Source: Lysinibacillus sphaericus (GTDB lineage: Bacteria; Bacillota; Bacilli; Bacillales_A; Planococcaceae). From it: DNA of 64,000 nt. Below are positions 1-64,000 of the stretch, piece by piece. A program made the translations under genes and the position numbers. The stretch's first letter is position 1. Every line of letters begins with the position of its first letter. The notes beneath the pieces were generated by a model. The model was given only the letters and a program-made list of their open reading frames with translations, had not been told where the DNA came from and did not search any database. The stretch is from positions 1,558,001 through 1,622,000 of the forward strand of contig NZ_CP019980.1 in the NCBI RefSeq assembly GCF_002982115.1, read 5' to 3'.

Positions 1-2
1 AA

Positions 3-1559
3 GGATTACTACGAGTGGGTATACGAAAAGAAATAGCGACAATTGTCCTGCTCGTTGTGTTACCTATGTATGGTGTGTTAGCCGGTGGAGCACCTTCTGT
101 AGTTCGAGCTGTTTCGGTTGTAGAACTGGTGATGTTAATGCGCTTTGCGAGGTGGCAGTTACCAGTTGATGACGCACTAGCCATTAGTTTTATTGGCTTT
201 GTTTTATTGGAGCCTGGGGTAATATTTCAACTGGGCTTTCAGTTATCTTATCTTGCAACAATGAGCCTTTTATACTCGAATGCAATCTTGCAGGGCAGGC
301 ACTGGTTGTTCAAATCTTTGTTAGTCACGTTTGTATGCCAACTACTTGTGTATCCGCTATTACTTTATCACTTTTATGAACTATCAATCTCATCGTTTAT
401 TGCAAACATTGTTTTTGTGCCATTATTTTCGGTTGTTATTTTACCGACAAATCTGACGTTGCTCATTGTCTCATTCATCTCGATGCCTTTAGCTAAGCTA
501 TTTTTCAAATTTTATGAGCCTTTGCGTGCTTGGCTGTCGGAAGCCATCATATATTTACAAGCTTTGCCGATGCAACTATGGACGCCTGGAAAACCTGCAT
601 TATGGCTTGTGTGTCTAGCGTTTGTTAGCGTGCTTAGTAGCTTGTATTTTTTAGAAGCGAGACGCTATGGTAAAGTTGCCATATTGTTTTTAATACCTGT
701 TCTTTGTATTGAATTTGCACCTAAATTATATAGCGAAACGAGGCTGACATTTTTAAATGTAGGGCAGGGTGATTGTACAGTCATCGAATTACCGTTTAGA
801 AGGGCCGTATACGTGGTAGATGCTGGAGGTGTACTTCGATTCAAGGAAGAGGATTGGAAGGCTCCTAAGCGCCCCTATGAGGTTGGTAGGCAGGTTATTG
901 TCCCGTTTTTAAAAGGAAAAGGTATTCGACAGGTGGATATAATGATTATGACACACCCAGATGCTGACCATGTAGAGGGGGCAGAAGAAGTGCTAGAGGA
1001 GATTAGGGTGCGTGAAATTCATGTAACACCTAGCTCTCTCGATACACCAGTAATGCAAGACTTATTAGCGGAAGCGGCGAAACAAAAAGTTCCTGTAAAA
1101 GAAAAAATGAAAGGTACTTCATGGCGTGTGGGGTCGACAAATTTTCACTATTTATCACCGGATGATACACATTATGAGGGCAATAATGATTCCCTTGTGT
1201 TATTTATACAACAGGAATCGTTTCGTGCATTGTTAACAGGCGATTTGGAGGAAGCTGGTGAACATCAGTTAATAAAGCAATATGGTCCACAATTGGCAAA
1301 CATAACGCTTTTAAAGGCTGGGCATCATGGTAGTAAAACTTCAAGCATTGAGCCATTTGTAGAGCTTCTACAGCCTAAATTAACCATTTTTAGTGCAGGA
1401 CGTAATAATCGCTACAATCATCCGCATGAAATAGTAGTCGAACGTTTTCGAAGGCGTGAATTAGCAACGATGATAACGGGTACAGATGGGACGATTGAAG
1501 TGGTAGCACATAAAGATAGATGGCATGTGCGTACTGAAAAAGACCTTGTCCAAAACTGA
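3..1559 (+). CDS. comEC: ComEC, DNA uptake channel (5' end outside window)
   Basis: ComEC forms the inner-membrane channel that takes up single-stranded transforming DNA during competence. The reading frame is open to the left edge, so the GTG at 15 is not the real start; about 519 codons are visible of a protein usually near 750 residues. The first ~230 visible residues are hydrophobic membrane segments (Competence domain). From about residue 245 there is a metallo-beta-lactamase-like domain with LNVGQGDC, the metal motif THPDADH, LLTGD and AGHHGSK, ending with NHPHE, as in full-length ComEC. The gene precedes yqzM and holA, as in Bacillus. Identification is firm; only the 5' end is missing. 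Confidence 0.95.
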   Translation, partial: GLLRVGIRKEIATIVLLVVLPMYGVLAGGAPSVVRAVSVVELVMLMRFARWQLPVDDALAISFIGFVLLEPGVIFQLGFQLSYLATMSLLYSNAILQGRHWLFKSLLVTFVCQLLVYPLLLYHFYELSISSFIANIVFVPLFSVVILPTNLTLLIVSFISMPLAKLFFKFYEPLRAWLSEAIIYLQALPMQLWTPGKPALWLVCLAFVSVLSSLYFLEARRYGKVAILFLIPVLCIEFAPKLYSETRLTFLNVGQGDCTVIELPFRRAVYVVDAGGVLRFKEEDWKAPKRPYEVGRQVIVPFLKGKGIRQVDIMIMTHPDADHVEGAEEVLEEIRVREIHVTPSSLDTPVMQDLLAEAAKQKVPVKEKMKGTSWRVGSTNFHYLSPDDTHYEGNNDSLVLFIQQESFRALLTGDLEEAGEHQLIKQYGPQLANITLLKAGHHGSKTSSIEPFVELLQPKLTIFSAGRNNRYNHPHEIVVERFRRRELATMITGTDGTIEVVAHKDRWHVRTEKDLVQN

Positions 1560-1571
1560 ACAAGGTCTTTT
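1539..1571. terminator. Bidirectional terminator between comEC and yqzM
   Basis: The arms AAAGACCTTG and CAAGGTCTTT enclose a 12-nt loop, with T-tracts on the plus side and A-tracts on the minus side. The comEC stop codon (1557-1559) lies inside the loop. It sits between the converging comEC and yqzM genes and could serve both. Confidence 0.75.
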
Positions 1572-1591
1572 ACATTGGTATAAAAGGTAGC

Positions 1592-1729
1592 TTACATTGC
1601 TGCGTAGTCTACTATTACTGCGATGATAAACATAATAGTGAAAACCCCAAAAGATACGCCGAAACCAACGCCAGAATCAATAGCATCGTTACGTTTGCAT
1701 TGTATATTTTTACCTTCAAATGGATTCAT
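1592..1729 (-). CDS. yqzM: YqzM family small membrane protein
   Basis: A 45-residue minus-strand protein. It starts MNPFEGKN and carries KRNDAIDSGVGFGVSFG followed by a hydrophobic tail (about residues 24-41) that should form one membrane helix. The pattern R-N-D-A-I-D-S-G-V-G-F is characteristic of the small Bacillus YqzM proteins, which lie between comEC and holA on the opposite strand, exactly as here. A GGAGGGATGAC ribosome site precedes the ATG at 1729. Function is unknown in the family. Family assignment rests on sequence pattern plus synteny. Confidence 0.85.
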   Translation of the reverse strand: MNPFEGKNIQCKRNDAIDSGVGFGVSFGVFTIMFIIAVIVDYAAM

Positions 1730-1894
1730 TGTCATCCCTCCAATTCTGTTATTTATTATAAGACATCATTTTCATAAAAGCTATATCGAAAAGACGAATT
1801 ACCAATGTGGCAAGGAATCGACACAATTTAGCCCAAAGTCACAACCGAAACTAAATCATGTATACTAATAGTATTGCTAGATGGAGGTAAAAAT

Positions 1895-2905
1895 ATGATA
1901 TCAACGGTTTGGAACAATATAAAAAAAGGTCAGCTTGCACCTGTATACTTAATAATTGGTGAAGAAAGCTATTTTATAGATGAAACAGTGAAACGTTTAA
2001 AGGAAGCCCTCGGCACAGAAGAAGAAATTGAAATGACGGCTTTTGACTTAGAGGAATTACCGGTAGATGTCGTAATGGATGAAGCGGATACGATTCCATT
2101 TTTTTCAGAGCGTAAACTGGTGATTGCTAAAAACGCATCGTTTTTAAAGGCAACTGAAAAGGGAAAAGAAAAAATCGAGCATGATGTGAAACGTTTGGAG
2201 GCATGGCTTGCAAATCCTTCAGATTTTTCTGTAACAGTTTTTATTGCACCATACGGAAAGCTAGATGAACGTAAAAAAGTGACAAAAATGATGAAAGAGC
2301 ATGCGCTCATTGTCCAAGCCGAAACGCCGAAAGAACAAGATTTAGCAGTATGGATTCAAGGACTTGTGAAAGCACAGGGCAATACGATTACACAAAGTGC
2401 TATTGAGCAGCTTGTATCAATGGTTGGACCGAATATGCTGCAGCTACAGATGGAAATGGAAAAACTATCGCTCTATGTAGGTGAGGGCGGAGAAATAACA
2501 ACGATGCTCGTAGAAGATTTAGTAGCAAAAACGTTAGAACAGGATGCCTTTAAAATGTTAAACGCATATTTTGGACATGACCCTGTAGCGGCATTGTCGA
2601 TTTACCATGATTTATTGCGCCAAAAGCAGGAGCCGATTATGCTTGTCGGGCTTCTTGCTTCGAATGTTCGGACGATGTCGAATGTGTTTTATTTGCTGAA
2701 AAAGGGCTATCATCCACAGCAAATTGCAAAAAACTTAAAAATTCACCCATATCGTGTCAAGTTAATGGTTGAGCAACGCAACCGTCCATCTGAAGAAAGT
2801 TTACTGAAAGCTTTATATCAGTTGGCAGAAGTCGATTTACAGTTAAAAACAGCAGGAGGAAACCGCGAGCGATATTTAGAACTATTTTTACTACGCCAAC
2901 TGTAA
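1895..2905 (+). CDS. holA: DNA polymerase III delta subunit
   Basis: HolA (YqeN in Bacillus) is the clamp-loader subunit that opens the DnaN sliding clamp. The protein has 336 residues, normal for the family. It begins MISTVWNNIKKG with YLIIGEESYFIDE near residue 20 (degenerate AAA+ fold without functional Walker motifs). It ends with the usual helical C-domain, YLELFLLRQL. I chose the ATG at 1895 because a GGAGGT site lies 8-9 bases upstream; an in-frame GTG at 1874 lies before that site. It follows comEC and yqzM as in Bacillus. Confidence 0.95.
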   Translation: MISTVWNNIKKGQLAPVYLIIGEESYFIDETVKRLKEALGTEEEIEMTAFDLEELPVDVVMDEADTIPFFSERKLVIAKNASFLKATEKGKEKIEHDVKRLEAWLANPSDFSVTVFIAPYGKLDERKKVTKMMKEHALIVQAETPKEQDLAVWIQGLVKAQGNTITQSAIEQLVSMVGPNMLQLQMEMEKLSLYVGEGGEITTMLVEDLVAKTLEQDAFKMLNAYFGHDPVAALSIYHDLLRQKQEPIMLVGLLASNVRTMSNVFYLLKKGYHPQQIAKNLKIHPYRVKLMVEQRNRPSEESLLKALYQLAEVDLQLKTAGGNRERYLELFLLRQL

Positions 2906-2956
2906 AAAAGATTAACTAGTTGGGCATGAATGGTTGTATAATGTCGTGGGGGGTTT

Positions 2957-3997
2957 TTGAACGTGCATACACGAATTCAGTACATGGACAGCCTTAGAGC
3001 CATTGCAATTCTAGGCGTATTACTTTTACATGCTGCGACTCCTTATGTCGTGCTTTATGACAAAATTACTTTATTTGACTGGCAAACAGGCATTGTTTAT
3101 AATGCATTATCGCGCTGGTGTGTGCCCATTTTTTTAATGATTAGTGGGGCACTGTTACTTGGGCGGAAAGAAGAATCGCTGCGTACTTTTTTTAAAAAAC
3201 GTGCGAATAAAATTTTACTACCTTTTATTGCTTGGTCAATAATCTATTATGCGTGGGCAACGTATATGTGGAATCCTGGGTATTCTTTGAAAGAGTTTCT
3301 AATCATGTTTTTTAATAATCAGATATACTATCATTTGTGGTATTTTTATGCGCTTATCGGTATTTATTTACTAGCGCCCGTCTTTAATATTTTCGTTAAT
3401 CATGCCTCGAAACAAATGATAGGCTATGTGGTTGTTCTCTGGATATTATTTTATGGGGGTTTCCGTTATTATTCATATATTGTGAGTAATGAATTTACAT
3501 TATTTTTCCCTTTAAGTGAGTATATCGGTTTCTTTATATTGGGCTACTATTTAGCGACATTTGAACTATCGAAAAAATGGCGTGTGGGCATTTACATGCT
3601 AGGGATAGTTGGAGCACTTGAAACAATTCTACGTACAAATGTTTTAACAGAGCAGCAAGGACAATTTACAAGCTATGCTTTTTCCTATTCTAGTCCAAAT
3701 GTTATTGCGATGAGTATCGCTCTCTTTGTTTTTGTGAAATATTGGGTCAATCGTAAAGTGGCAAGTGGAAGCTATGAGACAAGTAGAATTGTTAAGTTAG
3801 TTGGGCAAACAAGTTTTGGTGTGTACTTAGTACATGCAATGATCTTAGATAAAGTCCGCCCGTACTTTTTTGATGAAAATGAGCTTTTTGTCAAACCGCT
3901 ATTTGCTATTCCATTACAAGTACTCATTATTTTAGTGCTTTCCACAATAGTTGTGTGGATTATGCAGAAAATACCATATCTAAAAAGAGTGATTTAG
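2957..3997 (+). CDS. Membrane acyltransferase, acyltransferase-3 family
   Basis: A 346-residue integral membrane protein with about ten hydrophobic segments. The N-terminus YMDSLRAIAILGVLLLH carries the conserved Arg and the catalytic-type His of the acyltransferase-3 family. Such proteins move acyl groups onto surface polysaccharides, peptidoglycan or exported molecules; the substrate here is unknown. The start is a TTG at 2957 just after a GGGGGG ribosome site. It lies between holA and rpsT, a position not occupied by such a gene in B. subtilis, so it is probably a lineage-specific insertion. No partner glycosyltransferase is beside it. Confidence 0.8.
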   Translation: MNVHTRIQYMDSLRAIAILGVLLLHAATPYVVLYDKITLFDWQTGIVYNALSRWCVPIFLMISGALLLGRKEESLRTFFKKRANKILLPFIAWSIIYYAWATYMWNPGYSLKEFLIMFFNNQIYYHLWYFYALIGIYLLAPVFNIFVNHASKQMIGYVVVLWILFYGGFRYYSYIVSNEFTLFFPLSEYIGFFILGYYLATFELSKKWRVGIYMLGIVGALETILRTNVLTEQQGQFTSYAFSYSSPNVIAMSIALFVFVKYWVNRKVASGSYETSRIVKLVGQTSFGVYLVHAMILDKVRPYFFDENELFVKPLFAIPLQVLIILVLSTIVVWIMQKIPYLKRVI

Positions 3998-4048
3998 TTA
4001 AGGAAGATTCATACATAATAGCAAGTGTGAATTGTTTTCCTGATAAAG

Positions 4049-4133
4049 AAAATCCGCTGTGCCTTTCCGAGGGGAAGACATGGAGCACCTTAAGGGGCCT
4101 CATGTTTTTTTGAAGAAGCATAGCGGATTTTTT
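4049..4133 (+). terminator. Three-way-junction RNA ending in a T-tract
   Basis: The outer arms 4049-4062 (AAAATCCGCTGTGC) and 4118-4131 (GCATAGCGGATTTT) pair over 14 bp with a single G-U, then T residues follow. Inside are two further hairpins. One is CTTTCC/GGGAAG with a GAG loop (4063-4077). The other runs 4079-4104, closed by CATGG/CTCATG-type pairing with a TTAA loop. The simplest reading is an elaborate terminator for the acyltransferase gene. The fold is more complex than any other terminator here, and the opposite strand could also terminate rpsT read-through. Confidence 0.6.
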
Positions 4134-4161
4134 ATTGGGCAATCCTATAATTGTTGAAAAA

Positions 4162-4203
4162 CGAAAAAAGACCAGTTACTCAAGAAGAGTAAACTGATCC
4201 TTT
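4162..4203 (-). terminator. rpsT terminator
   Basis: On the minus strand GGATCAGTTTACTC and GAGTAACTGGTC form a stem with a short TTCTT loop, followed by TTTTTT. It lies immediately after the rpsT stop. Confidence 0.8.
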
Positions 4204-4211
4204 ATAAACAC

Positions 4212-4460
4212 TTACGCTTTTTTAGCTAGGCGAGACTTTTTACGAGCCGCCGCGTTTTTGTGGATAAGTCCTTTTGAAGCTGCTTTATCTAAAGATTTGT
4301 AAGCTGCTTGTAAAAGTTCTTGTGCGTTTTCAGCGTTAGCAGCAACAGCGTTTTCAGCTTTTTTCACTGTAGTACGCATTGCAGATTTAGCTTGAGAGTT
4401 AGCAACGTTTGCTTTTTCGTTAACTTTTACGCGTTTAATCGCAGATTTAATGTTTGGCAT
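4212..4460 (-). CDS. rpsT: 30S ribosomal protein S20
   Basis: S20 is a primary 16S rRNA-binding protein of the small subunit. The 82-residue product begins [18 protein letters not shown] and is rich in Lys and Ala, ending [12 protein letters not shown], typical of S20. The start is the ATG at 4460, which has AGGAGGTGAAAGAT directly upstream; an in-frame GTG at 4469 lies inside that site and is rejected. It is transcribed divergently from gpr, as in Bacillus. Confidence 0.97.
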
Positions 4461-4575
4461 ATCTTTCACCTCCTAAAATAGGTACGAGATGATATCTTCT
4501 CATTGATTTCTTGTGTCAATACAACAAAAATCATTTTAACAAACGCTAGGCTAAATTGCAATAGATAAATGCAAA

Positions 4576-4605
4576 GAATATTTACTTGACAGTTTGAACA
4601 AACTA
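4576..4605 (+). promoter_or_regulatory. SigG/SigF-type promoter of gpr
   Basis: GAATA (4576-4580) and CAAACTA (4599-4605) are 18 bases apart. They match the forespore consensus GnATA then CAnnnTA. gpr of B. subtilis is known to be transcribed by SigF and SigG, which supports the call. Confidence 0.75.
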
Positions 4606-4623
4606 CTAATTGAGGTGAGCTGA

Positions 4624-5640
4624 ATGCAAAATTTAAATTGGCAACGGACTGATTTAATTGATGAATCTGAAGAGGTCGTTTTACATCAAACGAAGGAACA
4701 AAAAGAAACACTTGAACAATCATCTGGGGTTCAAATCGAAGACCGCACTGCAGGACGCGTGAAAATAACCGATGTCCAAGTGAACGCAGAAGGCAAGAAA
4801 CAAATAGGCAAAAAAGAAGGGAAATATATAACCCTTTCTGTACCAACGCTTACATTAGAAGATGAGGATGGATTTGAACAACTTGAAAAAGCCTTGCTAG
4901 CAAACTTTAAAACGTTACATGAATCAATTTCTTGGCAGAAGGATGACAAAATATTAATTATAGGGCTTGGCAATCGAACGATAACACCGGATGCCATAGG
5001 ACCATATGTTATCGATCACTTGCATAGTCTAGATAAAATCGATGACAAATTTGTCATGTATGCACCAGGTGTGACAGGGCAAACAGGCTATGAAACAGGT
5101 GAATTTGTAGCAGCATTAGCTGAGCGTCTACAACCAAAACTCATCATCGTCGTAGATGCCCTTGCAACAAGAGCAAGCGACCGCTTATGTAAAACCATCC
5201 AACTTACCGATACAGGGATTCACCCAGGTTCAGGTGTCGGCAATCAACGCAAGGAAATTTCCTTAGAAATGCTTGGTATCCCTGTCACGGCTATTGGGAT
5301 TCCAACAGTTGTTGATGCACCTGTGCTAATTGCTGACGCTGTAGAGGTGATGTTACGCACGATTGCAGCGCGAGTTGCAGAGAGAGGAAAACCTTCGTCT
5401 AAATTATCATTATCTTCATGGCGTCCAGATATTAATAAAGAACTTGATATGTCTCTCGTTACACCCATTTTCGGTGAATGGGCAACATGGTCAAAAGAGG
5501 AGCGTCAACAGCTTTTTGAAGAGACTTTTGCTGCTTCACATGCACAGTTAATGGTCACACCGAAAGAAGCCGATTATTGGATAGATCGCTATGCAACACT
5601 CATTTCAACTATGCTTACAAAATGGGCAAACGAGCTATAA
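4624..5640 (+). CDS. gpr: Germination protease GPR
   Basis: GPR is an atypical aspartic-type endopeptidase that degrades small acid-soluble spore proteins at the start of germination. It is made in the forespore as a zymogen with an N-terminal propeptide. The 338-residue product contains GLGNRTITPDAIGPYV and VVDALATRASDR, which carry the conserved acidic residues of the family, plus HPGSGVGNQRKEIS and GIPTVVDAPVLI. The ATG at 4624 follows GAGGTGAGCTGA. It is preceded by a forespore promoter and followed by spoIIP, the standard order. Confidence 0.96.
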   Translation: MQNLNWQRTDLIDESEEVVLHQTKEQKETLEQSSGVQIEDRTAGRVKITDVQVNAEGKKQIGKKEGKYITLSVPTLTLEDEDGFEQLEKALLANFKTLHESISWQKDDKILIIGLGNRTITPDAIGPYVIDHLHSLDKIDDKFVMYAPGVTGQTGYETGEFVAALAERLQPKLIIVVDALATRASDRLCKTIQLTDTGIHPGSGVGNQRKEISLEMLGIPVTAIGIPTVVDAPVLIADAVEVMLRTIAARVAERGKPSSKLSLSSWRPDINKELDMSLVTPIFGEWATWSKEERQQLFEETFAASHAQLMVTPKEADYWIDRYATLISTMLTKWANEL

Positions 5641-5658
5641 ATTCATCGTTCTAAAAGA

Positions 5659-5694
5659 CACATCCCCTCCATACGATAAGGGGAGGAGGGTGTG
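5659..5694 (+). promoter_or_regulatory. Hairpin occluding the spoIIP ribosome site
   Basis: Bases 5659-5670 (CACATCCCCTCC) pair with 5682-5694 over 12 bp with one bulged A (5687). This covers the GGAGGAGGG ribosome site and the GTG start at 5692. No T-tract follows, so a terminator is unlikely. The stem is visible in the sequence; translational control by it is inference. Confidence 0.5.
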
Positions 5695-6594
5695 ACTTTG
5701 CTAAAAAAACTACAATGGTCAATTGGTCTATTATTGTTCTTTTTCGTATTACCAGTCATTGCTGGGCAACTTCCGTTCAACAAGCAAGCATCGACTCCGA
5801 TGAAACAACCAGAGGATAAACAAGTCGTGTTTGCCGCTACTAATTTAGAAGAAGAAAGTGAACTAGAAAAGACAAAAGAGCAGACGGAAGAATCGACACC
5901 AGAATCGACACCAGAATCGACACCAAAATCAACGTCAGAGCCGACAAAAGAGCAGGATCCATTTAAAGTATTATTGTTATTTACACATTCACAAGAAGCC
6001 TATCAACCGATAGTAAAAGCAGTTAGCGGAAAAGTGGCCGTTTATGATGACAAAACAAATATTTATAACTTACAAGGCGCCATTTCCAAGCACTTTAGCA
6101 TGAACGGTATCCAGACGGATGTATTAGATGTTGATGTGATGAAGGTAATGAAATCGGAAGGCAAAACTTTTCCACAAGCTTATAACACAGTACGTCCCTA
6201 TTTATCTAATCGTTTACAAGAGCAATCCTATAATTTAATAATTGATTTGCATCGAGATTCGGCCAAACGGAATGCGACAACTACTATGCACAACAATCAA
6301 TCATATGCACGTATTGCCATAGTCGTAGGCGCAGAACATAAAAATTACAGATGGAATACGGCTTATGCAGAAAGTCTTTCTGCTGCCATGAATGACATTG
6401 TGCCAAAGGTTTCAAGAGGGGTTATATCGAAAAGTGGTGATAATGTAGATGGTCGCTACAATCAAGATTTAGCTAAAGAGATGATTTTAATTGAATTAGG
6501 TGGCATCGATAATACAGAAGATGAGTTAAATCGTACAATTGCTGTTATTGGAAAAGCAATTGCAAAAACCTTTGTAACGGAATCTAAAAGTTAA
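5692..6594 (+). CDS. spoIIP: Stage II sporulation protein P
   Basis: SpoIIP is a membrane-anchored peptidoglycan amidase/endopeptidase that works with SpoIID and SpoIIM to drive forespore engulfment. The 300-residue product has one N-terminal membrane helix (about residues 8-26). A low-complexity linker follows with an STPE repeat near residues 68-80, then the SpoIIP domain with LIIDLHRDS (metal-site motif, about residue 185) and a late ELGGIDNTEDE. It is shorter than the ~400-residue B. subtilis protein, mainly in the linker. The start is GTG 5692 or TTG 5698; the ribosome site suits either. Confidence 0.93.
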   Translation: MTLLKKLQWSIGLLLFFFVLPVIAGQLPFNKQASTPMKQPEDKQVVFAATNLEEESELEKTKEQTEESTPESTPESTPKSTSEPTKEQDPFKVLLLFTHSQEAYQPIVKAVSGKVAVYDDKTNIYNLQGAISKHFSMNGIQTDVLDVDVMKVMKSEGKTFPQAYNTVRPYLSNRLQEQSYNLIIDLHRDSAKRNATTTMHNNQSYARIAIVVGAEHKNYRWNTAYAESLSAAMNDIVPKVSRGVISKSGDNVDGRYNQDLAKEMILIELGGIDNTEDELNRTIAVIGKAIAKTFVTESKS

Positions 6595-6700
6595 ACAGTT
6601 ATTAACTATATTGAATTTTTCCTATTCAAGTTCAAGCGATTTTTTCATCGCTGTCCACTTTAGAAAATAGTTTGATGCTATCAATAAAGGGTAATGAATG

Positions 6701-6780
6701 GTATGTAAGGTGCCAATTGAGAGAATTACCTAAAAAAATTTTTTACTAGGTCTTTCAATTGTTGATACCTTGCATTATAC
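6701..6780. repeat. Long imperfect palindrome
   Basis: The left part contains GTATGTAAGGT, CAATTGAGAGA and ACCTAAAAAAA. The right part holds their reverse complements in order: TTTTTACTAGGT, TCTTTCAATTG and ATACCTTGCATTATAC. The central bases AAAAAAATTTTTT are symmetric. It could be a folded 3' UTR or a small miniature inverted-repeat element; no target duplication is obvious. Confidence 0.5.
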
Positions 6781-6854
6781 TTTTCAAGTCAGCTCATACG
6801 CCTTATTGAATCGGGCGATTTTCGATTGTGTTCATCAATGAAAAAAGCCGTTTC

Positions 6855-6889
6855 AAAAGCATCTTCCATTATGGGCAGATGCTTTTTTT
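6855..6889 (+). terminator. Terminator downstream of spoIIP
   Basis: AAAAGCATCT and AGATGCTTTT flank a 12-nt loop and are followed by a T-run. It lies 260 bases after the spoIIP stop and is the first clear terminator for the gpr-spoIIP unit. Confidence 0.8.
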
Positions 6890-7213
6890 GTTGTTTGGTT
6901 GCAACATTACAAATTTTTAATATAAAAGTGACTTTAATGATGTTTTATACATATGATTTGTAAGAAATATAGTAATTTTTTATACTCTATGGTAGCTAAG
7001 AAACGAATGAACATGGTATAACCAAAATCCCACCGTGGAAAATTTTTTTGCTTAAGAAAATGATCAACCTTTTAGGTGGCTCATACGTCTTTAATAGTAT
7101 AAGTAAGTAAAGAATAAAACGTAGAAAAGGAGCAGAGGCTAGGCAATATACTCACATTTTATAAATAACTTAATAAAGGGAACGACGTTTTATATTTTAT
7201 TGGAGGAAACAGT

Positions 7214-9103
7214 ATGTTAGGCAAGACATTGAATCATCGTTATATCCCAGGATTAGATGGGATAAGAGCTTTAGCAGTACTAGCAGTCATTGCTTACCAT
7301 TTTAACTTTCGATGGGCCAGTGGAGGGTTCCTCGGAGTTGATATCTTTTTTGTTTTATCAGGTTATTTAATTACTTCAACCATTTTACCGATGAAAGGGA
7401 ATCAATTAACAGTCAGTTTGCGACGATTTTGGATTGGTCGCTTTCGACGTCTAGTGCCCGCTGCCTATGTTATGATTATGACCACTTTTGTGTGGGTCAT
7501 GTTTTTTCATAAAGAACTTTTAAATACTATGCGTGGAGATGCGCTATCTTCCCTTTTCTACTCTAGTAATTGGTGGTTTATTTATCATAAACTTTCCTAT
7601 TTTGATAGTTTCGGGTCGCCTTCCCCATTGAAGAATTTATGGTCTTTGGCGATTGAAGAACAATTTTATGTTATTTGGCCGATTGTATTGATGATTGGTT
7701 TAGCTCTATTTAAAAAACAAAGTAAATTTTCAACAATTATTTTCATTGGCGCAATTTGTTCAGCAATTCTTATGGCCATTCTGTATCAGCCAGGAGCTGA
7801 CCCAAGCCGAATTTATTATGGGACAGATACACGTTCCTTCGAATTGTTAATAGGCTGTTGGTTAGCATTCGTTTGGCCGATGAAAAGACTTTCTACGAAA
7901 AAGCTTTCTACTAAGCATGTTTATGAACTTAACAGCATAGGTGTCATTACCTTTAGTATTTTTATTGTCAGTATTTTATTCGTAGATGAATACCAAGCAT
8001 TTTTATATAGAGGTGGTATGTTCTTATTTTGTCTAAATGCAGCGCTATTAATAGCCTGTGTTTGTCATCCAGCTAGTTTTTTAGGCAAACTACTTGCATG
8101 GAAGCCACTTCGCTGGATTGGTTCTAGATCGTACGGAATCTATCTTTGGCATTACCCTATTATTGTGTTAGGTACTCCTGTTCATGAAATCGGAAACCCT
8201 GTCTATTGGCGTGTTACTATACAGTTATTGCTCATATTACTGCTCGCTGAATTATCTTATCGCTTTATTGAAATGCCTATTCGTAAAAAAGGATTCCGAT
8301 TATATTTCCGACAATATTTAATCATCCATCCGAACAAATGGCGTGATTTTTCAATTGCAAGAAAAATTGCAACTGCTGTTATCCCACTTTTCTTACTCGT
8401 GTTTTTTACTGGTATAACAGGGGTAGTAGGAGAAGCACCACAGGACACAAAGGAGTCTTACCCAACAAACATTAAAATAAATGGTGGACAACATGCTTCT
8501 GCAAAAGATCAGGATACAGTAGAGCAGGATTCCACAGATGAACAAGTAGAATCACCTGTTGATAATAACGAAGCAACGTCAAAAACGGAGAAAGATGATG
8601 TAAGTGACATTGCGAAGAAAGGACCGTATAAAGAACTACTAGCTATCGGGGATTCTGTTATGATTGATATTGCTACAAGTTTACATACGCTTTACCCTAA
8701 CATTACAATAGATGGAAAAATCGGGAGACAAGTTTCGCAAGCAGTCAAACTGATCCCTAGTTACGCCCGCTTTAATCAACCTGATAAAGCTATCATTATT
8801 CAACTTGGCACAAACGGATACTTTACAAATGACCAAATTGACACGCTTCTTGGTGCTTTTTCTCAAGCAGAAATATATTTAGTGAACACACGTGTACCAC
8901 GTCCGTGGGAAGCAAAAGTAAACAATGCTTTAGCGAATAAAGCGCAAGAACGTGAGAATATTACGCTAATTGATTGGCATTCTACAGCCTTAAACCATCC
9001 CGAATATTTTGCACCTGACGGGGTACATTTGGAGCCAAAAGGGGTAGAAGCTTTATCGAGTCTAATTCAGCAAGCAATTGATGCTCGTATGAATGAAGTT
9101 TAA
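7214..9103 (+). CDS. OatA-like O-acetyltransferase with SGNH domain
   Basis: A 629-residue membrane protein of the OatA/YrhL type, which O-acetylates cell-wall muramic acid or related polymers. The N-terminal acyltransferase-3 domain (about 1-350, ten or so membrane segments) starts with PGLDGIRALAVLAVIAYHF and FVLSGYLIT. After a final helix near residue 395 and a charged linker, the extracellular SGNH domain carries GDSVMID (Ser), QLGTNG, and DGVHLEPKG with the Asp-His pair. All catalytic-type residues are present. The ATG at 7214 follows TTGGAGGAAACAGT. It sits between spoIIP and lepA, an insertion relative to B. subtilis. Exact substrate is not provable from sequence. Confidence 0.88.
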   Translation: MLGKTLNHRYIPGLDGIRALAVLAVIAYHFNFRWASGGFLGVDIFFVLSGYLITSTILPMKGNQLTVSLRRFWIGRFRRLVPAAYVMIMTTFVWVMFFHKELLNTMRGDALSSLFYSSNWWFIYHKLSYFDSFGSPSPLKNLWSLAIEEQFYVIWPIVLMIGLALFKKQSKFSTIIFIGAICSAILMAILYQPGADPSRIYYGTDTRSFELLIGCWLAFVWPMKRLSTKKLSTKHVYELNSIGVITFSIFIVSILFVDEYQAFLYRGGMFLFCLNAALLIACVCHPASFLGKLLAWKPLRWIGSRSYGIYLWHYPIIVLGTPVHEIGNPVYWRVTIQLLLILLLAELSYRFIEMPIRKKGFRLYFRQYLIIHPNKWRDFSIARKIATAVIPLFLLVFFTGITGVVGEAPQDTKESYPTNIKINGGQHASAKDQDTVEQDSTDEQVESPVDNNEATSKTEKDDVSDIAKKGPYKELLAIGDSVMIDIATSLHTLYPNITIDGKIGRQVSQAVKLIPSYARFNQPDKAIIIQLGTNGYFTNDQIDTLLGAFSQAEIYLVNTRVPRPWEAKVNNALANKAQERENITLIDWHSTALNHPEYFAPDGVHLEPKGVEALSSLIQQAIDARMNEV

Positions 9104-9136
9104 TAAGCATCCTGCTGTCGCTAGATAGTCTCCCTG

Positions 9137-9170
9137 AGACGAGTCACTTAATGGAGTGACTCGTCTTTTT
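9137..9170 (+). terminator. Terminator of the OatA-like gene
   Basis: AGACGAGTCACT and AGTGACTCGTCT form a near-perfect stem around a short loop, followed by TTTTTAT. Confidence 0.85.
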
Positions 9171-9284
9171 ATATGAAAGAACAGGGATTTTTTCTTATGC
9201 AGAAAAAATAATTTGATTCTAATTTAATATATTTATACCAATTATAATCCAATTATGTATAATATTTAGTGGGAGGAGGGATTG

Positions 9285-9353
9285 ATGGATACAGTGAATC
9301 CACTAGTTACCAACTTTCAAGGATTACATAAAAAGGTTATTTATAACAAATGA
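9285..9353 (+). CDS. Putative 22-residue leader ORF
   Basis: A short ORF (MDTVNPLVTNFQGLHKKVIYNK) follows a very strong GGGAGGAGGG ribosome site (9271-9280) and a TATAAT-like box at 9258-9263. Its stop overlaps an in-frame ATG of the next gene (ATGA at 9350-9353), the classic layout of translational coupling. It may be a real small peptide, a leader, or the displaced original start of the downstream gene. I know of no homologue. Confidence 0.4.
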   Translation: MDTVNPLVTNFQGLHKKVIYNK

Positions 9354-9373
9354 CAAAAAGGGAGACTCAAAAA

Positions 9374-10225
9374 ATGAAAAGTAAAACACTTGTATTAGTA
9401 ATGACACTAATGTTAGCAATTGCATTCCATGTCAACATTGCAAACGCTAGCACTTTTAAAGAAGTAAAAGTAACAGACTCTTCATCAAAGGTATATGAAA
9501 AAACTGATACTAATTCAAAAGTAATTGGAACTGTGGAAAAGGGGAAATTTGTTATTTCAATTAGTGAACATAATGATTTTTCTCGTATAATGTATTTAAA
9601 TAACGAAAATAAAATGATTGATGGTTATATTATGGAAGATGCACTTGATGATGCGCCATACACAATTAAAATTGCGAGTTCGAAAAGTGGGTTGGTTGTA
9701 AAAGAAACGCCATCTTTAAAAGGTAAAACGATTGCAACATTACAAAATAAAATGGTTGTCAAAGATTTCGGATCAGTTGGTGATGGTTGGTCCTTTGTCC
9801 AGTATGGTAATGTTATTGGCTATGCTGCTACTAATTTTATGAGCAATTCACAGCCAACGACTAAATATGTGCTAGCAAGCAGTCTTATTGTTAGAAATAT
9901 TGCAAGCCCTTCAGGTGTTCAAGTAGGGGAGCTAGCTAAAAATGAAGAAGTAGCCGTTCATTCTACAATTGCTGGCTGGTCGTTCGTAACAACTGATGAT
10001 TACGAGGGCTATGTAGTAGATACTTACTTAAGCTCAAAAAATCCAGCTGCCGCGACAACGAGTAAACCAAGTGGCTCTTCAAATGCTAGTAATTCAAATA
10101 GCAGTAAAACCTATAAAAATTGTACGGAGCTTCGTAAAGATCACCCAAATGGTGTAGGAGCTGACCACCCTGCTTATGCACCTAAACATGATCGAGACAA
10201 AGATGGATGGGCTTGCGAAAGATAA
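9374..10225 (+). CDS. Secreted SH3-domain protein with Excalibur motif
   Basis: About 283 residues from the ATG at 9374 (AAGGGAG ribosome site 9 bases upstream); an alternative ATG at 9350 overlaps the leader ORF stop. A signal peptide ends at about ANAS. Three bacterial SH3-like repeats follow, with phrases such as VYEKTDTNSKVIGTV, VVKETPSLKGKTIATL and IVRNIASPSGVQVGEL. After a Ser/Asn-rich linker comes an Excalibur domain with NCTELRKDHPNGV and the calcium-type loop DRDKDGWACER. SH3b domains usually bind cell wall; Excalibur domains occur on extracellular proteins. There is no enzymatic domain, so it is probably a wall-associated binding protein. Confidence 0.82.
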   Translation: MKSKTLVLVMTLMLAIAFHVNIANASTFKEVKVTDSSSKVYEKTDTNSKVIGTVEKGKFVISISEHNDFSRIMYLNNENKMIDGYIMEDALDDAPYTIKIASSKSGLVVKETPSLKGKTIATLQNKMVVKDFGSVGDGWSFVQYGNVIGYAATNFMSNSQPTTKYVLASSLIVRNIASPSGVQVGELAKNEEVAVHSTIAGWSFVTTDDYEGYVVDTYLSSKNPAAATTSKPSGSSNASNSNSSKTYKNCTELRKDHPNGVGADHPAYAPKHDRDKDGWACER

Positions 10226-10260
10226 TTTTACTTTAATTGAGTAGCAAATAATAGAATTAA

Positions 10261-10293
10261 AAAAGCGCCTGCCAACATGCAGGTGCTTTTTTA
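10261..10293 (+). terminator. Terminator of the SH3/Excalibur gene
   Basis: AAGCGCCTGC and GCAGGTGCTT pair around a short CAACAT-type loop and run into TTTTTT. Confidence 0.85.
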
Positions 10294-10485
10294 ACTATAT
10301 AGTTAGTTATTGAATTATTTAGTGCTTCCTGTACACACACTTGTCATATTTTATGTACTTTTTGAAAAGCACTTTTTTGGGCCTTATTGCCTGAATTGGG
10401 TGCTTTTTGATGCATTGAAATGCAGAAAATAACAAGCATAAATAAGAGTAACCATTGATTTAACAGCATTTATCCCGTTCTAATG

Positions 10486-10515
10486 TTGTGGTTTGTATGT
10501 GGTTCATAGTATAAT
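10486..10515 (+). promoter_or_regulatory. Probable SigA promoter of lepA
   Basis: TTGTGG (10486-10491) and TATAAT (10510-10515) with an 18-bp spacer lie about 30 bases before the lepA start. Confidence 0.55.
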
Positions 10516-10544
10516 TCATTATAGTTTAATTAGGAGTGGAAGAG

Positions 10545-12371
10545 ATGAACCGAGAAGCACGATTAAAAAGACAAGAGAACATACGAAATTTCTCTATTAT
10601 TGCACATATTGACCACGGGAAATCAACGCTTGCTGACCGTATTTTAGAGCAAACGAAATCACTGACATCCCGTGAAATGAAAGCACAGCTACTCGACTCA
10701 ATGGATTTAGAGCGTGAGCGAGGCATAACAATTAAGTTAAATGCAGTCCAATTAAAATATGAAGCCAAAGATGGCGAAGTGTATACGTTCCATTTAATCG
10801 ACACACCAGGACACGTCGATTTCACATATGAGGTATCACGTAGTTTAGCTGCTTGTGAGGGCGCTATTTTAGTTGTGGATGCAGCACAAGGCATCGAAGC
10901 ACAAACATTGGCTAACGTTTACTTAGCACTTGATAACGATTTAGAAATTTTGCCAGTTATCAATAAAATCGACTTACCAGCAGCAGATCCAGAACGTGTG
11001 CGTCAAGAAGTTGAAGACGTTATCGGTTTAGATGCTTCAGAAGCGGTATTAGCTTCCGCAAAGGCTGGTATCGGTATTGAAGATATTTTAGAACAAATTG
11101 TTGAAAAGGTTCCTGCACCAACAGGCGATCCAGATGCACCATTACAAGCACTTATTTTTGACTCTGTATATGATGCCTATAAAGGTGTTATTATTTCCAT
11201 TCGAATTATGAATGGTACGGTTAAACCTGGCGATAAAATTCGTATGATGGCGACAGGTGCAGAATTTGATGTTATTGAAGTTGGCGTACATACTCCGAAA
11301 AGTGTGCCACAAAGTGAATTAACGGTTGGAGATGTTGGTTACTTAACAGCATCTATTAAAAATGTTGGTGATACGCGAGTGGGGGATACTGTTACATTTG
11401 CTAATCGTCCAGCAGCAGAGGCATTAGCAGGTTATCGCCGTTTAAATCCAATGGTATACTGTGGATTATATCCAATCGATACAGCTAAGTATAACGATTT
11501 ACGTGATGCATTAGAAAAATTAGAGTTAAATGACTCTGCATTACAATATGAACCTGAAACATCACAAGCGCTTGGTTTTGGTTTCCGTTGCGGTTTCTTA
11601 GGGCTTCTTCATATGGAAATTATACAAGAACGTATTGAACGTGAATTTAGCATTGATTTAATTACAACAGCACCATCGGTAATTTACGATGTTTATATGA
11701 CAGATGGTACGTCCATTAAAGTCGACAACCCATCCTTTATGCCAGACCCACAAAAAATTGACCGTGTTGAAGAACCATATGTGAAAGCGACAATTATGGT
11801 ACCGAATGATTATGTTGGTGCGGTAATGGAGCTTTGCCAATTGAAACGTGGTAATTTCATGACGATGGATTACATTGATACGTCACGTGTCAGCATTATT
11901 TATGAAATGCCATTATCTGAAATTGTCTACGACTTCTTCGATTATTTAAAATCAAATACCAAAGGCTATGCATCATTTGATTATGAGCTAATCGGTTATC
12001 AGCCGTCAAAACTAGTGAAGATGGATATCCTATTAAATGCCGAGCAAGTCGATGCACTAAGCTTTATCGTGCACCGTGACTTTGCTTACGAGCGTGGAAA
12101 AGTAATCGTAGAAAAACTTAAAGAATTAATTCCTCGTCAACAATTTGAAGTACCAATTCAAGCTGCAATTGGTCAAAAAATTGTCGCACGTTCGACAATT
12201 AAAGCGATGCGTAAAAACGTATTAGCAAAATGTTACGGTGGGGATATTTCTCGTAAACGTAAACTTCTTGATAAACAAAAAGAAGGTAAAAAGCGTATGA
12301 AACAAGTCGGTTCAGTCGAAGTGCCACAAGAAGCATTTATGGCTGTGCTGAAGATGGATGATACGAAGTAA
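10545..12371 (+). CDS. lepA: Elongation factor 4 (LepA)
   Basis: LepA is a ribosome-binding translational GTPase related to EF-G. The 608-residue product has all G motifs: AHIDHGKST (P-loop, about residue 19), [14 protein letters not shown] and SAKAG. The LepA-specific C-terminal domain follows, with [14 protein letters not shown]. The start is ATG 10545 with TAGGAG eight bases upstream; the in-frame GTG at 10536 lies inside the ribosome site. Its last 43 bases are repeated at 14357-14399 beyond a prophage remnant (see mobile element). The protein itself is intact, so integration preserved the reading frame. Confidence 0.98.
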
Positions 12372-12372
12372 T
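12330..12372 (+). repeat. Left attachment-like repeat (lepA 3' end)
   Basis: Starts GAAGCATTTATGGCTGTGC and ends GATACGAAGTAAT, including the lepA stop codon. Its partner at 14357-14399 differs at two positions only. This copy completes a functional lepA. Confidence 0.75.
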
Positions 12373-12463
12373 GTTGATATAACAACGTTTGTAGAGGTTG
12401 TTTATTAGTAATTTTATATCCTTTGGGTGGAGGATGCCACCGATTTGCCACCGTTATTAAAAT

Positions 12464-12498
12464 GAGCCTTCCACAGATGATTGTGGAGGGCTTTTATT
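12464..12498 (+). terminator. Terminator after lepA, inside the element
   Basis: GAGCCTTCCACA and TGTGGAGGGCTTT pair around GATGAT with a following TTTTATTAT. It now terminates lepA, although it appears to belong to the inserted DNA. Confidence 0.75.
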
Positions 12499-12559
12499 AT
12501 ACAAAAAGGAAGGTGTCAGATAAAAATAGACACACTTTATATCAATCGTAGGCGGCTCC

Positions 12560-12934
12560 ATGGCATGGGTCGCTTATTTTGTTGGCGGCGTTGACCACTT
12601 AATAAAAGCGTTAGTTATATTCATGACTATAGATTATGCATTAGGATTCATGGTTAGTTTAGTCTTCAAGAAAACTGAAAGTAAAAAGATGTTTAAGGGT
12701 TTAATCAAAAAGACAGTAATGGTATTAATGGTCATTGCTGCGGTGCAACTTGATTTAGCAACCGAGAGTGGAAACTTCATGCGTAATGCCATGATTCTTT
12801 TCCTTATCGGTATGGAAGGTATCAGTATGATTGAGAATCTTGGCAAGCTAGGAATCAAGGTGCCTAAGTTTTTATCTAACGCATTTACACAACTTCAAAT
12901 TGATAATGATGAAAAGAAGGATGATGCAAAATGA
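12560..12934 (+). CDS. Phage holin
   Basis: A 124-residue hydrophobic protein with about three to four membrane segments and a charged C-terminal tail (NDEKKDDAK). The pattern GGVDHLIKALVIFMTIDYALGFMVSL and GMEGISMIENLGKLGIKVPK matches the class of small phage holins that form membrane holes for the endolysin. In-frame codons upstream of the ATG (reading SIVGGS back to a stop at 12527) look like lost N-terminal sequence, and the ribosome site before 12560 is weak. The gene may therefore be 5' truncated. It overlaps the endolysin fragment. Confidence 0.75.
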   Translation: MAWVAYFVGGVDHLIKALVIFMTIDYALGFMVSLVFKKTESKKMFKGLIKKTVMVLMVIAAVQLDLATESGNFMRNAMILFLIGMEGISMIENLGKLGIKVPKFLSNAFTQLQIDNDEKKDDAK

Positions 12935-13209
12935 CAAGCGTTACAACTACATGCCGAGACTTAGCCGAGCTTTTACCTGCTGCACAAACAGCGTGTCGGT
13001 TGCTATTTCAGGAGTGTTACAAAGCAGGCATTAAGAACATTTTTATCACTGAAACATATCGCTCACAAGCACGGCAACATTACCTGTATGCACAGGGTAG
13101 AACAAGACCAGGGAAAATTGTAACGTGGACGCTGAAGAGTAATCATAAATCACGTCTAGCATGGGATATTGCGGTTGGTCCTCCACAATCATTGTATGAT
13201 ATCACATAA
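12931..13209 (+). pseudogene. Truncated M15-type endolysin (L-Ala-D-Glu peptidase)
   Basis: The 92-residue product resembles the N-terminal half of CwlK/VanY-type M15 peptidases: FITETYRSQARQHYLYAQGRT and NHKSRLAWDIAVGPP, which carry the His and Asp metal ligands. It stops at SLYDIT, before the second half of the domain. The final metal-binding His motif and any wall-binding domain are missing. It overlaps the holin by 4 bp, consistent with a phage lysis cassette. It is probably inactive. An unusually short intact enzyme is possible but unlikely. Confidence 0.7.
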
Positions 13210-13253
13210 TGTTTTGGAAAAATACTATACTTTTGTAGGGTTTTTAACAACCG

Positions 13254-13284
13254 TTGATAGAATATTAAGTTACTGGTATATAAT
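13254..13284 (+). promoter_or_regulatory. Possible promoter of the secreted protein gene
   Basis: TTGATA (13254-13259) and TATAAT (13279-13284) with a 19-bp spacer, about 40 bases upstream of the start at 13326. The spacer is slightly long. Confidence 0.5.
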
Positions 13285-13325
13285 ACTAAGAAATTATGTT
13301 TTTATAACTGAGTAGGAGGAGAATA

Positions 13326-14072
13326 ATGAAAAAATTATTTATTGTGTTACTAACAGCATTTGTATTCGCAGTAGTAAATCCAACGAAATCAGAAGCGAAA
13401 GTGATGCATGATGGAGCGGAAGTTGTAAAAGGGCAAACAGGGAAAATGACCTTTAAAAAAGACATTAAGGTATACAAGAAAAATTCAGATGGTACGTTTG
13501 AATCTTTAGTGGTAAAGCAAAATAACTTCTTTAGAACGTATGATATTGAAAAATATGATAACAAAATATTCTATCAAATGGGGCAATACCGAGTACAAGC
13601 AACCGATTTGGTAGTTTTCAAAGAAGTACCAATAAAAATTCGTTCCTCTTTTTATAACGAACCAACTTATATTATTATTAATCGTGATGGTATTTATAGG
13701 GTCGGATCATACGGATTTAATTTCAGAAGTAGATGGGGTATTTCTTTCTTGGATACAAATAGTGGACAATTGCTGGAGTTTTGCCAAAGCGATGATGGTA
13801 GTTGGATGGCGTGTTATCAGTATCCTGGTACAGACCTTAAAATCGCTGAGACTATACATAGTAAATCCGGAGAGCGTTTTGAGTTAACAAAAGATGCAGG
13901 TGGGAAAAGAACACCATTGGATGAAGCTAAATCAGAAACAATGTATGATAAGGGTAGTGTTTTTCAATCGCAAGGTACTGAAGTTAATGGTTATCTAGAA
14001 GTATTTAGTGAATCCGACTCAAAAAGTTCATGGCTTCCAGCGAATTTATTAAAGCCAGTTGGAGATAAGTGA
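13326..14072 (+). CDS. Secreted protein of unknown function in phage remnant
   Basis: A 248-residue product with a clear signal peptide (MKKLFIVLLTAFVFAVVNP, cleavage near SEAK). The mature part is beta-rich. It begins with a short SH3-like stretch (KGQTGKMTFKKDIKVYKK) and ends with a possible second one (VNGYLEVFSESDSKSSWLPANLL). I do not recognise the family. It has its own promoter, a GAGGAG ribosome site and a terminator, so it is probably expressed. Lying within the prophage remnant after the lysis genes, it could be a lysogenic-conversion gene that outlived the phage. Confidence 0.65.
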   Translation: MKKLFIVLLTAFVFAVVNPTKSEAKVMHDGAEVVKGQTGKMTFKKDIKVYKKNSDGTFESLVVKQNNFFRTYDIEKYDNKIFYQMGQYRVQATDLVVFKEVPIKIRSSFYNEPTYIIINRDGIYRVGSYGFNFRSRWGISFLDTNSGQLLEFCQSDDGSWMACYQYPGTDLKIAETIHSKSGERFELTKDAGGKRTPLDEAKSETMYDKGSVFQSQGTEVNGYLEVFSESDSKSSWLPANLLKPVGDK

Positions 14073-14089
14073 TAGATTAAGAATTATAT

Positions 14090-14128
14090 AAAGCCCTCTT
14101 ATTTTATTTGATAAGGGGGCTATTTTTT
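14090..14128 (+). terminator. Terminator of the secreted protein gene
   Basis: AAGCCCTCTTAT and ATAAGGGGGCT pair around a short loop and precede ATTTTTTAT. Confidence 0.85.
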
Positions 14129-14356
14129 ATGGTTGTGGACATGTGAATAGGCTGATTATCGATGTCTTGTGCTTAGCTGAATAATCCATAAAAGAACACT
14201 CTGTGATGGGTGGTCATTTTGTAATTTCCCCCATCATATCCCCACCAATGATAATAAATAAGCGAAGAAAAACAACCGACAAACCCTTTTACAGCAAAGG
14301 TTTATCGGTTGGAAAAGGATACGAATAGATACATCCTGAATACAACGTTTCTATAG

Positions 14357-14399
14357 GAAGCATTTATGACTGTGCTGAAGATGGACGATACGAAGTAAT
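14357..14399 (+). repeat. Right attachment-like repeat (lepA 3' end copy)
   Basis: A non-coding copy of the last 43 bases of lepA, again including TAA. The two substitutions (GCT to ACT, GAT to GAC) are as expected for sequence no longer under coding constraint. Confidence 0.75.
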
Positions 14400-14437
14400 T
14401 CTGATTTATCAATATAGGTTGTAAACAAGAACCATGT

Positions 14438-14479
14438 AAAAGCTCAGGTACTCAATTAATTTTGAGCCTGAGCTTTTTT
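14438..14479 (+). terminator. Terminator just beyond the right repeat (probable original lepA terminator)
   Basis: AAAGCTCAGG and CCTGAGCTTT, with inner CTCAA/TTGAG pairing, are followed by TTTTTT. It lies 39 bases after the TAA of the right repeat, the spacing expected for the pre-integration lepA gene. Confidence 0.8.
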
Positions 14480-14530
14480 CCATGAAAAACATATTGTTTT
14501 GCCTTTTGTTAATCAGAGACTATCAAAACA

Positions 14531-15157
14531 TTAACTGATTTCGTTTCTATAAATGATCTTATTTACATCGTGTCTTACTGTTTTATGACCGGCTTTCGTA
14601 CCTTTCCCAACAGCTATGAGCATTACATCTAAATACCTGTCAGAAATATGCAAGATGTCTTTTAATTTTTTAGAATCATAGCCTGACATAGTAATCGTGT
14701 CAAAACCCGCTTCGTTTGCTAATAAAATAAATGACATGGACGCAAGACTTACATCTCTAGTTAATTCAAGCTTTAAATCTTCCTTGGATTGGTGTTTGTA
14801 ATAATTGATTGCAGCATCCGCTAGATAATCCCTTAGCGATTCATCATAATACCCCGCTTGGAAGCCTTCCTCATGTATGTCGATAATATTCTCTTTGTCA
14901 AATGCCTGATAATCACCCAACATGACAATTAAAGTTGAAGCTTCTATTACTTGTTGCTGATGAAAGGCTATAGGTAGTATTAAATTTCTTAAGTCCGGAT
15001 TATCAATAATTAAGTATCGTGTAGCTTGGATATTATTTCCATTAGGTGACTTACTTGCACTTTCAACTAATGAACTTATTTGTTCTGAACTTATTTTATA
15101 ACTTGCATCATAATGTCTAACTGAACGTCTTTTTTCCAAAATATTTTTTACACTCAT
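14531..15157 (-). CDS. Nitroreductase family protein
   Basis: A 208-residue FMN-dependent nitroreductase-like protein. It starts MSVKNILEKRRSVRHYD, the usual flavin-phosphate-binding Arg-rich motif. SPNGNNIQATRYLII and the C-terminal GYDSKKLKDIL and IAVGKGTKAG follow. Family members reduce nitro compounds or quinones with NAD(P)H. It is divergent from an HxlR-type regulator across a 129-bp gap containing a strong palindrome. This is the arrangement seen for quinone/electrophile-responsive nitroreductases (MhqR/YodB-type systems). The regulatory link is inferred. Confidence 0.85.
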   Translation of the reverse strand: MSVKNILEKRRSVRHYDASYKISSEQISSLVESASKSPNGNNIQATRYLIIDNPDLRNLILPIAFHQQQVIEASTLIVMLGDYQAFDKENIIDIHEEGFQAGYYDESLRDYLADAAINYYKHQSKEDLKLELTRDVSLASMSFILLANEAGFDTITMSGYDSKKLKDILHISDRYLDVMLIAVGKGTKAGHKTVRHDVNKIIYRNEIS

Positions 15158-15228
15158 GCTATCAGCTCCGAAATTTTTATTGTCTTGCAGCTTTAATTAT
15201 AGTAAGCAATAATATAGAAGAAAATAAC

Positions 15229-15261
15229 GCACTTTAAAGTGGTATAGCCACTTAAAGGTGC
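15229..15261. promoter_or_regulatory. Palindromic operator between nitroreductase and HxlR regulator
   Basis: GCACTTTAAAGTGG (15229-15242) and CCACTTAAAGGTGC (15248-15261) are near-perfect inverted repeats around TATAG. The left arm also contains the perfect 12-bp palindrome CACTTTAAAGTG. It is the only such element in the divergent intergenic region. Confidence 0.65.
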
Positions 15262-15286
15262 CTATTTAGCGTTGGGAGGAAACTAG

Positions 15287-15658
15287 ATGGTGAACTATAA
15301 TACGGGAATTAATATTTTTATGAATATAGCAGGTGGTAAATGGAAATGTTTAATTCTTTTTTTCTTAAGTCAAAAATCAGTAAGAACAAAAGAGTTTTAT
15401 GAGTTAATACCTGGCATTACACAAAAAGTTTTAACAAATCAATTGAAACAGTTAGAAAGAGATGGCCTTGTACGAAGAGAAATATTTAAAGAAGTACCGC
15501 CAAAAGTAGAATATAGCTTAACGGATTTAGGAAAATCTTTTGTACCAGTATTAAACACAATGTGTGAATGGGGAAATACATATGCAGGTATAAAAGGTCT
15601 AGATAAAGATCAACAAATTGATTGTGATTTGTTCCGCGGTGCTCAAAATAACGTGTAA
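15287..15658 (+). CDS. HxlR-family transcriptional regulator
   Basis: A 123-residue winged-helix protein. NIAGGKWKCLILFFL, FYELIPGITQKVLTNQLKQL, ERDGLVRR and PPKVEYSLTDLGKS are the family signature (recognition helix near residues 40-60). HxlR proteins such as HypR, YodB and QsrR often sense quinones, diamide or aldehydes through a reactive Cys. Here the candidate is Cys in KWKC (about residue 21), with later Cys in the C-terminal part. GGGAGG precedes the ATG. It probably controls itself and the divergent nitroreductase through the palindrome between them. Confidence 0.88.
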   Translation: MVNYNTGINIFMNIAGGKWKCLILFFLSQKSVRTKEFYELIPGITQKVLTNQLKQLERDGLVRREIFKEVPPKVEYSLTDLGKSFVPVLNTMCEWGNTYAGIKGLDKDQQIDCDLFRGAQNNV

Positions 15659-15818
15659 TGGCAACTCGTCTTGCTTCTACAGGTACTGTAAATAATGAAT
15701 CAAACATTTATTTAAAAAGTGAGTAGCTGTTTTTTCTAGATTGAGGCAATATTAGGTTTAACTAGATTTCATTTAAAATGCCAAAAAATTGTCGATATAG
15801 ATTATGAGGTGGTAAAAT

Positions 15819-16547
15819 ATGAAAATAACGCATGATAGTAATTCTACGAACTTCATTAAAGTGTCAAATGTATCTTCCAATAGACCTAAAACGATTCAGC
15901 AAAATGCTCTAATTCGTAAAGATACATTAACAATAGGGCAACAAGCACGAAATTTGTTTAAAGGTCAGCAAGCTAAAACGAGTCTGATTGAAAGTTTAAT
16001 GAAGCAACGTGAGAGCGTTCAACAAATGAAAAGTGATTTAAGCGAACGGACGTTAGAAAACGGAGGCGACTTATCGTCTATTAAAGAACAGCTAAAGGAT
16101 TTTGAAAAACAAATAGCTGAAATTGATGCCCAAATAGCTGAACAGCAGATGGAAGAGCAAAAGAAAGCGACAAACCAAAAGGATCAAGAAATAAAGAAAG
16201 AACAACCTGCCAATTCACTGGAGGATATTTTGGGCAAATCTGTTTCACTAGAACAAATGGAAACATTAGAATTGTCGAGAAATTCATTAGGACGCGAACA
16301 AAATCGTCTTGCGAGTGAAGTAGCGTTAGATGCTAGCCGGGGTACTTTTATTGATAAAAAATATGAAAAACTCTCAGATTTAGAGGATCGGATTCAAACT
16401 GTGCAAGAAAAAGTAGCCGATCACCTTCAAAATGCTGAAGATAAAGATTTACATAAAGAAGCATCTTTAACTACTCTTATTGATGAGCTTAAAGAATCTA
16501 AAACCAAACAACAACAGGATAAACTGACAGCGGAAGAAGGCAGTTAA
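15819..16547 (+). CDS. Predicted coiled-coil protein, function unknown
   Basis: A 242-residue hydrophilic protein without signal peptide or membrane segment. Long charged helices dominate: about residues 50-120 (SLMKQRESVQQMKSDL, then KEQLKDFEKQIAEIDAQIAE), with a second block near 150-205. The N-terminal 40 residues are Asn/Ser/Lys-rich and probably disordered. I do not recognise the family. GAGGTGG precedes the ATG and a strong terminator follows, so it is a single-gene unit. Its codon use looks like its neighbours'. Confidence 0.65.
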   Translation: MKITHDSNSTNFIKVSNVSSNRPKTIQQNALIRKDTLTIGQQARNLFKGQQAKTSLIESLMKQRESVQQMKSDLSERTLENGGDLSSIKEQLKDFEKQIAEIDAQIAEQQMEEQKKATNQKDQEIKKEQPANSLEDILGKSVSLEQMETLELSRNSLGREQNRLASEVALDASRGTFIDKKYEKLSDLEDRIQTVQEKVADHLQNAEDKDLHKEASLTTLIDELKESKTKQQQDKLTAEEGS

Positions 16548-16609
16548 AGTAACTAGCCATCACCATATTGAGCAAATTTGACAGATTAACTGTTATTGTG
16601 AAGATTGAA

Positions 16610-16646
16610 AAAAGCCCAGTTCTCAAAATTATGAGACTGGGCTTTT
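16610..16646 (+). terminator. Terminator of the coiled-coil gene
   Basis: AAAAGCCCAGTTCTCA and TGAGACTGGGCTTTT pair with one mismatch; it could also serve the minus-strand gene ending at 16715. Confidence 0.85.
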
Positions 16647-16714
16647 GGGTGCGATCTAATTATTATGGACATGGCAAAAGGATCGTAGCCATATGCATGG
16701 TAGCAAAATAGCTA

Positions 16715-17338
16715 TTAATCACATGTGTATTTATATTCAGGGTTTGTTTGAATAAAATAGCCACTTCGTACTTGCCCTGCCCAGTTTTGTAATGCTTCTT
16801 TCCAAGCTATACTATCAAAAAATTCATCTACAGTTGTCGTTTCAGAAAACCATATTAATGGGGTATAAGGGGCAAGTGGACCTGCATCTCCCCAGATACC
16901 ACCTGCTTTGATTGTACTTTGTTTTACAAGAAGTAAAGGAAGTCCGCGTTGTAGAGACATGGATGGTTCTATTTGTAAGAAAGGCGAATAAGGTTCAAGT
17001 TGATCCGTTCGCCGAGTTGGTTTTAATAGAGCCGCAGCTGTTCCATAACTAGAGTTTACTATTGTCCGGACATTCTCTATTGTAGTATTGGGATATTGGT
17101 CTGTATTCGGAATGGTTCTTGGGAAAAGAAGCACCTGTTTAATTTCGTTAAACATCCGAATAATAAATCGTTGCTCATTAGATAGTGGTGGTTGTGCTGA
17201 TCCTAAAGTAAAAAGGTTTTGATGGCTAAAAAAAACAGGAATGCGGAAAAATGCACCTGCTGCATCATTTAAATCTTCCACAGCTTTATAAAATTGATTG
17301 ATTTCAGTGTTCGTATTTCTAGTTTTATTCTCACTCAA
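16715..17338 (-). CDS. Hypothetical protein, divergent from a DUF6143-like gene
   Basis: A 207-residue soluble protein with no signal peptide and a TTG-type start preceded by AAGGAGGTGATAAAAC. It is rich in aromatic and Pro residues (RIPVFFSHQNLFTLGSAQPP, YSPFLQIEPS, GPLAPYTPLIWFSE). A helical N-terminal third is suggested by NQFYKAVEDLNDAAGAFF. No catalytic motif is obvious and I do not recognise the family. It faces the gene at 17567 across a 228-bp gap. That gap contains a CATACAGT box like the SigE -10, so the pair may be sporulation-linked. That link is tentative. Confidence 0.6.
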   Translation of the reverse strand: MSENKTRNTNTEINQFYKAVEDLNDAAGAFFRIPVFFSHQNLFTLGSAQPPLSNEQRFIIRMFNEIKQVLLFPRTIPNTDQYPNTTIENVRTIVNSSYGTAAALLKPTRRTDQLEPYSPFLQIEPSMSLQRGLPLLLVKQSTIKAGGIWGDAGPLAPYTPLIWFSETTTVDEFFDSIAWKEALQNWAGQVRSGYFIQTNPEYKYTCD

Positions 17339-17566
17339 GTTTTATCACCTCCTTACGCTAACTTATTCAAAAGTTAGAAGAAAAGGCTGTGTTTACATAC
17401 AATATAGCTATTCATTTTATATCTTGTAAATTATCACCTATATATTGCGAGTGAAAAATCATGAAATGTAGTTACTAGAGAAATAAATTAGGTTGCATTA
17501 GTTTAATTTTCGAATACACATTTTTATCCTCTCTACATACAGTGTAAAAAGGAGTGGTGTGTATTT

Positions 17567-18100
17567 ATGAAAAATCATGACCGTTTTATTAAAGCTGTTA
17601 ATATTCCTAATCCATTGTATCAATCCATACAAGGACGATATTTTGTTGGTCAAACGGAACCGATTTGTTTAGGGAAAGGGAAGAATGCCTGGGGAAGCTT
17701 GAGTAATCCGCATTATTCAAATGTAGATTTATATGTAAATGCGTTTACCATTACAAATCATTCGAATCAACCGTTTGTTGCTGAAATTTGGTTTAATGCA
17801 ATACCTCCTGGAAATGCGATGATTTCTAAAAACGTAACATCTGCAAATCAAGCCATTTCGCCACTTCCAAAGCCCGAAGTGAAAATTGAGTTTGCTGAAC
17901 TTGTAAGTGGATTTCCAAAACAAGGCGTAAATGTATTTAAACGAATTGTACCACCACAAAGTACATTGGTAAGTGATGAAGATGGAAAATTTATTTTTCC
18001 ATCAGGAGAGTCATTTGTTATTTTTTTAGTTTCACCCAATGATGAATATATCGAGGCAGAAGTGGCATTTGGCTGGTTTGAAAAAAAGATTAAGAAATAA
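17567..18100 (+). CDS. Hypothetical protein, possibly DUF6143
   Basis: A 177-residue soluble protein, predicted mostly beta strand. Phrases are YVNAFTITNHSNQPFVAEIWFN, ELVSGFPKQGVNVFKRIVPPQSTLVSDEDG and IFPSGESFVIFLVSP. The pattern resembles small Bacillus proteins annotated DUF6143, but this is from memory and uncertain. AGGAGTGG precedes the ATG. Upstream, CATACAGT (17536-17543) resembles a SigE -10 box, although the -35 match is poor. It has no signal peptide or membrane helix, so a coat-associated or cytosolic role is equally open. Confidence 0.6.
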   Translation: MKNHDRFIKAVNIPNPLYQSIQGRYFVGQTEPICLGKGKNAWGSLSNPHYSNVDLYVNAFTITNHSNQPFVAEIWFNAIPPGNAMISKNVTSANQAISPLPKPEVKIEFAELVSGFPKQGVNVFKRIVPPQSTLVSDEDGKFIFPSGESFVIFLVSPNDEYIEAEVAFGWFEKKIKK

Positions 18101-18377
18101 ATATATCTCCGCCAAAGAAGATTCGCTTGTGTACATTCGATTGGGTAATGCCAGCGTTCATCGTTAATTGTTGACTATATTATATGTATTGAATATTTTT
18201 TATGGGGAGATTACTTTATTTTACAATAGCTAAATGCAATGATAGTCACAATTTAAAACCTCTTATACACATTAAGTTACCACTTACTGTATGAATTACA
18301 AATCTTCTAAAATGGCGTGTTACATTAAGAATGTAGCACGATATTTTTGGATAAATCATTTTTTAGGGGACTGTAAA

Positions 18378-19013
18378 ATGAAAAAAATTACGTTAATATT
18401 TAGCTGCTTAGCTATTGGAATAGCTGGATACTCCATAGTTCAATATTTAATAATGGATGCCCATCAGGCAGGCTTTGTTCACATGAAACTGATGTTTATG
18501 GATACATTGGATTCGCTTTGGTATACCTTGCTTTATATCCATATTGTATTTAGTATAGTGGCTTTAGTAATAGGACCCTTTACGCTATCTTCAAAGTTTA
18601 GAGAAAAAAATAGGAAGTGTCATCGTATAGCAGGGAAGGTCTATGTGATAGGCATTTTATTCGGCAGTATTGCAGGTCTTTATTTAGCGTTTTATGCTAC
18701 AGGCGGATTTGTGTCACAGCTCGGTTTTAGTTTGTTAGCTATTTTCTGGATCATTACCGGCTATCAAGCGGTTACGAACATTAAAAAACATAATGTTTAT
18801 GAACACCAAAAATGGATGATACGCAATTATTCATTAACTTTTGCTGCAGTAACTTTAAGAATCTGGCTACCATTATTTACTGCATTATTTGGATTCGAAA
18901 ATTTTATGATTAGTTATCCTATTATTTCGTGGTTATGTTGGGTGCCAAATCTTATAGTTGCGCAGTGGATTATTGGGCGGACACTTCAAGAAAGAAGCAC
19001 AATAGTTATATAG
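18378..19013 (+). CDS. DUF2306-type integral membrane protein
   Basis: From the ATG at 18378 (AGGGGACTGTAAA upstream) the product has 211 residues. It has about seven hydrophobic segments and the recurrent motifs LLYIHIVFSIVALVIGPFTL, HRIAGKVYVIGI and YEHQKWMIRNYSLTFAAVTLRIWLP. The conserved His residues are typical of the DUF2306 membrane family, whose function is unknown. A longer reading from 18291 adds 29 residues without a ribosome site and is rejected. Confidence 0.78.
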   Translation: MKKITLIFSCLAIGIAGYSIVQYLIMDAHQAGFVHMKLMFMDTLDSLWYTLLYIHIVFSIVALVIGPFTLSSKFREKNRKCHRIAGKVYVIGILFGSIAGLYLAFYATGGFVSQLGFSLLAIFWIITGYQAVTNIKKHNVYEHQKWMIRNYSLTFAAVTLRIWLPLFTALFGFENFMISYPIISWLCWVPNLIVAQWIIGRTLQERSTIVI

Positions 19014-19025
19014 GTTAGGATAAAT

Positions 19026-19050
19026 GCCACTCGATTTAGGGTGGTTTTTA
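19026..19050 (+). terminator. Weak terminator of the DUF2306 gene
   Basis: CCAC and GTGG around CGATTTAGG-type loop, followed by TTTTTATT. Confidence 0.45.
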
Positions 19051-19210
19051 TTGTCTATTCGTATCAAAAAGGCTGCCAAATTGGGAGGGTAGAATTTAAA
19101 AAAAGAAAAATAAAAGCCATCGGAAAGATGATATTTTTTTATGTAATCCTAAAATTATTATTAAAAAATGTCTAAATTTTCTTAAAAAATAAAGTAATTT
19201 GACTATTGTG

Positions 19211-19225
19211 TGAGAATCATTATCA
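19211..19225. promoter_or_regulatory. Fur box
   Basis: TGAGAATCATTATCA matches the Bacillus 7-1-7 Fur consensus TGATAATnATTATCA at 14 of 15 positions. TTGACT at 19199-19204 is a plausible -35, so the box would cover the -10 region, the usual repression geometry. The first downstream reading frame is a truncated protease. Confidence 0.7.
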
Positions 19226-19347
19226 ATGATAAATTATTGTTAACTCGGGGATAGTTTAGCTATAGTTATACGCTGTTGATATTATATAATATTACTTTTC
19301 AAATTGACATCACAAATGAAGTTTTAGGTTTTACATTTAATTAATAG

Positions 19348-19896
19348 GGTGAAGTTATACTAACTAGAGGTATCGTAATTGATTCAGTTGCACCAACAAT
19401 TATCAAGAATGCAATTGAATTGGCTGTCCAAAAAGATGTTTCTATTATTAATTTAAGTATGGCTAGCCATTTTGAAGATAAAGATATTACGGAAACGATA
19501 AAATTAGCAGTAAATAAAGGTGTTACAGTAGTAGCTTCCTCAGGAGATTATGGAAATACTGAATTGATGTATCCTGCAATTTTAGATGAAGTTATTTCAG
19601 TTGGGGCGATAGATACTTCAGGAAATGTACTTGATTTAACAAGCGGTTCGCAAAAAACAACGATTAACGCACCTGGTCACGAGATATCAACAATCCATTC
19701 CGATGGGACTATAATTAAAACTACTGGTACATCGCAGGCAACAGCCTTAATATCAGGCTATATTGCACTATTAAAAGATTATGCCTTTTCGAAAAATGTA
19801 GCGTTAACTGATGATACGATTATATCGTTATTAAAGTCTATTAATAATGAAGAATTAACGTATTTACAAGCATTGATGAAAATCAGTACTTGGTAA
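19348..19896 (+). pseudogene. Subtilase (S8) fragment lacking Asp and His
   Basis: The frame from 19348 reads into the C-terminal half of a subtilisin-like peptidase: VQKDVSIINLSMA, GVTVVASSGDYGN, AILDEVISVGAID, INAPG and the catalytic Ser motif GTSQATALISGYIALLK. The Asp and His segments of the triad are absent. No good start exists: the first in-frame candidate is a TTG at 19420 in the middle of a conserved helix. A 5' deletion has probably removed the signal, propeptide and half the catalytic domain. Two small membrane-protein genes follow at once, suggesting an old operon. Confidence 0.75.
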
Positions 19897-19909
19897 GGGG
19901 GCTAGTTAT

Positions 19910-20086
19910 ATGGAAATAAGACCATATTATTTAGCAATAATAGCAGCCGTGATAAGTTGTAGTGCATCATATTTATCAATATCTTCAGATGCCAAATCTA
20001 CCATTAACTTTTTTATGGCTATTTTAATAATTATTTCCATTTATTTGAGTTATAAAGAATACAAAAAGTCGAAAAGAGAGTCGTGA
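19910..20086 (+). CDS. Small two-helix membrane protein
   Basis: A 58-residue protein starting MEIRPYYLAIIAAVISC, with a second hydrophobic helix (NFFMAILIIISIYLSY) and a basic C-terminus (KEYKKSKRES). The start has AAGGGGG eight bases upstream. It follows the protease fragment by 13 bases and precedes another small membrane gene whose product also starts MEIR. The three may have formed one operon. No family recognised; an accessory or self-immunity role is only a guess. Confidence 0.6.
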   Translation: MEIRPYYLAIIAAVISCSASYLSISSDAKSTINFFMAILIIISIYLSYKEYKKSKRES

Positions 20087-20114
20087 TCTTAATAGATTAA
20101 TAGGATGTTGATAT

Positions 20115-20324
20115 ATGGAAATAAGAGATTGGTTTAGTATACCAATGATATTAAGTCAAATTGTTATTTGGATTTTATGGATTCTATTACAACTTGCTTT
20201 AGAAGCCAATGTAATGTGGATAGTTTTTTATCCATTTAATTTTCTTTTTGTTGCAAATGTAATTATTGGCGTCGTCTTCAAATTAAAAAGTGTAAAAAGA
20301 CAACGTGTTAATATACGGGTATAA
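20115..20324 (+). CDS. Small membrane protein
   Basis: A 69-residue protein with two strong hydrophobic helices (about 10-32 and 36-55) and a basic tail (KLKSVKRQRVNIRV). It starts MEIRDW, like its upstream neighbour MEIRPY, so the two may be diverged duplicates. AGGATG precedes the ATG and a terminator follows closely. No family recognised. Confidence 0.6.
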   Translation: MEIRDWFSIPMILSQIVIWILWILLQLALEANVMWIVFYPFNFLFVANVIIGVVFKLKSVKRQRVNIRV

Positions 20325-20325
20325 G

Positions 20326-20366
20326 ATGACCAAGTAAGCAAACGATGTGACCTTGGTCATTTTTTA
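20326..20366 (+). terminator. Terminator of the small membrane-protein operon
   Basis: ATGACCAAG and CTTGGTCAT flank a 17-nt loop and are followed by TTTTTATT. Confidence 0.75.
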
Positions 20367-20481
20367 TTGTGCAACGAATCCTGAAATAATGGAAAAATAT
20401 AACTGACGAAATACCGTATGTGTATTATGATAAAAAAATAAGAAAGTAACACATTTTGGTTGTAGGAGAGAGGGGATTGCC

Positions 20482-21135
20482 ATGGATTATCGTATATTTG
20501 AGCAGAGAGTTCAGAATATAGTGGAGCGAATAGTTGCGATTGGTGGAGAAGTATCAACAGTAGATATTGGTGCCCCTGCGACGCTACAACAAATTGCGCA
20601 CTGTGAGAACCAATTAGGTTTCCAAATTCCTGAAAGTTTTAAAAAAGTGCTTGTGGAGTTTTCATCAGCATTTTACTTCCGTTGGGGTTTTCTAGATGAT
20701 TACCAATTGGAGGGTGAACTGGACGGAATCTTTAGCGGAATGCTTCACTGGGATTTAGAATTATTGAACGAGATAAATAATGATAAAAATGCGTGGATTA
20801 AGGAAGTTTTTTCAAATCCACAACATGACTACGATAAAGTATGGCATCAAACATTTGCTTTTTACGAGGTCGGCAATGGAGACTACATTGCATTTGATGT
20901 CGTTGATAACAATGCTGATGCTTCTATTGTTTATTTAAGTCATGATGATGGGGAAGGACATGGCTATAAATTAGCGGACAACTTTATTGATTTTCTGGAA
21001 AAATGGTCTAGGTTAGCATTTGTTGGTGGTGAAGATTGGCAGTGGCTAGCATTTACATCGAATGCTAGAAGTGGTCTTTTACCAGACAGTCAAAATGCAA
21101 AACGATTTAGAAGTTTAATGAAATTAACAATTTAA
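20482..21135 (+). CDS. SMI1/KNR4 (SUKH) family protein
   Basis: A 217-residue soluble protein of the SUKH superfamily. PATLQQIAHCENQLGFQIPESFKKVLVEFS is the typical N-terminal part, then FAFYEVGNGDYIAFDV, IVYLSHDDGEGHGYKLADNFIDFLEKWSRLAF. In bacteria many such proteins are immunity proteins against contact-dependent or polymorphic toxins, but here no toxin gene is adjacent. GGAGAGAGGGGATTGCC precedes the ATG. It may be an orphan immunity gene or a housekeeping SUKH protein. Confidence 0.85.
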   Translation: MDYRIFEQRVQNIVERIVAIGGEVSTVDIGAPATLQQIAHCENQLGFQIPESFKKVLVEFSSAFYFRWGFLDDYQLEGELDGIFSGMLHWDLELLNEINNDKNAWIKEVFSNPQHDYDKVWHQTFAFYEVGNGDYIAFDVVDNNADASIVYLSHDDGEGHGYKLADNFIDFLEKWSRLAFVGGEDWQWLAFTSNARSGLLPDSQNAKRFRSLMKLTI

Positions 21136-21195
21136 TTTGGGATGCATGACGGGGCTTAAGAAAAGTGTCATATTGTTTAAAAGGAGCTAATAACA

Positions 21196-21685
21196 TTGTA
21201 CGAACAACAACTTGCAAGGGCAATCCAATTACGTAATGAGGAAAAGAAGAAAGAATCAAATCACTTGTTGTTAAAAATGGTAGAACAATACCCGAATGAT
21301 GCGTTTGTGAACTATCAATGTGCTTGGAGCTTTGATGTTTTAGGAGAAGAGTCTCAAGCGGTACCATACTATGAAAAAGCAATTCAGCAAGGGCTATCAG
21401 GCAAAGAGTTAGAGGGTGCGTTTATAGGGCTTGGTAGTACATATAGAACGTTAGGACAGTATAAAAAAGCACAATCGACGTTTTTAAAAGGAATTGACTT
21501 ATTTCCGACTAATAAAGCATTACAAGTCTTTTATGCCATGACTTTATATAATCTAGACGAGCATAGTAAGGCGATGGAGCTTTTACTAGAATGCTTGCTA
21601 CATACGACAAGAGATGCGGAAATACTTAGTTATAAAAAATGCGATTCATTTTTATGCACATCAATTAGATAAAGTATGGCAATAA
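21196..21685 (+). pseudogene. Tetratricopeptide-repeat protein with 3' frameshift
   Basis: TTG start at 21196 after AGGAGC. About three TPR units are visible (ESNHLLLKMVEQYPNDAFVNYQCAW; EESQAVPYYEKAIQQG; GQYKKAQSTFLKGIDLFPTN). The frame as read ends at 21672 with the unlikely tail CDSFLCTSIR. Removing one A from the A6 run at about 21632-21640 restores YKNAIHFYAHQLDKVWQ, ending at 21685, a convincing C-terminal helix. So there is a one-base slip. It may be a true mutation or a sequencing error; the protein may still be mostly functional. Confidence 0.7.
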
Positions 21686-21697
21686 AGGGGGAATAAT

Positions 21698-21901
21698 GTG
21701 ACGAAGTTTTATATGATGGCTATTACCAAAAAAACAGATGACCAAGAATATGAAGAAGCAGAAAAAGTTTTTGTTAAAAAATCGCAACTAAAAAAGTATT
21801 AGAAGAGTGAAGGGTACTGCAAGGAAACCAAGTATCAGTACATTAAAATACAAAAAGAAACGATGTATGTTGCCACTGTTGAAAAAATAAAAGTACAATA
21901 G
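21698..21901 (+). pseudogene. Small gene interrupted by an in-frame TAG
   Basis: GTG at 21698, with AAAGGGGGAATAAT upstream, opens a frame MTKFYMMAITKKTDDQEYEE that stops at TAG 21800-21802. It then continues in the same frame for another 32 codons (SEGYCKETKYQYIKIQ, VATVEKIKVQ) to TAG 21899. The composition is the same on both sides, so the first stop most likely replaced a Gln codon. It sits 13 bases after the restored TPR stop, probably as its operon partner. No family recognised. Confidence 0.55.
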
Positions 21902-21986
21902 CAGTCCAAATTCACGCAAACCAGAATGGCCGATTCTAAAAGGGAAATTAGAATAGATGGCCTATTTGAACAGGGAGTTGTTTTAG

Positions 21987-22325
21987 TTGAAAATTAGTAA
22001 AGAACATGCGGAGCATTACATTTGGGGTAAACAATGTGATGGCTGGCATTTAGTTAAAAATAATGAATTAAGTATTATTCATGAACGGATGCCTGCCAAT
22101 ACAACGGAAGTTTGTCATTACCACCATCAAGCACAACAATTCTTTTTCGTGCTATCAGGTATAGCAACAATGGAAATAGGCGAAGATCGGATTATATTAT
22201 TGCCTCATGAAGGGGTTGAAGTACCACCATTTCAACCACACCAAATGCGCAATGATTCACAGGAGGATGTGGAATTTTTAGTTGTTTCACAGCCAAATAG
22301 TAGAGGAGATCGTACGCCGATATAA
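21987..22325 (+). CDS. Cupin-domain protein
   Basis: A 112-residue single-domain cupin. The first metal motif is recognisable in CHYHHQAQQFFFVLSGIATMEIG (His-x-His, later Glu) and the second in PPFQPHQMRNDS. Small cupins of this type bind a divalent metal; they may be isomerases, dioxygenases or binding proteins, and the substrate cannot be inferred. The start is a TTG at 21987 after CAGGGAG. It stands alone. Confidence 0.8.
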   Translation: MKISKEHAEHYIWGKQCDGWHLVKNNELSIIHERMPANTTEVCHYHHQAQQFFFVLSGIATMEIGEDRIILLPHEGVEVPPFQPHQMRNDSQEDVEFLVVSQPNSRGDRTPI

Positions 22326-22439
22326 GGTTATATAGGAACCTAAAGTATGTTTTCTAAATCTTCATTCTTTTGCATGAGGAACATTCATCTGTTATTTAGT
22401 ACAGTAAATGGTATCAGAAGCTAAGGGGATGAGTGATTT

Positions 22440-23135
22440 ATGAAAATTTTTAAAATAAAACTTTATGCGTATGATTTACATAAAATGAGGGAATTTTACT
22501 GTACCTTATTAGGATTTGAATTATTAGATGAGGGGACCCATTTTTTTGACATAGCTGCTGGGGAGAGCAAAGTTCGATTCGAAAAAATAGAGGCTTCTGT
22601 TGCAAAGCAATATCATTTCGCCTTCAATATCCCTAGTAATTTATTTCAGTTAGCGAAAAAATGGGCAAAAGAGCGTGTAGACGTATTAAGTTTGGACGGA
22701 GTCGATGAAGTGTATTTTAAAACAATCGATGCCTATTCATGCTATTTTTATGATGCTGAGAACAATGTAGTAGAGTTGATAGCACGGCAGCAAATCAATC
22801 CGAGCGTTAATGCCGATACATTTTCTATTCAACATATACTGAATATAGCAGAAATAAATTTAACCACAGATGCGATTGCAGACGTCGTAGACCGTTTAAA
22901 GGAATATGATATAACGCCATTAAAGGGAGAAGATATTCGCCCAGATGCGCTAACCTTTATGGGAAATTACGAAGAGGGTGCCCATCTATTAATTGGTCCA
23001 AGTGAACGTCTTTGGTATTTCTCTACGCGTAAAGCGATTATCAGCCCTATTCAAATAGAGGTAAATAAAGAGATTGTGATATCTATGACAGCTAAAGGCA
23101 ATTTTGCTATTTCAGAACAAACGAAGGATAGATAA
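22440..23135 (+). CDS. VOC (glyoxalase/bleomycin-resistance) superfamily protein
   Basis: A 231-residue protein with an N-terminal VOC domain: KLYAYDLHKMREFYCTLLGFELL, then CYFYDAENNVVELIARQ with the usual metal-ligand Glu. A second, more diverged half (about residues 125-215) may be the paired module. VOC enzymes include glyoxalases, dioxygenases and drug-binding proteins; specificity is open. GGGGATGAG lies upstream. It converges on the cysteine synthase gene. Confidence 0.78.
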   Translation: MKIFKIKLYAYDLHKMREFYCTLLGFELLDEGTHFFDIAAGESKVRFEKIEASVAKQYHFAFNIPSNLFQLAKKWAKERVDVLSLDGVDEVYFKTIDAYSCYFYDAENNVVELIARQQINPSVNADTFSIQHILNIAEINLTTDAIADVVDRLKEYDITPLKGEDIRPDALTFMGNYEEGAHLLIGPSERLWYFSTRKAIISPIQIEVNKEIVISMTAKGNFAISEQTKDR

Positions 23136-23156
23136 CAAGGCTATCCTTCGTTTTAT
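23119..23156. terminator. Bidirectional terminator
   Basis: AACGAAGGATAG and CTATCCTTCGTT pair perfectly around ATAACAAGG, with T-rich flanks on both strands. It separates the converging VOC and cysteine synthase genes. Confidence 0.85.
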
Positions 23157-23158
23157 CG

Positions 23159-24154
23159 TTAAAATAAATCGGTAGATAAATAGCGCAATCCTGTATCTGG
23201 AAAGAGTACGACTATACGTTTTCCTTTGTTTTCGGGACGTTTAGCAAGAGTTGTTGCAACAAACAATGCCGCACCAGAGGATGTACCTACTAAAACACCA
23301 TCTGTTTGTGCTACAGTGCGAGCAGCTTTATAGGCCTCATCTGTTTCTACTTCTAATACTTCATCAATCCGATCAAGATGAACATTAGACGGAACGCGCG
23401 CTTCCTGTGCATCTGAAAAGCGATGCACACCTGTAATTTCAATAATATCAGGCTGTTCAACTGTAGCGATAGAATTAATAGCAGGTTCTACGCCTATAAT
23501 TTGTATGGCTGGATTTTTGGATTTTAAATAAGCACCTACACCACTAATGGTGCCTCCTGTACCTATTGCAGCAACAAAAATATCAATTTGTCCTGCTGTG
23601 TCCTCCCAAATTTCTGGCCCAGTAGTGCGTTCGTGAATGTTAGGATTGGCTTCATTATCCAGTTGATTTAGAAAGACGACATTTTCATCCTTATCAACGA
23701 CAGTTTCTCTAAATACTTTAATGGTTTCAACAAAATCGCCATCAGTTTCTTCAAATGCCGCTACCATCTCTGGTACATCGGAAAATGGAACAACCTCGGT
23801 TCCATATGCTTTCACAACCTTTGTTCGTTCTTCGCTTACACCATCTTGCATGTAGATACGTAACTTATAGCCCTTTGCTGCTGCGATAGCTGCAAGCCCA
23901 ATACCAGTATTCCCACTTGTTGTTTCAATAATCGTTTTGTCCTTTGTTAAAACTCCACGTGCTTCAGCATCCTCAATCATCGCTTTAGCAATACGATCTT
24001 TTACACTATTCGCAGGATTAAAATATTCTAGCTTCGCAATAATTTCCGCTTCAAGTTGTAGTTCTTTCGTGTACTGATTTAACGCTAATAGTGGTGTATG
24101 CCCTATTAACTCGATTATCGACTGCTTTATGGTATTGGCAATAATTTGACCCAT
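23159..24154 (-). CDS. PLP-dependent cysteine synthase family protein
   Basis: A 331-residue fold-type II PLP enzyme. NPANSVKDRIAKAMI has the PLP Lys, ETTSGNTGIGLA the substrate loop, GTGGTISGVG the phosphate cup and GVLVGTSSGAAL the late Ser. This is the O-acetylserine sulfhydrylase (CysK/CysM) fold, making cysteine from O-acetylserine and sulfide. AAAGGGGATGATGAT precedes the ATG. No second cysteine gene is adjacent and no S-box or T-box is visible upstream. Whether it is the main CysK or a paralogue cannot be decided here. Confidence 0.9.
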   Translation of the reverse strand: MGQIIANTIKQSIIELIGHTPLLALNQYTKELQLEAEIIAKLEYFNPANSVKDRIAKAMIEDAEARGVLTKDKTIIETTSGNTGIGLAAIAAAKGYKLRIYMQDGVSEERTKVVKAYGTEVVPFSDVPEMVAAFEETDGDFVETIKVFRETVVDKDENVVFLNQLDNEANPNIHERTTGPEIWEDTAGQIDIFVAAIGTGGTISGVGAYLKSKNPAIQIIGVEPAINSIATVEQPDIIEITGVHRFSDAQEARVPSNVHLDRIDEVLEVETDEAYKAARTVAQTDGVLVGTSSGAALFVATTLAKRPENKGKRIVVLFPDTGLRYLSTDLF

Positions 24155-24460
24155 ATCATCATCCCCTTTATTTTACTTACTTAACAAATTAGTTTTGTAG
24201 GAATTATTGGCATCTTAGCATGATAAATCCTTATGAGCAATACATTTTCTGATAGAAAGAATGGTTCGATTAATAGAAAAAAGTAATCAGTTTAGTTAAA
24301 TTTAAAGTTTTAGTTGTTTTAAAGAGAAGTGGAGGGTAAGATCAATTATTTGCGTTGTTGAACATTTTAGAAAAAACATGAATTGCGCTATGATAAGAGA
24401 AATGGGAATGCTGTTATGATAGTAACTAGAAAAATGAATGGTGGAGAGGATTTGAATGGA

Positions 24461-25477
24461 ATGTTGGAAGATGTTAACCGATTAAAAGAAAGAATCAATC
24501 AACTAAGTGAAGCGGAAGCAAAGTCAATGCTTTTCATATCTCTATTAAATGGAAAGTCGAGAGAGGACATGCAGCAAATACTCCTACATATGACAGAAGA
24601 TAAGGAACAAATGGATAAAGCGCAGACAATACATATTGTTTTTGGTGATTCGCCAGCCGGAAGTCTAAAAGCAGCATTTAGAACGTCAGAATATCAAAAG
24701 ACAGAGGATATTATTGTTTGGCCAGATAATTTATCGATTGGGCCAGTAAAAGATATACATCAAGCTTCGGGAATAGAAGCGAGACTTGGATGGTTCAACA
24801 AGCGATACAATATGGACGAGGCTGAACGTAATCATTATCGACAATGTATGCAAACTGCAATAGAGAAAATAAACAATATTTTACCACATCAAAAAATCGT
24901 TATTTGGACATGCCAAAATGCACATGAACAAACAGGATTACGACTTGTACTAGCCATGCTAGAAGGCAAAGTGAATGCAGTGCGAGTCATTGATACGTAT
25001 AAGGCTTTTCATGAAAAGGAGATGCATCCACAAATAGCGGATTATCCACGAACTTCAGGAGAATTGAATGAAGAAAACCTCCTGTATTTTTATGAACAGT
25101 TTGCTATGGATGAACTAAAAAATGATGCAAGAGAAGCTTTAATGAAGGAAGGTAAAAGCTTATTAGTAGATAAAGTCCATCTGTTACGAACATGGACATG
25201 TGATGGGCTATTACATAGCCTACATGAAAATCGAGATGATGATTTTATTATTGAATGTGCCAAGCGGATGTATCAAGAAGAGGGTACCGTAACGTTTAAG
25301 AAAGCGGCACGTTTAATAGGTGAAGTATACGGACATATGCAACAATTTACAGGAGACGAGTGGATTGAGTATCGTTTACGAACGTTAATCAAGCAGGGGG
25401 TTTTTTCGTATCAAGGAGATTTGAAGGCAATGCGATTTTATGAAGTGAAATTGCAAGACGAATTCTTGACAAATTGA
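24461..25477 (+). CDS. DUF1835/DUF3658-type protein
   Basis: About 338 residues from the ATG at 24461, with GGAGAGG eleven bases upstream; earlier starts at 24383, 24416 and 24434 have poorer sites. The centre reads IHIVFGDSPAGSLKAAF and DIIVWPDNLSIGPVKDI, the signature of DUF1835. The C-terminal half (LLRTWTCDGLLHSLHENRDDDFIIECA, then TGDEWIEYRLRTLIKQGVF) matches the DUF3658 pattern. Function is unknown; these are soluble Bacillales proteins. The N-terminal 60 residues form an extra helical extension. Confidence 0.78.
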   Translation: MLEDVNRLKERINQLSEAEAKSMLFISLLNGKSREDMQQILLHMTEDKEQMDKAQTIHIVFGDSPAGSLKAAFRTSEYQKTEDIIVWPDNLSIGPVKDIHQASGIEARLGWFNKRYNMDEAERNHYRQCMQTAIEKINNILPHQKIVIWTCQNAHEQTGLRLVLAMLEGKVNAVRVIDTYKAFHEKEMHPQIADYPRTSGELNEENLLYFYEQFAMDELKNDAREALMKEGKSLLVDKVHLLRTWTCDGLLHSLHENRDDDFIIECAKRMYQEEGTVTFKKAARLIGEVYGHMQQFTGDEWIEYRLRTLIKQGVFSYQGDLKAMRFYEVKLQDEFLTN

Positions 25478-25624
25478 AATTTTTGATGTTTTGACTTCAT
25501 TAAAAAGCATAGATAGAATAGTGTAGTAGAGTTTGAATAACTCTAGTCGATTAGCAACATTTATCAGTGAACATAACGAGTGAATAAATAACGAATAGAT
25601 AAATTTGAAGAAAGGAAGTCGATT

Positions 25625-25987
25625 ATGAATCCTGAAATCAATCAAAATGCAATTCTTCAAGCTATTTTGGAGCTCTCTACACAAGTGCAGGGCGTGAAAA
25701 CAGAGATTCAACAACAAATCAAAGCGCTAGACAAAAGACTAGATTCAGTTGAAACGAGACTAGATTCATTAGAAACAAGACTAGGGTCGGTTGAAACGAG
25801 ACTAGATTCACTAGAAATAAGATTAGGATCGGTTGAAACAAGACTAAATTCACTAGAAACGAAACTAGATTCAGTAGAACAAAATCTTAGTGCAAAAATA
25901 GATAAAGTGGATGCAAAGATGAACGTGTTAACACTTGACATATTAGAAACAAAGGCCGATGTGGAAATGTTGAAGAAAGCAAAATAA
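25625..25987 (+). CDS. Heptad-repeat coiled-coil protein
   Basis: A 120-residue soluble protein, almost wholly coiled coil. After an N-terminal helix (NQNAILQAILELSTQVQG) come about seven heptads of the form LDSVETR / LDSLETR / LGSVETR, then a non-repeated helix with KIDKVDAKMNVL. The repeat is preserved in the DNA (21-nt periodicity, 25738-25884), so copy number probably varies. GAAAGGAAG precedes the ATG. It may be an oligomerising or spacer protein; no partner domain is present. Confidence 0.7.
   Translation: MNPEINQNAILQAILELSTQVQGVKTEIQQQIKALDKRLDSVETRLDSLETRLGSVETRLDSLEIRLGSVETRLNSLETKLDSVEQNLSAKIDKVDAKMNVLTLDILETKADVEMLKKAK
25738..25884 (+). repeat. Tandem 21-nt (42-nt) repeats encoding heptads
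   Basis: Units of the form CTAGATTCAGTTGAAACGAGA alternate with a close variant beginning CTAGGGTCGGTT, giving a 42-nt super-period. Seven units are seen with a few base changes each. Confidence 0.8.
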
Positions 25988-26052
25988 TTTGTTTTGGTCG
26001 TCACAATGTGCAATAATCATTGACAATTAGCAATGATAGAGGAGTGAGTTGG

Positions 26053-26478
26053 ATGTTAAAAACAGCAGTATTTGAACAACTAAAAACAGCAATGAAGGAA
26101 AAGGATGTCTTAGCAAAAGGTGTGCTAACACTAGTTAAATCAGCATTAGATTTAGCAGAGAAAGAAAAAGGTGAACCTCTAACTCAACCAGAGGAGATTG
26201 CCATTATTAATCGTGAAGTAAAACAAACGAATCAGGCATTAGAAGGCGCGCAAAATGCTGGCCGTGTAGATTTAATCGAAAAAGAAGAAGCAAAATTAGT
26301 GTTATTAAAAACCTTCCTTCCTAAGCAATTAAGCGAAGCGGAAATTGCTGAAAAATTACTAGCAGCAGGCGTTAGTAAAGGTATGAATATGGGTGAAGCG
26401 ATGAAGATTGCAAAACCATTATTATCTGGTCAAGCAGAAGGTGCCGTTATATCTAAAGTAGTAAAAAGTTTAATTTAA
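26053..26478 (+). CDS. GatB/YqeY-domain protein
   Basis: A 141-residue protein of the YqeY family, related to the tRNA-binding tail of GatB. KEKDVLAKGVLTLVKSALDLAEKEK, EIAIINREVKQTNQALEGAQ and LLKTFLPKQLSEAEI are typical. The ATG at 26053 follows GAGGAGTGAGTTGG; an upstream reading from 26020 is rejected. In B. subtilis yqeY directly follows rpsU, whereas here it stands alone about 20 kb away and the rpsU locus lacks it. The biochemical role is not settled in the family. Confidence 0.85.
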   Translation: MLKTAVFEQLKTAMKEKDVLAKGVLTLVKSALDLAEKEKGEPLTQPEEIAIINREVKQTNQALEGAQNAGRVDLIEKEEAKLVLLKTFLPKQLSEAEIAEKLLAAGVSKGMNMGEAMKIAKPLLSGQAEGAVISKVVKSLI

Positions 26479-26634
26479 TAATAAATTGAAGGATCGCTGA
26501 CGAAGTAGTGTTGGCATCCTTTATTTATTGTCTGTGCAAGATTGCACCATTTAATCACTGTCAGAAAATAGAGGTTTTGCTTAATACAATGTTTAGAAGA
26601 GGAACCGTAAAATGATTTCTATTAAAATTAAGGT

Positions 26635-26685
26635 TTGCCAAATAAATGAAAACATTCTATACTAATAATTAACCATTGGTCAGTT
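26635..26685 (+). promoter_or_regulatory. Promoter and operator of the TetR gene
   Basis: TTGCCA (26635-26640) and TATACT (26658-26663) are spaced by 17 bp. Immediately downstream lies TAATTAACCATTGGTCA (26666-26682), whose reverse complement recurs upstream of the next gene at 27322-27338. This suggests autorepression by the TetR protein. Confidence 0.65.
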
Positions 26686-26698
26686 AAAGGAGGATTCC

Positions 26699-27268
26699 AT
26701 GTCGCCACGTAAACCATCAGCACAAGAATTGACACTCAAGATGATTGTTGACGAAGCTCATAAACAGTTTATTGAAAAGGGTTTTCACCAAGTTTCCATG
26801 CGTAGTATCGCGAAAGAACTTGGATGTAGTCATGGAGCAATTTACTATCATTTTAAAAATAAAGCGGAATTATTTTATTGCATTATAGGTGAGTATTTTA
26901 CTGAATTAAATCAAATGTTAGATGACATTGTAAATGGAACTGGAGAGTATCAAAACAAACTTTACGATGTCTTTGTTGGCTTTATGAAATTTGGATTAAA
27001 CTATCAAAGCCAATATGAATTGATGTTTATGACGAAAGATCTTCATATCGATGGATTATCGCAAGAGGCTGCTAATCTTAGCTATGAAAAATTTGCGCAA
27101 TCGGTTCAAGCTTTATCAGCAAAAACATTGTTCATTTCGGATATTCATTCAACATTTCTTGCATTACACGGTTTTGTTTCACATTATCACCATTATGTGA
27201 TGAACTATGATGAAGCGCAAGAGGCGGTAGATGTCCATGCTAAATTTCTCGTTAAAGCATTGGCTTAA
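26699..27268 (+). CDS. TetR-family transcriptional regulator
   Basis: A 189-residue protein with the standard N-terminal TetR helix-turn-helix: IVDEAHKQFIEKGFHQVSMRSIAKELGCSHGAIYYHFKNKAELFYCI (residues about 15-60 hold the HTH). The all-helical C-terminal ligand domain is not assignable. AAAGGAGG precedes the ATG. Two copies of one operator-like sequence lie in front of this gene and of the next one, an oxidoreductase. It is therefore likely to repress itself and that gene, released by an unknown ligand. Confidence 0.9.
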   Translation: MSPRKPSAQELTLKMIVDEAHKQFIEKGFHQVSMRSIAKELGCSHGAIYYHFKNKAELFYCIIGEYFTELNQMLDDIVNGTGEYQNKLYDVFVGFMKFGLNYQSQYELMFMTKDLHIDGLSQEAANLSYEKFAQSVQALSAKTLFISDIHSTFLALHGFVSHYHHYVMNYDEAQEAVDVHAKFLVKALA

Positions 27269-27276
27269 ATAATGTT

Positions 27277-27312
27277 GCTCTAGATGTGAAAGTGAATCTA
27301 GAGTTTTCTTTT
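27277..27312 (+). terminator. Terminator of the TetR gene
   Basis: CTCTAGAT and ATCTAGAG around GTGAAAGTGA, followed by TTTTCTTTT. Confidence 0.65.
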
Positions 27313-27321
27313 AACATCTAT

Positions 27322-27338
27322 TGACCAGTGGTTAATTA
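27322..27338 (+). promoter_or_regulatory. TetR-type operator of the oxidoreductase gene
   Basis: TGACCAGTGGTTAATTA is the inverted counterpart of the site at 26666-26682 (one mismatch in the core TGACCA-TGGTTAATTA). It lies just before the AAAAGGAGG ribosome site of the downstream gene. Confidence 0.6.
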
Positions 27339-27351
27339 AAAGGAGGAATAG

Positions 27352-28287
27352 ATGATGAAAAAAGCATTAGTCATGGGTGCTTCAGGTGGAATAGGTTTTG
27401 CGATAGTGAGTGAATTAGCAGCTAGAGGCATACAAGTTGTGGCTTTCGCTAGGGGGAAAGAGAAGTTGCAAGCGCTTTTTGAAAGTTACTCGAATGTGTC
27501 GATTTTTCCTGGGGATGTCTTTAATGAAGAGCATGTAAGGAAGGCATCTGTTGGGATTGATGTTATGTTTCATGCAATTAGTTTCCCCTATCAAGAATGG
27601 GAAGAAAAACATATTCAGTGTATCCATTCAATTATCAATGTCGCACAAACGCAACAAGCAAAGATTGCACTAGTGGATAATATCTACGCATATGGTAGGC
27701 AATCTTCTATTGTAACAGAGGAGGCAATTAAAGAACCTCATACGAAAAAGGGGAAGATACGATTAGCAATGGAAAATAAATTGAAGGCTAGTAGTGTGCC
27801 TTCATTAATCGTCCATATGCCTGATTTATATGGACCCAATGCAGAAAATACAATTCTAAATGAAACATTAAAAAGTGTTATTAGTAATAAAAAGGCAAAC
27901 TTCGTTGGGCATATGCAAGTGGCTAGAGAATTCCTCTATACAGTCGATGGAGCTAAAGCAATCGTTGAATTGGCATTGCGCTCAGACACATATAATCAGA
28001 ATTGGAATGTGCCGGCTGTGCATCCTATTACAGGAGAACAATTATTGGAGATAATTCGAGATATTACGGGTTATAAAAAGAAAGTACGAACGGTTTCCAA
28101 CGCAATGATTGGTATTTTAGCAATCTTTTCTCCGTTTATGAAGGAAATGAAGGAGATGATGTATTTAACAGAGGAGCCTGTTATTTTGAGCGGGGCAAAG
28201 TATGAAAGCGTGATTGGCACGTTGCCACAGACTAGTTATCAGGAAGGCTTACAACAAACGTTGCTATGGTTGAAGAAGATGGGATAA
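27352..28287 (+). CDS. NAD(P)-dependent epimerase/SDR-family protein
   Basis: A 311-residue extended short-chain dehydrogenase. The N-terminus KKALVMGASGGIGFAIVSEL is the Rossmann GxxGxxG site and GDVFNEEHVRKA follows. Later VDNIYAYGRQ contains a Tyr near the usual active-site position, though the canonical YxxxK is not clear; VHMPDLYGPNA follows. It resembles NAD-binding epimerases acting on sugars or small carbonyls. AAAAGGAGGAATAG precedes two adjacent ATG codons. It is the probable target of the upstream TetR regulator. Confidence 0.82.
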   Translation: MMKKALVMGASGGIGFAIVSELAARGIQVVAFARGKEKLQALFESYSNVSIFPGDVFNEEHVRKASVGIDVMFHAISFPYQEWEEKHIQCIHSIINVAQTQQAKIALVDNIYAYGRQSSIVTEEAIKEPHTKKGKIRLAMENKLKASSVPSLIVHMPDLYGPNAENTILNETLKSVISNKKANFVGHMQVAREFLYTVDGAKAIVELALRSDTYNQNWNVPAVHPITGEQLLEIIRDITGYKKKVRTVSNAMIGILAIFSPFMKEMKEMMYLTEEPVILSGAKYESVIGTLPQTSYQEGLQQTLLWLKKMG

Positions 28288-28480
28288 AATCAGTTTTCCT
28301 AAAGTATAACAATTCACTTCGGTTTCTGCGGGTACAAAGTAGTTCGCAGAAATCGATGTGGATTTTTATTAAATTGTGTAAGTGACTGGCACTTATTTAG
28401 TTATATAATGCCTAGCTCGTTATTACAATGAATCATAGGGAAGTACTCGTTGATAGATTAAAGGGATTGGGGGTGTTTGT

Positions 28481-29338
28481 TTGTCAGTTGAATCGCATGT
28501 GCATGAAGTGTATCCCGAAAAAAAAGGAAAACGTAAATGGGTAATCATTGTAGTAAGTATTTTATTTGCTGCTGGTTTATTAATGGTAGGTAGCCGCGTT
28601 GTCTCTTCTATTTTTAATGATAATCAGTCGGATTTTGCAGCTTATAAAACACTTGTTGGTCAATCAACAGAAAATGATTTTGGGAGATTGACTTTAAACG
28701 AGGTGATGGTTGATGATAATCAACTATTGTTAAATGCAACTTTTGAACCGGCGAAAGATGTAAATTTCGACTATCAAATTTTTTTCTTTCCGCAAGTACT
28801 CGTGAACGGTCAAAATTATACCGTTCGAAATGGTGGTCAGACCATTGCCCAATCAGAAAATACTTATACAATATATAGCAGTGTTAAAATGCGTGATTTA
28901 CCTCAAGATGAACTGTTGCAGCTGAATATCCTCTATAACGATTGGAATTGGGAAAAGCCCATTCCAGAGCCTTGGGCATTTAAGGTAGAAGCATCTCAAA
29001 AGCAACTGCAAGCGGATCGAAAAGTAATTGCGGTTAATAAAACCATTAAGCTTAGTGATGGTCAGGAAATTAAGGTAGAAAAAGTTGTATCTACACCGAT
29101 TTCAACTACAGTATACGTTGAGACACAAGAAACTACAAATGAATCGTTAAATTTTAATATTGTATCGCAATCAGGCAAAACATGGCGTCAAGATTCTTCT
29201 TATACATTAAATGAAGAACATACAAAGTGGGGGATTCGCTTCGATGCACGCTATCTAACAGATAAGACATATAAACTGATTCCTGTTACTGCAAGTGATG
29301 TTAAAAGTGGCCCAGCTATCAAAATACGCGAGAAATGA
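28481..29338 (+). CDS. Membrane-anchored protein, possibly DUF4179/DUF5643-like
   Basis: A 285-residue protein with a short cytosolic N-terminus (basic KKGKRK), one membrane helix (about 20-42) and a large extracytoplasmic beta-rich part. That part has two apparent repeats: FGRLTLNEVMVDDNQLLLNATF and KLSDGQEIKVEKVVSTPISTTVYVET. The layout resembles the extracellular part of Bacillus anti-sigma-like DUF4179/DUF5643 proteins, but no sigma factor gene is adjacent, so that is tentative. TTG start with GGGGGTG eight bases upstream. A hairpin (about 28321-28361) lies in the gap before it. Confidence 0.65.
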   Translation: MSVESHVHEVYPEKKGKRKWVIIVVSILFAAGLLMVGSRVVSSIFNDNQSDFAAYKTLVGQSTENDFGRLTLNEVMVDDNQLLLNATFEPAKDVNFDYQIFFFPQVLVNGQNYTVRNGGQTIAQSENTYTIYSSVKMRDLPQDELLQLNILYNDWNWEKPIPEPWAFKVEASQKQLQADRKVIAVNKTIKLSDGQEIKVEKVVSTPISTTVYVETQETTNESLNFNIVSQSGKTWRQDSSYTLNEEHTKWGIRFDARYLTDKTYKLIPVTASDVKSGPAIKIREK

Positions 29339-29436
29339 ATATTCGATGCTTTAAGTAAATTTTACAATATCTTAATCTATTATAAGACATTCTCCGTGTA
29401 ATATGATTGTATATCACATGGAAAGTAGTGAACAGT

Positions 29437-30597
29437 TTGCCAAAGTTGTTAGAGATTTTTCTTATTTCCTTTAAATTAGGCTGTACATCTTTTGGGGGTC
29501 CAACAGCGCATTTAGGTTTTTTTCAAATTGAATACGTGCAAAAAAGAAAATGGTTATCAGATAAAGAGTACAGTAACTTAGTGGCACTTAGTCAATTTCT
29601 CCCTGGGCCTGCATCCAGTCAGGTAGGAATGGGCATTGGTTTACTACGTGGTGGACTGTTGGGAAGCTTAGCCTCCTTTCTTGGGTTTACGTTACCATCT
29701 GTATTACTATTAACTCTATTTGCCTATTTTTACTCGCATCTAGAGATAGATATGGGATGGATTCAAGGCTTGAAATTGGTTGCTGTTGCCATCGTGGCAC
29801 AAGCCATTTGGGATATGTCCAAAAAGTTAATTCCTAGCGTAGTGCACTTGATAATAGCAATTTTGGCGCTTTTAACGCTCCAATTTTGGGGAAATCCATT
29901 TGCACAAGTTACTGTCATCGCATTGGCAGCTTTAATAGGTGCACGGCTGTTTAAGCAAACGAACGGTGTAGATGATACCGCGCAAAAAAACTTACCTATA
30001 TCTAAAACAACAGGTGGTTTACTTTTAGCATTATTTGCTATGTTAATGATTGCATTACCAATAGCTAATTCATTTGTAAAAGATGACTTATTAACAATTA
30101 TAGAAAAATGTTATCTAGCAGGTGCCCTCGTATTTGGTGGCGGCCATGTAGTATTACCGTTACTCGAAACGCAGTTTGTGCAAAGTGGGTTAATGAGCGC
30201 ATCTGACTTTATAGCAGGCTATGGTCTTACACAGGCAGTTCCAGGTCCATTGTTCACATTTGCTTCTTATATTGGGATGGTCATTGCTGGCGTGCCAGGA
30301 GCAGTGGTTGCAACGATTGCAATTTTCCTACCTGCATTTCTTTTAATTGTTGGGGCAATGCCTTTTTGGCTCACTATGAGCAGGCATGTGGCTTTAAAAG
30401 GTGCAATGGCTGGTGCTAATGCTGCGGTTGTTGGGATTTTAGCTAGTGCTTTTATCCATCCAATTGTGACCCAAACAATTCTAAGTGGATTAGATATTCT
30501 TTTAGCGGCTATATTTTTGTTGCTATCCTTGCGCTGGGCAGTCCCGCCTTATATACTGGTCGTGCTTGGCATAATAGTGGGATTGCTATGTTATTAA
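29437..30597 (+). CDS. chrA: Chromate transporter, ChrA family
   Basis: A membrane protein of about 386 residues with two homologous halves, the long-chain CHR type. Motifs are FKLGCTSFGGPTAHLGFF and SQFLPGPASSQVGMGIG in the first half. GALVFGGGHVVLPLLE and GYGLTQAVPGPLFTFASYIG are their counterparts in the second. Family members export chromate or sulfate-like anions by proton exchange. The start is uncertain: TTG 29437 (GGAAAG upstream) fits the family length best; GTG 29428 and TTG 29407 are alternatives. No regulator is adjacent. Confidence 0.88.
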   Translation: MPKLLEIFLISFKLGCTSFGGPTAHLGFFQIEYVQKRKWLSDKEYSNLVALSQFLPGPASSQVGMGIGLLRGGLLGSLASFLGFTLPSVLLLTLFAYFYSHLEIDMGWIQGLKLVAVAIVAQAIWDMSKKLIPSVVHLIIAILALLTLQFWGNPFAQVTVIALAALIGARLFKQTNGVDDTAQKNLPISKTTGGLLLALFAMLMIALPIANSFVKDDLLTIIEKCYLAGALVFGGGHVVLPLLETQFVQSGLMSASDFIAGYGLTQAVPGPLFTFASYIGMVIAGVPGAVVATIAIFLPAFLLIVGAMPFWLTMSRHVALKGAMAGANAAVVGILASAFIHPIVTQTILSGLDILLAAIFLLLSLRWAVPPYILVVLGIIVGLLCY

Positions 30598-30962
30598 GAG
30601 CAAACATAAAAAAATCAAAACTACACATGATGATGGTAGTTTTGATTTTTTTTTTTTTTGGATAAAGTGTTCCTTATTGTAGAAGCAAATGAAACTTTTC
30701 CATTCCAAAGGTAGGTTCCGCGAGCGGTGTGTCATCATGTTAGCTGAATTGTCATGTTCTATCTTCTATATAAAATATATTGCGTACGTATCTTGATACT
30801 AGTTTTTGCTTTTTAATTTTTGCAAAGACGTTATGAGAGTTCACTTTTATAAAACAATGTTTTTACAGTTCTTTTAAATATCTGGATGGATTCATAGCGT
30901 TCTTTATTTCGTTTGTTTATAATGAAGAAATGGAAAAACTCAACAAGAAAGAAGGGATAGCT
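30598..30962. other. Intergenic region between chrA and hemW
   Basis: Holds the chrA terminator at its left end. The remaining ~300 bases are AT-rich, with no ORF or clear structure; the hemW ribosome site GAAGGGATAG is at its right end. Confidence 0.6.
30608..30659 (+). terminator. Strong terminator of chrA
   Basis: AAAATCAAAACTAC and GTAGTTTTGATTTT pair perfectly around ACATGATGATG and run into an uninterrupted T-tract of more than 14. Confidence 0.92.
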
Positions 30963-32108
30963 ATGGCACGAGGTGTTTACATTCATATTCCTTTTTGTCA
31001 TCAAATTTGCAATTATTGCGATTTCAACAAATTTTACTTTAAAAATCAACCTGTGGATGAATATATAGAATCACTTGGCAAGGAGATGGCGCTTGCTACG
31101 GAAAAATATCCGCAACATTTTCAACAAATTGAAACGATATTTCTTGGCGGTGGAACACCGACTGCTTTATCTCCAGAACAATTGACGAGATTGCTCAACA
31201 TGATTCGCACGTATATCCCAATGGATCGTGTGACAGAATTTACATCAGAGGCGAATCCAGATGAATTATCAGAGGCGAAAATGAATGCCTTGTTTGATGG
31301 AGGCGTCAATCGTTTAAGTATGGGCGTTCAATCATTTAACCAAGAATTATTGAAAAAAATTGGTCGCACACATAGCAATACGCACGTCTACGATACAATT
31401 GCACTCGCTAAAAAGGTCGGTTTCCAAAATATAAGTATCGATTTAATGTATGGTTTGCCTGGTCAAACGATGGCGCAATGGAAAGATTCACTAGATAAAG
31501 CGTTTGCGCTTGAGCTACCACATTTCTCAGCTTACTCTCTTATCGTAGAACCAAAAACAATTTTTTATAATCAATATGCGAAAGGGAAACTGAGCTTACC
31601 AACGGAAGATTTAGAAGCGGATATGTATGAAGTGCTAATGCAAGAAATGAAATTGCATGGTTATATGCAATATGAAATCAGCAATTTTGCGAAAGCAGGC
31701 TTTACTTCAACGCACAATAAAATTTATTGGGAAAATGATGAATATGCTGGTTTTGGCGCAGGTGCACATGGCTATATGAATGGCACGCGTTATTCAAATT
31801 ATGGTCCTTTAAAAAAATATATGGATGCTGTAAATGCGGGGGACTTACCTATCATGCAGGAGCATGTTGTAACAGCAACTGAACAACGCGAAGAACAAAT
31901 GTTTTTAGGGCTGCGTAAAACGGATGGAATTACACACAATATATATGAAGAAAGATTTAATGAGTCAATGATGGACCGTTATGGACATGTCATTGATAAG
32001 CTAGTATCAGAAGGGCTTTTGGCACACGATGCTGTAGGCATTCGGCTTACACGCAAGGGACGATTTGTCGGGAATGAAGTTTTTCAACAATTTTTGCTAG
32101 AAGATTGA
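30963..32108 (+). CDS. hemW: HemW, radical SAM heme chaperone
   Basis: HemW (earlier called HemN-like or YqeR) binds heme and a 4Fe-4S cluster and is thought to deliver heme to respiratory enzymes. The 381-residue product starts MARGVYIHIPFCHQICNYCDF, with the cluster motif CxxxCxxC near residue 12-19. It continues ETIFLGGGTPTAL, EANPDELS and RLSMGVQSFNQELLKKIGR. The ATG at 30963 is preferred over 30930 because GAAGGGATAG precedes it. It sits just before hrcA, the standard order. The extra Cys that marks true coproporphyrinogen oxidases is not apparent. Confidence 0.94.
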   Translation: MARGVYIHIPFCHQICNYCDFNKFYFKNQPVDEYIESLGKEMALATEKYPQHFQQIETIFLGGGTPTALSPEQLTRLLNMIRTYIPMDRVTEFTSEANPDELSEAKMNALFDGGVNRLSMGVQSFNQELLKKIGRTHSNTHVYDTIALAKKVGFQNISIDLMYGLPGQTMAQWKDSLDKAFALELPHFSAYSLIVEPKTIFYNQYAKGKLSLPTEDLEADMYEVLMQEMKLHGYMQYEISNFAKAGFTSTHNKIYWENDEYAGFGAGAHGYMNGTRYSNYGPLKKYMDAVNAGDLPIMQEHVVTATEQREEQMFLGLRKTDGITHNIYEERFNESMMDRYGHVIDKLVSEGLLAHDAVGIRLTRKGRFVGNEVFQQFLLED

Positions 32109-32117
32109 GCGATATCG

Positions 32118-32183
32118 TTGACATAAAATGTGGGATTTGATAACTTAATAATAGTATTAGCACTCCTCTTAGTTGAGTGCTAA
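32118..32183 (+). promoter_or_regulatory. CIRCE operator and promoter of the hrcA operon
   Basis: TTAGCACTC (32157-32165), nine bases, GAGTGCTAA (32175-32183): a perfect CIRCE inverted repeat, the binding site of HrcA. TTGACA at 32118-32123 with TAACTT at 32141-32146 (17-bp spacer) is a plausible SigA promoter just upstream. Confidence 0.95.
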
Positions 32184-32197
32184 CAGAGGTGATGATC

Positions 32198-33226
32198 ATG
32201 CTAACAAATCGGCAATTACAGATATTGCAAGTAATCGTAGACGATTTCATTATGTCTGCACAGCCGGTAGGTTCTCGCCAAATCTCAAAAAAACAAGAGA
32301 TTACATTTAGTCCAGCCACTATTAGAAACGAAATGGCGGATTTAGAGGAATTAGGGTTCTTAGAAAAAACCCATACGTCCTCTGGTCGAGTGCCTTCGGA
32401 AAAGGGGTATAGATTTTATGTAGATCATTTGTTGAATCCACAGGGCATTAATTCACGGGATATTCAGCAAATTCAATCGATTTTCAACGAACGTCTAGTA
32501 GAAGTAGAGCACATTATCCGAAAATCAGCGAATATTTTATCTGAGCTGACATCGTATACATCGATTCTTTTAGGACCAGATGTCCAAAGACATCGAGTAA
32601 AGCGTTTTTCTATCGTGCCACTCTCAAGCGACGCGGCAGTAGCGATTATCGTAACGAATAACGGACATGTTGAGAACCGCATGTTTAGTTTACCACCTAA
32701 TTTTACCGCTGCTGAACTAGAAAAAATGGTGAACATTTTAAATGAGCGCTTAGTCGGTGTTTCGTTAGATGAAATCCATAAAAAGCTGGAAATTGAAATT
32801 CTGGCTATCTTGCAGCAACATGTTCGATCGGCGGATGATTTTATCCATTCGCTCGTTTCAGCTACGATGCAAAATTCGGAAAGTAAAATTTTCTATGGTG
32901 GTAAAACAAATATGTTCAACCAACCGGAATTCCACGATTTAAATAAAGTCCGAATGATTTTGGACTTAATGGAAACGACTAGCCAAGTGCAGTCGCTTTT
33001 CCATCCGAACGAATCGGGTATTCATATTCGTATAGGCTCGGAAAATCAGCAGTTAGAAATGGAAAACTGTAGTGTCATCACGACGACTTATTCAATAGGT
33101 GAGGATCAACAGGGGGCCATTGCAATTATTGGTCCAACGCGTATGGATTACAAGCGTGTTGTTGCTTTGCTTGAAGTAATGCGCATGGACTTATCTCAAG
33201 CCTTTACGAAGAATCGTAGTGAATGA
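32198..33226 (+). CDS. hrcA: Heat-inducible transcription repressor HrcA
   Basis: HrcA represses the class I heat-shock genes by binding CIRCE, with GroEL as co-modulator. The 342-residue product starts MLTNRQLQILQVIVDDFI. It has the winged-helix part QPVGSRQISKKQEITFSPATIRNEMADLEELGFLEKTHTSSGRVPSEKGYRFY-type segment within residues 20-75, and a GAF-like ligand domain after residue 150. ATG 32198 has GAGGTGATGATC upstream; GTG 32177 lies inside the CIRCE element and is rejected. First gene of hrcA-grpE-dnaK-dnaJ. Confidence 0.97.
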   Translation: MLTNRQLQILQVIVDDFIMSAQPVGSRQISKKQEITFSPATIRNEMADLEELGFLEKTHTSSGRVPSEKGYRFYVDHLLNPQGINSRDIQQIQSIFNERLVEVEHIIRKSANILSELTSYTSILLGPDVQRHRVKRFSIVPLSSDAAVAIIVTNNGHVENRMFSLPPNFTAAELEKMVNILNERLVGVSLDEIHKKLEIEILAILQQHVRSADDFIHSLVSATMQNSESKIFYGGKTNMFNQPEFHDLNKVRMILDLMETTSQVQSLFHPNESGIHIRIGSENQQLEMENCSVITTTYSIGEDQQGAIAIIGPTRMDYKRVVALLEVMRMDLSQAFTKNRSE

Positions 33227-33243
33227 TAATGAGGAGGATTTAA

Positions 33244-33816
33244 GTGACTGAAACAACAGAAAACAAAGACCTTGTACAAGAAAATGTACAAGCTGAAAAT
33301 GAGGCAACTGTAGAACAAACAGAAACGCCAGAAGAAGTGAAAGAACTAACAATTGAAGAGCAGTATGAAGCGAAACTAGCAGAATTACAAGCAAAGCTAG
33401 ATGATGAGGAAAATCGCCATCTACGCCTGCGTGCTGACTTTGACAATTTACGTCGCCGTACACAACTTGATCGTGAGGCGGCTGAAAAATATCGTGCACA
33501 AAGTCTGTTATCGGATTTATTGCCGGTATTAGATAATTTCGAACGTGCTTTACAAATAGAGCCAACTTCTGAAGAAGCAGTCTCAATTGTAAAAGGTATT
33601 GAAATGGTCTACCGATCACTAGTAGAAGCAACTGAAAAAGAAGGCTTACAAGTGATAAAAGCTGAAGGAGAGCAATTTGATCCAAATGTTCACCAAGCTG
33701 TTATGCAAGAACAAGATAGTGAAAAAGAACAAGGTGTTGTATTACGTGAGCTTCAAAAAGGGTATATTTTAAAAGATCGCGTATTACGCCCAACTATGGT
33801 ATCTGTAAACGAATAG
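33244..33816 (+). CDS. grpE: Nucleotide exchange factor GrpE
   Basis: GrpE releases ADP from DnaK. The 190-residue product has a long acidic N-terminal coiled coil ([17 protein letters not shown], then [19 protein letters not shown]). It continues [20 protein letters not shown] and the conserved C-terminal beta domain [29 protein letters not shown] start at 33244 after GAGGAGG. It follows hrcA by 17 bases in the heat-shock operon. Confidence 0.97.
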
Positions 33817-33852
33817 TCATCGTACTATTTGAAAAAATAATTAGTTAATTAA

Positions 33853-35730
<1,878 letters not shown>

Positions 35731-35754
35731 GATATCAACAGCACAGTAAAGTGA

Positions 35755-35790
35755 AGAAGCCAAAGACCGCTTGCGGCTTTGGCTTTTCTC
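35755..35790 (+). terminator. Terminator between dnaK and dnaJ
   Basis: AGCCAAAGACCGC and GGCTTTGGCTTTT-type arms pair around a short TTGC loop and precede TTTTCTC. It would reduce dnaJ expression relative to dnaK. Confidence 0.7.
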
Positions 35791-35957
35791 TTTCTATTCT
35801 TTATAGAAAAAAGAATGGGCATGTCAGTGACATTTCTATAATGCTAGAGATATTATAGATACAATGATAGTAATGAGAAAATTATGGCGAAAATTAAAGC
35901 AGTTTTTTAAACTGCATGTTACAATAGATTTTATGCAAAAAGAGCGGAGTGTGAATC

Positions 35958-37079
35958 ATGGAGAAACGCGATTACTACGAGGTGCTTGGTTTAACGAAAT
36001 CGGCTTCTAAAGATGATATTAAAAAAGCATATCGTAAATTATCAAAGCAATACCATCCTGACTTAAATAAAGAGCCAGGTGCAGATGAAAAATTCAAAGA
36101 AATTGCTGAGGCTTACGAAGTTCTAAGTGACGATCAGAAAAAAGCGCGCTATGACCAATTTGGCCACGAAGATCCTAACGCAGGCTTTGGCGGCGGTGGC
36201 TTCGGAGGCGGCGGCTTTGGCGGCTTCGAGGATATTTTCAGTTCATTCTTTGGTGGCGGTGGACGACGTCAAGATCCGAATGCACCACGCAAAGGTGATG
36301 ATTTGCAATATCGCATGAATATTAAATTTGAGGAAGCGATTTTCGGGAAAGAAACAGAAATCGAGATTCCAAAAGATGAAACATGTGATACTTGTCATGG
36401 CTCTGGAGCAAAACCAGGGACATCACCAGAAACATGTTCGACATGTAAAGGTGCTGGGCAAATTAACCAAGCAGTCGATACACCTTTTGGTCGCATGATG
36501 AATCGTCGTACTTGTTCAACATGTCAAGGAACAGGTAAAATCATTAAAGAAAAATGTTCAACTTGTCGTGGAGAAGGGAAAATTCAAAAACGTAAAACAA
36601 TCAAAGTGTCTATTCCAGCAGGTGTAGATGACGGTCAACAAATACGTGTGTCGGGTCAGGGTGAACCAGGTATTAATGGCGGTCCAGCTGGTGACCTATA
36701 CATTATGTTCCGTGTTCAAGGGCACAATGAATTTGAACGTGATGGAGATGATATCTACTACGAATTAAAATTAACATTCCCTCAAGCAGCACTAGGTGAT
36801 GAAATTGAGGTACCAACTGTGCATGGAAAAGTAAAATTACGTATTCCTGCAGGCACACAATCAGGTGCTCAATTCCGCTTGAAAGATAAAGGCGTTAAAA
36901 ATGTGCATGGGTATGGAACAGGTAACCAATATGTCACAGTTAAAGTTGTCACACCAGAAAAACTAACAGAGAAACAAAAACAATTACTACGTGAATTTGC
37001 AGAAATCAGTGGTGATATTCCAGAAGAACAAGGAAGCTCACTATTTGATAAAATCAAGAAAAAATTCCAAGGTGAATAA
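35958..37079 (+). CDS. dnaJ: Chaperone DnaJ
   Basis: A 373-residue type I Hsp40. J domain [21 protein letters not shown] with the HPD motif ([10 protein letters not shown]). A Gly/Phe-rich linker follows, then four zinc-finger CxxCxGxG repeats ([37 protein letters not shown]) and two C-terminal substrate domains. The start follows AGCGGAGTGTGAATC. A 227-bp gap with a terminator and a GCAGTTT/AAACTGC hairpin separates it from dnaK, and it may have its own promoter there. Confidence 0.98.
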
Positions 37080-37100
37080 TTAGAGGAGCTGAAGAGCTAC

Positions 37101-38042
37101 GTGAAGTGGTCAGAATTATCCATTCATACAAAAAATGAAGCGGTGGAAGCAATTTCAAACATTTTGCATGAAGCAGGGGCTAGCGGTGTTGTTATTGAAG
37201 ATTCAGCTGAATATGCGAAGCCACGGGAAGATCAGTATGGAGAAATTTATGCGCTAAATGAAGATGATTTTCCAAAAGAGGGAGTCATCGTTAAAGCTTA
37301 CTTATCAGAGTCTAGCTTTTTAAATGAAACAGTCGAAGAGATTAAGGCGGCCATTACAAATTTAACGAAATTTAACATTGATATTGGCGAAAATGTTGTT
37401 TCGATTGTAGAAGTGAACGAGGAAGATTGGGCAACAGCGTGGAAGCAATATTATCACCCTGTTAAAATTTCGGAACGCTTTACAATTGTACCGACATGGG
37501 AAGACTATTCACCCGTTTCAACGGATGAGTTAATCATTGAGTTAGATCCTGGCATGGCATTTGGAACAGGAACACATCCAACGACAGTAATGTGCTTACA
37601 AGGGCTGGAAAAGGTCGTGAAAGAAGGCGACACGGTTGTTGACATTGGCACAGGTTCAGGGGTTCTGTCCATTGGTGCTGCAATGCTAGGTGCAAAAAGT
37701 GTGCATGCTCTTGATTTAGACGAAGTTGCTGTACGTTCTGCTAAAGAAAATGTTGCGTTGAACAAAGTAAGCGATACAGTGCAAGTTTTCCATGGTAACC
37801 TATTGGATACTGTCAAGGAGCCAGCAGATGTTGTTGTTGCCAATATTTTAGCGGAAATCATAATGTCCTTTACTGACGATGCATTTACGATTGTCAAACC
37901 GGGTGGATTATACGTCACTTCAGGCATCATCGGAGCGAAACGAGATGATGTAAAAGCAGCACTAGAAGCTTCTGGCTTTGTTATTGAAGAAGTATTATTA
38001 ATGGAAGATTGGGTAGCGATTATCGCCCGTCGTCCACTATAA
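37101..38042 (+). CDS. prmA: Ribosomal protein L11 methyltransferase PrmA
   Basis: PrmA methylates lysines and the N-terminus of L11. The 313-residue product has the substrate domain at the N-terminus ([18 protein letters not shown]). The SAM-binding domain carries [29 protein letters not shown] (motif I) and [10 protein letters not shown] (the NPPY-like position). GTG start at 37101 after AGAGGAGCTGAAGAG. It is 21 bases after dnaJ, as in the Bacillus dnaK region. Confidence 0.96.
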
Positions 38043-38052
38043 ATGAACCGAG

Positions 38053-38097
38053 GAAGCGCAAATTGTGAGCCGAGTGCTGACGATTTGGCGCTTCTTC
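38053..38097 (+). other. Hairpin between prmA and rsmE
   Basis: GAAGCGC with AAAT pairs with ATTTGGCGCTTC around a loop of roughly 20 bases (one bulge). There is no proper T-tract. It begins about ten bases after the prmA stop and may be an mRNA stability or attenuation element. Confidence 0.45.
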
Positions 38098-38117
38098 TAT
38101 TGAGAGGAGTGAGCAGT

Positions 38118-38855
38118 ATGCAACGCTATTTTATTGAGACGGCCATTCATGAAGCGCGCATTACAGGTGAAGATGCCCGTCATATTATGCGTGTTATGCG
38201 GATGAAAGAAGGTGCTGAAATCATCGTTGTGGCACAAGACACAGCTTATATTTGTACGATTACGGCCTTTGAAGATGAGGATGTCTTAGTGCAAGCGACG
38301 GGACAAACCATTCCATCCCCTGAACTACCAGTGCGTGTAACAGTGGCGTGTGGGTTGCCTAAAGGCGATAAACTAGAGCTTATCACGCAAAAGGCAACGG
38401 AGCTAGGCATGTATGCTTTATTACCATTTGAAGCGGAACGTTCCATTGTGAAATGGGATGTGAAAAAGGGTGCGAAAAAACAAGAGCGCTTGCAAAAAAT
38501 TGCAAAAGAGGCAGCGGAACAATCGCATCGCACACATATTCCCAAAATCTATGAACCGATTCACTTTAAGCAGCTTGTGTCACAAATAGGAGACTTCGAT
38601 GCGGTTTTTATTGCAGATGAAGAGGATGCCAAAGACGAAAAACGAACAAGGTTTGCGGATAAGCTAAAAACCATGGTTGACAAGCAAGCAAAATCCATCC
38701 TTATCGTCTTTGGACCAGAAGGTGGGATTGCGCGTAAGGAAGCTGAAATGTTAATGCAAGCAGGTGCCCAAACAATGTCTCTAGGACCAAGAATTTTACG
38801 AGCAGAAACGGCGCCTCTTTATGCATTATCTGCAATATCGTATGAATTTGAATAA
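38118..38855 (+). CDS. rsmE: 16S rRNA m3U1498 methyltransferase RsmE
   Basis: RsmE is a SPOUT-class enzyme that N3-methylates U1498 of 16S rRNA. The 245-residue product starts MQRYFIETAIHEARITGEDARHI. The knot region is GLPKGDKLELITQKATELGM, VFGPEGGIARKEAEM and SLGPRILRAETAPLYALSAI. I chose ATG 38118 because GAGGAGTGAGCAGT lies just upstream; the longer frame from 38043 reads through the intergenic hairpin. Confidence 0.96.
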   Translation: MQRYFIETAIHEARITGEDARHIMRVMRMKEGAEIIVVAQDTAYICTITAFEDEDVLVQATGQTIPSPELPVRVTVACGLPKGDKLELITQKATELGMYALLPFEAERSIVKWDVKKGAKKQERLQKIAKEAAEQSHRTHIPKIYEPIHFKQLVSQIGDFDAVFIADEEDAKDEKRTRFADKLKTMVDKQAKSILIVFGPEGGIARKEAEMLMQAGAQTMSLGPRILRAETAPLYALSAISYEFE

Positions 38856-38962
38856 AACTGCGGTTTAGCCTTGTGGTATTGCTATTTTTTGCAAGTGGAA
38901 CTGTCACGGAGTAAAGCATTTTACCAGTGTGTAAATCCCTTTGTAAAGCGCGTTTTAAGAAA

Positions 38963-38995
38963 GCTGCTGTCTGCACATGCAGGTGGCAGTTTTTT
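38963..38995 (+). terminator. Terminator of the rsmE operon
   Basis: CTGCTGTCTGC and GCAGGTGGCAG pair (with G-U) around ACAT and are followed by TTTTTT. Confidence 0.8.
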
Positions 38996-39155
38996 AGTGC
39001 GATTGCCGTCCAATGGTTGTAGGGAATTACTGCTAGATAAGAAAAGCATGATGCAATCGAGCGAATTTACCGTAGAAGCAAATTTTAAAGTAGTGCTGAG
39101 AAGGGGAGAAAATTTTTGAAAAAATAGATTGGTTAATGTCAAAGGATTACAGGAA

Positions 39156-39196
39156 TAAAAAAGCCCAATTGTTAGCTTTATCTAACAATTGGAGCG
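39156..39196 (-). terminator. Terminator of the chemoreceptor-like gene
   Basis: On the minus strand CCAATTGTTAG and CTAACAATTGG pair perfectly around a 6-nt loop and precede GCTTTTTTATT. Confidence 0.9.
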
Positions 39197-39234
39197 ATTA
39201 CAGTGCTTGAAAGTTGCCTGTTAGAGCAGTTTAT

Positions 39235-40059
39235 TTATTTTAAGGCTTCTTGCATAAAAACTTTCATCTTGCTACTTAATACTGTTAATTCACCAATAAT
39301 CTCGCTGAAATCTTGAACTAGTTGAGCCTGTTCATTTGTTGCACCATTAATTTGCCCCATGTTTTGTTTCAGATTTTCAAGGCTACTATTAATATTTCGT
39401 AATGACGTTTCAATACTTTCTGTCGCGTTCGATGTTTCAGAAGAAAGTTTTCTTACTTCTTGTGCCACAATATTAAAACCAGCGCCATGTTGACCAGCAC
39501 GAGCTGCTTCAATCGATGCATTTAAGCCAAGTAAATTTGTTTGACGCGAGATGCTTTTTATTAAATTGGTTACTTCGTGTGTTTTTTTAGCATCATCTAG
39601 TGCGTGCTGTGCTTGCGTGTTAATTTCGTCACTAGTGGCTGCTAGCTCCTCAGAATGAGAAGCTACGTTATGTACTTTATCTTGTAAACTGTTAATAATA
39701 GCTTCCATTTTATTCATATATTCTTCAAGTTTAAGTTTGTTGTCGATTGGTAAACCAAAAGCAAGTGCTCCCACAACTTTACCGTGTGCACGAATTGGAA
39801 AAGCAAATGCATAAATGAAAATTCCGTAAACATCTTCTGGGATAATGATATCTGAATTTTGCCCTTTTAAAGCAGTGTAAATATTCTCATCGTTAGCGTT
39901 TACTTTGTGCCCGTCTTGATAACCTACATCGATGCGTTTACCAGCTAAACATTTTACAACAGTTTCAGTTTCTTTATCAATAACCGCTACTATTGCTTCT
40001 TCTTTTAATGCTAAGTGAATATAGGGTACTGAAAGAGATAATGCTTCAAGAATGTTCAT
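39235..40059 (-). CDS. Soluble methyl-accepting chemotaxis-like protein
   Basis: A 274-residue protein without membrane segments. The N-terminal ~125 residues form a small sensor-like domain ([25 protein letters not shown], later [18 protein letters not shown]), perhaps PAS/GAF- or dCACHE-like. The C-terminal part is a short MCP signalling coiled coil with the hairpin tip [38 protein letters not shown], which contacts CheA/CheW. The start is ATG 40059 with GGAGGAATTAGT upstream; a longer reading from 40119 is rejected. It interrupts the rsmE-mtaB order of Bacillus. The ligand is unknown; the cytosolic location suggests an intracellular or redox cue. Confidence 0.85.
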
Positions 40060-40467
40060 ACTAATTCCTCCGTTTTTTGTAAACCGTTTAAGGGCACTAT
40101 TAGTTATGTAATCATACAATTACATTGAAAGTATATCATTTCACCAGCTTTGTTGCTATATTGGAAAAAAGAAATGTATTTTATAATATGACAATAAAAA
40201 ACAATTAAATGATAAAAAAGGATGGCAATTACTGATAGAAGGTTTCGTTTTCAAAGGTGATATTATATTGAGATAATTGATAGCAGAGCGTGCTAAAGTT
40301 CGGCAGTAGCTATTTGTTATGCTTAGTTATTTTATAAAAAAATCTAATAAGTACTGATTTTAAAAGGTTTGTGTTATTATAGTTCTCGTATCTAAAATAA
40401 GAACACAAAAAAATACTTATAAATACGAAACACAATGTTATGTGATGTTGAAAGGATGAAATTAATT
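40060..40467. other. Intergenic region, chemoreceptor-like gene to mtaB
   Basis: A 408-bp AT-rich gap between divergent genes. Near mtaB the sequence TTGTGTTATTATAGTT resembles a SigA -10 area. No ORF, riboswitch or strong hairpin is recognised. Confidence 0.5.
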
Positions 40468-41817
40468 ATGAGTTACGCGCCTCCAAAAACCGTATCTCTA
40501 TATACGCTAGGTTGTAAAGTAAATCATTATGAAACAGAAGCTATTTGGCAACTGTTTAAAGAAGAAGGCTATGAACGTACGGAGTTTGATCATAAAGCGG
40601 ACGTTTATGTGATTAATACATGTACAGTAACAAATACGGGTGATAAAAAATCACGTCAAGTTATTCGCAGAGCTGTCCGTCAAAATCCGGATGCTGTTAT
40701 TTGTGTAACAGGCTGTTATGCGCAAACATCGCCAGCAGAAATTATGGCTATTCCTGGTGTTGATATTGTGGTAGGGACACAGGACCGTACAAAATTACTA
40801 GGCTATATTGAACAATATCGTAATGAGCGTCAACCGATTAATGCTGTACGCAACATTATGAAAAACCGTGTATATGAAGAGTTAGATGTACCGGCATTTA
40901 CAGACCGAACACGTGCATCGTTAAAAATCCAAGAGGGTTGCAATAACTTCTGTACATTTTGTATTATTCCTTGGGCGCGTGGTTTAATGCGCTCTCGTGA
41001 TCCACAAGAAGTTGTCAAACAAGCCCAACAGTTAGTAGATGCCGGTTATCTTGAAATTGTGCTAACAGGTATTCATACAGGGGGCTATGGTCAAGACTTA
41101 AAAGACTATAACCTTGCACAGTTGTTACGTGATTTAGAAGCGAATGTAAAAGGATTGAAACGTTTACGTATTTCTTCTATTGAAGCAAGCCAACTAACAG
41201 ATGAAGTCATTGAGGTTTTACGTGACTCAAAAATCGTTGTCAATCATTTACACATTCCAATTCAATCTGGTTCGGATACGGTTTTAAAACGTATGCGTCG
41301 AAAATATACGATGGCATTTTTCGGTGAGCGCTTAACAAAATTACATGAAGCTTTACCAGATTTAGCTGTTACTTCCGATGTAATTGTTGGTTTCCCAGGG
41401 GAGACAGAAGAAGAATTTATGGAAACCTACAACTTTATTCGTGACCATAAGTTTTCTGAATTACATGTTTTCCCATTCTCACCTCGTACAGGCACGCCGG
41501 CAGCACGTATGGAAGACCAAGTGGATGAGGACATTAAAAATGAGCGCGTGCATCGTTTAATCGCTTTAAACGACCAACTAGCAAAGGAATATGCTTGTCG
41601 TTTTGAAAATGATGTGTTAGAAGTAATCCCAGAGGAATTTGTTCATGATGGTAGTGATGAAGAAGGTTTATTAACAGGTTATACTGATAACTATTTAAAA
41701 GTAGTATTTGAAGGACCTGAAAACCTTATTGGTCAACTTGTAAAAGTCAAAATTACACAAGCAGGCTATCCACATTCTAAAGGGCAGTTTGTACGTTTAC
41801 TAGAAACGGTAAAATAA
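40468..41817 (+). CDS. mtaB: tRNA t6A37 methylthiotransferase MtaB
   Basis: MtaB is a radical SAM enzyme that adds a methylthio group to t6A37 of tRNA. The 449-residue product has the N-terminal UPF0004 domain (SLYTLGCKVNHYETEAIW, INTCTVTN, VTGCYAQ). The radical SAM motif is CNNFCTFCIIPWARG, followed by SSIEASQLTDE and a C-terminal TRAM-like part. ATG 40468 follows AAAGGATGAAATTAATT; the longer reading from 40435 is rejected. Known as YqeV in Bacillus. Confidence 0.96.
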   Translation: MSYAPPKTVSLYTLGCKVNHYETEAIWQLFKEEGYERTEFDHKADVYVINTCTVTNTGDKKSRQVIRRAVRQNPDAVICVTGCYAQTSPAEIMAIPGVDIVVGTQDRTKLLGYIEQYRNERQPINAVRNIMKNRVYEELDVPAFTDRTRASLKIQEGCNNFCTFCIIPWARGLMRSRDPQEVVKQAQQLVDAGYLEIVLTGIHTGGYGQDLKDYNLAQLLRDLEANVKGLKRLRISSIEASQLTDEVIEVLRDSKIVVNHLHIPIQSGSDTVLKRMRRKYTMAFFGERLTKLHEALPDLAVTSDVIVGFPGETEEEFMETYNFIRDHKFSELHVFPFSPRTGTPAARMEDQVDEDIKNERVHRLIALNDQLAKEYACRFENDVLEVIPEEFVHDGSDEEGLLTGYTDNYLKVVFEGPENLIGQLVKVKITQAGYPHSKGQFVRLLETVK

Positions 41818-41822
41818 TTGAT

Positions 41823-41863
41823 AAAGGATTGTCTATCTGTTGAAGATGGACAATCCTTTTTAC
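41823..41863 (+). terminator. Terminator of mtaB
   Basis: AAAGGATTGTC and GACAATCCTTT with an inner ATC/GAT pairing, followed by TTTAC. Confidence 0.8.
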
Positions 41864-42044
41864 TTCATAATAATGAGCTTGTATGGGCATGATAAAATTT
41901 AATAATTTATAAAATTAGTGTTTGTAGCACATATTTTTATTGGCTAGACTGGCTCTCGTGTAACGATTATTAGACGGAAACGTGAAAACATGTTATCATT
42001 CCAAAGAGGTACGGACAACTTAAGTTAGAAGGAGCGCTTGTTAA

Positions 42045-42716
42045 ATGAAAACAAATTATGCAAGTATGATTGATCACACGTTATTAAAGGCGGAGGCAAC
42101 GAAAGAGCAAATTGAAAAGTTATGTGCTGAGGCTAAAGAATTTGGCTTTGCATCAGTTTGCGTAAATCCAACTTGGGTAAAATATTGCAGCGAGCTATTA
42201 CAAAATTCAAATGTTTTAGTTTGTACAGTTATTGGTTTTCCGTTAGGTGCTAATACAACCGCTGTAAAAGTATTTGAGGCAAAAGATGCAATTGCTAATG
42301 GTGCACAAGAAGTGGACATGGTTATTAATATTGGGGCATTAAAAGACCAAAACTTTGAATTAGTGCAATCAGATATTGCTGCAGTGGTGGAAGCGGCTAA
42401 AGGCAATGCGATTGTTAAAGTGATTATCGAAACATGCCTACTAACCGAAGAAGAGAAAGTAAAGGCATGTGAACTTTCAGTGGCTGCTGGAGCAGATTTC
42501 GTCAAAACGTCAACAGGTTTTTCTACAGGTGGAGCAACAGCAGAGGACATTGCCTTGATGCGCAAAACAGTTGGTCCAGAGCTAGGTGTAAAAGCTTCTG
42601 GTGGCGTTCGCAGTTTAGAAGATATGCAAAAAATGGTCGAAGCAGGTGCTACCCGAATTGGGGCAAGCTCTGGTGTAGCGATTGTGAAAGGCTTAATTGC
42701 AGATTCTAATTATTAA
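42045..42716 (+). CDS. deoC: Deoxyribose-phosphate aldolase
   Basis: DeoC splits 2-deoxyribose 5-phosphate into glyceraldehyde 3-phosphate and acetaldehyde in deoxynucleoside breakdown. The 223-residue TIM-barrel protein shows [55 protein letters not shown] and [15 protein letters not shown] (Schiff-base Lys). KASGGVRS holds the second Lys. AGAAGGAGCGCTTG lies upstream. Single-gene unit with its own terminator. cdd, another nucleoside-salvage gene, is elsewhere in the window. Confidence 0.97.
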
Positions 42717-42745
42717 TGTTCACATCATTTAATAGCGATCTTTAG

Positions 42746-42786
42746 AAAATAGTGTATGGGGGATTTCTCCGGTACACTATTTTTTT
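42746..42786 (+). terminator. Terminator of deoC
   Basis: AAAATAGTGTA and TACACTATTTT with inner GGGA/TCC pairing, followed by T residues. Confidence 0.85.
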
Positions 42787-42845
42787 AATTACCACTAAAG
42801 ACCGTACTTCCAATCAACCATCTATATTACGCTAACTTGTCTATA

Positions 42846-42874
42846 GAATAATTGATTTTTCCTTCTCATATACT
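42846..42874 (+). promoter_or_regulatory. SigE/SigK-like promoter of cotJ
   Basis: CATATACT (42867-42874) resembles the mother-cell -10 CATACAnT, with GAATAAT (42846-42852) as a -35 about 14 bases upstream. B. subtilis cotJABC is SigE-dependent, which supports the assignment. Confidence 0.5.
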
Positions 42875-42909
42875 CGAATGACGTAAATGCGTTTTGAAAG
42901 GAGGATTTT

Positions 42910-43137
42910 ATGTTTACGCAATTTAAATATTGGCGGCCTTATATCAGTCCATTCGACCCTTGTAAACCGATTGAAGTCAAAAGTTATTCAACACCTCCGC
43001 AATTGTATATAGGCTTTCAACCACCTGGACTACCACAATTTCAAACTGCCAAGGAAGCGCTGAAATTTGGCACTTTATGGCCTCAATTTTTTAGCCCATA
43101 TCCGAATCCTGAGAGAGGTGAGATGAAAGGTGAGTAA
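42910..43137 (+). CDS. cotJA: Spore coat protein CotJA
   Basis: A 75-residue Pro/aromatic-rich protein (FKYWRPYISPFDPCKPIEVKSY, then YIGFQPPGLPQFQTAKEALKFGTLWPQFFSPY), typical of CotJA, an inner coat component. AAAGGAGGATTTT precedes the ATG. First gene of cotJA-cotJB-cotJC; its 3' end overlaps cotJB by 8 bp. Confidence 0.95.
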   Translation: MFTQFKYWRPYISPFDPCKPIEVKSYSTPPQLYIGFQPPGLPQFQTAKEALKFGTLWPQFFSPYPNPERGEMKGE

Positions 43138-43393
43138 AAAAATGCCACCAGAATTTTATGAGCTTCTCGAGGAAATTCAGGCCATCGATTTTGTTTTAGT
43201 TGAATTAAATCTTTATTTAGATACACATCCTCACGATTATACAGCGATCACACAATTTAATGAAAATGCTGAAAAAAGTATGCGCTTAAAAATTGATTTT
43301 GAGCAAAAATATGGACCACTCATGAACTTTGGAAGAAGCTATTCGAATTATCCGTTTAATTGGGTCGACACGCCATGGCCTTGGCAAGTGTAA
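43130..43393 (+). CDS. cotJB: Spore coat protein CotJB
   Basis: An 87-residue protein with the CotJB pattern PPEFYELLEEIQAIDFVLVELNLYLDTHP and the aromatic end SNYPFNWVDTPWPWQV. GTG start at 43130 overlapping cotJA suggests translational coupling. It works in coat assembly with CotJA and CotJC. Confidence 0.95.
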   Translation: MSKKMPPEFYELLEEIQAIDFVLVELNLYLDTHPHDYTAITQFNENAEKSMRLKIDFEQKYGPLMNFGRSYSNYPFNWVDTPWPWQV

Positions 43394-43431
43394 CATCTTA
43401 TGAGAAATGTTTGGATTAGGGGGAAAGATGT

Positions 43432-44001
43432 TTGTGGTATTATGAAAAAAAGCTCCAATATCCAGTGAAAGTTAGTACATGTAACCCGATGCTTGCGAAA
43501 TTTTTAATAGAGCAATACGGGGGTGCTGATGGGGAGCTGGCTGCAGCACTTCGGTATATGAATCAGCGTTACACTTTACCTGATAAAGTAGTTGGTTTGC
43601 TGACGGATATAGCGACGGAAGAGTTTTCACATCTCGAAATGATTGCGACGATGATTTATAAATTAACGAAGGACGCCACGCCACAGCAGTTAAAAGAAGC
43701 GGGAATTGGTGATTATTATGTGAATCATGATAAAGCTTTGTTTTATCAAAATGCAGCCGGTGTGCCATTTACCGCAAGCTACATTCAGGCTAAGGGGGAT
43801 CCCATTGCTGACCTTTATGAAGATATTGCTGCAGAAGAAAAGGCACGTGCCACATACCAATGGATTATCGACTTATCCGATGACCCTGATTTGAATGATA
43901 GTTTAATTTTCCTAAGAGAAAGAGAAATCATCCATTCCCAACGCTTTAGAGAAGCGGTCGAACTATTAAAAGAAGATGGTAACACAAAGAAAATTTTTTA
44001 A
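43432..44001 (+). CDS. cotJC: Spore coat protein CotJC, manganese-catalase-like
   Basis: A 189-residue coat protein of the Mn-catalase family. MWYYEKKLQYPVKVSTCNP starts at a TTG (43432) nine bases after AGGGGGAAAG. Ferritin-like metal residues appear in QYGGADGELAAALRYMNQRY, TEEFSHLEMIATMIYKL, EDIAAEEKARATYQWI and REIIHSQRFREA. It is shorter than cytosolic Mn-catalases, as usual for CotJC. Confidence 0.95.
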   Translation: MWYYEKKLQYPVKVSTCNPMLAKFLIEQYGGADGELAAALRYMNQRYTLPDKVVGLLTDIATEEFSHLEMIATMIYKLTKDATPQQLKEAGIGDYYVNHDKALFYQNAAGVPFTASYIQAKGDPIADLYEDIAAEEKARATYQWIIDLSDDPDLNDSLIFLREREIIHSQRFREAVELLKEDGNTKKIF

Positions 44002-44127
44002 AATACGACATAAGGGATATTCGTACAGGTTTGCTTCTGTAACAAAACGTAGATGAGATAAAACTTAGCTGATAAGGCAAACGCTTGTGGATAACAACAC
44101 CGTAGTGAAAATCAACGGTAAAACAAT

Positions 44128-44166
44128 AAAGTGTTAGATTATTGGTAGTCAATCTAACACTTTTTC
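44128..44166. terminator. Bidirectional terminator between cotJ and ktr operons
   Basis: AAAGTGTTAGATT and AATCTAACACTTT pair around ATTGGTAGTC with T-runs on both sides. Confidence 0.88.
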
Positions 44167-44174
44167 TCATTAGC

Positions 44175-44831
44175 CTATTCAATATTGGAAAATTGCGCAA
44201 TATCTTTACGATGACCAATCATGACTAAAATATCTTCTTGTTCAATTAATTGTTCTGGAGATGGAGAGATAATGATATCTACTCCTCTTACAATGGCAAT
44301 AACACTGACATTGTATTTAGCACGTAGATCTAAATCGCGTAAATTTTTATTAGCCATTTTGGGAGGAATCATTATTTCTTCTATACTATAGTCTTTCGAT
44401 AACTCAATATAATTTAACATATTAGGGGAGAGCAACTGATTTGCTACTCGCTCACCCATATCGCGTTCAGGATAAATAATCCAATCTGCGCCTACTTTAT
44501 CTAATACTTGCCCATGTCTTTTCCCAAGCGCTTTAGCAATAATTTTTTTTATGCCAAGTTCTTTTAGCAATGAAACAGTTAAAATACTGGATTGCATATC
44601 GTTACCTATAGCAACAATGACACAGTCGAAATTTCCTATTCCAATGGAGGTTAGCGCCTTCTCTTCAGTCGTATCCGCAACAACTGCATGTGTTACATAA
44701 AGCTCGGCATCTTCAACCCGCTCCTCGTTAATATCGATTCCAAGCACCTGTTGGCCAGCTTCATGTAATCTTCTAGCAACACTTACTCCGAATCTACCTA
44801 AGCCGATGATGGCATATTGATTGATGGTCAT
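44175..44831 (-). CDS. Ktr potassium uptake regulatory subunit (KtrA/KtrC)
   Basis: A 218-residue RCK protein that binds nucleotides and gates the Ktr potassium channel. RCK_N starts YAIIGLGRFGVSVARRLHEAG with a Rossmann loop and IDINEERV. RCK_C (TrkA_C) has MIPPKMANKNLRDLDLRAKYNVSVIAIVRG, the region that binds c-di-AMP in KtrA/KtrC of related species. AGAGGAGC precedes the ATG. Second gene of the operon, 25 bases after the channel gene. KtrA and KtrC cannot be told apart with certainty; the riboswitch favours KtrAB. Confidence 0.9.
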   Translation of the reverse strand: MTINQYAIIGLGRFGVSVARRLHEAGQQVLGIDINEERVEDAELYVTHAVVADTTEEKALTSIGIGNFDCVIVAIGNDMQSSILTVSLLKELGIKKIIAKALGKRHGQVLDKVGADWIIYPERDMGERVANQLLSPNMLNYIELSKDYSIEEIMIPPKMANKNLRDLDLRAKYNVSVIAIVRGVDIIISPSPEQLIEQEDILVMIGHRKDIAQFSNIE

Positions 44832-44856
44832 AGTCGTTAGCTCCTCTTGAATTTAA

Positions 44857-46194
44857 TTAACCGATCATTATATTTCCTTTTGGATGATGGAAAGCTTCTG
44901 GCTTTCGTCGTTTTGTAATAGCAAAAGCAATCGTTAGAGGACCAAGTCTACCAGCAAACATTGTTAAAATAATGAGTATACGACCAGCAGGCGTCAATTC
45001 AGGAGTTAGCCCCATGGAAAGTCCAACAGTACCAAAGGCAGATGTAGCCTCAAACAAATACATCATAAAACTATGTTTTTGTTCGGTAATGCTAAGAAAG
45101 ATGGTGACAAACACCACAATGACCATCCCGCACATTGCCACGGTTAATGCCTTTAAAATGGTTTCAATCACAATTCTACGACGAAATAAAACAACATCTT
45201 CCTTCCCTCTAATTTGCGCCCAAAGCGTAGCAGCTAAAACGGCAAACGTTGTTATTTTAATCCCACCAGCGGTAGAACCAGACCCCGCTCCGATAAACAT
45301 CAATAAAATAGTTAAAAACAATGTAGAGTGAGTCAAATCCCCGATAGGTAAAGTATTCGATCCAGCAGTCCTTGGTGTAACAGCCTGATAGAAAGAGCCC
45401 AAAATTTTACCCATTCCCGTTAAATCACCAATTGTTTTACTATTGCTATATTCAAATAAAAATATTAAAAGGGTAGAACCCACTGTTAAAATAACTGTGG
45501 CTGATAATACAATTTTAGAATGGACCGAAAGACGTTTTGTTTCACGATATTCGTATAACTCATTCATGACGATAAACCCTAAACCACCAATTGTAATCAG
45601 CGCACAAATGGTTAACACAACAAATGGATCAGCTACATATGCTGTTAAACCTTGAAACCCTCCCATTAAGTCAAAGCCAGCATTGTTAAAGTTCGAAATT
45701 GAGTGGAAAAAACCAAAGTAAATGGCTTTGCCAATCGGCATATCAAATGAAAATCGAATCGATAAGATAAGCCCTCCAATTAGTTCAATAAGTGCTGTAA
45801 ATAACAAAATTCTTTTCACCAATTTCACAAGACCAGCCATCGAAATATTATTAAAGGCTTCTTTTAACAATAGCCTTTCTTTTAAAGAGATTTTTTTCCC
45901 TAACAACAAAAATAATAATGTTGCAAAAGTCATAAATCCTAAGCCCCCGATTTGAATAAGAGCCAGAATAACGATTTCACCAAACATTGTAAAGGTGTCT
46001 CCTGTATCAACTACAATTAAACCTGTTACACATGTGGCGGAAGTAGCAGTAAACACGGCATTTAAAAAAGGTAGGCCATTTCCATCCTCTGTAGCAATCG
46101 GCAAAGTGAGCAAACATGCCCCAATAAAAATAATAATGGCGAAACCAAGTACAAGAATTTTTGGTGGACTTAAATAATGTATCAATTTTTTCAT
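44857..46194 (-). CDS. Ktr potassium uptake membrane subunit (KtrB/KtrD)
   Basis: A 445-residue channel protein of the TrkH/KtrB type with four M1-P-M2 repeats. Selectivity-filter segments are TATSATCVTGLIVVDTGDT, FNNAGFDLMGG, QAVTPRTAGSNTLPIGD and SAFGTVGLSMGLTPE. It drives sodium-dependent potassium uptake with the adjacent RCK subunit. It begins MKKLIHYLSPPKILVLGF. The leader upstream carries a c-di-AMP riboswitch and terminator, so expression is predicted to fall when c-di-AMP (and potassium) is high. Confidence 0.93.
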   Translation of the reverse strand: MKKLIHYLSPPKILVLGFAIIIFIGACLLTLPIATEDGNGLPFLNAVFTATSATCVTGLIVVDTGDTFTMFGEIVILALIQIGGLGFMTFATLLFLLLGKKISLKERLLLKEAFNNISMAGLVKLVKRILLFTALIELIGGLILSIRFSFDMPIGKAIYFGFFHSISNFNNAGFDLMGGFQGLTAYVADPFVVLTICALITIGGLGFIVMNELYEYRETKRLSVHSKIVLSATVILTVGSTLLIFLFEYSNSKTIGDLTGMGKILGSFYQAVTPRTAGSNTLPIGDLTHSTLFLTILLMFIGAGSGSTAGGIKITTFAVLAATLWAQIRGKEDVVLFRRRIVIETILKALTVAMCGMVIVVFVTIFLSITEQKHSFMMYLFEATSAFGTVGLSMGLTPELTPAGRILIILTMFAGRLGPLTIAFAITKRRKPEAFHHPKGNIMIG

Positions 46195-46251
46195 CGATGT
46201 CTCCTAACTGTTTACAAAACATGTGAGCCTTTCATATCCATATTTGGGCAT

Positions 46252-46320
46252 AAGAAAAAGACCCTCATGGTTAGAATGTTGGATTGGGCATCACAAAAAA
46301 ACTAATGAATGGTGGTCTTT
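46252..46320 (-). terminator. Riboswitch-controlled terminator in the ktr leader
   Basis: On the minus strand AAAGACC, CAT and TTAG pair with CTAA, ATG and GGTCTTT around a long loop, followed by TTTTTCTT. It lies directly between the aptamer and the ktrB-like gene. Confidence 0.75.
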
Positions 46321-46445
46321 ATGACCTCCTTCGCTTTAGCCGACGAAGTTAGCTGACGGGTAGGATGGCGAAAGAGAACTCATCCCTTCTACATATGCAG
46401 AATTAACCCCAAAATATTGGTTCCTCCGTACTCACAAAAAATTTG
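46310..46445 (-). promoter_or_regulatory. c-di-AMP riboswitch (ydaO/yuaA type)
   Basis: The minus-strand leader contains the conserved blocks in order: GTGAGTACGGAGGAACCA, TTTTGGGGTTAAT, AGAAGGGATGAG, TTTCGCCATCCTACCCGTCA, GCTAACTTCGTCGGC and GCGAAGGAGGTC. These are hallmarks of the ydaO/yuaA aptamer that binds c-di-AMP. In B. subtilis the same class controls ktrAB (yuaA). A terminator follows, so ligand binding is expected to switch the operon off. Confidence 0.93.
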
Positions 46446-46615
46446 AGATTTGGCTGTTATGAAATTGAATGGGATTATTTTACGCCCAACTAATATTTTT
46501 TGTAAAGCCCTTATTTAAAATAAAATTTCTTCACCTTATTGTTCACGTTAAAGCGCTATAAAATTCGGACAAAGTGGGTGTAAAAAATTCTCTGAACTAT
46601 TTCGAATACTTTCTA

Positions 46616-46644
46616 TTGACCGTTAAAAGACAATACGGTATAAT
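46616..46644 (+). promoter_or_regulatory. SigA promoter of rpsU
   Basis: TTGACC (46616-46621), 17 bp, TATAAT (46639-46644), near consensus, about 75 bases before the rpsU start. Confidence 0.85.
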
Positions 46645-46720
46645 TTTTTAGTACACAACAGTTAGTTATTAGCCTAATTCGATTGTGTATTGACGTGTGT
46701 TCGGAGGGAGGGAAAGAGAG

Positions 46721-46894
46721 ATGTCAAAAACTGTCGTTCGCAAAAACGAATCGCTTGAAGATGCTCTTCGCCGCTTCAAACGTACTGTATCAAAAAGTGG
46801 TACAATTCAAGAAGTTAGAAAGCGCGAGTTCTACGAAAAACCTAGCGTAAAACGTAAAAAGAAATCAGAAGCTGCACGTAAACGTAAGTGGTAA
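46721..46894 (+). CDS. rpsU: 30S ribosomal protein S21
   Basis: S21 is a small basic protein of the 30S platform near the anti-Shine-Dalgarno region. The 57-residue product [20 protein letters not shown] ends in a Lys/Arg-rich tail ([14 protein letters not shown]). ATG 46721 follows GGAGGGAGGGAAAGAGAG; an upstream reading from 46697 lies across that site and is rejected. Unlike B. subtilis, no yqeY follows; a yqeY-family gene lies at 26 kb. Confidence 0.97.
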
Positions 46895-46963
46895 TTTAAT
46901 TTCCCATTAAAAATCCCTACGTTCAAAACACGCAATTGTATGATTCACTGAGCAGACAATGAT

Positions 46964-47003
46964 ATACCTGGAATTAATTGCACTAGCGATTAATTCTGGG
47001 TAT
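46964..47003 (+). other. Hairpin downstream of rpsU
   Basis: ATACC, GGAATTAAT pairs with ATTAATTC, GGTAT around GCACTAGC with single mismatches. No T-tract; it may protect the rpsU mRNA 3' end or be a repeat element. Confidence 0.5.
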
Positions 47004-47045
47004 TTTGCATGATGCTCCATTTTGCGGTACATATTCGAAAAAAAG

Positions 47046-47083
47046 GCCGAATGAAGTCACTCAAGATTTCATTCGGTTTTTTC
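47046..47083 (+). terminator. Terminator of rpsU
   Basis: CCGAATGAA and TTTCATTCGG pair around an 11-nt loop and precede TTTTTTC. Confidence 0.88.
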
Positions 47084-47246
47084 ATATCCATTATCAACAC
47101 AACTATTAAATCCATCCAACCGAAGATAAAAAACAACCTTTCATTAAAATTTCACTGTATAATAAAAATAAACAATATTTTGTGAAACTTATTACAAAGT
47201 CTCTCGTATATACAGTAGAGAAGCATGTTAGAAGGGAGGGAAAAAG

Positions 47247-48578
47247 ATGCGACAAAAAAGGAGAATACTAAGCTATATCATCATCATTTGGATGACAGTT
47301 TTGGTAGCGTTTCCATTGACTACAGCTTTCGCGAGTAGCAAGGTTTACCACGTACCGATTCATGATGAAGTAGAACGTGGACTTCACGCATTTTTGGAAC
47401 GAGCTTTTAAAGAGGCAGAAGAAAATTATGCAGAAGCGATTGTACTGGAGATACATACGCCGGGTGGATTCGTCAATGCAGCTAGTGACATCGCCATGCT
47501 TATGGATGCCACAGAAATTCGTACAATTGCTTTTATTAACAAAGATGCGCATTCCGCTGGTGCTTTTTTAGCCTTACATGCAGATGAAATATATATGGTA
47601 CCAAATGGAACAATTGGCGCAGCGGCTGTCATCGATTCAGTGGGGAATGCAGCGGACAATAAGGCGCATAGTGCGTGGTTAGCACAAATGCAGGCAGCAG
47701 CCGAAACATCTGAACGTGACCCGAAATATGCATTAGCAATGGCTGATCCAAAGATTAATTTGCCAGAATATCGTGCTGGGGGAGATAATTTATTGACATT
47801 ATCTGCTGCAGAAGCAAAAAAGGTCCGCTATTCTGAAGGAACGGTTGCTAACTTTCAAGAGCTTTTGGCGGTAACGGGGCTAAAAGGTAGTGATATTGTA
47901 CCGATTGAGCCAACATTCGCTGAAAAAATTGCTCGTTTTATTACGAACCCGCTAATTATACCTATTTTGTTGTCCGTTGCTAGTTTAGGGCTTGTTATGG
48001 AGCTCTATTCGCCTGGATTTGGCGTTCCGGGTATAATGGGGTTGTCAGCTCTCGGATTATTTTTCTTCGGTCATATGGTGGCAGGCTTTGCAGGATATGA
48101 AACATTGTTACTTTTCATCGCAGGGCTAGCCCTCGTTATCGCAGAATTTTTTGTCCCCGGAGGCATTGTTGGTATTTTAGGTGGTGTGCTTATAATACTT
48201 AGCTTGCTGCTAGCAGGTGCGAATATAACACAAATGATTATAGCGATCGTTATTGCACTTGTAGTAGCCATAATAGGAATGGTGGTCCTGATGAAATTTT
48301 TCGGTAAAAAAATGCATGTTTTAAACAAGTTAGTGTTGATGGATGCAACAACGACGGAAGAAGGCTATGTGTCTAACGTTAATCGCACAGAGTTGTTAGG
48401 AAAAGTGGGGGTAACCATTACACCGCTTCGTCCTGCAGGTACAATTCGTTTTGTTAATGAGCGTATTGATGTAGTATCAGAAGGTGGCTACGTTGATGTA
48501 GGCAAAAATGTAGAAGTAATTAAAGTTGAAGGCTCACGCATTGTCGTGAGACAAACAGAAAAAGAGATGGAGGAATAA
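47247..48578 (+). CDS. NfeD-type membrane serine protease (YqeZ)
   Basis: A 443-residue NfeD1b-type protein. After a signal/anchor (to about residue 30) comes a ClpP-like serine protease domain with [42 protein letters not shown] (candidate nucleophile Ser in SAGA) and [10 protein letters not shown]. Four to five membrane helices follow with [19 protein letters not shown] and ELIVPGG-like [13 protein letters not shown], then an OB-fold NfeD domain. These proteins pair with the flotillin encoded next (FloA) in functional membrane microdomains. GAGGGAGGG precedes the ATG. Confidence 0.93.
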
Positions 48579-48582
48579 TAAC

Positions 48583-49587
48583 ATGGGATTTGATTTAGCT
48601 CTAATGGGTCCAATTGTCGGGCTAGTCTTATTATTTATTGTAGTCGCTGTATTCTTTACTTTTGTACCAGTGGCGCTGTGGATTTCAGCTCTTGCAGCAG
48701 GTGTCCGCGTTAGTATTTTCACATTAATCGGAATGCGCTTACGTCGTGTCATTCCATCGCGTATCGTCAATCCGTTAATTAAAGCCCATAAAGCTGGCTT
48801 ACCAGTAACTATTAATCAGTTAGAAAGTCACTATTTAGCAGGTGGTAATGTAGATCGTGTCGTAAATGCACTAATTGCTGCTCACCGTGCGAATATTGAA
48901 CTAACATTTGAACGTTGTGCTGCGATTGATCTTGCGGGTCGTGATGTATTAGAAGCGGTACAAATGTCAGTTAACCCAAAAGTAATTGAAACACCATTTA
49001 TTGCAGGTGTTGCAATGAACGGGATTGAAGTAAAAGCGAAAGCACGTATTACTGTGCGTGCTAACATCGAACGTTTAGTCGGTGGTGCAGGGGAAGAAAC
49101 AGTTATTGCCCGTGTAGGTGAAGGGATCGTTTCTACAATCGGTAGTGCAACAAGCCATACAACAGTCCTTGAAAATCCGGATATGATTTCGCAAACCGTG
49201 TTATCTAAAGGCTTAGACTCGGGAACAGCATTTGAAATCTTATCGATTGATATTGCGGATGTTGATATCGGTAAAAATATCGGTGCGGAATTACAGATTG
49301 AACAAGCGCAGGCGGATAAAAACATCGCCCAAGCGAAAGCTGAAGAACGCCGAGCGATGGCGGTAGCAAATGAGCAAGAAATGATTGCCCGCGTTCAAGA
49401 AATGAAAGCGAAAGTAGTGGAGGCAGAAGCAGAAGTTCCGCAAGCGATGGCAGAAGCTTTACGCTCTGGTAATCTTGGTATTATGGATTACATGAATTAT
49501 CGTAACATTCAAGCGGATACAGCTATGCGTGATTCTATTTCTAAAGTAAGCCTAGATAAATCAGAACCAAATGAACCGAACGTATAA
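48583..49587 (+). CDS. floA: Flotillin-like protein FloA
   Basis: FloA (YqfA) organises lipid microdomains and affects membrane fluidity and signalling in Bacillus. The 334-residue product has an N-terminal membrane hairpin ([21 protein letters not shown]) and the SPFH-like region ([32 protein letters not shown]). A coiled-coil tail rich in EA repeats ([21 protein letters not shown]) follows. It begins four bases after nfeD, so the two are co-transcribed and probably coupled. Confidence 0.96.
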
Positions 49588-49614
49588 CATACGGAAAGGA
49601 GCGAGTGCTAACAA

Positions 49615-50106
49615 ATGGAACAACTCATTATTATTGCAATTATTGCCATAGTCAGCTCGCTTTTCGGAAAATTAAAAAACCCAAAAGAACAAAAGCCAAT
49701 GCCCCCTTTCAATAAATCGGCTCAACCTTCCACTCATATGGAAGTAGATGAGCCGATGCAACATCAGCCAACGACTAAAAGGCAGAGCTTCGAGGATTTT
49801 GCACGAGAGTTTTTAGGGGAAATGAAAGCGGAAATGACGACAGACATGCCGGAAAAACGAGTGGAACCAAGAGAGGAAAGTGTGAAGGAACACATTCCTA
49901 GCTATGTAGCACCACCGTTAACGCCGACTGAACCTTCTAGTCGTAAAATTGAACGACCTAGCCTTGGTCGTTTAGCTGCAGGGAAAAAAGAAAGAACAGT
50001 TGCAGCATCCAATAATGGATTTCAACTACCAAATTCTCAAAAGGCAATTGTGCAAGCAGTGGTAATGGCTGAAATTTTAGGTCCACCAAAAGCAAAACGA
50101 AAATAA
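49615..50106 (+). CDS. Single-pass membrane protein, YqfB position
   Basis: A 163-residue protein with one N-terminal membrane helix (EQLIIIAIIAIVSSLFG), then a Pro/Glu/Lys-rich, probably disordered region and a short conserved end (FQLPNSQKAIVQAVVMAEILGPPKAKRK). It stands where B. subtilis has yqfB, but is much longer and I cannot establish homology. AAAGGAGCGAG precedes the ATG. Its place between floA and yqfC suggests a membrane-microdomain or sporulation accessory role, which is inference. Confidence 0.75.
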   Translation: MEQLIIIAIIAIVSSLFGKLKNPKEQKPMPPFNKSAQPSTHMEVDEPMQHQPTTKRQSFEDFAREFLGEMKAEMTTDMPEKRVEPREESVKEHIPSYVAPPLTPTEPSSRKIERPSLGRLAAGKKERTVAASNNGFQLPNSQKAIVQAVVMAEILGPPKAKRK

Positions 50107-50111
50107 CTAGC

Positions 50112-50160
50112 ATGTCCTCCTTTTTTGGCGCATATATTGCCGAAGAAGGAGGCATTTTTT
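50112..50160 (+). promoter_or_regulatory. Terminator-like hairpin overlapping the yqfC ribosome site
   Basis: Bases 50116-50129 (CCTCCTTTTTTGGC) pair with 50139-50152 (GCCGAAGAAGGAGG) over 14 bp with two G-U pairs around a 9-nt loop, followed by six T residues and then the yqfC ATG. The 3' arm contains the GGAGG ribosome site. It can therefore end upstream transcripts and also hide the yqfC start. Confidence 0.7.
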
Positions 50161-50421
50161 ATGAAAAAATTATTTCAATTAACGCCACTACTTGAATTAA
50201 CACAGTATGAAACATTAAAAATTATCGGTCCATATCGCTTTTTACATGCGGACGCTACATCGTGCTCGTTTATTTATGCAGATTATCATATTATTGTGCG
50301 TGGAAAATCCGTTGCTATAAATGCAATTAAAGAAGAAATGCTTCATCTTTCAGTAGAGGATTTGCAAGAATTACATGTGAAAATGACTAAAGATTTGGGT
50401 GTGAGCAATCATGTGGAATAA
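50161..50421 (+). CDS. yqfC: Sporulation protein YqfC
   Basis: An 86-residue protein of the YqfC/YabP-like family (MKKLFQLTPLLELTQYETLKIIGPYRFLHAD, then YHIIVRGKSVAINAIKEEML), made in the mother cell under SigE in B. subtilis. ATG 50161 follows GAAGGAGG; the longer reading from 50125 runs through the hairpin. It overlaps yqfD by 11 bp. Confidence 0.92.
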   Translation: MKKLFQLTPLLELTQYETLKIIGPYRFLHADATSCSFIYADYHIIVRGKSVAINAIKEEMLHLSVEDLQELHVKMTKDLGVSNHVE

Positions 50422-51523
50422 TCGACCGATTATCATACGTATAAAGCGTCATGAAAATGTTCATCCTTTTATTCAAGCATTGCATGCGCAACACATACCA
50501 TTAAAGCGTGTCGTCTTTCGGGAGCAAGAAGTGACATTTGAAACGCATATGGGGTACTTGTCTAAAATTCGCCGTATACGCAGTCGCTATCGGCTTAAAA
50601 TGACTGTTCATTATGCAGATGAACAACATGTTTTTCGAGCTCAACTTTGGACATTGCTTGGTTTGTTTATTATGATTTTAATCCCTTTACTATGTGCGCA
50701 AGTAGTTTGGCGCGTCGATATTGAAGCGGCTACACCAGAATTGCAACAACAAATAGAGCGAACGTTTCAAGAAACTTTTAGGCTAGAAACACCTATGACG
50801 AAAAAAGTGTTACCGTCAGATGCAGTAATTCGGCAAAGTCTGTTAGAAAAGCATCGAGATTTAGCATGGGTGCATATTGAAAAACACGGTGGTCGAGTTA
50901 TTTTAAGACCACAGGAATCGCCTAAGAAAACGGAGCTGACAACAGAAAAACTTGCCACGCATTTAGTCGCTACAAAAAGTGGTGTTATTACACACTTTAA
51001 TATTCAACATGGTGAGCGGAAAATTTCTGTAAATGATACAGCGTATGATGGGGACGTTCTAGTTAGTGGTGTCATTGAAAGTGGGGATGATCATGTTTTT
51101 GTTGGGGCAAAGGGAGAGGTATTTGCTGACTATTGGCTTGAATGCACATTTAAAATACCAACGAAGCTAACGCTCCAATCTTTGCAACAAAAGCAATGGC
51201 GTGTAGTCGTGAAAGGTATTCATAAAGAAGCGGTTGATTATGTACAAAAGAAAGACTTACCAAGTTGGTTAGATCCTTATGTTTCCATTGTGGAGGAACA
51301 GCAAACAAAAACGATGGAAATTACATTAGATGAATCTAAAATAGACACGTTGTTAATGCCACTACTTCATGAAAAGATGTTGCAATCCCTTCCTGCAAAA
51401 ACAGTTATTAAGAAAGAAAACCTTTTACAGGCGAAGTGGGGGAATGGTACAGTTGAAGGGAAAGTTCTATTTTTAGTCAATGAAAACATTGCAAGTCCAA
51501 TACAAGGGCCACAAGGAGAATGA
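50411..51523 (+). CDS. yqfD: Sporulation protein YqfD
   Basis: A 370-residue membrane-anchored protein of the YqfD family. A cytosolic N-terminal part (about 1-85) is followed by one membrane helix (LWTLLGLFIMILIPLLCAQVVW). A large extracytoplasmic domain follows, with ATKSGVITHFNIQHGER, DTAYDGDVLVSGVIESGDD and VGAKGEVFADYWLE. It is co-transcribed and overlapping with yqfC and phoH. It is needed for normal sporulation in B. subtilis; its molecular role is unknown. Confidence 0.93.
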   Translation: MWNNRPIIIRIKRHENVHPFIQALHAQHIPLKRVVFREQEVTFETHMGYLSKIRRIRSRYRLKMTVHYADEQHVFRAQLWTLLGLFIMILIPLLCAQVVWRVDIEAATPELQQQIERTFQETFRLETPMTKKVLPSDAVIRQSLLEKHRDLAWVHIEKHGGRVILRPQESPKKTELTTEKLATHLVATKSGVITHFNIQHGERKISVNDTAYDGDVLVSGVIESGDDHVFVGAKGEVFADYWLECTFKIPTKLTLQSLQQKQWRVVVKGIHKEAVDYVQKKDLPSWLDPYVSIVEEQQTKTMEITLDESKIDTLLMPLLHEKMLQSLPAKTVIKKENLLQAKWGNGTVEGKVLFLVNENIASPIQGPQGE

Positions 51524-51525
51524 TT

Positions 51526-52482
51526 ATGTCAGAACATTTAACTGTATTACAAGTGGATAATCCAAATGAAGCGGTCATGTTACTAGGTATATCTGATGCG
51601 AATATGAAATTGATTGAAGAGGCACTTCGCGTTCATATTATTACGCGCGGTGAGCAAATTCAGCTTGCAGGTGAAGAAGAGGCAAAAGAACAAGCGACAT
51701 ATCTTTTACATGCATTATTAAAAGTTATTCGCAAAGGCATTAATATCGACCAACGGGATGTAGCAACCGCAATTGAAATGACACAAAAAGGAACAATTGA
51801 ATATTTTGCAGAACTTTACGATGAAGAAATTGCACGCACGACAAAAGGGAAACCAATTCGTGCTAAGACAATTGGTCAACGAGAATACATACAAGCGATT
51901 CGTCACAAAGACGTTGTTTTCGGTATTGGTCCAGCAGGTACCGGAAAAACGTATTTAGCGGTAGTAATGGCTACACAAGCGCTTAAAAATGGGCATGTAA
52001 AGCGTATTATTTTAACTCGTCCTGCCGTAGAAGCAGGAGAGTCATTGGGCTTCCTTCCAGGCGATTTAAAGGAAAAGGTGGATCCGTATTTACGTCCACT
52101 CTACGACGCATTAAACGATATTTATGGCTCGGAACAAACTCAACGTCTAATTGAGCGAGGAACGATTGAAATCGCGCCATTAGCGTATATGCGAGGACGT
52201 ACATTAGATGATGCTTTTGTAATTTTAGATGAAGCGCAAAATACAACACATATGCAAATGAAGATGTTTTTAACACGTCTTGGCTTTGGTTCAAAAATGG
52301 TTATTACTGGCGATAAAACGCAAATTGACCTTCCTAAAAATACAGAGTCAGGATTGATTGTTGCGGAACGCACGTTAAAATATGTCAAACCAATACATTT
52401 CCAAATTTTAGAGCAAGGCGACGTTGTCCGCCATCCAGTCGTAGCAAAAATCATCCAAGCTTATGAGGAGCAACAACTTTAA
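51526..52482 (+). CDS. phoH: PhoH family protein
   Basis: A 318-residue PhoH-like ATPase: AIRHKDVVFGIGPAGTGKTYLAV (Walker A near residue 140), ILTRPAVEAGESLGFLPGDL, FVILDEAQNTTHMQMKMFLTR (Walker B) and MVITGDKTQIDLP. An N-terminal KH-like segment precedes it. Family members are linked to RNA metabolism. ATG 51526 has AAGGAG nine bases upstream; an ATG at 51520 overlapping the yqfD stop is also possible. In Bacillus the next genes are pgpH and ybeY, as here. Confidence 0.95.
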   Translation: MSEHLTVLQVDNPNEAVMLLGISDANMKLIEEALRVHIITRGEQIQLAGEEEAKEQATYLLHALLKVIRKGINIDQRDVATAIEMTQKGTIEYFAELYDEEIARTTKGKPIRAKTIGQREYIQAIRHKDVVFGIGPAGTGKTYLAVVMATQALKNGHVKRIILTRPAVEAGESLGFLPGDLKEKVDPYLRPLYDALNDIYGSEQTQRLIERGTIEIAPLAYMRGRTLDDAFVILDEAQNTTHMQMKMFLTRLGFGSKMVITGDKTQIDLPKNTESGLIVAERTLKYVKPIHFQILEQGDVVRHPVVAKIIQAYEEQQL

Positions 52483-52510
52483 AATAACCGCCTTAGGCGG
52501 TTATTTTAAA
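52481..52510 (+). terminator. Terminator of phoH
   Basis: AAAATAACCGCC and GGCGGTTATTTT pair perfectly around TTA. Confidence 0.85.
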
Positions 52511-52752
52511 GTCTGTACCGAAAGCGAAGCGACAGGTACAACGATAGAAAAGTCTGTACCGAAAGCGAAGCAACAGGTACAACGATAGAAAAGTCTGTAC
52601 CGAAAGCGAAGCGACAGGTACAACGATAGAAAAGTCTGTACTGAAAGCGAAGCGACAGGTACAACGATAGAAAAGTCTGTACTGAAAGCAAAGCGACAGG
52701 TACAACGATAGAAAAGTCTGTACCGAAAGCGAAGCGACAGGTACAACGATAA
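52508..52752 (+). repeat. Six tandem copies of a 41-bp repeat
   Basis: GTCTGTACC recurs at 52511, 52552, 52593, 52634, 52675 and 52716, an exact 41-base period. Copies differ at only a few positions (for example ACC or ACT, GCGACA or GCAACA). Each unit has GTACC and GGTAC arms around a GAAAGCGAAGCGACA core, so each can fold. Confidence 0.95.
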
Positions 52753-52754
52753 GC

Positions 52755-52870
52755 CTGAACACAGCGTAGCGGTGGAGGAGACTTAAGCAACGCCCGCGGA
52801 AAGCGAGCAATCCGTAACGGAAATCAATGGCAAAAGTTTGAGACCAAAGCGAAGTGACAAGTCAGCGAAT
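52755..52870 (+). repeat. Dispersed intergenic repeat-like sequence
   Basis: GGTGGAGGAGACTTAAGC, GCCCGCGGAAAGCGAGCAA and CCGTAACGGAAATCAATGG resemble a repeat that I recall between genes in Bacillales. A degraded copy of the 41-bp core (CCAAAGCGAAGTGACAAGTC) follows. Only one full copy is in this window, so the dispersed nature rests on memory. Confidence 0.5.
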
Positions 52871-53000
52871 TATGCATATATAAGGTTAAATGTGACGGCT
52901 ATACATATACGTATAGCTGTTTTTTTGCTTTCTTTATACATTTTTCGGGAAAAATGTTTTTTGAATTGGTATGATAGAAGATAGATAGGGGAGGTGCCAA

Positions 53001-55121
53001 ATGGAGAAACAACTTCAGAAAATTACGGAGCTTATTGGATTCCGCTACTTTTTGATTGTCGTTCTCATCCTTACAGGAGCATTACAATTTACATTTATGT
53101 ATGGCAATGTAAAGGGTGTTACATATGATTTTAAACCGTTGCAACTTGCGTCAGAAACAGTAAGATCAACGAAAACCATCGAAGATACCGTGAAGACACA
53201 GCAGGAACGAGAAAAGGCTGCTAACGCAGTTACGCCCGTCTATCAATTTTCTGAAGACGTCGCTAAGCAACGTGTAGCAATCGTGACGTCTTTATTTGAT
53301 TATGTCCTCGAAGTGAAAAAGGATGTCGAAAGTAGTAAGGACCCTGTTGCAACTGTCGACCAAGTGGCAAAGCTCCGGAAAAAATTAGAATCCATTGATG
53401 TGGATCAAATGCCTGTCGTCTTTACCGATGCACAGTTAGAAGGCTTATTACAACAAAGTGAAGCCGATTTAAAGCGAACAAGCATACAACTATCAAAACT
53501 TGTACAAGAATACCTAGAAAAATCAATTCGAAAAGAAAATGTGTTAGCTGCTCAAAATGATTTTGAAACCAAAATACGTGGACAGCGTGGCTATCCTGAT
53601 AGGATTTTAAGTACCGTCGTATCAATTGGACGTGCTAGTATTATCGAAAACGAAACCATTAATGAGGAACAAACGAAAGTTAGAATAGAACAAGCAAAGG
53701 AAGCCGTTGAACCAACACGTATTCTACAAGGTCAAATCATCGTACAAGAAGGTCAGATTATTGATAATGAGGCTTATCGCCAGTTAGAGCTACTGGGTAT
53801 GGTGAGTAATAAAGCATCACTGAAGCCGATTGCAGGGCTAATTATTTTAACGTTCATTCAAATGATATTTATGTATATTTATTTTGATCGCTGGGAAATC
53901 GAAGAACAGAAAAAGCGCAATGCATTACTCGTAACCGTTATTGTGTATAGTTTTTCAATCCTGCTAATGAAGTTTATAAGCTTAGTGGCAGATGGGTTTG
54001 ATGTGACAATTGCCTTTTTATTCCCAACAGCGTTAGCTACAATGCTTGTACGTCTACTCGCTGATGATCGAGCTGCAGTCCTTATTACTGTCATGACAGC
54101 TGCTTCAGCAGGGGTTATTTTCCAAGAAGGATATTCTTCTGTAATGCAGATGGAAATTACTTTGTATATCATATTTGGTGGCTTTGCGAGTCTATTCTTT
54201 ATGCGTAGTGTAGAAAAACGCTCGCATATTATGCAAGCGGTTGCCGTGATTTCTGTTGTAAATATGGGCTTTATCGCATTTTATTTATTAATGACACAAT
54301 CATCTTATGGTTTATCTGAGCTATTGTTTTACTTTATAGCCGCGATATTATCAGCACTACTATCTGGTGCGCTAACGATGGGACTATTGCCATTTTTTGA
54401 GTCAGCCTTTAGTTTGCTCTCCACATTACGTCTCATTGAGCTATCCAATCCAAATCATCCATTGCTGAAAAAGCTACTAATGGAGACACCGGGAACATAT
54501 CATCATAGTGTAATGGTAGCGAATCTAGCTGAAGCGGCATGCGAAGCGATAGGTGCGGACGGATTGCTCGCACGTGTCGGTTGTTATTATCATGATATTG
54601 GCAAAACGAAACGACCAGCTTTCTTCATTGAAAATCAAATGTCAGGTATGAATCCGCATGATTCCATGCCTCCAGAAACAAGTGCTGAAATAATTATTGC
54701 GCATACAACTGATGGCGCAGAAATGCTAAGACGTTATAAAATGCCACAAGAAATTATTGATATTGCGCTACAACATCATGGTACAAGTCTACTTAAATTT
54801 TTCCTTTACAAAGCGAAGGAAGAAGGAAAAGTAATAGATGAGGCAAAATTCCGTTACCCAGGACCAAAACCTCAAACGAAGGAAGCCGCGGTAATAAGCG
54901 TTGCTGATAGTGTGGAAGCGGCGGTTCGTTCGATGAAAGAGCCAAATGCTGAGAAAATTCATAAACTCGTTCGAGCAATTATTGATGACCGTGTACAAGA
55001 TCATCAGTTTGATGAATGCGATATTTCGATAAAAGAGTTAAAATGTATAGAGCAAGTACTTTGTGAGACGTTGAATGGGATTTTCCATTCCCGTATTGAA
55101 TATCCAAAGGCAGATAAGTAG
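53001..55121 (+). CDS. pgpH: Cyclic-di-AMP phosphodiesterase PgpH
   Basis: A 706-residue 7TMR-HD protein (YqfF). One N-terminal membrane helix precedes an extracytoplasmic 7TMR-HDED domain (about residues 45-270). Seven membrane helices (about 275-470) and a cytosolic HD domain follow, with GTYHHSVMVANLAEAA, GCYYHDIGKTKRP, AHTTDGAEML and ALQHHGTS. PgpH hydrolyses c-di-AMP to pApA. GGGGAGGTGCCAA precedes the ATG. A c-di-AMP riboswitch controls the Ktr genes about 7 kb upstream, linking both to potassium homeostasis. Confidence 0.95.
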   Translation: MEKQLQKITELIGFRYFLIVVLILTGALQFTFMYGNVKGVTYDFKPLQLASETVRSTKTIEDTVKTQQEREKAANAVTPVYQFSEDVAKQRVAIVTSLFDYVLEVKKDVESSKDPVATVDQVAKLRKKLESIDVDQMPVVFTDAQLEGLLQQSEADLKRTSIQLSKLVQEYLEKSIRKENVLAAQNDFETKIRGQRGYPDRILSTVVSIGRASIIENETINEEQTKVRIEQAKEAVEPTRILQGQIIVQEGQIIDNEAYRQLELLGMVSNKASLKPIAGLIILTFIQMIFMYIYFDRWEIEEQKKRNALLVTVIVYSFSILLMKFISLVADGFDVTIAFLFPTALATMLVRLLADDRAAVLITVMTAASAGVIFQEGYSSVMQMEITLYIIFGGFASLFFMRSVEKRSHIMQAVAVISVVNMGFIAFYLLMTQSSYGLSELLFYFIAAILSALLSGALTMGLLPFFESAFSLLSTLRLIELSNPNHPLLKKLLMETPGTYHHSVMVANLAEAACEAIGADGLLARVGCYYHDIGKTKRPAFFIENQMSGMNPHDSMPPETSAEIIIAHTTDGAEMLRRYKMPQEIIDIALQHHGTSLLKFFLYKAKEEGKVIDEAKFRYPGPKPQTKEAAVISVADSVEAAVRSMKEPNAEKIHKLVRAIIDDRVQDHQFDECDISIKELKCIEQVLCETLNGIFHSRIEYPKADK

Positions 55122-55130
55122 GAGGCACTA

Positions 55131-55604
55131 ATGATTTTAACGATTGATTTTACAGATGAAACAAATGAAGTGACAGCACAACATACGGAGCTTGTAGAAA
55201 AGCTTTTACAACATGCTGCAAAAGTGGAAAAGATTGAACCTGAAACAGAAGTATCAGTAACTTTTGTCACAAATGAGGCTATCCAAGAAATTAACCGAGA
55301 ATACCGCGATAAAGATCAACCAACAGATGTGATTTCCTTCGCGCTAGAAGAATTAGGCGAGGGAGAAATGGAAGTAACATTTGAAGGCATGCCGCGCATT
55401 TTAGGTGATATTATAATTTCCACGGATCGCACTAAGGAACAAGCAGAAGAATATGGACATTCATTTGAACGAGAATTGGGCTTTTTAGCTGTCCATGGCT
55501 TCTTGCACTTATTAGGTTATGACCATATGGTACCTGAAGATGAAAAGGTGATGTTCGGCAAACAAGAGGAGATTTTACAAACTTTTGGCTTAGGACGTGA
55601 CTAA
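55131..55604 (+). CDS. ybeY: Endoribonuclease YbeY
   Basis: YbeY is a metal-dependent RNase involved in 16S rRNA 3'-end maturation and ribosome quality control. The 157-residue product has [19 protein letters not shown] and the zinc motif [11 protein letters not shown] (three His). It starts nine bases after pgpH and stops directly before dgkA. Confidence 0.96.
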
Positions 55605-55955
55605 ATGAACTTACGCAAATATTTACGTTCATTTGGATATGCTTTTGAAGGAATAATCACAGCATGTAAAGAGCAAAATTTTCGATCTCATTTGCTTAGT
55701 GCGTGCATTGTTATCATTGCAGGTTATTTCACAGGTTTATCACGAGTTGAATGGTTGATTGTGCTATTATTAATAGCACTGATGTTTGCGCTTGAAATGA
55801 TCAATACCGCGATTGAGCGAGTTGTAGACTTAGCATCAACAGACATTCACCCACTCGCTAAGCAAGCTAAGGATGTTGCAGCGGGTGCGGTGCTTGTATT
55901 TGCGGTATTCAGTGCTATAATCGGTTTACTTATCTTTATACCGAAATGGTTTTAG
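55605..55955 (+). CDS. dgkA: Undecaprenol/diacylglycerol kinase DgkA
   Basis: A 116-residue membrane kinase with three helices and the family motif ALEMINTAIERVVDL (catalytic Glu, metal-binding Glu-Asn), plus AKDVAAGAVLVFA. In Bacillus this enzyme phosphorylates undecaprenol for cell-wall lipid-carrier recycling. The ATG is immediately after the ybeY stop (ACTAAATG). Confidence 0.95.
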   Translation: MNLRKYLRSFGYAFEGIITACKEQNFRSHLLSACIVIIAGYFTGLSRVEWLIVLLLIALMFALEMINTAIERVVDLASTDIHPLAKQAKDVAAGAVLVFAVFSAIIGLLIFIPKWF

Positions 55956-56118
55956 TTTTGTTCCATTACAAGCTACCATTTCGCTATGTGAGGATAAATG
56001 CCAACTATGCTCTTATGCATGTGTGGTTTAACCGCTGGCAAAAATCAATTGAAAACCCCAGCAAATGTCACAGATTTTGGAGAGGCGCTTTTCAAGCAGG
56101 CTCGAAAAAATCTAGACG

Positions 56119-56150
56119 CTATTACGCTGTGGCGTAATGGATAGTGCCTA
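56119..56150 (+). other. Hairpin between dgkA and cdd
   Basis: CTATTACGC and GCGTAAT-GATAG pair around TGTG with one bulge; no T-tract follows. Possible transcript processing or pausing site in the 241-bp dgkA-cdd gap. Confidence 0.4.
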
Positions 56151-56196
56151 GTCAAAGAGGCATATTTGATTTTTATGTAGAGGAGAATTAGCATAG

Positions 56197-56610
56197 ATGA
56201 AGATAGATATGCATGCATTACTAGAAGAGTCAAAAAAAGCACGCGAGAAGGCATATGTTCCCTATTCAAAATTTAAAGTGGGAGCTGCGCTTTTGACTAA
56301 AAATGGCGATATCATCCACGGCTGTAATATTGAAAATGCTGGCTATAGTATGACGAATTGTGCGGAGCGTACGGCGTTTTTTAAAGCCATTTCAGAAGGT
56401 GTTTATGATTTTGAGGCAATTGCGATTGTAGCGGATACGGAAGGACCCTGTGCGCCTTGTGGAGCTTGTCGCCAAGTGATGGTGGAGTTTTGCCCACCAA
56501 CAATGCCTGTCTATTTAACAAATTTAAAAGGTGATGTCACGGTAACGTCAGTTGGCGAATTAGTACCGTTTGCATTTACAACGGAGGATTTAGAGAATGC
56601 TGGAAAATAA
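56197..56610 (+). CDS. cdd: Cytidine deaminase
   Basis: Cdd converts cytidine and deoxycytidine to uridine forms in pyrimidine salvage. The 137-residue homotetrameric type has [34 protein letters not shown] (catalytic Glu, zinc Cys) and [15 protein letters not shown] (two zinc Cys). GAGGAGAATTAGC lies upstream. It overlaps era by 14 bp. Confidence 0.97.
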
Positions 56611-57514
56611 TACTGGCTATAAGTCAGGCTTTATCTCAATTATTGGAAGACCAAATGTTGGGAAATCTACATTTTTAAACAGAGTCATTGGTCAAAAAAT
56701 TGCCATTATGAGCGATAAGCCACAAACAACACGAAATAAAGTACAAGGTGTACTGACAACAGATGATAGCCAAATGATTTTTATTGATACACCAGGAATC
56801 CATAAGCCAAAGCATAAGCTAGGCGATTTCATGTTAAAAGTATCTAAAAATACATTGCGTGAAGTGGACGTTATCATGTTTATGGTAAATGCGGAGCAAA
56901 AGCTTGGAAAAGGTGACGAATTTATTTTAGAAATGCTCGAAGGTAATCCAACGCCTGTGTTTCTAGTAATAAATAAAATCGACCAAGTTCACCCAGATGA
57001 ATTAATGGGTATTATCGACAGTTATAAGGAACGTTATGACTTTGCGGAAATTGTGCCGATTTCAGCACTTCAAGGTAATAATGTTGAAAACTTACTAGTA
57101 ACACTTACTAAATATTTACCTGAAGGCCCACAATATTATCCTGCCGATCAAGTAACAGACCACCCCGAGCGCTTTATCATTTCCGAGTTGATTCGTGAAA
57201 AAGTGTTACATTTAACACGTGAGGAAATTCCGCATTCCATTGCAGTAGTCATTGATAAAATTCGTCGTGATGAAGAAAACGAAGGAAAAATTCGTGTAGC
57301 CGCGACAATTATTGTAGAGCGTGATTCTCAAAAAGGCATTGTGATTGGGAAGCGTGGAGCATTACTGAAAGAAGTAGGAATCCGAGCTCGTAAAGATATC
57401 GAAATGTTATTGGGTTCTAAAGTGTATTTAGAGCTATGGGTAAAAGTGCAAAAGGATTGGCGTAATAAATCGACACATCTTCGTGACTTTGGATTCCGCG
57501 ATGATGAATATTAA
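56597..57514 (+). CDS. era: GTPase Era
   Basis: Era binds 16S rRNA and assists 30S assembly. The 305-residue product has [12 protein letters not shown] (G1), [13 protein letters not shown] (G3) and [10 protein letters not shown] (G4). The C-terminal KH domain is recognised by [36 protein letters not shown] inside the end of cdd is its ribosome site, so expression is coupled. Confidence 0.97.
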
Positions 57515-57618
57515 TTTTCTTCGTAGGGCTTAATTGTTTCAACTGAAGTCTACCGTATCGAGTATTGCAGTGGACAAGTGTTAGTTGAAGTAATGCTTGA
57601 TTCAGAAGAAGGGAAAAT

Positions 57619-57653
57619 GGAGCTGTCCAAATATGTTTGGAGAGCTCTATTTT
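57619..57653 (+). terminator. Probable terminator of the era operon
   Basis: GAGCT and CCAAA pair with TTTGG and AGCTC around TATG (GT and AG internal mismatch), followed by TATTTTC. It lies about 105 bases after era. Confidence 0.6.
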
Positions 57654-57685
57654 CATGGAAAACTTGAAAAAAAGGAGGGGGATGG

Positions 57686-58480
57686 ATGCTTTATAAATGG
57701 GAAGGTATTGTGCTAAAGGTGCGTGCGTACGGGGAATCCAATAAGATTGTGACGCTACTAACGCGAGAAGCTGGTAAAGTAGCAACGATGGCGCGAGGGG
57801 CCAAAAAACCTTCAAGCAGATTATCAGCTGTGACACAGCCCTTTACATATGGCATGTTTATGGTGCAGCATCATACAGGTATGGGCACTTTGCAACAGGG
57901 AGAGCATCTCAATTCAATGCGTCATATACGTGAGGATATTATAGCGACAGCCTATGCGAGCTATATTATGGAACTAGTGGAACGTGTAGTGGAAGAGGGA
58001 AAAGCAGAACCTTTTGCATTTGAAGTACTCTTGCAAGCATTACAAGCAATTGAAGATGGCTATGATCCGGAAGCTATTACCCTTTTTGTAGAGTGGAAAA
58101 TGCTCCCTTATACGGGTGTGCAACCGATACTCCATGCTTGTGCTTCTTGTGGTGCAGTGGATGGGGAATTTGCCTTTTCTTTTGCACAAGGAGGTTTCTT
58201 ATGCCACCGCTGTTATCAGCATGATCCATATATTATTCGCCTAACACCAACACAGTTAAAGTTAATCCGAATGTTTTATACCGTTCCAATTGATCAGATT
58301 GGTAAGCTGGAATTGAAAAAAGAAACAAAATATTTCATAAAAAAAATTATTACAACGATTTATGAAGAACAAACTGGAATCCGCTTTAAAACAAAAAAAT
58401 TTATTGAGCAATTAGAAAGAACGCCTGAATTACAGTTAAGACCATCTACAGATAAAACAGAAATGCCAGAGGACAATTAA
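57686..58480 (+). CDS. recO: DNA repair protein RecO
   Basis: RecO loads RecA onto SSB-coated single-stranded DNA. The 264-residue product has the N-terminal OB fold (MLYKWEGIVLKVRAYGESNKIVTLLT), a helical domain and a Cys4 zinc finger (CASC near residue 152 and CHRC near 175). AAAAGGAGGGGG precedes the ATG. B. subtilis has the small yqzL between era and recO; no such gene is visible here. Confidence 0.95.
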   Translation: MLYKWEGIVLKVRAYGESNKIVTLLTREAGKVATMARGAKKPSSRLSAVTQPFTYGMFMVQHHTGMGTLQQGEHLNSMRHIREDIIATAYASYIMELVERVVEEGKAEPFAFEVLLQALQAIEDGYDPEAITLFVEWKMLPYTGVQPILHACASCGAVDGEFAFSFAQGGFLCHRCYQHDPYIIRLTPTQLKLIRMFYTVPIDQIGKLELKKETKYFIKKIITTIYEEQTGIRFKTKKFIEQLERTPELQLRPSTDKTEMPEDN

Positions 58481-58500
58481 TGTACCCTCTGGCTTTTTTA
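58464..58500. terminator. Terminator of recO
   Basis: GCCAGAGG and CCTCTGGC pair around ACAATTAATGTAC with TTTTTT after it; the recO stop lies in the loop. It also faces the minus-strand SLH gene. Confidence 0.85.
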
Positions 58501-58509
58501 CATAATGAA

Positions 58510-59937
58510 TTAGTAGTCTTCCATATCATCGTATAAATCGTAATAAGTTGCCCATTTACCTGCAATTTTCATAAATTCAACATTTAAATATGCAGTTTCT
58601 CCATTTTTTCCAGTTACATGTATCATGGCATTGCCCTCTGCTAACGGTGTTACAATCAATTTGTTTCCATTAAGTACTGCTTTGACTGGTACTTTGTAAG
58701 TTGGATCAGAACCATCATCTAAATCTTCTAATGCAACTTGTACTGGTTCAAATGATAAATAATCGCTTGTAAATGTTAGTTCGTCGGTTAATTCGTAAAG
58801 GTCAATACTACGTACAAAATCATACGTATATACATCAGCCGCCATTATTTGTTGTTGGGTACCATTTGTGAAAGTTAATAAGTATTGTCCATCTTTAAAA
58901 ATCGATAGTGTTGTATTATTATCTTTCGTTTCTAGTGCATAGGAATCCGAAGATAAAGCCTGTCCATCGGCTGTTTGTATACTTACTTCTGTAGGTGCGA
59001 ACGTTAAATCCGTTTCATTTAAGTTGAGCGGTAGATGTTCTAAATAGTCTTCTTCCTTTACTTCTTCAAGCGTTGTTTGTAGCTTACCGTCTACAGTTTT
59101 TACATGAACTAAGAAAAAGAAATCTGTGAACTCTTCTGTCTCTTCGCTAAAACCAGAAATGACTAATTTACCAGTACCTTCTTTTAAAGGCTTAATCGTA
59201 ATGGTATTTGTCATCATCTCTTCGTCATCCCATGTGAAAATATCCTCTGCCGGTTCAATTCCACCATAAGAAGCGAAAATATAATCTTGGTTAAAACGAC
59301 TTGCAGAAATCGTAGCATTATGTTGAGTGTTTTCTGCTCTTACTACAAAAGAAGCCAGTTGAGAACGTTTTACATAGCTTTGAGGGCTAAAGGTAGTCGA
59401 TGTCGTGCCTTTTGTAATGTTATTAGAAAATAATGTTTGAATATATGGCTCATATTCACTGCCAGCTTCTACATCTGTAAAGGGAATATCGATATCATCA
59501 GTAATTGTTAAATCAAAGCCCTTGACAATCATTTTCGACAATTGACCTCGTGTAATTTGTTTCGTTGGGTTGAAATACCCATTAGAGCCTCGGATAATCC
59601 CTGCTTCTGCTAGTGCAGCGATGGCACCGTAGTTTTCATTGTCAGGAGTAATGTCCTTAAAGTTAGGATTTTTTACATGAACAGTATCAAGATGTAAAAT
59701 GCCTGCTAAAATTTTGGCAGCCTGTGTACGGGTAATAAAATTTGCGGGCTTGAACGTGCCATCTGGGTAGCCGGATATAATTCCACGCTCTGCTAAGTTT
59801 ATGATTGCTTTCCCTTCCTCTGTTGAGGGATTTATATCGGGGAATGATGAAGCAGCATATGCTGGGGGTGCTATGACAATGGCGCTCGTTGCGATAGTTG
59901 TTGCCATAACCAGTTGATAAAAACGATGTGTATTCAA
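58510..59937 (-). CDS. S-layer-homology (SLH) domain protein
   Basis: A 475-residue secreted protein. A signal peptide (RFYQLVMATTIATSAIVIAPPAYAA) is followed by three SLH repeats (about residues 30-205): FPDINPSTEEGKAIINLAERGIISGYPDGTFKPANFITRTQAAKIL-type first repeat, then AEAGIIRGSNGYFNPTKQITRGQLSKM, and FSNNITKGTTSTTFSPQSYVKRSQLASF. SLH repeats bind pyruvylated wall polysaccharide. The C-terminal ~260 residues are Ig-like and lack an enzyme motif. The start is a TTG at 59937 with GGAGGAAACAAA upstream; 24 extra upstream codons are rejected. Confidence 0.88.
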   Translation of the reverse strand: MNTHRFYQLVMATTIATSAIVIAPPAYAASSFPDINPSTEEGKAIINLAERGIISGYPDGTFKPANFITRTQAAKILAGILHLDTVHVKNPNFKDITPDNENYGAIAALAEAGIIRGSNGYFNPTKQITRGQLSKMIVKGFDLTITDDIDIPFTDVEAGSEYEPYIQTLFSNNITKGTTSTTFSPQSYVKRSQLASFVVRAENTQHNATISASRFNQDYIFASYGGIEPAEDIFTWDDEEMMTNTITIKPLKEGTGKLVISGFSEETEEFTDFFFLVHVKTVDGKLQTTLEEVKEEDYLEHLPLNLNETDLTFAPTEVSIQTADGQALSSDSYALETKDNNTTLSIFKDGQYLLTFTNGTQQQIMAADVYTYDFVRSIDLYELTDELTFTSDYLSFEPVQVALEDLDDGSDPTYKVPVKAVLNGNKLIVTPLAEGNAMIHVTGKNGETAYLNVEFMKIAGKWATYYDLYDDMEDY

Positions 59938-60659
59938 TTTGTTTCCTCCAATGTCCATTTTTATAGCTTGCTTTTTTCTAGTAAAGATCCTTCCTATGTA
60001 CAGTTTCAAACTTCCGGACGATTGATTGCGAATGGTTGGTATTACTATGTATTGTTAAAAATACGTACTTTAACACAAAAGATTAACTATAATAATATAT
60101 TTATAACAAATTGTTGAAGGTGAGAATAGAGGGAATATTATCCACTATAAAATGGGAATTATGAGATATAAATAGCAATGAGCTTATGCTACTAGGAAAA
60201 AAAGATTAGTAGATAACATTTAGTGAGAAATTTTTTGTTTTTTAAGCCATTCTTTATATTAATAGAAAAATGGTTATTTTTTATAAATATACATTTATCT
60301 ATATTTTTAAATAGGTCAAATGAAATATAACATTGCCTGAATATCGATAAAAATAAATAAAATAAATAAGAATAAATAACTAATTTTTAGCCGGTTTATA
60401 ATATATGCATAGTATTAACTAATCATTTAAGCCCCATATACTAGTTGAAAAGGCATTTTAACCTATGATATTGTAAAGATACAAAGAAATGTAATATTAA
60501 TTATTCTTGTATAATTATGCGAATTAAAGTTTAGGAATGTAATTTCAAACTATTTTAAAACCATGCCTCTATCAGCAAAACGTACTATTGTACGTTATTA
60601 GATTAATGCAGTCCTATGGAAAAGGGAGGGAGGTCACATAATGCTCTAACCATGCGTGT
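59938..60659. other. AT-rich intergenic region
   Basis: A 722-bp gap between divergent SLH and HD-GYP genes, very AT-rich, with a run of AATAAATA-type repeats near 60350-60382. Close to the right gene are a strong ribosome site (60624-60633) and two tiny ORFs. No longer ORF is credible. Confidence 0.6.
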
Positions 60660-60678
60660 GTGGCTGATAAAATGCTAA
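60624..60678 (+). promoter_or_regulatory. Mini-ORF leader before the HD-GYP gene
   Basis: The only strong ribosome site, GGGAGGGAGG (60624-60633), is followed at ideal distance by ATGCTCTAA (60641), a two-codon ORF. A second ORF, ATG 60652 to TAA 60678 (MRVWLIKC), overlaps the start of the large gene. The HD-GYP start itself (GTG 60660 or ATG 60672) has no ribosome site at normal distance. Confidence 0.45.
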
Positions 60679-62390
60679 AAAAAGTGATATTATGTATTGA
60701 TGAAGTAGAAGCCGGTGATATTTTAGCAGAAGATATTTTTTCCGAGTATCGCCTATTAGCTAAAAAAGATTTAGTGCTAACTGAAAGAATTATTGCATTA
60801 CTTAAACTTAGAAGAGTAGAAGAATTGTCAGTTTATCTATCATCAGATTCAGTAAGAATTGTTCATGATTTAAGTATACAACGTACAATGGAGTACGAAG
60901 ATATTTTTGCACCACTGTTGGAGAAAAATGAAGAGATAGATGAATATCAAGTAGCGGTCAGTAATCTATTTATGTCAACGTTAGAAAATGTTGTACATGA
61001 ATTACGTTATGGTCAAATATTAAAAAGTACGCAGGATACGGCATATGTCAGAGGTATATTTGAACGGATTTTAGCAGAAAAGAGTCGCTACGATTTGCTT
61101 ATGCGTTTAAAGGAGTGGGATGAATACTCATTTGTCCATTCATTTGATGTCTTTGTTCTTGGAACAATTTTTGCAAGACAATTAGGCTTAACGGACATTG
61201 AGATGCTTGCCAGAGGTTATTTATTTCACGATATCGGCAAAGTTTTTATTCCACAAGAAATCTTAAGTGTAAAAAGAAAACTGTCCGAAGATGAATTTGA
61301 TATAGTCAAAACACATACGACGAAAGGCTACGAGCTTCTTATAGAAAATGGTGAAGCTGATATTGCCTATTTGGCGCGCGATCACCACGAACGCTTTGCT
61401 GGAAAAGGGTACCCTAACCAACTGTGTGCAGATGATATGAGTGAAGGTGTTCAGTTATTACAAATTATTGATGTCTATTCTGCAATGACCTCAAAGCGTG
61501 TATATCATTCTGGATATGGTGCGACGGATGCTTTAGCAGTTCTATATCGTGATCGGCATTTATATAATGAAAAGTTTATGAACAAATTTGTAGAATGTCT
61601 TGGCATCTATCCTGTAAACTCAGTTGTGTTACTATCAGATAATCGTAGTGCTCAAGTAGAGCTTGTCTATGATATGTTCCCAACATTGCCGAAAGTAAAG
61701 TTACTAGATGAACAAACGTCCATGAACTTACCACTGAATTATAGTGTCAAAATTGTTAAAATGATTGATTATCGTGCCAATAGTTTTGAGGAGATTTTTA
61801 ATTTATTTATCGAGCAGTTGATACGAAATGATGAAAATTCTTTAAGGGTACATTTCAATAAATTGATTGACCATTTACATCCGAAAGAAATTGTTTTAAA
61901 AATTTTTCTCCCAGCTTTTCGTATTCTTCGACTACTAACGAGAGAAATACAAACTGATATGAAGAAATATAAAAATTCCATACTCATATTAAATAAATTG
62001 TTGGAAGAACAATTAAATGTTTTGTACATGGATTATCAGCATGAGCAAACAACTATTTTAGTTGTTGAAACGGCTGTTCGAGAAAATTTTTTCATCAAAC
62101 TTGTTCAGAGTATTTTGTATATTGACAAAATTGTACCATTCTTTATCAATCCGGGAGATGACCAGCGCATTACGCAACTAATGGAGCATTGTGGAGTCAA
62201 TGTTGCCTATTTTATTGAGGAAGAATTGACGATAGACAGACGAGTGCGTCCTATGCGCGAAGGGACATTTCTCTATTACTCTCTAAGTGATATTGAGGAA
62301 CTGTTAGTAAACTTAGTAGGGATGAGTATGAAAAAGTTTCTATTTGAAGAAAAAATGCAAGAGCGATTATTTATATCGTTAAAAGCATAA
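60672..62390 (+). CDS. HD-GYP domain protein with B12-domain-like C-terminus
   Basis: About 572 residues from ATG 60672 (GTG 60660 is the alternative). N-terminal ~130 residues: helical region with LCIDEVEAGDILAEDIFSEY, as in many HD-GYP proteins. The HD-GYP domain (about 150-300) keeps HSFDVFVLGTIFA, LFHDIGKVFIPQEIL, HTTKGYELL, ARDHHERFAGKGYP and DVYSAMTSKR, so it is probably an active c-di-GMP phosphodiesterase. The C-terminal ~170 residues resemble a cobalamin-binding helical cap and Rossmann fold but lack the DxHxxG motif; this is a judgement by eye. It stands alone. Confidence 0.85.
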   Translation: MLKKVILCIDEVEAGDILAEDIFSEYRLLAKKDLVLTERIIALLKLRRVEELSVYLSSDSVRIVHDLSIQRTMEYEDIFAPLLEKNEEIDEYQVAVSNLFMSTLENVVHELRYGQILKSTQDTAYVRGIFERILAEKSRYDLLMRLKEWDEYSFVHSFDVFVLGTIFARQLGLTDIEMLARGYLFHDIGKVFIPQEILSVKRKLSEDEFDIVKTHTTKGYELLIENGEADIAYLARDHHERFAGKGYPNQLCADDMSEGVQLLQIIDVYSAMTSKRVYHSGYGATDALAVLYRDRHLYNEKFMNKFVECLGIYPVNSVVLLSDNRSAQVELVYDMFPTLPKVKLLDEQTSMNLPLNYSVKIVKMIDYRANSFEEIFNLFIEQLIRNDENSLRVHFNKLIDHLHPKEIVLKIFLPAFRILRLLTREIQTDMKKYKNSILILNKLLEEQLNVLYMDYQHEQTTILVVETAVRENFFIKLVQSILYIDKIVPFFINPGDDQRITQLMEHCGVNVAYFIEEELTIDRRVRPMREGTFLYYSLSDIEELLVNLVGMSMKKFLFEEKMQERLFISLKA

Positions 62391-62407
62391 AGCAAGATAT
62401 TTATGAC

Positions 62408-62440
62408 GACCAAATCAACAGTTGATTTGGTTTTTTTTGT
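62408..62440 (+). terminator. Terminator of the HD-GYP gene
   Basis: ACCAAATC and GATTTGGT around AACAGTT, followed by TTTTTTTT. Confidence 0.88.
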
Positions 62441-62494
62441 AAGCTTGCAAGAGGGATTAGATAAGGCAGTTGCAATTTTAAAGGGGGAGTTCGA

Positions 62495-63268
62495 TTGGCA
62501 ATTGATAGTATCATCGAATTGAATGAACAAAATATTGTTCAAAGTGGATGCTTTTGTCTACGCAGTAATCCACATGCTACAGGATATATAAATAAAAGTA
62601 ACTGGCTTTATGAAAGATTTCATGAAGGATTAAAGTATATAAAAATAATGGACAATAATAAGCAGGCAGGTTTTATTGAGTATACACCGATTGAGTATTC
62701 TTCAAGGGTTGTGTTTGGTGAAAACTATGTTGTGATTCATTGTTTGTGGGTAAGTATTACTGGAAAGGGCTATGCCTCGAAATTGATTGATAGTTGTATA
62801 GAAGATGCAAAGAAACAACAGAAATCAGGTGTCATTGTCATTACAAACGCAAATAGTTCGTGGGTTCCGAGTAAGCAAATTTTTTTGAAACATAACTTTA
62901 AAGAAGTAGAGCAGGCACCAAATGGATTTGAATTGCTTGTTTATAAGTTCAGAAATGCACCAAATCCATATTTTCCGAACGATTGGGATAAGCGGCTAGC
63001 ATCTTATCAGGAGCTAACAATATTCCGAACCCCTCAATGTCCCTTTGTAGATATTGCAACGGATAATGTTGTAGAGGCTGCAAAAAAACTAGGCATTCAT
63101 GCTGAAATCATTGATGTGCAAAATAGAGAAGAATTAGTCAGACTTTCTCCTACGCCTTATGGTGTCTATGGAGTCATCTATAAAGGAAAATTACTAGCCT
63201 TTCATCGACTTACTGTGCATTCGGCGATAAAGCGTTTAAAAGCCTTTCATCCAATTGATGGTAATTAG
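62495..63268 (+). CDS. GNAT acetyltransferase with YoaP-like C-terminal domain
   Basis: A 257-residue two-domain protein. The N-terminal GNAT fold shows HCLWVSITGKGYASKLIDSCIEDAKKQ (acetyl-CoA loop in the form V-x-x-x-x-x-G-K-G) and WVPSKQIFLKHNFKEV. The C-terminal ~90 residues (DWDKRLASYQELTIFRTPQCPFVDIATDNVVEAAKKLG) have a thioredoxin-like CPF motif, as in B. subtilis YoaP. Substrate is unknown. TTG start at 62495 after GGGGGAG. Confidence 0.82.
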   Translation: MAIDSIIELNEQNIVQSGCFCLRSNPHATGYINKSNWLYERFHEGLKYIKIMDNNKQAGFIEYTPIEYSSRVVFGENYVVIHCLWVSITGKGYASKLIDSCIEDAKKQQKSGVIVITNANSSWVPSKQIFLKHNFKEVEQAPNGFELLVYKFRNAPNPYFPNDWDKRLASYQELTIFRTPQCPFVDIATDNVVEAAKKLGIHAEIIDVQNREELVRLSPTPYGVYGVIYKGKLLAFHRLTVHSAIKRLKAFHPIDGN

Positions 63269-63373
63269 AGCGCTAGTTTTAAAAGCGGAAGTGGGCAGTG
63301 ACTATTGTAAACAACTAGACATACACTAGTGTTACAGCTTACGTGTATGCCCACAAAAAGCATCGCCGAAGCA

Positions 63374-63414
63374 AAAACGTGTTAGATTGACTGTAATCAA
63401 TCTAACACGTTTCC
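63374..63414. terminator. Terminator of glyS
   Basis: AAACGTGTTAGATTG and CAATCTAACACGTTT pair perfectly around ACTGTAAT; T-run on the minus strand. Its GTGTTAGATT/AATCTAACAC arms are the same as in the terminator at 44128. Confidence 0.85.
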
Positions 63415-63443
63415 TTTGCTTAAAACCTAACTAATCGTTTGAA

Positions 63444-64000
63444 TTAAAATTGAAGATGCTTTTCGATATATGCTTTCACATCAGCGATTGGCATACGTAC
63501 TTGTTCCATTGAATCACGATGACGAACAGTTACTTGACCATCTTCTTTTGAATCGAAATCGAATGTAATACAGAATGGCGTACCGATTTCGTCTTGACGG
63601 CGGTAGCGTTTACCGATTGATTGAGACTCATCAAAATCAACAGGGAATGATTTGCGTAACGCTGACCATACATCTGCAGCTTCATCAGATAATTTTTTAG
63701 AAAGTGGAAGAACAGCTGCTTTAAATGGTGCTAAAGCAGGGTGGAAACGTAATACTGTACGTTTGTCATCACCTTCAAGCTCTTCTTCATCATAGGCGTC
63801 ACATAAAAATGCTAATGTCACACGGTCAGCACCTAAAGATGGTTCGATACAATATGGTACATAACGCTCGTTTGTTACTGGATCAATATAAGTGAAATCT
63901 TCGCCTGAATGTTCCATATGTTGTTTTAAGTCGTAGTCTGTACGATCAGCTACACCCCAAAGCTCGCCCCAGCCGAATGGGAATTTAAATTCGATATCAG
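63444..64000 (-). CDS. glyS: Glycine-tRNA ligase, single-chain type (5' end outside window)
   Basis: The last 185 codons of a class II glycyl-tRNA synthetase of the homodimeric type found in archaea, eukaryotes and some Firmicutes. Visible are [36 protein letters not shown] (motif 3 with the Arg) and the anticodon-binding domain [18 protein letters not shown], ending YIEKHLQF. It attaches glycine to tRNA-Gly. The reading frame is open to the right edge. B. subtilis has the heterotetramer glyQ-glyS after recO; here the single-chain enzyme lies near that position, on the other strand. Confidence 0.95.

Follow-up and report, generated by a model that had tools for sequence, protein, structure and literature searches.

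Two near-identical stretches of 43 base pairs at and beyond the 3' end of lepA in Lysinibacillus sphaericus are likely to represent the outer attachment sites left by prophage DNA that phage tyrosine integrases placed into this gene end, with at least two prophages of different integrase type having been fused by deletions. Both copies are located in a stretch of 64,000 nucleotides (contig NZ_CP019980.1, positions 1,558,001 to 1,622,000), which we term the window and to which all coordinates refer. The element found there is a remnant and not a prophage. Although events of this type are known, the new aspects of our study concern a genus-wide hotspot that was filled repeatedly and a broad family of integrases that is linked to lepA.

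The repeat at the 3' end of lepA

The first-pass annotation had described the final 43 bases of lepA as being repeated with 41 identities about 2 kb downstream. This direct repeat is confirmed, with 41 of 43 positions of 12330–12372 being identical to 14357–14399 at a spacing of 2027 nucleotides, but only 42 of its nucleotides are part of lepA, followed by one additional base, since the stop codon is located at 12369–12371. The target frame is complete despite the insertion. Beyond the 43 nucleotides, a fainter similarity extends to 56 nucleotides at 89% identity. The runner-up match to the 43-mer in the region 12373–30929 amounts to 26 of 43 positions, and the best match in 200 length-matched first-order Markov sequences to 28 of 43. 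When the 42-nucleotide tail was scanned in 27 lepA-hemW intervals with up to nine mismatches allowed, we found no match on the reverse strand and none in one shuffle of each interval. The locus contains the following features.

10536–12371, + strand: lepA (elongation factor 4), intact frame of 611 residues, whose last ~45 nucleotides constitute the attachment core
12330–12372, + strand: core copy 1, left attachment site by repeat comparison
12436–12452, + strand: arm-type direct repeat GCCACC-N5-GCCACC on the P' side, a putative integrase binding site whose surroundings resemble G011 (integrase type A) more than any other reference element
12468, no strand: deletion junction 1, left part matching G011 to 7 nucleotides before its integrase stop, right part matching the start of the G011 holin frame
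12560–12934, + strand: holin (PF05105, E 4.8e-34), matching the holin of the G017 remnant at 97%
12931–13209, + strand: endolysin truncated to 92 residues (PHROG 6523, E 4.8e-37, profile positions 2–93 of 255; the G017 copy has 224 residues)
13205–13206, no strand: deletion junction 2, with 4.6 kb of G017 absent from the window
13326–14072, + strand: gene without assigned function, 248 residues, with relatives in the lepA-hemW intervals of five other genomes
14229–14246, + strand: arm-type repeat CCCCATC-N4-CCCCACC on the P side, a putative integrase binding site that recurs with identical letters in G007 and two IMG/VR contigs, all three of type B
14357–14399, + strand: core copy 2, right attachment site by repeat comparison, with two changes
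14438–14477, no strand: hairpin terminator of a dispersed family, located where the convergent nitroreductase gene ends
14531–15157, − strand: nitroreductase gene, convergent, with the hairpin at its 3' end

The holin and the truncated endolysin were already recognized between the two copies in the initial annotation, which is confirmed by the respective profiles, whereas the third gene at 13326–14072, for which we found no match in Pfam or PHROG, had not been mentioned. The two stretches that are joined at position 12468 are about 35 kb apart in G011. Neither an integrase nor a fragment of it is left in the window, and no close integrase was found in its own genome at E ≤ 1e-60.

The hairpin at 14438 had been presumed to be the native lepA terminator, located beyond the second copy. 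It does exist, but this reading finds no support: the hairpin is of a dispersed type, with five copies in the genome of the window in a search of ten genomes and the intervals, and the terminator at the clean empty site of G012 differs from it. Contrary to the expectation that lepA would directly precede this terminator in strains free of the element, such an arrangement was found in none of the 27 intervals. The nearest case is G018, where a similar hairpin follows about 160 nucleotides past lepA, with an arm repeat and the end of an endolysin in between. Owing to its dispersed occurrence, the hairpin was dropped as a marker of the site.

Empty and filled sites in Lysinibacillus

The initial proposal that a prophage inserted site-specifically at the 3' terminus of lepA, with the gene remaining intact, finds strong support in pairs of empty and filled sites, in the linkage to integrases and in copies of the lepA tail carried by phages. 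In the cleanest of three pairs, the empty site of G012 is matched by G031 with an insert of 6.9 kb, where the flanks are 99.5% and 99.3% identical and overlap by 45 nucleotides. In another pair, G021 and the IMG/VR contig 3300011698_000010 share flanks of 99.1% and 95.0% identity and identical cores. The window itself pairs with L. mangiferihumi M-GX18 (G017), with flanks of 97.2% and 93.7% identity, an overlap of 36 nucleotides and 36.8 kb in between, while no unoccupied kin was found for the scar of the window. Since G017 carries a prophage of this size at the same place, core copy 1 is probably still usable as attB.

A search for intact prophages beside lepA in Lysinibacillus, as proposed with the initial annotation, found intact-looking examples in two congeners, G017 and G011. 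Both contain genes for an integrase, terminase, portal, head, tape measure and either an endolysin or an amidase, with the tyrosine integrase (PF00589) being convergent to lepA. In these two genomes and in the IMG/VR contig 3300011698_000010, a complete prophage is located between lepA and an older remnant, and the elements are thus in tandem order. G027 contains a copy of the lepA tail on another contig, apart from lepA.

Within the genus, an integrase or its debris is found at a distance of up to 2.5 kb from lepA in 24 of 32 genomes compared to 2 of 248 control tiles, with the second control of the genus scan giving 8 of 20,000 windows, and either an arm repeat or an integrase is present at lepA in 28 of the 32. 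Neither was detected in the other four (G010, G012, G013 and G026). That G013 would lack any phage trace at lepA is ruled out by its first gene past lepA, which shares 88% identity with the integrase-adjacent gene of G006. A search of 261 genomes of the order identified 18 G011-like integrase loci at E ≤ 1e-60, 14 of which adjoin lepA and three a copy of its tail, with one being cut by a contig end; class-wide, 9 of 11 integrase loci are located away from lepA. The genes lepA and hemW, which are neighbours elsewhere, are separated by 8–74 kb in Lysinibacillus, as determined with exclusion of the cases where they reside on two contigs (G006, G016, G022, G024 and G028).

lepA tails and related integrases in other genera

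Copies of the lepA tail, constituting the attP, are found beside homologous integrases in the Paenibacillus phage Tadhana, in two Latilactobacillus curvatus phages obtained from induced lysates and in a circular record of Enterococcus faecium (NZ_CP072895.1). These matches in free phages come from other hosts, and none was seen for the exact element of the window. In Tadhana and its kin (Fernvirus, Paenibacillus larvae), which are isolated phages unlike the remnant in the window, the integrase is 54.5% identical to that of G011, with Tadhana being the one Fernvirus record in which the tail copy was inspected. The integration site is not named in the searched passages of three papers on these phages.

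The notion that lepA is not usually listed as an attachment site had to be abandoned, as its use is already in print for L. curvatus, where prophages with group VII integrases are reported to integrate in lepA (PMC10688831). The locus is the same as in Lysinibacillus, but that work reports intact prophages in one species, in contrast to the decayed and probably composite element, the genus-wide hotspot with tandem layers and the family extending over several genera described here. The two L. curvatus phages with a tail copy come from a phage collection, and their integrases are 50–54% identical to the tail-linked integrases from IMG/VR. The Clostridioides phages phiC2 and phiCDKH02 contain integrases of the same family and GCCACC arm repeats, and the flanks that were retrieved hold no lepA tail.

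In an integrase tree of 39 rows, which does not contain the window for want of an integrase and which leaves out L123, L130, L131, L132 and L140 (the latter four without visible target), the lepA label requires two changes compared to a shuffled mean of 12.5, and a single change in 25% of the bootstrap trees, which is compatible both with one origin and with more than one. The Bacillus cereus group was considered as the source of the IMG/VR tails ending in EEESKK and then dropped because the same tail is found in the Enterococcus faecium record. Bacillus phage SDFMU_Pfc, which infects L. fusiformis and has similar lysis genes, was rejected as well, with an integrase of about 24% identity, no lepA tail in its record and a best nucleotide match of 15 nucleotides.

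Composition and origin of the remnant

Whereas integration at lepA has withstood scrutiny, the initial view of the locus as the footprint of one such event probably has not, as the arm types and flank scores suggest that in the 2-kb block two tandem prophages with differing integrase types were fused. The P' side of the window scores highest against type A (113 bits for G011, compared to 46 for the best type-B reference and 58 for the mixed G031), and the P side against type B (215 bits for G023, 185 for IMG/VR 11698 and 145 for G015). On the P side, the type-A element of G020 with 99 bits scores no lower than the type-B IMG/VR 11483 with 98. The flanks on which this composite reading rests are short, and in G021, a close relative with the layout of the window, the arm region is lost. 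The same order is found unfused in G011, where lepA is followed by a type-A prophage, a core copy and a type-B integrase remnant (88.6% identical to the type-B integrase). A single prophage, with the two copies as its attL and attR, a middle that was lost later and arm types that differ by drift, would offer the simplest history, in agreement with the repeat pair, the lysis genes and the order of the flanks, and G020 does resemble the remnant of one element with type A on both sides. We still consider this history unlikely, since the left (GCCACC type) and right (CCCCACC type) arm repeats of the window match different reference elements, and since the complete or near-complete elements inspected (G011, two IMG/VR contigs and G017) are of one type on both sides, although the letters differ between the sides of G017. 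Moreover, a relative of the cargo gene by the right copy is flanked in G023 by the remnant of a type-B integrase on one side and by the second copy of the core on the other.

Integrative conjugative and mobilizable elements also use the 3' ends of protein genes. That the element was of this kind instead of a phage appears highly improbable in light of the holin and endolysin in the window, of the terminase, portal, head and tape-measure genes in its intact-looking relatives and of the lepA tail in phages from induced lysates. We give even less credence to an origin in which the lepA end was duplicated locally or copied by gene conversion, with no integrase taking part and the phage genes being bystanders. 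Such an origin would account for the missing integrase in the window, but it is refuted for the site in general by the clean flanks of G012 and G031, and it is opposed by similar layouts elsewhere with an integrase attached and by the tail copies in phage genomes.

In the favoured account of integrase-mediated insertion and subsequent fusion, the phage attP contains a further copy of the ~45 terminal nucleotides of lepA, stop codon included, with arm repeats on either side, so that recombination with lepA, presumably performed by the described integrases, would rebuild the full frame at the left (attL) and leave a spare tail at the right (attR). Because attL retains a complete core, new phages could enter beside lepA again and shift older ones rightwards. 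In the genome of the window, at least two prophages of different integrase type would then have been fused through deletions, leaving a type-A left end with lysis genes and a type-B right end with the cargo gene, while the integrase would have been lost.

Tandem accretion of prophages and islands at one attachment site is a general phenomenon, which shares with our locus the repeated entry at a regenerated site and the decay of older layers, but here the site is lepA. Integrases linked to lepA were seen in chromosomes of Lysinibacillus and Sporosarcina and in phage or circular records from Paenibacillus, Enterococcus and Latilactobacillus. On balance, we lean towards a scenario where one integrase clade has kept the lepA 3' end as its site across Bacilli, while sister branches shifted to other gene ends such as that of an RNA uracil-5-methyltransferase gene, and where repeated entry in Lysinibacillus has helped to part lepA and hemW by 8–74 kb, leaving layered phage debris in which, for the three layered cases observed, the complete prophage adjoins lepA. 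A single genus thus displays occupied, unoccupied, layered and decayed states of a protein-coding attachment site, accompanied by tail copies in phage records, and it yields a list of integrases that are linked to lepA, together with their matching sites. This makes it testable how a tyrosine integrase retains or switches its target over long times, with lepA and other gene ends being used within one family, and how repeated integration opens a conserved gene neighbourhood while the target gene remains unharmed.

The duplicated end of lepA

The direct repeat of the lepA 3' end about 2 kb downstream, reported in the first-pass annotation, was re-measured and is real: 41 of 43 bases are identical, and a fainter similarity around the repeat reaches 56 bases. 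Its first copy comprises the final 42 bases of lepA, including the stop codon, and one further base. The next-best match to the 43-mer between 12373 and 30929 is 26/43 at most, and the best in 200 Markov sequences 28/43. The region contains the following features.

12330-12372: first copy, end of lepA
Between the copies: holin
Between the copies: endolysin fragment of 92 residues
13326-14072, between the copies: gene of 248 residues, no Pfam or PHROG match
14357-14399: second copy
14438-14477: hairpin at the 3' end of a convergent nitroreductase gene

The holin and truncated endolysin described previously are thus both found, accompanied by the 248-residue gene, whose relatives (55-98% identity) reside in the lepA-hemW intervals of five other genomes. 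The proposal that the hairpin is the native lepA terminator found no support. Five copies of it, within three mismatches, are dispersed in the own genome, where a reversed control pattern finds none, which together with its position at the nitroreductase 3' end deprives it of value as evidence for a former lepA terminator and defines it as a dispersed terminator type. Hairpins of this type, nearly fixed in sequence, are also found in 6 of 9 congeners searched. In G018, a Lysinibacillus genome, a similar hairpin follows an endolysin end (13 residues, 85%).

Filled and empty sites and the origin of the scar

The use of the lepA end by prophages is illustrated by three pairs of occupied and unoccupied loci. 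In G012 a hairpin terminator directly follows lepA, and in its close relative G031 6.9 kb are inserted between lepA and the sequence adjoining it in G012, with flanks that are 99.5% and 99.3% identical and 45 nt present twice. Contig 3300011698_000010 from IMG/VR, whose LepA is 99.8% identical to that of the window, carries an integrase frame of 396 residues; its opposite end holds a second core of identical sequence, beyond which lies the sequence that adjoins lepA in G021. The third pair consists of the window and L. mangiferihumi M-GX18 (G017), where a 36.8-kb prophage separates lepA from a core copy beyond which the same holin and endolysin stretch continues. The comparison with relatives that the earlier annotation had suggested reveals intact-looking prophages beside lepA. 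In G017 and G011, the blocks between the copies contain an integrase frame oriented towards lepA, with a PF00589 domain preceded by a SAM-like domain at the N-terminus, as well as genes for terminase, portal, head, tape-measure, and endolysin or amidase.

The same annotation had interpreted the scar as the footprint of site-specific integration, of which the presence of prophage DNA at the lepA end is borne out by the filled and empty pairs, whereas the flanks fit two prophage types that were fused. Apart from the close kin G021, the 120 nt following lepA are nearest to the type-A element of G011 (113 bits), compared to 80 for G020, 58 for the mixed G031 and 46 for the best type-B reference. 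The 260 nt preceding the second copy are instead nearest to type B (G023 215, 3300011698_000010 185, G015 145, G007 109, G004 104 and the second IMG/VR contig, 11483, 98 bits), with lower scores for type A (G020 99, G011 36, G031 34), although 11483 scores no higher than G020. The arm repeats on the two sides differ in parallel with the flank types, and G031 shows the opposite mixture. In G011 the layers are still separate, in the order lepA, type-A prophage, core copy and a type-B integrase remnant, latter of which is 88.6% identical to the type-B and 70.6% to the type-A integrase. A deletion junction is located at 12468 relative to G011 and another at 13205/13206, where 4.6 kb of G017 are absent from the window; 14263-14402, including the old right copy, is in turn missing from G017. 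Flank types, arm repeats and the layers of G011 fit a process in which two tandem prophages at the lepA end would merge through deletions at both junctions, and such a fusion is the likely origin of the scar, as judged from short stretches of sequence.

Distribution of the site and its integrases

An additional copy of the lepA tail is present in 15 of 32 Lysinibacillus genomes, in 11 on the lepA contig (G000, the own genome, G004, G007, G011, G015, G017, G020, G021, G022, G023, G031) and in four on a different contig (G006, G016, G027 and, partial and at a contig start, G024). An integrase or its fragments follow lepA within 2.5 kb on the opposite strand in 24/32 genomes, including G015, whose trace lies only past the second copy, and an integrase match or arm-type repeat in 28/32; since the gene directly following lepA in G013 shares 88% identity with one adjoining the integrase in G006 and G026 contains a degenerate arm-like stretch, both counts, for which G024 contributes only 135 and G028 753 nt, are lower bounds. 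Neither feature was detected after lepA in G010, G012, G013 and G026. Among 248 control tiles of 2.5 kb from other places, two carry integrase traces, one of them lying directly beyond the second copy of G011; of 20,000 random 170-nt control windows, 8 scored positive. The tail copy of G027 (L046:7067-7123, contig C16) follows phage lysis and cargo genes and precedes an EF-G-like GTPase gene by 1.6 kb, while lepA and hemW reside together on contig C10 with one copy; a secondary site, a rearrangement or an assembly effect are possible explanations.

Among 261 genomes from the order, 17 match the G011 integrase at E≤1e-60, with 18 loci in total. Fourteen adjoin lepA, three a tail copy (L153, L141 and, weakest with 86% over 35 nt, L144), and in L140 the contig stops 92 nt past the match. 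When 398 genomes from the class are searched with the integrase of Paenibacillus phage Tadhana, 11 match, two adjoining lepA (84% and 51% identity) and nine not. For the G017 integrase, LepA is present in 5 of 12 loci. On the Sporosarcina limicola contig (L113/L120, latter with two tail copies), lepA and an integrase are followed by a tail copy with an integrase fragment, a third tail copy and hemW, whose product is 58% identical to that of the window. An RNA uracil-5-methyltransferase gene adjoins the integrase end in L115 (G017 search) and L156 (one of the nine Tadhana loci), and a DNA ligase gene is found near the integrase, beyond a small frame, in L116 and L118, which may reflect a target switch within the lepA-linked family. 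When 39 integrases are placed on one tree, 23 of them beside a visible lepA or tail and 16 beside neither, the lepA label requires 2 changes compared to 12.5 in shuffles, which is compatible with both a single and a multiple origin.

A degenerate tail pattern matches 42 stretches in IMG/VR, not independent since several resemble strains of one phage, of which 9 are continuous with lepA (>500 aligned residues) and 33 contain the tail alone. In 32 of the 42, an integrase match on the opposite strand lies no more than 1.9 kb downstream; upstream, none has one. The arm pattern is satisfied in only 13/42, thus either further arm types exist or the pattern is too narrow. The tail adjoins the integrase in Tadhana (one examined of 20 Paenibacillus records), in both examined L. 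curvatus phages (TMW 1.1447 P1, TMW 1.1365 P3) and, with arm repeats, in NZ_CP072895.1, a circular record from E. faecium, in contrast to the C. difficile phages phiC2 and phiCDKH02, where the integrase flanks contain it in neither. Recorded as a plasmid, the 37-kb E. faecium circle may be an excised prophage. In this record (L218) and in loci L124 and L215, pairs of GCCACC-like or GCCAAC-like repeats flank the core on both sides.

The lepA-hemW interval and known lepA sites

Outside Lysinibacillus, no more than about 0.7 kb separate lepA from a following hemW in six of seven genomes; in the seventh, G038, hemW was not found in the 2 kb examined. Within Lysinibacillus, all 27 genomes in which lepA and hemW share a contig have a distance of 8.1-74.3 kb. 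In the window it is 18.6 kb (12372-30929), with variable genes in between. Since the gap also contains non-phage genes, encoding a YqeY-like protein (27/27) and a chromate transporter (21/27), phage accretion accounts for part of it without thereby explaining the whole.

Although the earlier annotation regarded lepA as not usually listed among attachment sites, one report describes integration in lepA by L. curvatus phages with group VII integrases (PMC10688831). No second publication naming the site was recognised among the matches listed, in a search that covered few subscription journals. On this basis, the mechanism is ordinary and the site known in one species, whereas its role as a well documented hotspot in a different bacterial family is new.
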